Notes: a model not told the origin generated them from the letters alone. A stretch of DNA of 37,686 nt from Methylobacteriaceae bacterium (GCA_019244955.1 JAFASC010000222.1:1-37686), one strand, 5' to 3'; shown: positions 1-37,686, counted from the first letter of the stretch. Program-made: numbers and translations.

Positions 1-509
1 GGATCGCCGGTCTTACTCTCGGCGCGGGCGACAATCTCCTTGCGCTCGCTCAGTGCGCTGCGCGGCCGCGGTTTGGTCTCGCGGATCAGATCGAGCCCGT
101 GCTCGAGATCGAGGCGCAGATCTTGACCGGCGTCGCGCTTTTTCTCAAGCCCCGCATGCCAACTCGCGAAGGGATCGCGCCAAGCTTCGATCGTGTACAA
201 GTATCGCGCATTTGCTTCGAGCCGGAAAGAGCCGCTCCAGCGGTCGTTCTCGAGGAAACGCATGGGTGTGCGGCGCCACTCGGTTTCGCGTTCAACACGG
301 TACAAGAGATCGACACCGATTTTCTCGTGACCGTCGGAAAAGACCGTCGCCTGAACTTGAACCGTGTCGCCGACGATCCTTTTGATAGGCGTGTCGCCGC
401 AATCGATCATCGGGCTTACCGCTTCAATGGCGACGCGGCCCTCCGCAATCTGCGGCGATACACTTAATCCGCGCGCCCGCGAGGCGCGGGCATTCAATAC
501 TGGTGTCAT
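1..509 (-). CDS. glgE: Alpha-1,4-glucan:maltose-1-phosphate maltosyltransferase (GlgE), N-terminal part only, runs off window
   Basis: Reverse-strand translation from ATG 509-507: MTPVLNARASRARGLSVSPQIAEGRVAIEAVSPMIDCGDTPIKRIVGDTVQVQATVFSDGHEKIGVDLLYRVERETEWRRTPMRFLENDRWSGSF..., typical of the GlgE N-terminal domain; start overlaps the upstream stop (ATGA). Absent from ORF track because truncated. Confidence 0.85.
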   Translation of the reverse strand, partial: MTPVLNARASRARGLSVSPQIAEGRVAIEAVSPMIDCGDTPIKRIVGDTVQVQATVFSDGHEKIGVDLLYRVERETEWRRTPMRFLENDRWSGSFRLEANARYLYTIEAWRDPFASWHAGLEKKRDAGQDLRLDLEHGLDLIRETKPRPRSALSERKEIVARAESKTGD

Positions 510-3500
510 GCGCCAATCCTTGCGACGGCGAACGGCAGGTCGGAGAGGAGTTCTGAAGCTGTGACTTCTCCGTTGGAAATAAATGCCGATCCCGTCAGGA
601 GGTTGCGCCACCGCCCCTCCGGCAGGCCGAGGCGCGTGTCGCGCCATCCCGCCTCCCCGAGCGGGAAATCAAGCTCGGCGAGTTGGCGGTGCAGGAGGCG
701 CGGCACCGCGACCATGAGCATGTCGTTCTGGCGTTGCCGTTTGAAGGCGACGAGCCGCGCCGCTTCCGCGCCCCGCACGGCAAGCGGCTCGAAAGTGCCC
801 TCGCTGTAGAGTTCAGGCGCCGCCGCCCGGTCAGCCAGCAGGATTGCCATCACCCGCTGTTTGATGCGCCCGTCCGCCCAGCCGCGGATGAGGTCGGCAA
901 GGTCGGTCGAGTCGGAGAGCGCAGCCGCGCGCGCGCTATAGTCGACCGGGCGCCGATTGTCGGGATCGACGAGCGAAAAATCCCAGAACTCGGTGCCTTG
1001 ATAGAAGTCGGGCACGCCGGGAAGCGTACTTTTCAAGATCGTGCGGGTCAGCCCGTTGAGCATGCCGCGCGCCGAAAGTTCCTGCGCCAGAGGAACGATC
1101 GCCGCCCAAGGCGCGCCGGCCGGATCAAGCAGCAGCGCGATGAACTCGCGTGCGCTTGCTTCGTAACTTTCGTTCGGATTAATCCACGATGTATGGCGCT
1201 TCGCCTCTCGCAGCGCCTTTTGCACATATGCGTTCAGACGCTCGCGGAAGCTCTCGATGATTTCCGGCGCGGACGTGTCTTGGATTGCCTCGAGCGGCAT
1301 CGCACCGATGAAAGATTGCAGCAGCATATAGCGGTCGTTCGGGTCGATCACCTCACGATCCGTGAACCGCTCCAGGACGGCGCGCTCGACCGTTTCGATC
1401 AGGCGCGCCCAGTTTTCCGGCATCTCGGAGAGTGCGAGCAGGCGCCCGCGCGCGTCCTCGCCGCGTTTGGTATCGTGCGTCGCCGTCGCGATCAGCGCGT
1501 TCTTTTGATGCTCGTAGCGCTCCTGCTGCGCGGCATAGAAAGCGTTGAGATCGATGCCGAATGCGGCGGGATCGCCCCCGACCTCATTCAGGACGAGAAA
1601 TCGCACCTCGCGATAGAACAGCGTGTCTTCGAGACTTTTGGCCATCACCGGCCCGGTCAATTGCTGGAAGCGGCGACGCAAGCGTGAAACGAGGCTTCGA
1701 CTCGGACGCGCCGGCGTCGTTCCGCGCTCCAGCAGCACGCCGGCGATCATGTCGTGCACGGTGGGGTCGGCCAGGCGGCTCTTCGCCTTCGCCTCGGCGA
1801 CGCTCGTCTCGATGATCTCAACGTCTTCCGCGGCAGCCGCGTGCCGCTCGGTGAGGTAAGTGCGGTACACCGGGAAAGCGGCGATTATTTCGCTCAACGC
1901 GGTGCGGATGGCGTTGACTGTCGCGTCGCGCGTACGGCGGTCGGAATCGGCGATGCGCTTTGCATCTGAGACCAGGCCCTCAAGCTCGCTCGCAAAGCTC
2001 GTCTCCAGGATTTCCAGTTTGGCGCGCCGCAGCGCCTCGTGAAAGTCCTCGCCGCGGCCGGTGCAGACGCGATAGAGTCGGTCGAACGGGCCCTTTGCGT
2101 TCCGGTCGACGAGAATGCCGTCAAGCAGCGTCAGCGCATCGTAACCCGTCGTGCCGGCGATCGGCCACTCGCGCAAGCGCTCGCCGGGTTCGAGAATCTT
2201 TTCGACGACGATGTAGAAGCCCGGCCCGACCGCGCCCTGTAGCGCTTCCACGTAAGCCGCGGGATCAGCAAGGCCATCGATGTGATCCACGCGCAATCCG
2301 TGCACGCGTCCCTCGCGGACGAGCCGGAAAATCAGCGCGTGGCTCGCTTCAAACACGTCCCGCTCCTCGACACGCAGTCCGGCGAGCGAATCGATGTCGA
2401 AGAAGCGACGGTAATTCACGTCGCTTGCGGCAACGCGCCAATAAGCCAGGCGATACGCTTGCTGTTCGAGCAATTCATGGAGCGGCTCGAAGCTTTCCCG
2501 CCGGCCTTTGATCCCGTTCAGCACTTCGACGGCGCGTTCGATCGCGCGCAGCAATGCCGGGTCGCGCCGCGCCGCGCGCGCAAGCCGCTTCTTTATGCCT
2601 TCGGCGCGAACAGGAAAATCGGCGCGCCGCCGCGCCGAAGTCTCGCTTGCCATGCTGCGCAAGTCGCCGACGATCGCCAAAACGTCGCGGCTGATCGCTG
2701 ATGTGCCGAGGATCGCTAGCGCATTGTCGAGAATATCGGGATAGGTGAGCGGCGAGATCGGGAAGCGGTGCTCGTATTGCCAGACGCTGAACGCCCCCTG
2801 CGCCGCATCGAAAGCGAGATGCAGGTTCCCGCTTTCCAGCGCCTCGCCATATTGCTCACCGAGAAACGGCAGGACCAGCTTGCCGTGCGCGCCAAGCCGT
2901 TGCCAGTCGACGTCGAAATAATGCGCATGCGGCGACAGTTCGCCCCATTCGAGGATCGACAGCCACCACGGATTGTCGGCTCCTCCCACTCCCATATGGT
3001 TCGGCACGATGTCGAGCACGAGCTGCAGATCGTGCTTGGCGAGCGTGTCGGAGAAGCGCAGGAATGCGGCTTCGCCGCCCAGTTCCGGATTGATCCTCGT
3101 CGGGTCGACGCTGTCGTAGCCGTGCGTCGAGCCCGGGCGCGCCTGAAAGATCGGCGAGGCATAGACATGACTGATGCCGAGCTTGGCGAGGTAGGGGAGG
3201 ATCGCGCTTGCCTGATCGAAACCGAAAGCCTTGTGGAATTGCAGGCGATACGTCGCGCGCGGCGGCGGTGAGGCTAGGCGCGAGACCTCCGGACGCAAGC
3301 CGCGCCCTTCGAGCGCGAGCGCCGCCGCGGTTTTCGCCAGCGGACCGCCAGGTGCGGCGATCTCGCGCAACGTAAGCCGCAGCCGCCGCTTCCAATTCGG
3401 ATGACCGCGATCGGGGCCCGGCATGTTCGCCTGATTCATCTCGCGTGTTGCGTCTTCCACTTGCACGGCGGCGAGGATCGAAGGCGTGCGCCCAAGATAG

Positions 3501-5374
3501 CGGATGCTGCCGACGAGTGGCGGCTCGCCGGGATCGTCGGCGGAGGTGAGGTTCTGCTGCTCCAAAGCCTGCCGTAGCCGCACTTTGTCGGCCTCGCGCA
3601 GCGCCCGCTCGCGCGCCGCGAGATCGGGTGCGAAAATGCCGAATGTTTCACGCAGATCGACATCTTGGCCGCGCCACCACCCCATGAAGGTCGGCAGATC
3701 GTGCGTGGTCAGCGCGGCCAAGGCATCGCGGGGATAAGCGTCCGGCGGTTTGAAGGCGCCGTCATTATCATGCTCGAAGAAGAGAATACGGTAGCTTAAA
3801 AGCCCAGCGCGCATGATCGCGTCGGAAAAACCTTCCGGCGCGGTGCCCAAATCTTCCGCAATGACCAGGCAACGATTGCGGTGGCTTTCGAGTCGGAGCA
3901 CCGCAAGCGAGGCTTCGAAGGGATACTCGACATAAGCGCCGTCTTTTGCCGATTGGCCGCGGGGAATAAGGAACAGGCGCTGCAGCTGGAATGCATGATC
4001 GATGCGGATCGCGCCGGCATGACGCATGTTGGCGCGAACCAATGCGCGAAAGGCGGCAAACCCCTGCGCCTCGAGTGCCAAAGGATGGAACGGCGGCAGA
4101 CCCCAATTCTGTCCCTCGGGCCCGAGCAGATCCGGTGGCGCGCCGATCGACAGAGCCGGTGCAAAGCGATCCGGATGCGCCCACACTTCCGAGCCGCCGG
4201 AATCACCGCCGACCGCGAGGTCGCGGTAAAGCCCGATCTCCATGCCGGCGCTTGCCGCATCGCGTGCCGCCTCGGCGAGTTGTCGATCGGCGAGAAATTG
4301 CAGCCATTCGTGGAAGTCGACGAGATCGGAATTTTGCTGGGCAAAGCGCGCGACCTGCGGCGATGCATGATCACGAAAAGCCTCCGGCCATTCGCCGAGC
4401 CAAGTGCACCCGTCTTGGCGTAATTTCTCCGAAGCCGATTCGAAGATCGCGTGCAGGCGCAGATTGTCGCCTTCATCGCGGCGAAACGCCTCGAATTCGG
4501 CCGTGGCTCCGCGCGAACGCACCTCCTGCCACAGCGCATCGAGGACGCGGCGCTGAATTGCCCAGACGGCGGCGTGGTCGACGAACGGCGCGCGACGCAA
4601 ATGGTCGATCTGCGCGGCGCTCTCGCCTTCAAGCAGTTTTGCCGCGCGGCTGCCGGCAAACTCCGGGATGCGACAGAGATCGATCAGCAGCGGATCCAGG
4701 AACAGCCGCGACGATGGCGAATACGGCGAGATTTTGCTGCGATCGGACGCAAACAACGCGTGCAGCGGACTGAGGCCCAGAAACGATGCGCCGTGGCGTC
4801 CGGCGGCTGTGGCGAGTTCGGCAACGTTGGTCAAATTGCCGATGCCGATGTCGTCCGATCCGCGCAGACTTGCGACTTGACACGTCAGTCCCCAGGCGCG
4901 GCCGCGCTCGAGTTGCTCGGGCTGGTAACACCGCTGCGGCGCGATGATGAGCAGCGACTCGGCATGGGAATCGCCGGCGCGCGTGATGAGCTTGTGATAT
5001 CCGCCGGGCAGATGGTCGAGCCAAAGCACGGTCCCGCGATCATGATGCTCGACTCGGGCTCGCCCTTCGCGCGTTCCGCCGTCCTCCAGCGCGACTTGCC
5101 ACTCGACCTTTGTCTCCGGCGCGGCACGCACAGGGATCGTGCCGTATGTGTCCGGCGTGATGACGGGCGCAACGAGCGCACGGCGCATCTGCTCGATTGA
5201 CGCGAGCGAATCGCGCGTCGCGCTGGCATTCGACACATCGAGGCCGAAAGCTCCGATGATCGCGCGCTTCGTCTCCTGCGGCGTGAGGTTTTCGTTCTGA
5301 TGGACGTCGGTGTAGCCGGGGGCAATCCCGAGCAGATTGGCGAGGCGATCTACGGCGTCGGCACCTGCGCTCAC
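506..5374 (-). CDS. Bifunctional 4-alpha-glucanotransferase (MalQ) / maltooligosyltrehalose synthase (TreY) fusion, 1622 aa
   Basis: N-terminal half has MalQ signatures (GRAWGLTCQVASLRGSDDIGIGNLTNVAELA, IRIDHAFQLQRLFLIPRG, VIAEDLGTAPEGF, TTHDLPTFMGWWRG); from about aa 705 TreY signatures (ATYRLQFHKAFGFDQASAILPYLAKLGISHVYASPIFQARPGSTHGYDSVDPTRINPELGG, LVLDIVPNHMGVGGADNPWW, GLRVDHIDGLADP, GVPDFYQGTEFWDFSLVDPDNRRPVD). Confidence 0.93.
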   Translation of the reverse strand: MSAGADAVDRLANLLGIAPGYTDVHQNENLTPQETKRAIIGAFGLDVSNASATRDSLASIEQMRRALVAPVITPDTYGTIPVRAAPETKVEWQVALEDGGTREGRARVEHHDRGTVLWLDHLPGGYHKLITRAGDSHAESLLIIAPQRCYQPEQLERGRAWGLTCQVASLRGSDDIGIGNLTNVAELATAAGRHGASFLGLSPLHALFASDRSKISPYSPSSRLFLDPLLIDLCRIPEFAGSRAAKLLEGESAAQIDHLRRAPFVDHAAVWAIQRRVLDALWQEVRSRGATAEFEAFRRDEGDNLRLHAIFESASEKLRQDGCTWLGEWPEAFRDHASPQVARFAQQNSDLVDFHEWLQFLADRQLAEAARDAASAGMEIGLYRDLAVGGDSGGSEVWAHPDRFAPALSIGAPPDLLGPEGQNWGLPPFHPLALEAQGFAAFRALVRANMRHAGAIRIDHAFQLQRLFLIPRGQSAKDGAYVEYPFEASLAVLRLESHRNRCLVIAEDLGTAPEGFSDAIMRAGLLSYRILFFEHDNDGAFKPPDAYPRDALAALTTHDLPTFMGWWRGQDVDLRETFGIFAPDLAARERALREADKVRLRQALEQQNLTSADDPGEPPLVGSIRYLGRTPSILAAVQVEDATREMNQANMPGPDRGHPNWKRRLRLTLREIAAPGGPLAKTAAALALEGRGLRPEVSRLASPPPRATYRLQFHKAFGFDQASAILPYLAKLGISHVYASPIFQARPGSTHGYDSVDPTRINPELGGEAAFLRFSDTLAKHDLQLVLDIVPNHMGVGGADNPWWLSILEWGELSPHAHYFDVDWQRLGAHGKLVLPFLGEQYGEALESGNLHLAFDAAQGAFSVWQYEHRFPISPLTYPDILDNALAILGTSAISRDVLAIVGDLRSMASETSARRRADFPVRAEGIKKRLARAARRDPALLRAIERAVEVLNGIKGRRESFEPLHELLEQQAYRLAYWRVAASDVNYRRFFDIDSLAGLRVEERDVFEASHALIFRLVREGRVHGLRVDHIDGLADPAAYVEALQGAVGPGFYIVVEKILEPGERLREWPIAGTTGYDALTLLDGILVDRNAKGPFDRLYRVCTGRGEDFHEALRRAKLEILETSFASELEGLVSDAKRIADSDRRTRDATVNAIRTALSEIIAAFPVYRTYLTERHAAAAEDVEIIETSVAEAKAKSRLADPTVHDMIAGVLLERGTTPARPSRSLVSRLRRRFQQLTGPVMAKSLEDTLFYREVRFLVLNEVGGDPAAFGIDLNAFYAAQQERYEHQKNALIATATHDTKRGEDARGRLLALSEMPENWARLIETVERAVLERFTDREVIDPNDRYMLLQSFIGAMPLEAIQDTSAPEIIESFRERLNAYVQKALREAKRHTSWINPNESYEASAREFIALLLDPAGAPWAAIVPLAQELSARGMLNGLTRTILKSTLPGVPDFYQGTEFWDFSLVDPDNRRPVDYSARAAALSDSTDLADLIRGWADGRIKQRVMAILLADRAAAPELYSEGTFEPLAVRGAEAARLVAFKRQRQNDMLMVAVPRLLHRQLAELDFPLGEAGWRDTRLGLPEGRWRNLLTGSAFISNGEVTASELLSDLPFAVARIGA

Positions 5375-7185
5375 GGAGCGGTTCTCCAGGAGATGCCGGT
5401 CCAGGGGCGCAGGTGAACGCGATTGTCTTGCGCCGAAGCATCCGGGCTTTGCCAGATGATGCGCGCGCCATGGGGCAAATCGACTTCGCCTGCGCGGTCC
5501 CCGAACGACGCTGCAAAAGCGAGCCCGCCTGCCTCAAAGCGCCACTCGACCGTCAGCACGGCATTGGTGACATTATAGCTGGCGTCAAAATAGCGGCTCG
5601 CAATCAACGGCACGATTTCGCGATGCCGGATCGCGATCAAATTGCGCAGCTCGCTGAGCACGCTTGCATGCGGCTCGCGGCTGATTTCGGTCCAATCGAT
5701 CTTGGAATGGACAAAGGTCCTCTCGTCGGTCGGGTCGGGGATGCGTGCAGCAGCAGCTTCGTCGGCGAACGCCTTGAAGTGGCGGAACTCCCGGCGGCGG
5801 CCCTCGCGCACCGCTTTCGACAATTCTTCGCTCTCGGAGAAATCGACGAAAAACTGGAACGGCGCGGACGCGCTCCATTCCTCGCCCATGAACAACATCG
5901 GGATTTGCGGACTGAGCATCAACCCCGCATGCGCCAGCGCCAGCTTCTCGGGCGTGGTTAAGGCCGCGATGCGCTCGCCAAAGGCACGATTGCCAATCTG
6001 GTCGTGGTTCTGCAAGTGCGCGACAAAAGCGCTCGGCGGCAGATGCGCGGAAGCCTCCCCGCGCGGTTTCCCGCCACGAATTTGCATCGGTTCGCCCTGG
6101 AAGACGAAGCCTTCAGCAAGGCCGCGTCCGAGCCGCCCGACCGGGTCGTCGACGTAATCGGCGTAATATCCCTCGCTCTCGCCCGTCATCAGCACGTGCC
6201 AACAATGGTGCACGTCATCGTTCCATTGCGCCGTGTAATGAATCGGCTGGCCGGCTTCGTCGCGCTGCAGCCATTTCGCTTCGTTCTCTTCGTTTTCGAG
6301 GATTAGGTGGATTTGCCGATCCGGCAATGTCTCGCGAATTGCGTCCGCAATCTCGATCAGGATGTGGTTGGCGCTGTCATCGGTAATCGCGTGGACCGCA
6401 TCAAAGCGCAAACCGTCCGCATTGAACTCTTCGAGCCAATAGAGCGCATTGTGCAGGAAGAAATCGCGCACGGTCCGCTCTTCATCGAAAGCAAGTCCGC
6501 CGCCCCAGGGCGTTTGGTGGCGCTCGGTGAAGAAGGATTTTGCAAAAGCGTGCAGATAATTGCCGCTCGGGCCGAAATGATTATAGACTACGTCGATGAA
6601 GATCATGATCCCGAGCGCGTGCGCGCGCTCGATGAGCCGCTTCAAGTCATCCGGGGTGCCGTAGGACGCATTCGGCGCGAAGTGTGCGACACCGTCATAG
6701 CCCCAATTGCGTGCGCCGGGACAGTCGGAAAGCGGCATCAGTTCGATCGCGGTGGCGCCGAGATCGCGCCAATGTTCGAGCTTTTCTGCAAGCGCCGCAA
6801 ACGTCCCCTGCGGAGTGGCGGTGCCGACATGCACCTCGACGATTACCGCTTCCGCCCAAGGGCGGCCGTGCCACTCGCCGTCGCTCCAGGCAAAGGCAAG
6901 CGGGTCGACAATTGCGCTCGGCTGATGCACCCCGTCCGGCTGATAGCGCGAGGCCGGATCGGGCGCACGCAAGCTTTCGTTCAGTTCATAAATGTAGCGC
7001 GTGCCGGCACTCACCCCGGTCAGTTCCAGCTCGTGCCATCCGTCCGGCTTCGCCGCCATGGGGTGCGGGGTGTCGGCTACAATCGCGCGCGGATTTTGTT
7101 CGTCCGGGGCGAAAAGCGCGAACCGGGTCTTATCTTGATCGATATGCGCGCCAAACGGCATGCGGTGCACGCGTCTCATTATCAT
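5371..7185 (-). CDS. treZ: Malto-oligosyltrehalose trehalohydrolase (TreZ)
   Basis: MPFGAHIDQDKTRFALFAPDEQ..., VEVHVGTATPQGTFAALAEKLEHWRDLGATAIELMPLSDCPGARNWGYDGV, VVYNHFGPSGNYLHAF, DGLRFDAVHAITDDS, PMLFMGEEWSASAPFQFFVDF; between glgX and treY. Confidence 0.93.
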   Translation of the reverse strand: MIMRRVHRMPFGAHIDQDKTRFALFAPDEQNPRAIVADTPHPMAAKPDGWHELELTGVSAGTRYIYELNESLRAPDPASRYQPDGVHQPSAIVDPLAFAWSDGEWHGRPWAEAVIVEVHVGTATPQGTFAALAEKLEHWRDLGATAIELMPLSDCPGARNWGYDGVAHFAPNASYGTPDDLKRLIERAHALGIMIFIDVVYNHFGPSGNYLHAFAKSFFTERHQTPWGGGLAFDEERTVRDFFLHNALYWLEEFNADGLRFDAVHAITDDSANHILIEIADAIRETLPDRQIHLILENEENEAKWLQRDEAGQPIHYTAQWNDDVHHCWHVLMTGESEGYYADYVDDPVGRLGRGLAEGFVFQGEPMQIRGGKPRGEASAHLPPSAFVAHLQNHDQIGNRAFGERIAALTTPEKLALAHAGLMLSPQIPMLFMGEEWSASAPFQFFVDFSESEELSKAVREGRRREFRHFKAFADEAAAARIPDPTDERTFVHSKIDWTEISREPHASVLSELRNLIAIRHREIVPLIASRYFDASYNVTNAVLTVEWRFEAGGLAFAASFGDRAGEVDLPHGARIIWQSPDASAQDNRVHLRPWTGISWRTAP

Positions 7186-7188
7186 TTG

Positions 7189-9291
7189 TTACGCCGGCGT
7201 AAGTTGGAAGAGCGCGAGCGAACGTGCGCCGATTGGAAATGTTCCCCCCGGACGCAGAACGGATACCGGCGTGCGCACATGTCCATGAGCCTCCTGCGTA
7301 TCGAACACATGTGTCCACGCGGCTCCCGGCAAATGCGGATTGAGCGTGAAATCGACCTTTTTGGTGGATGCGTTGAGGAGGACGATAAATCGCTGGCCGT
7401 CGGCCGAATCGTTGCCGATCTGCATGCCGAGCGTACGACGGTTCTCGTCCGCCCAGTCCTCGTTGGTCATTTCCCGGCCCTCGGGCGCGAGCCAATAGAC
7501 GTCCTGCAGGCCATTCTTGTCGACGCGGGAGCCGGTCAGATAACGGCGCCGGCGGAACACGTCATGACTGCGCCGAAGCCGGATGAGCAGCTGAATGAAG
7601 GAGAATAGATCGGGATCGACTTTCTCGCCGCGGTCCCAATCGAGCCAGCTCGTCTCGTTGTCCTGACAATAGGCATTGTTGTTGCCCTTCTGCGTGCGCG
7701 AGAATTCATCCCCCATGAGCAGCATCGGCACGCCGACAGAGAAGAACACCGTCGCCAGAAGGTTGCGCTTCTGCTGGGCACGCAAAACGAGAATGGCGGG
7801 GTCCCTGGTCGGCCCCTCGACCCCGCAATTCCAGGAGACGTTATGGGGATGTCCGTCTTTGTTGTCCTCGCGGTTCGGCTCGTTGTGACGCTCGTTGTAG
7901 CTGACGAGGTCCTGCAACGTGAAGCCGTCATGGGACGAGACATATTGGACCGAAGCCCAGGGCTGGCGCCCGCGCCTGTGAAAGATCTCGCGTGATCCAG
8001 TGAGGGCGCGCGCGAGACCGGCGATCTGTCCGGCATCGCCGCGCCAGAAACCGCGGATCGTGTCGCGAAAGCTATCGTTCCACTCGCTCCAGCCGGGCGG
8101 AAATTGTCCCAAGCGGTAGCCGTTGGAGCCGAGATCCCACGGCTCCGCGATCAATTTGACGCGCGACAAAACCGGATCCTGCCCAACTGCGCGCAGGAAG
8201 CCGGCCCGGTCGGAAAACTCGAATGGGTCGCGGGCGAGCGCCGGTGCAAGATCGAAACGGAAGCCGTCGACGTGATAAGCCTCAACCCAATGCCGCAGAC
8301 TGTCCGTCACCATCTGCAGGACGCGCGGATGCGCAAGGTCGAGCGTATTTCCGGTCCCGGTCACGTCCCAGACGAAACGCGGATTGTCCGGTGCAAGCTT
8401 GTAGTAGCTGCGATTGTCTATGCCGCGGAAGGAGAGCGTCGGGCCGAGCTGATTGCCTTCGGCGGTATGATTGTACACGACGTCGAGGATGACCTCGATC
8501 CTGGCTTCGTGGAGCGTGCGGACGGCGGCTTTGAGATCAAGCACGCCATCACCTTCGGAGCTGTAATAGCGCGGCTCCGGCGCGAAGAAAGCGAGAGTCG
8601 AATAACCCCAATAGTTCCTGAGCTTCTTCTCGACGAGAAAGCGATCGTCGGCGAAGGCATGGATCGGCATGAGTTCGATCGCGGTTACCCCGAGCTTGAC
8701 CAGATGATCGACGATCGCGGGATGGGCGAGCGCGGCATACGTGCCGCGCATCGTCATCGGCACGTCGGGATGCAGCTGCGTCAGGCCTTTGACGTGCGCC
8801 TCGTAAATCAGCGTGTCGCGCCACGCGTGACGCGGCGGCTGATCGCCACCCCACATATGCGAAGGGTCCTCGACCACGCATTTCGGCATCATCGGAGCAC
8901 TATCGCGGCTATCTCGGGTGAGGTCGGCGCGATGCGCATCCCGCCGATAGCCGTACAGCGCATCGTGCCAGCGAATGCGTCCGGAGAGCCGCCGCGCGTA
9001 AGGGTCGATGAGCAGCTTGCGCGGGTTGAAACGGTGGCCGTGCGCCGGTTCATAAGGTCCGTGCACGCGGTAGCCGTACAATTGTCCCGGGCGCAGTCCG
9101 TTCACATAGCCGTGCCAGACTTCGTCCGAATATTGCGGCAGTCTATATTCCTCGATCTGACGGCGTCCGGACGAGTCGAACAGGCAAAGGTCAACCGCGC
9201 TCGCATGGGCTGAAAACAGGGCGAAGTTCACGCCCTTGCCGTCCCAGGTCGCACCGAGCGGCGCAGGCGAGCCGTCGTCGAGGCGCGTCAT
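7189..9291 (-). CDS. glgX: Glycogen debranching enzyme (GlgX/TreX family)
   Basis: MTRLDDGSPAPLGATWDGKGVNFALFSAHASAVDLCLFD..., YWGYSTLAFFAPEPRY, VILDVVYNHTAEGNQLGPTLSFRGIDN, DGFRFDLAPALAR, LLMGDEFSRTQKGNNNAYCQDNETSWLDWD. ORF-track start at 9465 overlaps otsA; Met at 9291 is the more likely start. Confidence 0.93.
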   Translation of the reverse strand: MTRLDDGSPAPLGATWDGKGVNFALFSAHASAVDLCLFDSSGRRQIEEYRLPQYSDEVWHGYVNGLRPGQLYGYRVHGPYEPAHGHRFNPRKLLIDPYARRLSGRIRWHDALYGYRRDAHRADLTRDSRDSAPMMPKCVVEDPSHMWGGDQPPRHAWRDTLIYEAHVKGLTQLHPDVPMTMRGTYAALAHPAIVDHLVKLGVTAIELMPIHAFADDRFLVEKKLRNYWGYSTLAFFAPEPRYYSSEGDGVLDLKAAVRTLHEARIEVILDVVYNHTAEGNQLGPTLSFRGIDNRSYYKLAPDNPRFVWDVTGTGNTLDLAHPRVLQMVTDSLRHWVEAYHVDGFRFDLAPALARDPFEFSDRAGFLRAVGQDPVLSRVKLIAEPWDLGSNGYRLGQFPPGWSEWNDSFRDTIRGFWRGDAGQIAGLARALTGSREIFHRRGRQPWASVQYVSSHDGFTLQDLVSYNERHNEPNREDNKDGHPHNVSWNCGVEGPTRDPAILVLRAQQKRNLLATVFFSVGVPMLLMGDEFSRTQKGNNNAYCQDNETSWLDWDRGEKVDPDLFSFIQLLIRLRRSHDVFRRRRYLTGSRVDKNGLQDVYWLAPEGREMTNEDWADENRRTLGMQIGNDSADGQRFIVLLNASTKKVDFTLNPHLPGAAWTHVFDTQEAHGHVRTPVSVLRPGGTFPIGARSLALFQLTPA

Positions 9292-9323
9292 CCAAGCGGA
9301 TTCCGGGACTGCTGGCCGGCGGT

Positions 9324-10856
9324 TCAGCCGTCGAGTGTCGTCCAGAGCGGGGGCGCCGCGCGGCCATTCACCGGCTGCGGCTGATCCTCCAAGAGGATGT
9401 CGAGGAAGCTCTTCGACCAATCCTCGACGTTGTTGCTTTCCAAGACATCCATCATCGCACGCCACCGCTCTTTGCGCTCCTCGAGGGGCATGTTTAGGCC
9501 GCGAGCGATGGCAGTGGCAACGCCCTGCTTGTCATAAGGATTGACGATGAGCGCCGCGTCGAGCTCCTGGGCCGCGCCGGCGAAGCGGGAGAGGATGAGG
9601 ACGCCGGGGTCCTGCGGCGCTTGGGCCGCGACATATTCCTTTGCAACGAGATTCATGCCATCGCGAAGCGGCGTGACAAGTCCGATGCGCGCCATCCGGT
9701 AGAGACCGGCGAGCGCCGTGCGGCTCATCGTCCTGTTCATGTACTGAATCGGCGTCCAGTCGAGGTCGCCGAATTTGCCGTTCGTATTGCCGACCTGCTC
9801 GGCGACCTTACGCTGAATTTGCACGTAGGCCGGTACTTCAGAGCGCGACTTCGGCGTAATCTGCAAGAGCACGGTGCGCTTCTTCATATCGGGATGGCGT
9901 TCGAGGAACGCTCCGAAGGAGTTGATCCGCTCAAATATGCCTTTCGTATAGTCAAGCCGGTCGACGCCGATAATGAGGCTCTTGCCGTCGAGGCTGGCGC
10001 GGGTGCGCTTGACCACTGTGTTGTGCTCGGCCAGGCGCGCTTCCTCGGCAAAAGCGCCGGTGTCGATCGAGATCGGGAAGGCACCGACCCGGAAACGCCG
10101 CCCGAAAGCCTCGCACCAGCCGTCGCCGAGAGCGCGACCGGCGCCGCTTCTTTCGATACAGCCGACGAAATTCTGGGCATCGAGTTGGGTCTGGAACCCG
10201 ATCAGGTCATAGGCCGCGAAGGAGCGCAATAATTCCTCGTAGGCCGGCAAGCCGGAGGCGACGTCGTCCGGAGGCCACGGCACATGCAGGAAGAACCCGA
10301 GCCGGTTGGAAAAGCCCATGTCGCGGAGCGCGCGTGCGAGCGGAATGAGATGGTAATCGTGAACCCAGATCGCGTCGCCTTCGTCGAGCAGCTTGGCGAG
10401 CCGACGGGCGAAAGAACCATTGACCCGGAAAAAGCCGGCGGTGTGCTGCGCCGAATATTCGGCAAGATCCAGCCGGTAATGGCAGATCGGCCAAAGCGCC
10501 CGGTTGGCAAAGCCGTGATAGAATTCTTCGAGATCGCGGCGGCTTAGATCGGCGACCGCATAGCTGACCGCGCCGTAGGTGCGCAGCGATGTCGCTGATT
10601 CCGGCATATCGTTGGTCTTGCCGGACCAGCCGAACCACAGGCCGCCGCGGGCCTTCAAGGCTGCGTCCAATGCCACCGCAAGACCGCCGGCGGCAGGCGT
10701 TCCGCTGGCGCTCGGCACCGGTACTCGGTTCGAAACTACAACCAGACGGCCGGTTTTTGGCCCTGTCTTGGGCGCCATGATGGGCCGCGATGGCTGCAGA
10801 AAGTCGACCTGACCCATCTCTTGCGAAAGCCTCTGCAATGATTTCGAATCCGACAA
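9324..10856 (-). CDS. otsA: Alpha,alpha-trehalose-phosphate synthase (UDP-forming), GT20
   Basis: GRLVVVSNRVPVPS, GGLWFGWSGKTND, GFFLHVPWPPDD, GVDRLDYTKGIFERINSF, LVTPLRDGMNLVAKEYVAAQAPQDPGVLILSRFAGAAQEL. Start could be the internal Met at MAPKTG. Confidence 0.94.
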   Translation of the reverse strand: MSDSKSLQRLSQEMGQVDFLQPSRPIMAPKTGPKTGRLVVVSNRVPVPSASGTPAAGGLAVALDAALKARGGLWFGWSGKTNDMPESATSLRTYGAVSYAVADLSRRDLEEFYHGFANRALWPICHYRLDLAEYSAQHTAGFFRVNGSFARRLAKLLDEGDAIWVHDYHLIPLARALRDMGFSNRLGFFLHVPWPPDDVASGLPAYEELLRSFAAYDLIGFQTQLDAQNFVGCIERSGAGRALGDGWCEAFGRRFRVGAFPISIDTGAFAEEARLAEHNTVVKRTRASLDGKSLIIGVDRLDYTKGIFERINSFGAFLERHPDMKKRTVLLQITPKSRSEVPAYVQIQRKVAEQVGNTNGKFGDLDWTPIQYMNRTMSRTALAGLYRMARIGLVTPLRDGMNLVAKEYVAAQAPQDPGVLILSRFAGAAQELDAALIVNPYDKQGVATAIARGLNMPLEERKERWRAMMDVLESNNVEDWSKSFLDILLEDQPQPVNGRAAPPLWTTLDG

Positions 10857-11155
10857 CGCCGTCCCCCTCAGCTTCGTTGCGAAGCTCGGCGCCTATCTTT
10901 CGCCCGCCCATGCTAGGATTGAGCCGCGCGGGAAGGCTTCTGGTTGAACCCGACATACAAAATGCGCGCCATAACATTTGCTTAGCGCACGTTTTTCAAT
11001 CGACGTTGCTAGTCTGCCACTGCGGCACGGATTCCCGTGCGGTGTGTCCGCAGGTGGGTCGGTTTCACTGGCATCAACAGGGCATTTGAGTTAAGGGTCC
11101 GGAACTATTCGACAGTGCGCCTGCCCGATCAAACTGCAACCGGAATTCTCTCTGC

Positions 11156-12385
11156 GTGGCCCGACACAACAGCCTCAGCGATTACGCTTCGAAGCGGTTC
11201 CGACTAGCGGGGAAAGCCGTCCTCGACTTCGGAAATCCGTTTTTCGCCCCCATAGATCGCCTGGGACAGGATGCGGAACGCCGCGGCAAGCCATTCGTCA
11301 GCTTCGCAAATTACGACTATCTCGGCCTGGCGACGCATCCGCGCGTGAAAGCCGACAGCGCTGCAGCACTCGAGTCGCTCGGCGTCGGCGCCCTCGCCTC
11401 AAGGCTCGTCGGGGGTGAGCGCTCGACACACCAGCTCCTGGAGGAGGAGCTCGCATCCTTTCTCGGCACCGAGACCTCCCTCTCGCTCGTCTCCGGCTAT
11501 CTCACCAACCTGACCACGATCACCCATCTGATGGCCGGCCGCGATGCGCTGTTCATCGACGAACTGTCGCACAACAGCATTGTCAGCGCGGCAAAGAGTT
11601 CGGGCGCCGCGGTCGTCGTCTTCCGCCACAACGACCTCGACCATCTTGACGAGCTCCTCGCCAACAATCGCGAGAATTACCGCAACGTACTGATCATCGC
11701 CGAAGCCCTGTACAGCATGGACGGCGACATCGCCGACTTGCCGCGCCTCGTCGAGGTCAAGGAGCGGCACCAGGCGTGGCTGCTCGTCGACGAAGCGCAT
11801 TCACTGGGCGTGCTCGGCGCGACCGGCAGGGGCATTTGCGAGCATGCCGGCGTCGACCCCAATCGCGTCGATCTCATTATTGGCACCATGTCCAAGACGC
11901 TCGCCTCCTGCGGCGGCTTCATCGCTGCAAAGCGCAGCATCACCGACTGGATGCGCTACACGCTACCGGGTTTCGTCTATAGCGTCGGCTTGTCACCGGT
12001 GATCGTTGCCGCCGCCCGCGCGGCGTTGCAACTCATGCAGGAGGAGGCCTGGCGCATCGAGCGGTTGGCAAGGAACGCCGAGATGTTCCGCGACTGCGCC
12101 CGCCAGGCGGGGCTCGACACCGGCCCCGCCATCGGCCGCGGCGTGGTACCGATCCTGTTCGCATCGAGCCAGGAGACGATGCTCGCCTCGCAGCACCTCC
12201 TCGAGCAAGGCTTCTATTGCCCGCCGATCGTCCAGATCGGCGTTCCCAAGGACCAGCCGCGGCTCAGGTTCTTCATCTCGGCAAGCCATACCGAGGACGA
12301 CATTCGGCGGGTGATTGCCGCGCTCGAAACGCGGCCGGTCGTCGCCGGCGAGATGCCTGCCCAAGTCGCCACCGCGGCGTTGTAA
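11156..12385 (+). CDS. PLP-dependent alpha-oxoamine synthase; serine palmitoyltransferase-like
   Basis: FANYDYLGLATHPRVKADSAAALESLGVGALASRLVGGERSTHQLLEEELASFLG, LLVDEAHSLGVLGATGRGICEHAGVD, PLP-lysine motif GTMSKTLASCGGFIA. Family certain; SPT rather than AONS/KBL is inferred from the downstream genes. Confidence 0.85.
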   Translation: MARHNSLSDYASKRFRLAGKAVLDFGNPFFAPIDRLGQDAERRGKPFVSFANYDYLGLATHPRVKADSAAALESLGVGALASRLVGGERSTHQLLEEELASFLGTETSLSLVSGYLTNLTTITHLMAGRDALFIDELSHNSIVSAAKSSGAAVVVFRHNDLDHLDELLANNRENYRNVLIIAEALYSMDGDIADLPRLVEVKERHQAWLLVDEAHSLGVLGATGRGICEHAGVDPNRVDLIIGTMSKTLASCGGFIAAKRSITDWMRYTLPGFVYSVGLSPVIVAAARAALQLMQEEAWRIERLARNAEMFRDCARQAGLDTGPAIGRGVVPILFASSQETMLASQHLLEQGFYCPPIVQIGVPKDQPRLRFFISASHTEDDIRRVIAALETRPVVAGEMPAQVATAAL

Positions 12386-12454
12386 GCGGTACCGCCTGGT
12401 ATCTGTTCGATTGTCCGCCTTTTTAGGGTCATGGATCGCTGCTAGGGCGCGGCC

Positions 12455-13666
12455 ATGTCGGCAATCGATGTCGTGCCTGTCTCGGGCCTTGCCTCTTTTC
12501 TGGCGTTCTGCCGGATGCCGCGCACCCTTTATTCAGGCCATCCCGGCTTTGCGCCTTCTCTCGATGCGGAGCGCTGGACCCTTTACGCGCATTGGCTGAA
12601 CCCGCATTTCAAGCAGGTGACGTCGCAGGCTTGGCTTGCCCGCCGCGGTGGGCGCGCCGTCGGGCGCATCGCCGCGCAGATCTATCGGCCGGAGATCACC
12701 CCGCTCGGCGCCTCGCGCGCCCAGTTCGGCTCGCTCGACGCCGTGGACGACCGCGATGTTGTAGCCGCTCTGACCGCCACGGCGGAGGCATGGCTGCGCG
12801 AGCGCGGCGCGGCAATCATCCATGGGCCCTTCTCGCCGTCGGTGAACAGCGAGACCGGCCTTCTGGTGCAAGGCTTCGATGCCGTACCCATGATGTTCAT
12901 GCCCTGGCATCCGCCCTATCTCGGGCCTCTTCTCGAGGCCTGCGGCTACGGCAAAGCCCGAGACCTGATCTCCTACCGCTACCGGCCGACAAAGGCGGAT
13001 GCCCGCGATTCCGGCGTGACGGCCAGGCCCGAATGGCGAGACCGCCTGAAGATTCGGCCGCTGAGGCTCAAGGACATTCGCAGCGAGGCGGCGGTTATTA
13101 CCGGGATTTTCAACGACGCCTGGGGCCATAATTGGGGCTATGTGCCGCTCACCGTCGACGAACTCGTGTCCACGGCCGACGCGCTCAAATTCGTCATGCC
13201 GGAAGATTTCGGCTTCGTCTTCGAGCTGGATGGCGAGCCGGCCGCCTTCGGAATCGGGATTCCAAATCTCCACGAGATGACGGCCGACCTGAAGGGTCGG
13301 TTGTTCCCGTTTGGCCTGCGGCTTATCGGACGCGTCCGCAATGCCCGCTTCAAGACCGCTCGGATCGCCTTGTTTGGGGTGCGAAAGAAGTTCCAGCGTA
13401 GCGCGACGGGCGGCGTCATCATTCTCGGCCTGGTCGACCGGATGCGGCAATTGTACCGCACCTATAACCTGGAACAGATAGAATTCGGCTGGGTTTTGGA
13501 GGACAATGCCCAGATGCGCCGGCCGATAGAGCTTGGGGGAGCGCAGGTGGACAAAGTCCACCGCGTGTACGAGAAGCAGCTTGTCGCTCGCGCCGTAAGC
13601 GCAAACGAGCCGGCGGCGACGACGGCGGGCGCAAACAGCGAAGCACTGGCGCGGGGATTGGTTTAA
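12455..13666 (+). CDS. GNAT-superfamily (YghO-like) acyltransferase; candidate bacterial ceramide synthase
   Basis: 403 aa; IHGPFSPSVNSETGLLVQGFDAVPMMFMPWHPPYL and FNDAWGHNWGYVPLT...FVFELDGEPAAFGIGIPNLHEMTADLKGRLFPFG resemble YghO-type GNAT proteins. Stop overlaps the next start (TAATG). Specific function inferred from context. Confidence 0.65.
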   Translation: MSAIDVVPVSGLASFLAFCRMPRTLYSGHPGFAPSLDAERWTLYAHWLNPHFKQVTSQAWLARRGGRAVGRIAAQIYRPEITPLGASRAQFGSLDAVDDRDVVAALTATAEAWLRERGAAIIHGPFSPSVNSETGLLVQGFDAVPMMFMPWHPPYLGPLLEACGYGKARDLISYRYRPTKADARDSGVTARPEWRDRLKIRPLRLKDIRSEAAVITGIFNDAWGHNWGYVPLTVDELVSTADALKFVMPEDFGFVFELDGEPAAFGIGIPNLHEMTADLKGRLFPFGLRLIGRVRNARFKTARIALFGVRKKFQRSATGGVIILGLVDRMRQLYRTYNLEQIEFGWVLEDNAQMRRPIELGGAQVDKVHRVYEKQLVARAVSANEPAATTAGANSEALARGLV

Positions 13667-14700
13667 TGAATCGTCCGATGGACATATCGGAAGCAACGTT
13701 GGCGGACCGCTCGCATATCGAGCGGCGCCGGGAAATCCTCAAAGCGCATCCCGAGATCCGCACCCTGATCGGGCGCGATCGCACGACCGCCTGGATCACG
13801 ATCTGCGTCGTCGCCGGCCAGCTGTGTCTTGCCGCGGTGTTCGGCGGCTTGGGGCTGCACTGTTGGTGGCTTGCCCTGATCGCTGCCTATTGCGTTGGCG
13901 CTTTCGCCAACCACGCGATGTTCGTCGTCATTCACGACGCGATCCACAATCTCGTCTTCGAGGACGGGCGCCTCAATAAGCTCACCGCGATTCTCGCCGA
14001 TCTCCCAAACGCATTTCCCACCTCGATGGGCTTTCGCGCCTATCACATCAAACACCACTCGCATCTGAGTTCCTACGACTACGATGCCGACGTTCCGAGC
14101 GATTGGGAGGCGCGCCTCGTCGGCAATCGCTGGTATATGAAGGCCGGATGGCTGTTCTTCTTCGCGGCTTTTCAATGGCTGCGCATCAGCCGGCTCAAGG
14201 GCACCGTGCCCGGCATTTTCAGCCGCTGGTCGATGATCAATATCGGCGCGGTAATCGTCTGCGATCTCATCCTCCTGTTCTTGTTCGGCCCTAATGCGCT
14301 GCTCTACCTGTTGGCGTCCTTCTGGTTCTCGGTCGGGCTGCATCCGCTCGGCGCGCGCTGGATCCAGGAGCATTATGCTCTCGCGCCGGGACAAGGAACG
14401 TTCGACTATTACGGGCCTCTGAACCGCATTCAGCTCAACATCGGCTATCACAACGAGCACCACGATTTTCCCGATATACCCTGGAGCCGGCTGCCTGAAC
14501 TGAAGGCCATGGCGCCGGAATATTATGACGGGCTGCACGCGCACTATTCCTGGACCCGACTGTTCTTCGCCTTCATCTTCGATCCGCGCTATTCGCTGCA
14601 CACGCGCACGGAGAACATGCCTGAACGGCCCGAGCGGCAAGACGTGATGGCGGAAAACTCGCATGCGACCTTCAAGCCGGCTCTCGCGGCGCAGAGGTGA
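13666..14700 (+). CDS. Membrane fatty acid desaturase, sphingolipid delta-4 desaturase (DES1/DEGS)-like
   Basis: Three His boxes HDAIH, HIKHH, HNEHH; DES1-type C-terminal stretch TFDYYGPLNRIQLNIGYHNEHHDFPDIPWSRLPELKAMAPEYYDGLHAHYSWTRLFFAFIFD and YDADVPSDWEA. Confidence 0.85.
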   Translation: MNRPMDISEATLADRSHIERRREILKAHPEIRTLIGRDRTTAWITICVVAGQLCLAAVFGGLGLHCWWLALIAAYCVGAFANHAMFVVIHDAIHNLVFEDGRLNKLTAILADLPNAFPTSMGFRAYHIKHHSHLSSYDYDADVPSDWEARLVGNRWYMKAGWLFFFAAFQWLRISRLKGTVPGIFSRWSMINIGAVIVCDLILLFLFGPNALLYLLASFWFSVGLHPLGARWIQEHYALAPGQGTFDYYGPLNRIQLNIGYHNEHHDFPDIPWSRLPELKAMAPEYYDGLHAHYSWTRLFFAFIFDPRYSLHTRTENMPERPERQDVMAENSHATFKPALAAQR

Positions 14701-14705
14701 TCTGA

Positions 14706-15362
14706 ATGACGACGAGATCAGAATCTGACGGTGCGGCCCTTGGCGATTATCTGACCGCCTCGCCCCGGTTATTCGAGAATCCGCTTCTCGACAAACTCTC
14801 GCGCGTGCACTGGACCGTGCCGCTTTACGCTTATGCGCCGGCTATCGCGGTGCTCGCTTATCTAAGTTTCACAAACGTAAGTGCCCTGGCGGCGGTCGGC
14901 TGCATGCTGCTCGGTTATATCGGCTGGACGCTGATCGAGTATTTCGGCCACCGCTATCTCTTCCATTGGGAATTTCCGGGTCAATTCGGCAAGCGTCTGC
15001 ACTTCCTCATTCACGGCGTGCATCACCATCATCCGAGCGATCCGCTGCGGCTCGTCATGCCGGTCCTGCTCAGCGGCCCGATCCTGCTTGCCGCGTTTGC
15101 GGTGATCGCGGTCTTATTCGGGTTCCCGCTGACCTGGCCGGTGCTTGCCGGCTTCACCGCCGGATACCTCGCCTACGACATGGTTCACTACCACGTGCAC
15201 CACCGAGAGCCGACGACCCGCTTCGGACGTATGCTCCGGCGCGTGCACATGCTCCATCACTTCCGCGATCACGATCGCGGCTTTGGGGTGAGCGCGCCGT
15301 GGTGGGATTACGTGTTCGGGACGTCCTACGCGAGCGAGAGTGCGAGGGGCGAGCGCCGCTAA
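14706..15362 (+). CDS. Fatty acid hydroxylase superfamily protein, ceramide fatty acid 2-hydroxylase (FA2H/Scs7)-like, no cytochrome b5 domain
   Basis: EYFGHRYLFHWEFPG...LHFLIHGVHHHHPSDPLRLVMP...YLAYDMVHYHVHH...RRVHMLHHFRDHDRGFGVSAPWWDYVFGT: His-rich pattern of FA2H/Scs7. Confidence 0.82.
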   Translation: MTTRSESDGAALGDYLTASPRLFENPLLDKLSRVHWTVPLYAYAPAIAVLAYLSFTNVSALAAVGCMLLGYIGWTLIEYFGHRYLFHWEFPGQFGKRLHFLIHGVHHHHPSDPLRLVMPVLLSGPILLAAFAVIAVLFGFPLTWPVLAGFTAGYLAYDMVHYHVHHREPTTRFGRMLRRVHMLHHFRDHDRGFGVSAPWWDYVFGTSYASESARGERR

Positions 15363-15517
15363 AGAACCTGTGCCCTGCAATAGTTAATTGCACGAAACCG
15401 GTTGTAAATAGCCGCGGCGCGGTTATTGATTGCAACCTTCGTTCCCCATCCCTAGTTGCCACTTATTGATTCGGGAGTGCGGCTCCACCCATCTCTCGAT
15501 GCATTCTCGGTGTTCGT

Positions 15518-16687
15518 ATGACCAGTCGTTGGCACGTACTCGGATTGCTTTTCCTCGTTCGCACGACAATGGCATTTCAATTCGAATCGGTTGCCGCCAT
15601 CGGACCGGTCCTCCAGCGCGAATTCAACGTCGGCCTTCCTGATATAGGGATGCTGATCGGCCTGTACCTGTTGCCGGGCGTGGTGATCGCTCTGCCCGGG
15701 GGCGCAATCGGGCGCGCGCTTGGAGACAAGCGCACCGTATTGGTCGGCTGCGCGATCATGTTCGTCGGCAACGTCATCATGGCTTTCTCCGACGTTTGGG
15801 CTGCCCAGGTCGGCGGCCGCTTGCTAACCGGCATCGGCGGCGTCGTGCTGAATGTCGTCAGCACGAAGATGGTGGCGGATTGGTTCGCGGAGCGCGAAAT
15901 CGCAACCGCGATGGCGCTGTTTCTCAATTCCTGGCCGTTCGGCATCGCCGTTGCCCTCTTGGCGCTGCCGTCGTTGGGCGTTGCCGAGGGCTACAAGGCC
16001 GTATTCTTCCTCGCCGCCGACCTCGTCGGAGCCGCCGCCCTCCTCTTGGCCTTCGTTTACAAAGACAGGGTCGTCGAAAGCTTTCCAAAAGAGGGCCCGC
16101 GGATGGAGCGACAGACCATCCTGCTTGTGACGCTCGCCGGTCTCATATGGGGCTTGTTCAATACCGCGATTGCGATGGTTTTCTCCTTCGGGATCAACGT
16201 CCTCATCGAGCAGGGTTGGGCGATTACAAGCAGCGGCTCGGTGATCAGTCTTGTTCTATGGCTGACCATTTTTACGGTGCCGCTCGGCGGGTACACGGCC
16301 GATCGGGTCAGGAGCAAGGGCGTTCTGATCGCGGCGAGCACGGTCGTCGCGGCGCTGCTGATGTTTGCAGTGCCGCGCACGGGCTATCCGCTGGCCGTGC
16401 TGATCGCATTCGGGCTGATCTGCGGTTTTCCCGCCGGTGCGATGATGGCGCTCCCGGCTTCGGTGCTGAAACCACAGAACCGCGCCGGCGGAATGGGGAT
16501 TTTCTTCACCGTGTTTTACCTCGCGATGTCACTCGGACCGGTGATTGCCGGCCGGCTTGCCGGCTATACCGGGCGCGCTGCGACCGCGCTTGACTTCGGC
16601 GCTGGCCTTCTCGTCGCCTGCCCGATCGTCCTCGCTGGCTTTATGGTTTTGCGCGAAGGCGCGCTCGCCAACGAAATTGCCGTGTAG
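15518..16687 (+). CDS. MFS transporter (CynX/NimT-like)
   Basis: 389 aa with about 12 hydrophobic segments; FLVRTTMAFQFESVAAIGPVLQREFNVGLPDIGMLIGLYLLPGVVIALPGGAIGRALGDKRTVLVGC. Confidence 0.8.
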   Translation: MTSRWHVLGLLFLVRTTMAFQFESVAAIGPVLQREFNVGLPDIGMLIGLYLLPGVVIALPGGAIGRALGDKRTVLVGCAIMFVGNVIMAFSDVWAAQVGGRLLTGIGGVVLNVVSTKMVADWFAEREIATAMALFLNSWPFGIAVALLALPSLGVAEGYKAVFFLAADLVGAAALLLAFVYKDRVVESFPKEGPRMERQTILLVTLAGLIWGLFNTAIAMVFSFGINVLIEQGWAITSSGSVISLVLWLTIFTVPLGGYTADRVRSKGVLIAASTVVAALLMFAVPRTGYPLAVLIAFGLICGFPAGAMMALPASVLKPQNRAGGMGIFFTVFYLAMSLGPVIAGRLAGYTGRAATALDFGAGLLVACPIVLAGFMVLREGALANEIAV

Positions 16688-16704
16688 GCGCTGTGCGGCC
16701 CCCT

Positions 16705-17778
16705 TCACATCGCGTCGTAATCGAGCGCGATTTTCTCCGTCGCAGGGCGGAACTGGCACGTCAGGACAAAACCTGCCTCTTCTTCCCATGGCTCGAGCGA
16801 AAAATTCTGGTCCATGGCGCCGGCGCCTTCCATCAGCTTGGCGCGGCAGGTGCAGCACATGCCGCCACGGCACGAATAGGGCAGATCGAGTTCGTGGCGC
16901 TCGGCGGCTTCGAGCACCGTCTCGTCCTTGCGCATCGCCAATTTATGCAGCGCGCCGTCGAGGCGGATTGTAAGGCTGATCTCCTCGCGCGCATGCGACA
17001 CAAGGGTCGACTTGAGCGGCCGCGGCGGCGTCTCGGTCGTGAAAACTTCGCGATGGATGCGGGCGCTCGGTAGGCCGAGCGCAGTAAGGGTTGCGCTCAC
17101 CTCCTCGATCATCGTCAGCGGGCCGCAGAGGAATACGTCATCGACGGCAGCGATGCCGCCTGCGGTGCGGATCAAGGCCGGCACTTTGTCGCCGGTGAGC
17201 CGCCCGTGCAGCAGATCGACGTCCTGCATTTCACGCGACAGAATGTGGTGCACCGAGAGGCGCTCGAGAAAGCGGTCTTTGAGCGCGTCGAGCCCATCCT
17301 TGAACATGATCGTCGCCGACGATTTGTTGCCATAGAACAAAACGAAATGGCTCTGCGGTTCGCGCGTCAGCACGGTCTTGATGATCGAGAAGATCGGCGT
17401 GATGCCCGACCCGGCGGCGAAGCCGACATAGGTGCGCTCTGCCGTCGCATCCGGTGCAAGGCCGAAACGCCCCTCCGGTCGCATGACTTCGATCGTGTCG
17501 CCAGCCCTCAGGCGCGCATTGGCAAAAGATGAAAACAGACCGCCATCGAGCCGCTTTATCGCGACGCGCAGTTCGCCTTCGTCCATTCCGGAGCAGATCG
17601 AGTAGGAACGCCGCACTTCCGCGCCGTCGAGCTTGGTGCGGAGCGTCAGATATTGTCCGCTGGTGAAGGCGAACTCCTCGCGCATCTCTTCCGGGACGGC
17701 GAAGCCGATCGAGATCGCCTCCGGCGTCTCGCGGCGCACGTCGGCAATGGTGAGAGGATGGAACCCTTGCGACGTCAT
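16705..17778 (-). CDS. paaE: 1,2-phenylacetyl-CoA epoxidase reductase subunit PaaE
   Basis: MTSQGFHPLTIADVRRETPEAISIGFAVPEE..., RRSYSICS, GFAAGSGITPIFSIIKTVLTREP, C-terminal 2Fe-2S ferredoxin motif LPYSCRGGMCCTCRAKLMEG. ORF-track start at 17895 overlaps paaD; Met 17778 preferred. Confidence 0.94.
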   Translation of the reverse strand: MTSQGFHPLTIADVRRETPEAISIGFAVPEEMREEFAFTSGQYLTLRTKLDGAEVRRSYSICSGMDEGELRVAIKRLDGGLFSSFANARLRAGDTIEVMRPEGRFGLAPDATAERTYVGFAAGSGITPIFSIIKTVLTREPQSHFVLFYGNKSSATIMFKDGLDALKDRFLERLSVHHILSREMQDVDLLHGRLTGDKVPALIRTAGGIAAVDDVFLCGPLTMIEEVSATLTALGLPSARIHREVFTTETPPRPLKSTLVSHAREEISLTIRLDGALHKLAMRKDETVLEAAERHELDLPYSCRGGMCCTCRAKLMEGAGAMDQNFSLEPWEEEAGFVLTCQFRPATEKIALDYDAM

Positions 17779-17783
17779 CCCGC

Positions 17784-18305
17784 TCAGATGCACTTGAAAT
17801 AATCGAAAGGCTCGCGGCAGGCTTTGCAGCGCCACAAGGCCTTGCAGGCTGTTGAGCCGAACTCTGACACCCTTTCCGTGTTGGACGAGCCACAATGCGG
17901 GCAGACGATGCTCTCTTCACCGAATAAAGCGCGGCGCGATGCATGTCCTGCCGGCGGCGCGATGCCGTAAGCCTTGAGTTTGGCTTTGCCGGTCTCGCTC
18001 ATCCAATCGGTCGTCCACGCCGGCGAGAGAACCTGGCGAACGTGCGCATTGCAGAAGCCGGCTTTAGCGAGCGCCATTTTGATGTCGAAGCCGATCACAT
18101 CGATTGCCGGGCAGCCGGAATAGGTCGGAGTGATCGCCACTTTCACTGTCCCGTCCGTGGCGACGTCGATCGAACGCAGCACGCCGAGATCGGCGATCGT
18201 GAGAACCGGGATTTCCGGATCGCGGACTTGTGCGACTGCTTCGCGCGCACGCGCGACGAGCTCATCTTGATGGCACTCGAGTTCCGTGAGCGCGGACATC
18301 ACCAC
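17784..18305 (-). CDS. paaD: 1,2-phenylacetyl-CoA epoxidase subunit PaaD
   Basis: VRDPEIPVLTIADLGVLRSIDV...ITPTYSGCPAIDVI...LSPAWTTDWMSETGKAKLKAYGIAPP...CPHCGSSNTERVSEFGSTACKALWRCKACREPFDYFKCI. Confidence 0.94.
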   Translation of the reverse strand: MVMSALTELECHQDELVARAREAVAQVRDPEIPVLTIADLGVLRSIDVATDGTVKVAITPTYSGCPAIDVIGFDIKMALAKAGFCNAHVRQVLSPAWTTDWMSETGKAKLKAYGIAPPAGHASRRALFGEESIVCPHCGSSNTERVSEFGSTACKALWRCKACREPFDYFKCI

Positions 18306-19078
18306 ACCGCCTCGGGATGGGTCCGTTGCAGGTACTGCAGATCGGCGAGGATATAACCGACATGCTCGCTGTGGCGGCCGCTGCGCCCGCCGCTTTGCAT
18401 GAAGGGCGCCTGCGGGATTTCCAGCCTCGCCTCGCGTAGAATCGGTGCGAGGCGCTGATTCCAGGAGCCTTCAAGGCTGAGCACGTCTGGGGCGACGCCC
18501 GACTGGGCAAGACCGCGCTCGATGTCATCCGCCTCGAACAACTCGCCCGTGTAGACCCAGAGCTCATCCAGGGCCGTCTGCGCGCGCTCGTGACTGTCGT
18601 CTGTGCCGTCGCCGAGCCGGATCAGCCATTCCCCGGAATGGCGCAGATGGTAAGCGGTTTCCTTCTCGGCCTTGCCGGCCATGGCGGCCAGCGCCTTGTC
18701 GCGCGACGTCATCATCTCGCGCCAATACAAATCCATGAACGCCGAGAACAGAACCTGCCGCACGATCGTGGCGGCGAAATCGCCGTTCGGCTGCTCGACG
18801 AGAAGGCAATTGCGATATTGATGCTGCTCGCGCCGGTAAGCGAAATGATCTTCGGTGAGCCCGGAGCCTTCGACGAGCGCGGCGTAACCGTAGAGCGAGC
18901 GCGCTTGGCCGACGAGATCGAGCGCGATATTGGCGAGCGCGATATCTTCTTCCACCATGGGCGCGTGGCCGCACCATTCCGACAGCCGATGGCCGAGGAT
19001 CAGCGCGTCGTCGGCGCGCCGCAGCACGAGATTTAAGAGCGAGCTCTCGGCAAAGGAGATTGAGGTCGTCGCCATCAC
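18299..19078 (-). CDS. paaC: 1,2-phenylacetyl-CoA epoxidase subunit PaaC
   Basis: LRRADDALILGHRLSEWCGHAPMVEEDIALANIALDLVGQARSLYGYAA...FRYRREQ-like (FAYRREQHQYRNCLLVEQPNGDFAATIVRQ); PaaC family; between paaB and paaD. Confidence 0.93.
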   Translation of the reverse strand: MMATTSISFAESSLLNLVLRRADDALILGHRLSEWCGHAPMVEEDIALANIALDLVGQARSLYGYAALVEGSGLTEDHFAYRREQHQYRNCLLVEQPNGDFAATIVRQVLFSAFMDLYWREMMTSRDKALAAMAGKAEKETAYHLRHSGEWLIRLGDGTDDSHERAQTALDELWVYTGELFEADDIERGLAQSGVAPDVLSLEGSWNQRLAPILREARLEIPQAPFMQSGGRSGRHSEHVGYILADLQYLQRTHPEAVW

Positions 19079-19362
19079 ATATGTCCGACCTCGTCCGGCA
19101 CATCATAGAATGTCGGGTGGCGATAAATCTTCGACAAAGCCGGTTCGAACAGTTCATCCTTATCCGCCGGGTCGGAGGCGACGATCGCGCTGGATGGCAC
19201 GACCCAGATCGAATTGCCCTCGCCGCGGCGCGTATAGACGTCGCGCGCCGCCTGCAGCGCCATCTCCGCATCGGCTGCATGCAGCGAGCCGCAATGCTTG
19301 TGCGCGAGGCCGGAGCGCGAGCGGATGAACACTTCCCAAAGGGGCAGATGCTTCTCGCTCAT
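19075..19362 (-). CDS. paaB: 1,2-phenylacetyl-CoA epoxidase subunit PaaB
   Basis: PLWEVFIRSRSGLAHKHCGSLHAADAEMALQAARDVYTRRGEGNSIWVVPSSAI. Confidence 0.94.
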   Translation of the reverse strand: MSEKHLPLWEVFIRSRSGLAHKHCGSLHAADAEMALQAARDVYTRRGEGNSIWVVPSSAIVASDPADKDELFEPALSKIYRHPTFYDVPDEVGHM

Positions 19363-19365
19363 CGC

Positions 19366-20361
19366 CTACTCCGCTGCGATCTGCATGGCCTCGCGCCGTG
19401 CGCGGCGCTTCTGCGCATAGGCCAGCGCCGCCTCACGCACCCAGGCGCCGTCCTCGTGGGCTTTGCGGCGCGCCCGCATGCGCTCGCGATTGCACGGGCC
19501 ACCGCCGGCGAGCACGCGCTTGAACTCGGCCCAGTCGATCGGGCCGATTTTCCAGTGGCCGCTCGCGTCGTCATAGGCGAGCTCCTTATCGGGAATAGTC
19601 AGCCCGAGATAATGCGCCTGCGGAACGGTCGCATCGATAAACTTCTGGCGGAGATCGTCGTTCGAGAAGCGCTTGATTTTCCAGCGCGTCGACTGGTCGG
19701 AATGCTGGCTCTCGCTGTCGGGCGGCCCGAACATCATCAAGCACGGCCACCACCAGCGATTCAAGGCATCCTGCGCCATCGCTTTCTGCTCTGGCGTGCC
19801 GCGCGCGAGAGTCAGCATGATCTCGTAGCCTTGGCGCTGGTGAAAACTCTCTTCCTTGCAGATGCGGATCATCGCGCGCGCATACGGGCCATATGAGCAG
19901 CGGCAGAGCGGGATCTGGTTCATGATCGCGGCGCCGTCGACGAGCCAGCCGATCGCGCCGATATCGGCCCAGGTCAGCGTCGGATAATTGAAGATCGAGG
20001 AATATTTGGCCTTGCCCGCTAAGAGCTGCCCGATCAGCTCTTCGCGCGAGACATCGAGCGTCTCAGCGGCGGCATAAAGATAGAGCCCGTGGCCGGCCTC
20101 GTCCTGCACCTTGGCGAGCAGTGCCACCTTGCGCTTCAGCGACGGGGCGCGCGTGATCCAGTTGCCTTCAGGCAGCATGCCGACGATCTCGGAATGGGCG
20201 TGCTGCGAAATTTGCCGGACGAGCGTGCGCCGGTAGGCATCCGGCATCCAATCGTTCGGCTCGATTTTCTGCTCGGCATCGACACGCGCCTGGAAGCGAG
20301 CGGCCTCGCTGGACTGGTCGGTCGCCTCGTCGGGAATGCCGTTCAGCGCCTGCGTATACAT
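19366..20361 (-). CDS. paaA: 1,2-phenylacetyl-CoA epoxidase subunit PaaA
   Basis: MYTQALNG...; [133 protein letters not shown]. Internal Met at 20361 preferred over ORF-track start 20448. Confidence 0.95.
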
Positions 20362-20388
20362 GGCGGCTCCGCTAACACCGAGTATTGT

Positions 20389-20425
20389 GTCACAAAAAAT
20401 CCAAACGTCAAATATTTTCTGTGAC
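20389..20425. promoter_or_regulatory. Candidate PaaX operator upstream of paaA: imperfect inverted repeat GTCACAAAAAAT-N13-ATTTTCTGTGAC
   Basis: Arms 20389-20400 and 20414-20425 match at 11/12 positions; AT-rich, between the paaX stop (20429) and paaA start (20361). Confidence 0.5.
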
Positions 20426-20428
20426 GTA

Positions 20429-21355
20429 TCACCCGGCCTGGGGGGCAAAGCGCTGGCTCATCGGCTGGGCCGGCGCGGGCAGCGGCCCGCGATGGTCGCA
20501 GGTGTGGGCGCCGAGCCAACGATCGGCCGGATCGGCAACGATGGCATAGATCGCCGCGCATAGGTTGCGGGCCTTGCGGCCGGGCCAATCCTCGGGAAGG
20601 AGCGGGTTCGGCAGGAGCGGGTCGCGCAGGACGATGCGGCGATATTCGTGGATCAACAGGACGCGGATGACGACGCAGTCGAGGTCGTTCGGGCCGACGT
20701 GGCCGCGCAGCGCCGCGCCGGTTGGGACGAACATCGCGTTGAACTGCAAATAGCGGGTGGCGAGCTCGTCGAGCGGCCATGCGCGTTGCGCCAGGGCTCG
20801 CGCCGTGGCGGGGTGTGTCGCACTGGCACTCAAGTGCAGTGCATTTTTCGGCCGATGGCCGGCAATTCCGATCACCAAGTCTGGCGTGAGCGCCGCATAG
20901 CCGTGGCTTTGCCAGTGCGCCCGCGCATCTGCCCGTTCGGTCGCACTTCCCTCAAGCAGCACCAGATCGAAGCCGCCGTGCCAGTACTCCGGCGAGCCGC
21001 CGTAGATTTTGCCGGCGGCGTCCGCGAACGCCTCCTCGGCTGAAGCCGAGAGCGCATAGAACGTGTTCCGGCCGATCTTCTTGCGCTCGAACAGGCCCTC
21101 GGCGACGAGGCGCGACATGGCCGTGCGCACCAGCGTCTCGCTGACCCGGAATGCCCGCATGATCTCAAGCAGGGAGGCAAGTGCCAGCTGCCCGCCGCGC
21201 GGCACTATGGCATCGCCGAACAGCGTCACGATGAGGGAGCCGGCACGGATCGGAACGCGCGCGTGGAAGCGGTCGAGGAGGTCGGCGACGAAACCGCTCA
21301 TCGGACCGGCGCTGGTAATTGTTCCATCCTCCCCGCTAGACTGATGCCCGGGCAC
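20429..21355 (-). CDS. paaX: PaaX-family transcriptional repressor of phenylacetate degradation (start may be 21301)
   Basis: [64 protein letters not shown]...; upstream of paaA on the same strand. Confidence 0.88.
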
Positions 21356-21366
21356 GGCCAGGACCC

Positions 21367-22677
21367 ATGAGCACGATCCTCACCGACATCGCCAAGCGCG
21401 TCTACGATCATACCTGGAAGCTCGATCCGATCGTGCGCAGCCTGCTCGATACCGATTTCTATAAGCTACTCATGCTGCAGATGATCTGGGGGCTTTATCC
21501 CGACGTCGAGGCGACGTTCTCTCTGGTCAACCGCACACGCAGCGTGCGCATTGCCGAGGAGATCGACGAGCAGGAACTTCGCGGTCAGCTCGATCACGCG
21601 CGCACGATCCACTTCACGAAGAACGAGATGATCTGGCTTGCCGGTAACACCTTTTATGGTCGCTCGCAGATTTTCGATCCGAAATTTCTGGCCTGGTTGG
21701 CGAAGTTCGAGCTGCCCGAATACGAACTCCGGCGCGAGGACGGCCAGTTCGTCCTGCATTTCCACGGGCCGTGGACGCACACGTCGGTGTGGGAAATCCC
21801 GGCGCTCGCGATCATCAACGAATTGCGTTCGCGCGCGGCGCTGCGCGGCCTCGGCCGCTTCACGCTCGACGTTTTATATGCGCGCGCCAAAGCCAAACTC
21901 TGGTCGAAGGTGGAGCGCCTGCGCGAATTGCCTGATTTGCGCATCTCCGATTTCGGCACGCGGCGGCGCCATTCTTTCCTGTGGCACCGCTGGTGTGTCG
22001 CCGCGCTGAAGGAAGGGCTCGGCGAGAAGTTCATCGGCACGAGCAACGTGTTGCTCGCGATGGACACCGATCTCGAAGCAATCGGCACCAATGCACATGA
22101 ACTGCCGATGGTGCTTGCGGCGCTTGCAGCTGATGAGACGGGGCTTCGGGCTGCGCCCTACCGCGTATTGAAAGATTGGGAACGGTATTACGGCGGCAAC
22201 CTCTTGATCGTCCTGCCCGACACATTCGGCACGGCGGCGTTCCTGCGCGATGCGCCCGACTGGGTCGCCGACTGGACCGGCTTTCGTCCGGATTCGGCAC
22301 CGCCGATCGAGGGCGGCGAGCGCATCATCGCCTGGTGGAGATCGAAGGGGAAAGAGCCGCGCGACAAGCTGCTCGTCTTCTCCGACGCGCTCGATGTCGA
22401 CACGATCGAGGAGACTTACCGTCATTTCCACAGCCGCGTGCGTATGAGCTTCGGTTGGGGCACAAACCTGACCAACGATTTCGCCGATTGCGCGCCGCTG
22501 CCGAATGAGAAACTCGCGGCGATTTCGCTGGTCTGCAAGGTGAGCGAGGCGAACGGCCGCCCGGCGGTGAAGCTGTCCGACAATCCCAACAAAAGTGTCG
22601 GCGATCCGCGTGCGGTCGAGCGCTATCTTAAGCTGTTTGGCGACGCCGATCGCGTCGAGCAGGAAGTCGTGTTGTGA
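21367..22677 (+). CDS. pncB: Nicotinate phosphoribosyltransferase
   Basis: [118 protein letters not shown]. Confidence 0.94.
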
Positions 22678-22897
22678 TTCCCGCGCAGAAGCGGCAATTG
22701 CACTGAACTGCCGCTCTATGCTGCAGCGGCTAATTTAAGCAGAACCTTGCTGCAGTCTGCCTTACGCGTGCGGGGGTGCGCTAAAAAATGTGCCCTGGGT
22801 CACACGCGCGCGTTTTCTGTCCGACACGAACGTAACCAGAAGTGCTGTGTGAAAGCACACCTGCTCCCGGCGCAATCGGCTGCACATTGCGTGCGTA

Positions 22898-22918
22898 CCG
22901 TTCGTACAGGACGAACGG
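22898..22918. repeat. Perfect inverted repeat CCGTTCGT-ACAGG-ACGAACGG
   Basis: Read directly; 8-nt arms 22898-22905 and 22911-22918, 36 bp before the ATG of the 105-aa ORF. Confidence 0.6.
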
Positions 22919-22954
22919 ACGCATTGATGCAAGCCTGGTTCAGGCGGGGGAGTT

Positions 22955-23272
22955 ATGGACATGACCTATGCGAGTGATTTCCCGCGTGCCGTAGGGCCTT
23001 CCGTTCTCGACCGCGCCGGCGCGAGCGGCACGTCTGCGCATCAGGACACCCTGAATGTGGGCTATCTTCTATTCGCGTTCGGCGTGCTTTGGGTCGTGGC
23101 GATCGCCGCCGCGATGGCATTGGCGCCAGGCTCGCTGCCCAATTGCCAGCTGACAGTCTCGGGTGACACTGCCATGTGTCTGCCGAGCACGCCGGCCGCG
23201 GCGGCCGGCTTGAACGTGTCCGCGATCGTCATCCCCGCCGGTCTGGCAGGTTCCAACTACGACGCATTCTGA
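22955..23272 (+). CDS. Small hypothetical protein with one predicted TM segment
   Basis: ATG with GGGGGAG upstream; TM-like LNVGYLLFAFGVLWVVAIAAAMALA; no family recognised. Confidence 0.5.
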   Translation: MDMTYASDFPRAVGPSVLDRAGASGTSAHQDTLNVGYLLFAFGVLWVVAIAAAMALAPGSLPNCQLTVSGDTAMCLPSTPAAAAGLNVSAIVIPAGLAGSNYDAF

Positions 23273-23489
23273 ACGTCCGCTCCTCCTAGGCAGTGCTAAA
23301 CGACGCCGGCCGGGGCGACCGCGGCTGGCCGGCTTTGCTGAGGGAGAAACGTCACACCACGTCGGCCCCATTCTCAAGGGCGGACTTCGGGCAGGCATGT
23401 GTCCGTCCCCGCTCTCCCGGCCAACCCGGCTAGTAGCCGCCTGATTTCCCGAGTATTCTGGTACCCATGGGGATCACAAGGCGGATACC

Positions 23490-24230
23490 TTGCCTACAGG
23501 CCCTCGGATGATCCCTAGCGGGAACACTCGCGGGAGCGCGCGCTCTTGGCGGACGTTCGGTCGCCGGGTGTTCCTGCTTTGCGTGGCGCTCGGCGTTGTC
23601 GGCCTCGCTGGCGGCTTTGTCGTCTTTGCCCGGCTTATCGATTACCAGGAACGGTCGGCAACGCTCACCTCCGCCGACGGCGTCGTCGCCCTCACCGGCG
23701 GCTCGGACCGCGTCATCGACGCGGTCGAATTGCTCGCCCAGGGGCGGGCGCGCCGCCTGCTCATCACCGGGGTGAACCAGCAGACGTCCCGGCACGAGAT
23801 GGCGCGGCTCATGCCGAATTTTCAACGGCTCTTCGATTGCTGTATCGATCTCGGCCGCGCCGCGCTCAACACGGCCGGCAATGCCGACGAGACCCGCCGC
23901 TGGGTGCAGCAGAACGCCATCGGCTCGAGCCTGATCGTCGTCACCTCCAACTATCACATGCCGCGCGCGCTCGTGGAATTGCGCAGCGCCCTGCCGCGGC
24001 TCGAACTCATCCCGTACCCCGTCGTCAGCGAGCGGCTGCGCAACAGCGATTGGCGCAGCGATGCCCAAGTCGCGCGTCTGCTGGCAATCGAATACGTAAA
24101 GTTCATCGCAGCGCTGGTTCGCACGAAGATCATGCCGCCTGCTAATACGCGTTCCGCCGATGTCATGACAGCATCGCGGGCACCTGCGGTTGCTCCGGAC
24201 CTTGCCGGGGTCGTGAACACCCGTCGCTGA
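23490..24230 (+). CDS. YdcF/ElyC/SanA-like (DUF218) family membrane protein
   Basis: N-terminal TM; VVALTGGSDRVIDAVELLAQGRARRLLITGVN...NTAGNADETRRWVQQNAIGSSLIVVTSNYHMPRALVELRSALP. Confidence 0.85.
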   Translation: MPTGPRMIPSGNTRGSARSWRTFGRRVFLLCVALGVVGLAGGFVVFARLIDYQERSATLTSADGVVALTGGSDRVIDAVELLAQGRARRLLITGVNQQTSRHEMARLMPNFQRLFDCCIDLGRAALNTAGNADETRRWVQQNAIGSSLIVVTSNYHMPRALVELRSALPRLELIPYPVVSERLRNSDWRSDAQVARLLAIEYVKFIAALVRTKIMPPANTRSADVMTASRAPAVAPDLAGVVNTRR

Positions 24231-24250
24231 TTCGTCGACGGCATTCCCGT

Positions 24251-25021
24251 ATGATTTTCATCCGCTCGGCGTTGTTCAATTGTCTTTTCTACGCGAACAC
24301 CGTCGCTCTCATGATCATCGGTTTTCCCACCATGATCTTCGGACGGCGCGCGGTGTTGTCGCTCGCACGGCTGTGGAGCCGCTCCTCGCTCTGGCTCCTG
24401 CGGGTGATATGTGGAACGTCGGCCGAGTTTCGCGGCCTGGAAAACATACCGAAGGGCGCCTGCATCATCGCTCCCAAGCATCAGTCCTTCTGGGAGACCT
24501 TTGCGCTCGTGAACTATTTCGATGACTTCTCTTACGTTCTGAAGCGCGAGCTGACATTCATTCCCGTGTTCGGCTGGTATCTTCTGCGGGCCGAGCAGAT
24601 CGCCATCGACCGCGGCAATGCGCAAACCGCGCTGCGCCAGCTCGTTGCAAAGGCGCAAGCGCTCTTTGCCGAGGGGCGGCAATTGTTCATTTTCCCGGAG
24701 GGCACACGCCGTGCACCCGGCGCGCCGCCCGCCTACAAAGCCGGGGTCGGCTACGTCTATGACAAAACCGGCGTGCCTTGCCTTCCGGTGGCGCTGAACG
24801 CAGGACTGTTCTGGCCGCGCCGCCGTTTCCTGCGCTTCCCCGGGACCATCGTGGTCGAGTTCCTTCCGGCGATCGCGCCCGGCATGCAGCGCGGCGCCTT
24901 CCTGCAGGAGCTGCAGGGCCGCATCGAGACGGCGACAGATAGACTTATCGCCGAGGCCGCGCGACAGTCGAAAGCGGCGGCGATCGGCACCTCGACACCA
25001 ACGCCGCAGGACCCGGTCTAA
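24251..25021 (+). CDS. 1-acyl-sn-glycerol-3-phosphate acyltransferase (PlsC-like)
   Basis: IIAPKHQSFWETFAL (H-x4-D/E motif variant), FGWYLLRAEQIAIDR, QLFIFPEGTRRAPGAPPAYKAGV (FPEGTR motif). Confidence 0.9.
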   Translation: MIFIRSALFNCLFYANTVALMIIGFPTMIFGRRAVLSLARLWSRSSLWLLRVICGTSAEFRGLENIPKGACIIAPKHQSFWETFALVNYFDDFSYVLKRELTFIPVFGWYLLRAEQIAIDRGNAQTALRQLVAKAQALFAEGRQLFIFPEGTRRAPGAPPAYKAGVGYVYDKTGVPCLPVALNAGLFWPRRRFLRFPGTIVVEFLPAIAPGMQRGAFLQELQGRIETATDRLIAEAARQSKAAAIGTSTPTPQDPV

Positions 25022-25067
25022 AACCCCGCATGGAACGGCGGCGGACCGCGTTTGTTTCCCTCCGGCT

Positions 25068-26873
25068 TTGAGGCAGGGCGAGAGCGTGACGGTCCCGCAG
25101 GTCGAAATCTTCGCGATCGTCGCGGTGATGCTGGTCCTCTTCATGTGGGATCGCCTGCGCCACGACCTTGTCGCCTGTCTGGCGCTTGTGGCGACGATTG
25201 TTACGGGAACGGTACCGCCGGGTAAAACCTTCTCCGGCTTTTCTAACCCGGTCATCATTCTGATTGCGGCGACGCTCGTCCTGGGGCGGGCGATCGGCAA
25301 TTCCGGAATTCTCAACGGCGTGTTGCGCGCTTTCCTGAAGCGGGTTCAGTCGCCGTCGTTGCAGATCGGAGCGCTGTCCCTTTCGGTCGGGCTGCTGTCG
25401 GCGTTCATGAAGAATGTCGGGGCGCTCGGCATCTTCATCCCGCTGTCGCTGGAGGCGGCGCGGCGGATCAAGCAGCCCCCGTCGATCTATCTGATGCCGC
25501 TCGCTTTTGCGTCCCTGATCGGCGGCACCGCAACGCTCATCGGCACCGGTCCGAACCTTTTGATCTCGACGGTGCGAGCCGACGTGACCGGCAAGCCGTT
25601 CCAGTTCTTTGATTTCACCCCGGTCGGGCTACCCCTCGCTTTGATGGCACTGGTTTTCCTCAGCATCGGATGGCGCCTGCTGCCGCGGCGGCAAACCGGC
25701 GCGAAGACGGTCGGGCAAGTGTTCAATCTCGAACGCTATACGACCGAACTTGTCGTGCCGGAGGACTCAGCGGCTGTGGGCACTACGGTCGCCGAACTCG
25801 AGGCGCTCGGCGAAGGCGAATTGTCGGTGAGTTCGCTCGTCCGCGCCTCGGAAGAGGACGAACGCCACTTCGTCCCCTCCTACCGCACCCGCCTCGCAAG
25901 CGGCGACATCCTCACCGTCCATGCCGATCCCGCGACCGTGAAAGCGGTGACCGACAGCGCCGGCTTGGAGCTTGCCGCCTCGAAAGAACTGAAAGCCCCG
26001 GAACGCGCCAGCGACGATCTGGAAATCGTCGAAGCCGTGGTGATGCCGGGCTCCCAACTGATCGGACGAACCGCCCAGAGGCTGCAATTGCGCCGCCGCT
26101 TCGAGGTCAGTCTGCTCGCGGTCAGTCGCGCCGGCCGCCCTGTTCACAGCCGTCTCATGGAGCATGTCCTCCAGCCGGGCGACATCGTCGCCCTGCAGGG
26201 TTGGGGCAACACGATATATGACACCCTTTCGGATCTCGGTTGTTTGCCGCTCGCCGACCGCAGCATCGCCCTGGCGCGCCGGCGATGGCGATTCATTCCC
26301 CTGCTGCTGCTATTGGCCGCGATGGCGATCGTCATTCTGCGGGTGCGCAGCGTCGAGCAAACCTTCTTCGGCGCCGCCGTGCTTTGCATCGCGCTTCGGC
26401 AGATCAGCCTGAAGGAGGCCTATGAATCCATCGACTGGCCGATCATCGTGATGCTCGGCGCGTTGATCCCGGTCGGCGAGGCGCTGAATGACACCGGAGC
26501 GGCAAACCTGATCGCCAACATGCTCGGGCAGGCGGCTCAGCACGTTCCCGGGCTGGTCGCGGTAGCGCTCGTCATGCTCACGGCGATGCTGGCCGCGCCG
26601 CTCTTGCATCACGCCGCCGCAGTTCTGGTCATGGGCCCCATCGCCGCGGCAATCGCGGCCAAGCTCGCCTACAATCCCGATCCGTTCTTGCTTGCCGTCG
26701 CGTTTGGCGCCGCCTGCGACTTCCTGACGCCGATCGGCCACCAGAACAATATGCTGGTGATGGGACCGGGCGGTTACCGGTTCAGCGATTATTGGAAGCT
26801 TGGCTTGCCGTTAACGCTGCTCGTTCTGCTCATAGGCACGCCGCTGATTGCTTTCTTTTGGCCCTTGCATTGA
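25068..26873 (+). CDS. SLC13/DASS-family permease with two central TrkA-C (RCK_C)-like domains
   Basis: 601 aa; FSGFSNPVIILIAATLVLGRAIGNSG, GGTATLIGTGPNLLIS, cytosolic RCK_C-like region (ELVVPEDSAAVGTTVAELEALGEGELSVSSLVR; AVVMPGSQLIGRTAQRLQLRRRFEVSLLAVSRAGRPVHSRLMEHVLQPGDIVALQG), C-terminal TM half. Confidence 0.85.
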   Translation: MRQGESVTVPQVEIFAIVAVMLVLFMWDRLRHDLVACLALVATIVTGTVPPGKTFSGFSNPVIILIAATLVLGRAIGNSGILNGVLRAFLKRVQSPSLQIGALSLSVGLLSAFMKNVGALGIFIPLSLEAARRIKQPPSIYLMPLAFASLIGGTATLIGTGPNLLISTVRADVTGKPFQFFDFTPVGLPLALMALVFLSIGWRLLPRRQTGAKTVGQVFNLERYTTELVVPEDSAAVGTTVAELEALGEGELSVSSLVRASEEDERHFVPSYRTRLASGDILTVHADPATVKAVTDSAGLELAASKELKAPERASDDLEIVEAVVMPGSQLIGRTAQRLQLRRRFEVSLLAVSRAGRPVHSRLMEHVLQPGDIVALQGWGNTIYDTLSDLGCLPLADRSIALARRRWRFIPLLLLLAAMAIVILRVRSVEQTFFGAAVLCIALRQISLKEAYESIDWPIIVMLGALIPVGEALNDTGAANLIANMLGQAAQHVPGLVAVALVMLTAMLAAPLLHHAAAVLVMGPIAAAIAAKLAYNPDPFLLAVAFGAACDFLTPIGHQNNMLVMGPGGYRFSDYWKLGLPLTLLVLLIGTPLIAFFWPLH

Positions 26874-26898
26874 TCTGCTTCACCCGGCTTCACCCGCC

Positions 26899-26923
26899 GG
26901 AACGAAATAATCTGGCTTGGGTT
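26899..26923 (+). promoter_or_regulatory. Candidate EcfG (ECF15)-type promoter GGAAC-N16-GGTT upstream of PRC-barrel gene
   Basis: GGAAC 26899-26903, GGTT 26920-26923 (one mismatch to CGTT), about 40 bp before the start codon. Confidence 0.5.
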
Positions 26924-26963
26924 TTGGATTCACTTTCCACGCAAGCGAAACGAGGGCTGGCCC

Positions 26964-27434
26964 GTGACAAAGATGACGGTCGTCGCTGCAGTGCTCATAA
27001 GCGGACTGGTCGTGTCCGTTCCGGGCGCAGCCCAGACACCGACCACGCCGCCGCCGGCCTCGCCGAGCGCCCCGACCGCGCCGAACGCCGCCATGCCGTC
27101 ACCAACGGCGCCGATGCCCACCAATTCGCCCGCGACACCGTCACCGGCGACCCAATGGCTCGCGTCGAACGTCTACAACCAGAGCGTCTACGATCAGCAC
27201 GAGCAGAAGATAGGCGACCTGACCGACCTGATCATCGAGAAGGACGGCCATATCAAATCGGCGATCATCGGCGTCGGCGGTTTTCTCGGCGTCGGCCAGA
27301 AGGACGTAGAAGTCCCGTTCACCGATCTGAAGATGATGACGCGCAACGGCAAAAACTGGCTGGCGCTAGATCGCACGAAGGACCAGCTTCAGAGTGCGCC
27401 AACGTTCGACAAAAGCAGCCTGAAGCTTCCGTAA
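26964..27434 (+). CDS. Secreted PRC-barrel domain protein
   Basis: Signal peptide (MTVVAAVLISGLVVSVPGAAQ), Pro/Ala-rich linker, then NVYNQSVYDQHEQKIGDLTDLIIEKDGHIKSAIIGVGGFLGVGQKDVEVPFTDLKM typical of PRC-barrel proteins. Confidence 0.85.
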   Translation: MTKMTVVAAVLISGLVVSVPGAAQTPTTPPPASPSAPTAPNAAMPSPTAPMPTNSPATPSPATQWLASNVYNQSVYDQHEQKIGDLTDLIIEKDGHIKSAIIGVGGFLGVGQKDVEVPFTDLKMMTRNGKNWLALDRTKDQLQSAPTFDKSSLKLP

Positions 27435-27463
27435 AAATCGTGCTGCGTGGGTAACGCGACCGA

Positions 27464-27715
27464 TCAGCCGCGGCTAGCGCTCTGCAGCTTGCCGTCGATG
27501 GCGATGATCAGCATGCGCATGTCATCGGGATGCTCAGCTGCAGCGGGAGAGTAGAGCTTGCGCAACCGCGGCCCGAGTTGCTGCGCCTCGACAGATCCGT
27601 CGTTGGCGCGCGCGTCCGTGCGCCGCAACGGCCGGTCGCGGGGAATGATCTCGAAGCTCGGACCCGGTGCAGTGCGGCGGGACATGGTGTTCACGAACGG
27701 CTTGGTGATGCGCAT
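27464..27715 (-). CDS. Small protein (83 aa), possible divergent NepR-like anti-sigma factor
   Basis: GC-rich third positions; C-terminal QLGPRLRKLYSPAAAEHPDDMRMLIIAIDGKL resembles the NepR spacing pattern (LGxxLRxxY...PDRFxxLLxxL); downstream of a GGAAC-N16-CGTT promoter. NepR assignment speculative. Confidence 0.45.
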   Translation of the reverse strand: MRITKPFVNTMSRRTAPGPSFEIIPRDRPLRRTDARANDGSVEAQQLGPRLRKLYSPAAAEHPDDMRMLIIAIDGKLQSASRG

Positions 27716-27770
27716 AAGCGTAATCGTGGCAGACGGAAATCAGCCCCTCCGCTTTGCGGGTTGTCACGAA

Positions 27771-27795
27771 AACGCCGCATTTTACCATTCGTTCC
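27771..27795 (-). promoter_or_regulatory. Candidate EcfG-type promoter GGAAC-N16-CGTT
   Basis: Reverse strand: GGAAC (27795-27791), 16 nt, CGTT (27774-27771); about 55 bp before the 83-aa ORF start. Confidence 0.65.
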
Positions 27796-27888
27796 CCAGG
27801 AGCTTTACCATTTGTGACTTGGAGTACAGATATTCTCGCGCTCGCCAACTAGCTTCGGACGGGCTAGCTTAGCTTTAACTTCGCGAGT

Positions 27889-28995
27889 GTGATGTTGACC
27901 GGTCCCAGCAGCAAAGCTGAGCCATTCCTGTTTCGGGTCGCCGACCCGACAAGCGACGGCGGTCGCGCAGGCGTGCACGGCGGCGCGCACGAGCCGGCCG
28001 ATCTGCGCAAGGCGCTCGAGCGGACAACGCTCGCGCTCGCCGCCGGCGAGATCGGCGTCTGGGAATGGGACTTCGTCAGCGGCAGCTTCATTTGGGATGA
28101 GCGGATGCGCACCCTCTGGGGCCTGCCCGACGACACGGTTCCAACATACGAGCTGTTTCGCAATGCTTTGAACCCCGCCGATGTCGAGCGCAGCGACGGC
28201 GCACTCCTGACCGCCACCAACCCCGCCCGCGATGGCGACTATGAAGTCGAATACCGCGTGATCGGCATCAAGGACGGTATCGAACGCTGGGTACTGGCGC
28301 AGGGCCGCGCCTTCTTCCAAGACGGCAAAGCGATTCGCATGATCGGTACCGCGCGCGACGTCACCGAGCGTAAGCAGCGCGAAGCGCATGTCCGTTTCCT
28401 CATGCGAGAGATCGCGCATCGCTCGAAAAATCTGCTGGCGGTGATCCAAGCAATGGCGCGCCAGACCGCAGTGACGGCCGGCTCTGCACATGATTTCGAG
28501 CAGATATTCTCCGCGCGCCTGCAGGCGCTCGCTGCCTCACACGACATTCTCATGGATGAGGACTGGCATGGCGCCTCGATTGAGGAGCTCGTGCGCACGC
28601 AGGTCGGTCACTACGTCGATCTGATCGGCACGCGAATTGATCTCGCCGGCCCGGAAATGATGCTGAAGCCGGAAGCTGCGCAGAATCTTGGGCTGGCCCT
28701 GCATGAGCTGGCAACCAATGCAGCAAAATACGGCGCGCTCGCCAACGAAGATGGACGTATCGAGATACGCTGGGAACTCGATCAGAGCCGCTTCCGAATC
28801 AGCTGGCAGGAGATTGGCGGGCCGCCGGTTTCGCCACCTCAACGCGAAGGATTCGGTCATAAGGTCGTGACGCGAATCGTAACCTTGGCGCTCGAAGGCA
28901 CGGTCGATTTGCGTTTCGAGCCGAGCGGCCTCGTCTGGCGGCTCGACATTCCGGACAAGCACATCCTCACCCGGGGCGGTGGCGGCCGCGGGTGA
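27889..28995 (+). CDS. PAS-domain HWE-family sensor histidine kinase
   Basis: PAS region GEIGVWEWDFVSGSFIWDERMRTLWGL...IRMIGTARDVTERKQRE; H-box REIAHRSKNLLAVIQAMARQT; N-box LALHELATNAAKYGAL; HWE W-x-E motif ISWQEIGGPPV. Confidence 0.9.
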   Translation: MMLTGPSSKAEPFLFRVADPTSDGGRAGVHGGAHEPADLRKALERTTLALAAGEIGVWEWDFVSGSFIWDERMRTLWGLPDDTVPTYELFRNALNPADVERSDGALLTATNPARDGDYEVEYRVIGIKDGIERWVLAQGRAFFQDGKAIRMIGTARDVTERKQREAHVRFLMREIAHRSKNLLAVIQAMARQTAVTAGSAHDFEQIFSARLQALAASHDILMDEDWHGASIEELVRTQVGHYVDLIGTRIDLAGPEMMLKPEAAQNLGLALHELATNAAKYGALANEDGRIEIRWELDQSRFRISWQEIGGPPVSPPQREGFGHKVVTRIVTLALEGTVDLRFEPSGLVWRLDIPDKHILTRGGGGRG

Positions 28996-28998
28996 GGA
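28964..28998. repeat. Perfect 10-bp inverted repeat TCCTCACCCG-N15-CGGGTGAGGA spanning the HWE kinase stop codon
   Basis: Arms 28964-28973 and 28989-28998; between convergent genes; no U-tract, so terminator role uncertain. Confidence 0.5.
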
Positions 28999-29006
28999 CG
29001 TCGCGG

Positions 29007-29192
29007 TTAGTACCGCCCGCGCCGCGCGAAGCCGAACACAAGCGAGATCAACAGCAGGACCAGCGCGACCCAGAACAGGATCCGTGCGCCTTCCATGGCC
29101 GTGCCGGCGACGCCGGTGAAGCCGAGCAGCGCGGCAATGACCGCGACGATCAGGAAAACCACGGCCCAATGCAGGAGATTGCCGAAGTTCAT
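29007..29192 (-). CDS. DUF1328-family small membrane protein
   Basis: MNFGNLLHWAVVFLIVAVIAALLGFTGVAGTAMEGARILFWVALVLLLISLVFGFARRGRY: two TM segments with GFTGVAGTA motif. Confidence 0.88.
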   Translation of the reverse strand: MNFGNLLHWAVVFLIVAVIAALLGFTGVAGTAMEGARILFWVALVLLLISLVFGFARRGRY

Positions 29193-29249
29193 ATCTGCCT
29201 CCGCTCAGCGCAGCTTCGACAGGCGAGCCGCGCCCATGACCTGCTCGCA

Positions 29250-29275
29250 AACGGGGAGCTAAGTTGCAAAGTTCC
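29250..29275 (-). promoter_or_regulatory. Candidate EcfG-type promoter GGAAC-N17-CGTT upstream of DUF1328 gene
   Basis: Reverse strand: GGAAC (29275-29271), 17 nt, CGTT (29253-29250), about 58 bp before the start at 29192. Confidence 0.6.
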
Positions 29276-29298
29276 AGCTTCCCGCGGGCGAGAAGCGA

Positions 29299-32103
<2,805 letters not shown>

Positions 32104-32207
32104 TCATTACGCCTGTCGAGGGAGAGAGGGGGGCGGGACCCGCGACAGAAACATCCGCCGCTCGCGCGTTGCATGCGTGAGCGCTTCAGCGGTTCAGGTT
32201 TCGCGCG

Positions 32208-33287
32208 TCACCCTTCGGCGGCATCATCTCCATCGTCGTCGCCGGTTTCGAGGATGCGCTCGGCGATGAGCCCGGCATTCTCGCGGATCGCCTGCTCTAT
32301 TCGCTCAGCCGCCTCGGGATTCTGCTTCAGGAAGAGCTTGGCGTTCTCCCGGCCCTGGCCGAGCCGCTGACTGTCGAAGGAGAACCAGGCGCCCGACTTT
32401 TCGACGACGCCGGCTTTGACGCCGAGATCGACGAGTTCGCCGGCTTTGGAAATGCCTTCGCCGTACATGATGTCGAACTCGACCTGCTTGAACGGCGGGG
32501 CGACCTTGTTCTTGACCACCTTCACACGCGTCTGGTTACCGATCACCTCGTCGCGGTCTTTGATCGCGCCGATGCGGCGGATGTCGAGACGGACGGAGGC
32601 GTAGAATTTCAGAGCATTGCCGCCCGTCGTCGTCTCCGGCGAGCCGTACATGACGCCGATCTTCATGCGGATCTGGTTGATAAAGATCACCATGCAATTC
32701 GAACGCGAGATCGAGGCGGTGAGCTTGCGCAGGGCCTGACTCATGAGCCGCGCCTGCAGGCCCGGCTGCACGTCGCCCATCTCGCCCTCGATCTCGGCGC
32801 GCGGCGTCAGCGCCGCGACCGAATCGACGACCAGCACGTCGACCGCGCCAGAGCGGATCAAGGTATCGGCGATTTCCAGCGCCTGCTCACCGGTGTCGGG
32901 CTGTGAGATCAGGAGATCGTCGAGGTTCACCCCGAGCTTGCGAGCATAGATCGGATCGAGCGCGTGCTCGGCATCAACAAAGGCGCAGGTACCGCCGCGC
33001 TTCTGCGCCTCGGCGACGACATGCAGGGTCAAGGTGGTTTTGCCCGAGGATTCCGGTCCGTAGATTTCGATCACTCGGCCCCTCGGCAGGCCGCCGACAC
33101 CGAGCGCAATATCGAGGCCGAGCGAACCCGTCGGGATGGTCTCGATCTCGACCACCGCCTGCTTGCCCTTGAGCCGCATGATCGAGCCTTTGCCGAAGGC
33201 GCGCTCGATCTGGGACAGGGCGGCGTCGAGCGCCTTGGTCTTGTCCACGGACGTCCCTTCTATGACGCGAAGATTCGGCTGGCTCAC
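32208..33287 (-). CDS. recA: Recombinase RecA
   Basis: [135 protein letters not shown] start at 33287 has AAGGA 8 nt upstream; ORF-track start 33335 less likely. Confidence 0.97.
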
Positions 33288-33367
33288 GGAAAGAATCCTT
33301 CTGGCATGGGCGGCGCGGCAGAAGCAACGTTCCATTGCTCACGTCCGGCGCAACCTCGATGGGCAGA

Positions 33368-33410
33368 AGTGTACATGCTTTGTTCGCGTCTGCAAGTTCT
33401 TTTTTTGTTC
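33368..33410 (-). promoter_or_regulatory. recA promoter region with LexA/SOS box GAAC-AAAAAAA-GAAC and sigma70-like TTGCAG-N16-TACACT
   Basis: SOS box 33396-33410 (GTTC-N7-GTTC on + strand), directly abutting -35 (33390-33395); -10 at 33368-33373; 80-120 bp upstream of recA GTG. Confidence 0.82.
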
Positions 33411-33520
33411 ACGGGCGTGGGCGCCGGCTACAGGAACTGCCGGGCTTGAGGCGGCTCAATTTGTCCAAACAGGCGACGTAGGCTACCTGGACATACATTT
33501 ATCAGTCACGGTCCGGGGAC

Positions 33521-33709
33521 GTGCCGAAGCGTAAGGCCGATCATTATCTCAAACAGGCCGAGGAGTGCCGCGACCAAGCGACCCGCGCCTTACGCGAGGA
33601 AGACCGCGATTCGTGGCTGAAGCTCGCGGGCAAATGGCAGCGAATGGCGGAAGCAACGCATCACCCCGCCCAGCAGGCGCAGCAGCCGCAAGGAAAGTCC
33701 GACGAATAG
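33521..33709 (+). CDS. Small hypothetical protein (62 aa), charged, helical
   Basis: MPKRKADHYLKQAEECRDQATRALREEDRDSWLKLAGKWQRMAEATHHPAQQ...; resembles small conserved rhizobial proteins. Confidence 0.55.
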   Translation: MPKRKADHYLKQAEECRDQATRALREEDRDSWLKLAGKWQRMAEATHHPAQQAQQPQGKSDE

Positions 33710-33839
33710 GCGGCGGCCGGTTGTCTAGCGCACGTCAGTGCGCGGTGAAAGCGGACCCGATGACCAAGCTCCCTTCGGGCCTGGCAGAACAGCGGCAGAA
33801 GCCGACGTCAACCTTCGACCGGGGTCACGCTGATCGTCG

Positions 33840-34916
33840 ATGCTTGCGCTATCCATGGCGATAGACAAGACCGTGGGTGGCGAGGGTGAGGCGATGCGAC
33901 AAATCTGGATCACCAAAGCCGGCGCGCCCGATGTTCTGCAGATAAAAGACGCGCCTGAGCCCGTGCCGGGGGCTGGCGAAGTGCGCATCCGGGTCGAGGC
34001 AAGCGGCGTCAACTTCGCCGACATTATGGGCCGCATTGGCCTTTATCCCGACCTGCCGCCTATGCCGGTCGTCCCGGGCTATGAAGTTAGCGGGCGTGTC
34101 GATGCGCTCGGCAGCGGCGTCGATGCCGAGTGGCTCGGCCGCGACGTCATCGCCCTGACCCGCTTCGGCGGCTATTCCGATGTGATCTCGGTGGCCTTAG
34201 ACCAGGTGTTTCCCCGGCCGCCGGCATTGTCAGCGATGGAAGCCGCGGCATTGCCGGTGAATTACTTCACCGCCTGGCAACTGATCGTCGTCATGGGCGG
34301 CCTGAAGCGCGGTGAGACCGTCCTCATCCACTCGGCCGGGGGTGGCGTCGGGATCGCGGCGACACAGATCGCCAAGCACATCGGCGCGACGATCATCGGC
34401 ACGGCCTCGGCCGCAAAGCACGATGAGCTGCGCGCGATCGGGGTCGAGCATCTCATCGATTACCGCACTGAGAATTTCGAGACGCGAGCGCGCGCGATCA
34501 CCGGCGGCCGCGGCGTCGAGCTCATTCTCGATCCGGTTGGCGGCGAGTCGCTCAAAAAAGGCTATCGCCTGCTCGCGCCGACCGGCCGGCTCGGCATCTT
34601 CGGCATGTCGTCTGCCGCAACCGGCAAGCAGCGGAATGTGGTGGGACTCGTGCGCGCATTGGCGAGCACGCCGTGGCTGCAATTCAATCCCGTTGGCTTG
34701 ATGAACGCCAACAAGGGCGTGTTCGGCGTCAATCTCGGTCACATGTGGAACGAGGTCGACCGCATCCGTGGCTGGGCCGATCAAATTCTCGATCTCGCCG
34801 CGCAAGGCGTGTTGAAGCCGCGCATTGCGCGCACCTTTTCGTTCGACGAGGCCGCCGCTGCGCATCATTATGTCCAGGACCGACGCAACATCGGCAAGGT
34901 TTTGCTGGTGCCCTAA
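33840..34916 (+). CDS. Zinc-type MDR oxidoreductase, quinone reductase/VAT1-like (start may be 33894)
   Basis: MRQIWITKAGAPDVLQIKDAPEPVPGAGEVRIRVEASGVNFADIMGRIGLYPDLPPMPVVPGYEVSGRV, VLIHSAGGGVGIAATQIAKHIGATIIGTAS, VGGESLKKGYRLLAPTGRLGIFGMS. Confidence 0.88.
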   Translation: MLALSMAIDKTVGGEGEAMRQIWITKAGAPDVLQIKDAPEPVPGAGEVRIRVEASGVNFADIMGRIGLYPDLPPMPVVPGYEVSGRVDALGSGVDAEWLGRDVIALTRFGGYSDVISVALDQVFPRPPALSAMEAAALPVNYFTAWQLIVVMGGLKRGETVLIHSAGGGVGIAATQIAKHIGATIIGTASAAKHDELRAIGVEHLIDYRTENFETRARAITGGRGVELILDPVGGESLKKGYRLLAPTGRLGIFGMSSAATGKQRNVVGLVRALASTPWLQFNPVGLMNANKGVFGVNLGHMWNEVDRIRGWADQILDLAAQGVLKPRIARTFSFDEAAAAHHYVQDRRNIGKVLLVP

Positions 34917-34976
34917 AGCAAGTCGCTCGACGTCAGCGGCAGCCGTAAGGTGGCGATGCGCTGCGGCGCCGGCGGT

Positions 34977-36425
34977 TCAGACGCCGCTCGGCTCGGTGCG
35001 GCGCACCGGGAAAGCGGCCACCGCGCCGCTCGGCGCATCGGGCGCCTCTTGCAGCTCGGCGCGACGCACCGCGATTGCGCGGCGCGCCTCGTCGATTGCC
35101 AGGCACACCGTCTCGAGCCCCGTCTCGTCGAAACGGCTCTCGCGGGCGCGATGCAGCGATTTGAGGGCGACGCGCGTCACCTCGTTGTCGAGGTCTTTCA
35201 AAGCGGCCAGCGACGCCGCTTGCCGCGCCGCCACCTCGATCTTGATCAATTCGTCGATGACCGCCATGGCGGCACGCCGGCCGTGCGCTTGCAACCGGCT
35301 GACCAAGGTCGCAACCAGGGAGCCGAGCCCGCCTAAGACCATCGCCAGGATGTAGAACCAGTCGCCATACTGGTCCATGAAGCTCTTCTCGGTATCCTGG
35401 TAATAGGCGGTCGCGCCGGGATGCAGTGCGAACGGCGCGCCTTTTTCGGTTGCCGGCGCCTCCATGTAAGCCGCAACGGGTGCCTGCGCGGCAAGCGCTC
35501 GGCGCATCGAGAACAGCCATTTCGTCGCGGCATCCACCGTGCCTTCCGGGATGCTCAGTGCGGCGACGAGCTGATGGTCCACGCCAACCGTGCTTGCGTC
35601 CTCCTTCGGCTGCGGCGCCAAGCCGCCGAAGAATCCGGCAGGGATGTCGACTTTGCTCAACCCCGGCAGCCGTTCGGCCACCGCCTCGGCGTTCTCGAAT
35701 TCGATCAAGGGCGCCTTGGCTTTGTCGGACGATAGAGCTGAGCGCACCTGTTCCACCGACGGCGCCTTCAGCGGTTGCACGAGGAAGACCGCATCGAACA
35801 ATGTGCTCGCTGCGGCCGGGGTCACCTGCTCGGCGGCCAGCGGCAGGTGGATAACCGAAGGCGCGTTCACGCCATAGAAACCAAGGAGTGCATCAAACAG
35901 GCGCACATTTGCCGGGTCGGCCGGCACGATGGCGACCCGCTTCTTGGCAAGGTCGGCGACCTTGGCGATCTTGGCGCGCGGAGTCGCGAATAGGAGCGCC
36001 GCGTCCCTGTGCACGATCAGCATCGTGCCGGCGCGCTTGGGCACCGCGACATCGCTGCGCACGATGGCGAAATCCGCCTTGCCGTCGTCGACGGCCGAGG
36101 ACGCCGCCGACGGATCGTCAGCGCGCATGACGCGGATCTGGGCTCTGTCCAGGCCTTTGTGCAGCGTCTCGACCGCCTCGGCGAAGGCGATGTCGGACGG
36201 CTCCGCCGCGGCGAGGCTCAACACCCAGAGTTCATTGGCGAAGCGGAAGGCCAAAGCGGCCACGACTGCGATCGCCAGCGCGATGGCAATCAGCGTCGGA
36301 AACGACGCAAAAAGAAAAACGGCCCGTTTGAGGCCCCGGTTACGCAGCATTCGAATGGGTTCCTCGACGCCCATTATACATGCCGCGGGAGGAGTTCCCA
36401 AGGGACGGCGGCACGCCCGCCGCAC
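34977..36425 (-). CDS. TAXI-family TRAP-type solute-binding protein, membrane-anchored, with C-terminal TM and cytoplasmic tail (start likely downstream of 36425)
   Basis: N-terminal TM; EAVETLHKGLDRAQIRVMRADDPSAASSAVDDGKADFAIVRSDVAVPKRAGTMLIVHRDAALLFATPRAKIAKVADLAKKRVAIVPADPANVRLFDALLGFYGV; second TM WFYILAMVLGGLGSLVATLVS followed by about 100 charged residues. Confidence 0.78.
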   Translation of the reverse strand: MRRACRRPLGTPPAACIMGVEEPIRMLRNRGLKRAVFLFASFPTLIAIALAIAVVAALAFRFANELWVLSLAAAEPSDIAFAEAVETLHKGLDRAQIRVMRADDPSAASSAVDDGKADFAIVRSDVAVPKRAGTMLIVHRDAALLFATPRAKIAKVADLAKKRVAIVPADPANVRLFDALLGFYGVNAPSVIHLPLAAEQVTPAAASTLFDAVFLVQPLKAPSVEQVRSALSSDKAKAPLIEFENAEAVAERLPGLSKVDIPAGFFGGLAPQPKEDASTVGVDHQLVAALSIPEGTVDAATKWLFSMRRALAAQAPVAAYMEAPATEKGAPFALHPGATAYYQDTEKSFMDQYGDWFYILAMVLGGLGSLVATLVSRLQAHGRRAAMAVIDELIKIEVAARQAASLAALKDLDNEVTRVALKSLHRARESRFDETGLETVCLAIDEARRAIAVRRAELQEAPDAPSGAVAAFPVRRTEPSGV

Positions 36426-36435
36426 CGCCGCGCGT

Positions 36436-36927
36436 TCAGCCCAAAAACGCGATCGTCAGCCATTCCGCCGCAAGGGCCGGCTTGTCCTTGCCCTCGATCT
36501 CTATCGAGACGGCATAGCGCACGACAGCCTGGCCCGGCTTTCGCGTGACATCGGATATTTTGAACCGGCCGCGGATCTTTGACCCCGCCGGAACTGGCGA
36601 AATGAAGCGGATTTTGTCGAAGCCGTAATTCATCCCCATCGTGCGTCCTTCGATGTCGGGCAGCGCGTCGTAAGCCATCGCGCTCAGCATCGACAATGTG
36701 AGGAAACCGTGCGCGATAGTGCTGCCGAACGGCGTCTCGCGTTTGGCGCGCTCGGGGTCGGTGTGGATGAAATAGGGATCGAAGGTGAGTTCTGCGAAGG
36801 CGTCGATCTTGTCCTGGTCGAGAGCCGTCCAGTCCGATACGCCGACTTCCTGGCCGATCAGGCTCTCAAGATCAGCGGCGTCGATCTTGCGGTTGTCGTT
36901 TTTGTAGAGGGCCGAGGAACTCAGCAT
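36436..36927 (-). CDS. MaoC-like hotdog-fold dehydratase/hydratase
   Basis: LIGQEVGVSDWTALDQDKIDAFAELTFDPYFIHTDPERAKRETPFGSTIAHGFLTLSMLSAM: MaoC signature. Met at 36927 preferred over 37035. Confidence 0.88.
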   Translation of the reverse strand: MLSSSALYKNDNRKIDAADLESLIGQEVGVSDWTALDQDKIDAFAELTFDPYFIHTDPERAKRETPFGSTIAHGFLTLSMLSAMAYDALPDIEGRTMGMNYGFDKIRFISPVPAGSKIRGRFKISDVTRKPGQAVVRYAVSIEIEGKDKPALAAEWLTIAFLG

Positions 36928-37019
36928 TTGTTTTTCTCTTCTCGGGACGTGCCGCCGGCAATTAGCCCGCTGTAAGGCGGGGTGTCGAGGGGCGGCTGCG
37001 GCCGCTATAAGGAGAGCCG

Positions 37020-37686
37020 ATGACCCTTCGCCCACTCCGCTTCGTCTTCGTGGCCGCGGCCCTCCTCTGCGCCGCGCCTCCCGCGTACGCGCAGCTCTCG
37101 TCCGAGGCCGCCGCGAAGGTCGAGCGCGTCACCGCAAGCGCGTCCTACAAAACCGCGATGGCGGCACTTTCGGCCGATCACGACCGCATCGTTGAGGAAA
37201 ACATCGCGCTGACCGAAATTCCCGCACCACCCTTCAGGGAAGCGGCGAAGGCGAAAGCATTCTTCGAGCTGTTCTCCAGGCTCGGCCTCGAAGAGGTCGG
37301 CATCGACGCCGAAGGCAACGTCACAGGGCTGCGCCGCGGTAGGGGCGGTCCGCTGCTGGCGGTGGCGGCGCATCTCGACACGGTGTTCCCCGAAGGCACC
37401 GACGTGCATGTCAAACGCGACGGCACGATCCTGCGCGCGCCGGGTGTCGGGGACGACACGCGCGGCCTCGCCATCATGCTCGGCATCATCCGCGCGATGG
37501 ACGCCGCGCATATCGCGACGGAAAGCGACATCCTCTTCGTCGCCAGCGTCGGCGAGGAGGGCCTCGGCGATCTGCGCGGCATGAAATACCTGTTCGGCAA
37601 AGGGCCATACAAGGACCGCATCAAGACGTTCATCGCGATCGACGGCCTCACTCCGCAGGCGATCATGACGACGGCGCTCGGCTCGA
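37020..37686 (+). CDS. Secreted M20-family metallopeptidase, N-terminal part only, runs off window
   Basis: AAGGAG then ATG at 37020; translation MTLRPLRFVFVAAALLCAAPPAYAQLSSEAAAKVERV... (signal peptide), EIPAPPFREAAKAKAFFELF, VAAHLDTVFPEGTDV, GVGDDTRGLAIMLGIIRAM, VGEEGLGDLRGMKYL. Absent from ORF track because truncated. Confidence 0.85.
   Translation, partial: MTLRPLRFVFVAAALLCAAPPAYAQLSSEAAAKVERVTASASYKTAMAALSADHDRIVEENIALTEIPAPPFREAAKAKAFFELFSRLGLEEVGIDAEGNVTGLRRGRGGPLLAVAAHLDTVFPEGTDVHVKRDGTILRAPGVGDDTRGLAIMLGIIRAMDAAHIATESDILFVASVGEEGLGDLRGMKYLFGKGPYKDRIKTFIAIDGLTPQAIMTTALGS

Follow-up and report, generated by a model that had tools for sequence, protein, structure and literature searches.

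A conserved operon in methanotrophs and their relatives joins a distinct alpha-oxoamine synthase to DES- and Scs7-type tailoring enzymes in a candidate ceramide-type lipid pathway

Bacterial ceramide synthesis is already known; what is new here is the combination of a non-canonical alpha-oxoamine synthase (AOS) with DES- and Scs7-type tailoring enzymes in one conserved operon, identified in a 37,686-nucleotide stretch of DNA from a Methylobacteriaceae bacterium (hereafter the window, meaning this whole stretch). The product is probably a ceramide-type membrane lipid, begun by an SPT-like enzyme outside the canonical group and finished by tailoring enzymes of eukaryotic type. A more specific and more tentative proposal, to which we give somewhat less than even weight, is that type II methanotrophs and their relatives make delta-4-unsaturated, 2-hydroxylated ceramides from this one operon, using an AOS lineage distinct from the SPTs with which genomes have so far been screened for sphingolipid-producing bacteria.

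A preliminary description had proposed four consecutive genes on the plus strand, and open reading frames with exactly those boundaries were found. Gene A (11156-12385, plus strand, GTG start, 409 aa) encodes an AOS (PF00155), gene B (12455-13666, plus strand, 403 aa) an N-acyltransferase that is a tandem GNAT by structure prediction, gene C (13666-14700, plus strand, 344 aa) a predicted DES-type desaturase (PF00487 and PF08557), and gene D (14706-15362, plus strand, 218 aa) a predicted FA2H/Scs7-type hydroxylase (PF04116). The spacing had been called tight, which holds for B, C and D only: B and C meet at TAATG, as read directly from the sequence, and the stop codon of C (14698-14700) is 5 bp from the start of D at 14706, but a 69-bp gap separates A from B. 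Long open reading frames overlapping A-D are also present on the opposite strand. These are the usual shadows of high-GC coding sequence, and it is the plus-strand genes that are real, given their Pfam matches, a gene order kept in tens of genomes, and dN/dS values of 0.08-0.13 against the copies at another locus, L001 (82-89% identical), indicating purifying selection. A scan for promoters and terminators returned nothing beyond what shuffled sequence gave. The downstream MFS gene (15518-16687) was considered as a further member and excluded because it is shared with L001 alone and is absent from the other loci.

When genomes were scanned with C, the top matches came from Methylocystis, Methylosinus, Methylocapsa, Methylocella, Methylovirgula, Beijerinckia and a Rhodoblastus MAG (Methylocystaceae/Beijerinckiaceae). 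A-B-C is kept in about 50 genomes of these two families, with D found mainly in Methylocystaceae. At the window and 55 methanotroph-group loci, C was present in 56/56, B in 53/56, A in 52/56 and D in 35/56; the order A-B-C(-D) was retained with few exceptions, and no other gene was conserved to a similar degree. The operon is a family-wide feature, not a single-genome oddity, and is present in cultured species, among them Methylocystis rosea SV97, Methylosinus sporium and Methylocapsa palsarum. In Methylocystaceae D comes after C, whereas most Beijerinckiaceae lack it at the locus, and M. palsarum likewise has A-B-C there and no D. The unit is therefore A-B-C, to which D adds an optional step. 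In the wider class C is rare, occurring in a single genome, the window's own, out of 190 alphaproteobacterial genomes sampled. All of the C-bearing genomes examined (20/20) have an AOS of SPT, A, A-sister or verrucomicrobial type.

The sequence of C assigns it to the DES family of membrane desaturases (sphingolipid delta-4-desaturase/dihydroceramide desaturase). In addition to PF00487, it matches PF08557 (Lipid_DES) at 34.3 bits, over a cut-off of 23, and its three histidine boxes, HxxxH, HxxHH and HNEHH, are invariant. C also aligns colinearly with what we take to be the human DES1 sequence (34.6% identity over 318 aa, E = 4e-63), including the stretch YYGPLN...GYHNEHHDFP, while models for carotenoid and fatty-acid enzymes score far under their cut-offs. 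Searches of PDB sequences with C, as a single sequence and as a profile, returned no relatives, and the Foldseek matches, confined to two chains of FtsHi motor complexes, were uninformative. The nearest relatives of C outside Alphaproteobacteria are in Bacteroidota and Verrucomicrobiota (50-55%), and the verrucomicrobial homologue likewise matches PF08557 and PF00487 and has the three histidine boxes.

D matches PF04116 at 63.4 bits (cut-off 31), and its only significant match among solved structures is yeast Scs7 (4zr1, 4e-29, residues 18-209). Ten histidines are invariant (H82, H87, H103, H106, H107, H161, H165, H181, H184 and H185), and within its 218 aa Pfam detected PF04116 only and no cytochrome b5 domain. 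On these sequence features, D is a full FA2H/Scs7-type catalytic domain without cytochrome b5. Many canonical SPT loci also have an FA_hydroxylase adjoining the B homologue, but these proteins form a divergent subgroup, 19-23% identical. The Pfam matches, the model scores and the Scs7 match thus uphold the earlier placement of the desaturase and hydroxylase in the DES and Scs7/FA2H families, not among ordinary fatty-acid or carotenoid enzymes, and membership of these families would place the action of C at delta-4 and that of D at C2.

B gave no match in Pfam, NCBIfam or the PDB, the last of these searched with both the single sequence and a profile without finding relatives. Its AlphaFold model (pLDDT 85), however, had tandem GNATs as its top Foldseek matches (2wpw, 7q3a and mycothiol synthase). 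B is 33-39% identical over its full length to acyltransferases of canonical alphaproteobacterial SPT loci, and a profile of the methanotroph-group B proteins matched 11 of 19 such loci at 122-367 bits, 2 of the 11 being partial at the end of a stretch. At the canonical loci the B homologue is accompanied by an ACP, an AMP-binding acyl-CoA synthetase, an NAD epimerase (CerR-type), LptF/LptG and a DAG kinase, in agreement with the published Caulobacter-type set of Spt, bCerS, CerR, ACP and ACS (PMC11087976, PMC9386255). Among 190 alphaproteobacterial genomes, 24 contained canonical SPT (E<=1e-100), 25 contained the B family (E<=1e-30) and 23 contained both (Fisher p 2.9e-26, a nominal value because the genomes are related by descent); the profile was built partly on SPT-locus members, so this co-occurrence measures the family and not B alone. 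The two B-family genomes outside the SPT list were G035 and the window's own, and in both an AOS adjoins B, with G035 carrying an SPT-like AOS, an FA_hydroxylase and B in one cluster. Full-length homology to the SPT-locus acyltransferases, the predicted GNAT fold and the linkage to an AOS together identify B, as far as sequence and model can, as a tandem-GNAT N-acyltransferase from the family that is linked to SPT and is of bacterial ceramide synthase type. B had already been described as a GNAT acyltransferase, and this agrees with both the tandem GNAT in the model and its membership of a family that accompanies SPT in alphaproteobacteria.

Gene A is the weak point of the ceramide reading. 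Its best PDB match is the Sphingobacterium SPT (4e-63), and it has the catalytic residues common to known AOS, D212, H215, K247 and R371, K247 being the PLP lysine. Against the NCBIfam SPT models NF047599, NF047600 and NF047603, A scored 297.7, 281 and 207.3 bits, all below the respective cut-offs of 500, 640 and 670, whereas canonical SPTs used as controls (loci L104 and L108) reached 634 and 627 bits on NF047599, above the cut-off. In AOS trees, A and the methanotroph-group A proteins formed a clade of their own (support 100/97-100/99), separate from BioF (branch support 98/90), HemA, KBL and SPT (98/98), and further trees were consistent with this. AU tests rejected neither A+SPT (p 0.156), A+BioF (p 0.159) nor A+KBL (p 0.079), and calling A an SPT is therefore a functional inference. 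A is best described as a member of a distinct AOS clade and a putative SPT-like condensing enzyme. The earlier reading of A as an SPT accordingly survives in part: the trees keep A apart from BioF, KBL and HemA, but it falls below all SPT cut-offs and, in the best trees, outside the canonical SPT clade. In its PLP pocket A shares the Ser-Arg pair (S82-R83) with SPT, whereas HemA has Thr and KBL Val. These residues and a GTxSK motif were considered as SPT-specific marks and set aside, since both also occur in alphaproteobacterial BioF, some of which have Ser-Arg, and are not proof of SPT identity. In the window's own genome (91% complete), among the matches listed, HemA was the sole AOS besides A and neither bioF nor bioB was found, leaving no candidate first enzyme other than A.

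From the gene families, their conservation and linkage, and the co-occurrence observed between the B family and SPT, we infer the substrates, step order, regiochemistry and head group of a probable pathway. A, in place of SPT, would join a long-chain acyl thioester and an amino acid (L-serine being the likeliest) into a 3-keto sphingoid base, which B would N-acylate. The 3-ketone would be reduced by a reductase encoded outside the operon, C would put the 4,5 double bond into the sphingoid base, and D would hydroxylate the N-acyl chain at C2. For most Beijerinckiaceae, in which D is absent from the operon, the product would be without the 2-OH.

Loci in other genomes provide independent links between these families and sphingolipid chemistry. 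In Verrucomicrobia, the C homologue has an AOS in its neighbourhood, together with an FA2H-like D at L067 and L079 or with a B-type gene at L060, and three C-bearing Bacteroidota genomes carry a Bacteroidetes-type SPT-like protein whose 490-500 bits fall short of the 640 cut-off. An AOS of the clade sister to A has a B-type gene directly after it at L216, L222 and L223. Genome G022 has an A-clade AOS, 52% identical to A, whose neighbours are a myo-inositol-1-phosphate synthase, an SDR, CTP_transf_1, two LptF/LptG genes and a glycosyltransferase; the best PDB match of the SDR is the 3-ketodihydrosphingosine reductase TSC10 (1.9e-27), and the cluster is much like the LptFG-bearing canonical SPT clusters.

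No CerR-like reductase was found in the window's own genome among the matches listed. A CerR candidate on contig C323 was rejected, being a 31% match surrounded by housekeeping-type open reading frames and without a match to an HpnA/CerR-type model. With the G022 protein as query, a search run without a positive control found no TSC10-like SDR at 1e-20 in five relatives or in the window's own genome. Across the window and 55 loci, neither an ACP nor an acyl-CoA synthetase was conserved adjoining A-B-C(-D). The 3-ketosphinganine reductase of Bacteroides is also unclustered with SPT (PMC9278070), and the absence of a reductase from the operon is thus not fatal to the proposed pathway. For the related Methylosinus trichosporium OB3b, a lipidome published in a study of lipid change under phosphate limitation names no ceramide (PMC9239053). 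Counted against the ceramide reading were this lipidome, the sub-cut-off scores of A on every SPT model, the AU tests that did not discriminate among A+SPT, A+BioF and A+KBL, the lack of a linked CerR-, TSC10- or ACP/ACS-type partner, and the PKS-linked AOS in the sister clade of A described below.

Among the alternatives, the one that fares best, though it is unlikely, is that the same architecture uses another amino acid (glycine, alanine or cysteate) and yields a 1-deoxy-ceramide, or a sulfonolipid or other N-acyl amino-lipid. It would fit the position of A below the SPT cut-offs and outside the canonical SPT clade, the homology of cysteate C-acyltransferase and further AOS to A, and the finding that 1-deoxyceramides are common among Black Sea bacterial lipids (PMC11334938, PMC12619533), but the B family otherwise goes with SPT, and S82-R83 is SPT-like and unlike HemA and KBL, although its presence in some BioF makes this point indecisive. 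We regard as rather improbable a second possibility, in which the operon does make a ceramide but C is a sphingoid C4-hydroxylase, a dual (DEGS2-like) enzyme or one acting at another position, so that the product would be of the phytoceramide type and not delta-4-unsaturated. The sequence of C does not separate these outcomes, and our preference for a desaturase takes DES1-type desaturation as the more common activity in the DES family. Activities within this family do interchange, however, and DEGS2 is described as bifunctional (PMC10140171).

Two further readings move away from sphingolipids altogether. The sister clade of A includes AOS at L216, L217 and L221 that lie beside open reading frames of 2,300-2,500 aa, named type I PKS-like by their appearance, so that the operon might conceivably yield some other long-chain amino-ketone in place of a sphingoid base. 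That the operon makes such a secreted or specialised amino-ketone natural product, akin to those of PKS-linked AOS, in place of a membrane sphingolipid nonetheless seems very improbable: no PKS is conserved adjoining A-B-C-D, the operon has seldom been lost within the family, which sets it apart from most specialised clusters, and C and D belong to families of lipid-tailoring membrane enzymes. The idea that A is simply the organism's BioF, serving biotin synthesis and standing beside lipid genes by chance, can be dismissed. The bioF HMM does give A its highest score (358.7 bits), but this is below the cut-off of 426.45 (TIGR00858), and genuine SPTs also reach 314-344 bits on that model. In the best AOS trees BioF, including that of E. 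coli, occupies a branch separate from A. The operon-bearing Methylocystis, Methylosinus, Methylocapsa, Methylocella and Beijerinckia have a separate BioF, and no bioB was among the matches listed for the window's own genome.

The ceramide-type pathway would have consequences for how sphingolipid producers are recognised. In the open-access literature we found no paper on sphingolipids of Methylocystis or Beijerinckiaceae and no bacterial DES/FA2H operon, in line with the initial impression that no bacterial operon with both tailoring enzymes had been characterised. Surveys of bacterial sphingolipids seek canonical Spt, bCerS and CerR and may miss or under-call the operon; a Black Sea survey, for example, takes any AOS beyond its Spt-like clade to have no part in sphingolipid synthesis (PMC11334938). 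Because the operon may escape such rules, producers that include major methane sinks may be unrecognised. Delta-4 and 2-OH decorations are usually tied to animals and fungi. Should C and D have the activities expected of their families, finding sphingosine-type or 2-OH ceramides in soil or wetland samples would no longer be a reliable sign of eukaryotes, and human DEGS1 and FA2H could be studied conveniently through their small bacterial homologues.

Comparison with characterised systems shows elements of several. As in the Caulobacter-type pathway (Spt, bCerS, CerR and a dedicated ACP/ACS), an AOS is paired with a GNAT-type N-acyltransferase, and B is homologous to the acyltransferase of canonical alphaproteobacterial SPT loci, but the AOS belongs to another clade, there is no linked CerR, ACP or ACS, and a DES-type desaturase is present. 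Hydroxylation of the N-acyl chain in Caulobacter has been assigned to the DesA-family protein CC_0202 (PMC11324152), and the Scs7-type D would therefore be a different solution. In the rhodobacterial SPT system a dedicated ACP and acyl-CoA synthetase co-occur with SPT (PMC9386255), whereas neither is conserved beside A-B-C(-D). C resembles eukaryotic DES1/DEGS1 in its PF08557 N-terminal domain, three histidine boxes and colinear alignment, and differs in residing in a bacterial operon with genes for a lipid backbone. D has the whole catalytic domain and the ten conserved histidines of Scs7/FA2H, but unlike the animal and fungal enzymes it is without a fused N-terminal cytochrome b5, at 218 aa. 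In the fungal-type route, fatty acid 2-hydroxylation is followed by delta-4 desaturation (PMC8366399); the operon differs from this route in having a bacterial-type acyltransferase and no delta-8 desaturase, C9-methyltransferase or glucosylceramide synthase, but it brings the same pair of tailoring families together in what would be one pathway.

The minus strand of the window carries gene groups on either side of the putative ceramide-like lipid operon (genes A-B-C-D). A glycogen/trehalose cluster (506-10856) includes a 1622-aa ORF with domains of the 4-alpha-glucanotransferase (MalQ) and alpha-amylase types, an alpha-amylase-family protein, a GlgX-like debranching-type protein and a GT20 trehalose-phosphate synthase. 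Genes for phenylacetate degradation lie a short distance downstream of the operon (16705-21355) and encode PaaX, PaaD, a PaaE-like reductase and PaaC/PaaA-type proteins. Neither bioF nor bioB scored above the cut-off in this genome, possibly indicating biotin auxotrophy or genes absent from the 91% complete assembly.

Among the comparison loci, L207 (G035:C88) holds a compact cluster of an SPT-like alpha-oxoamine synthase (AOS), an FA_hydroxylase and a B-type acyltransferase (2913-6260), and canonical alphaproteobacterial SPT had no match in G035. At L215 (G022:C2:487000-504500), an AOS grouping with A is clustered (7997-17501 within the locus) with DUF4833, myo-inositol-1-phosphate synthase, a TSC10-like SDR, CTP_transf_1, two LptF/LptG proteins, a GT4 and an FGGY kinase, and the set resembles an inositol-sphingolipid and export cluster; the G022 genome yielded no B-type acyltransferase.

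Verrucomicrobial loci L067 (8953-15857) and L079 (7914-16333) each combine an AOS, an FA2H-like hydroxylase and a C-type desaturase, and also contain a GFO/IDH/MocA oxidoreductase and a class III aminotransferase. AOSs of the clade sister to A's directly adjoin PKS-like ORFs of 2,300-2,500 aa in L216 (7241-9771), where a B-type GNAT also follows the AOS, L217 (7767-16499) and L221 (7816-16592); these gene sets possibly produce polyketide-derived sphingoid-like lipids in Alphaproteobacteria.
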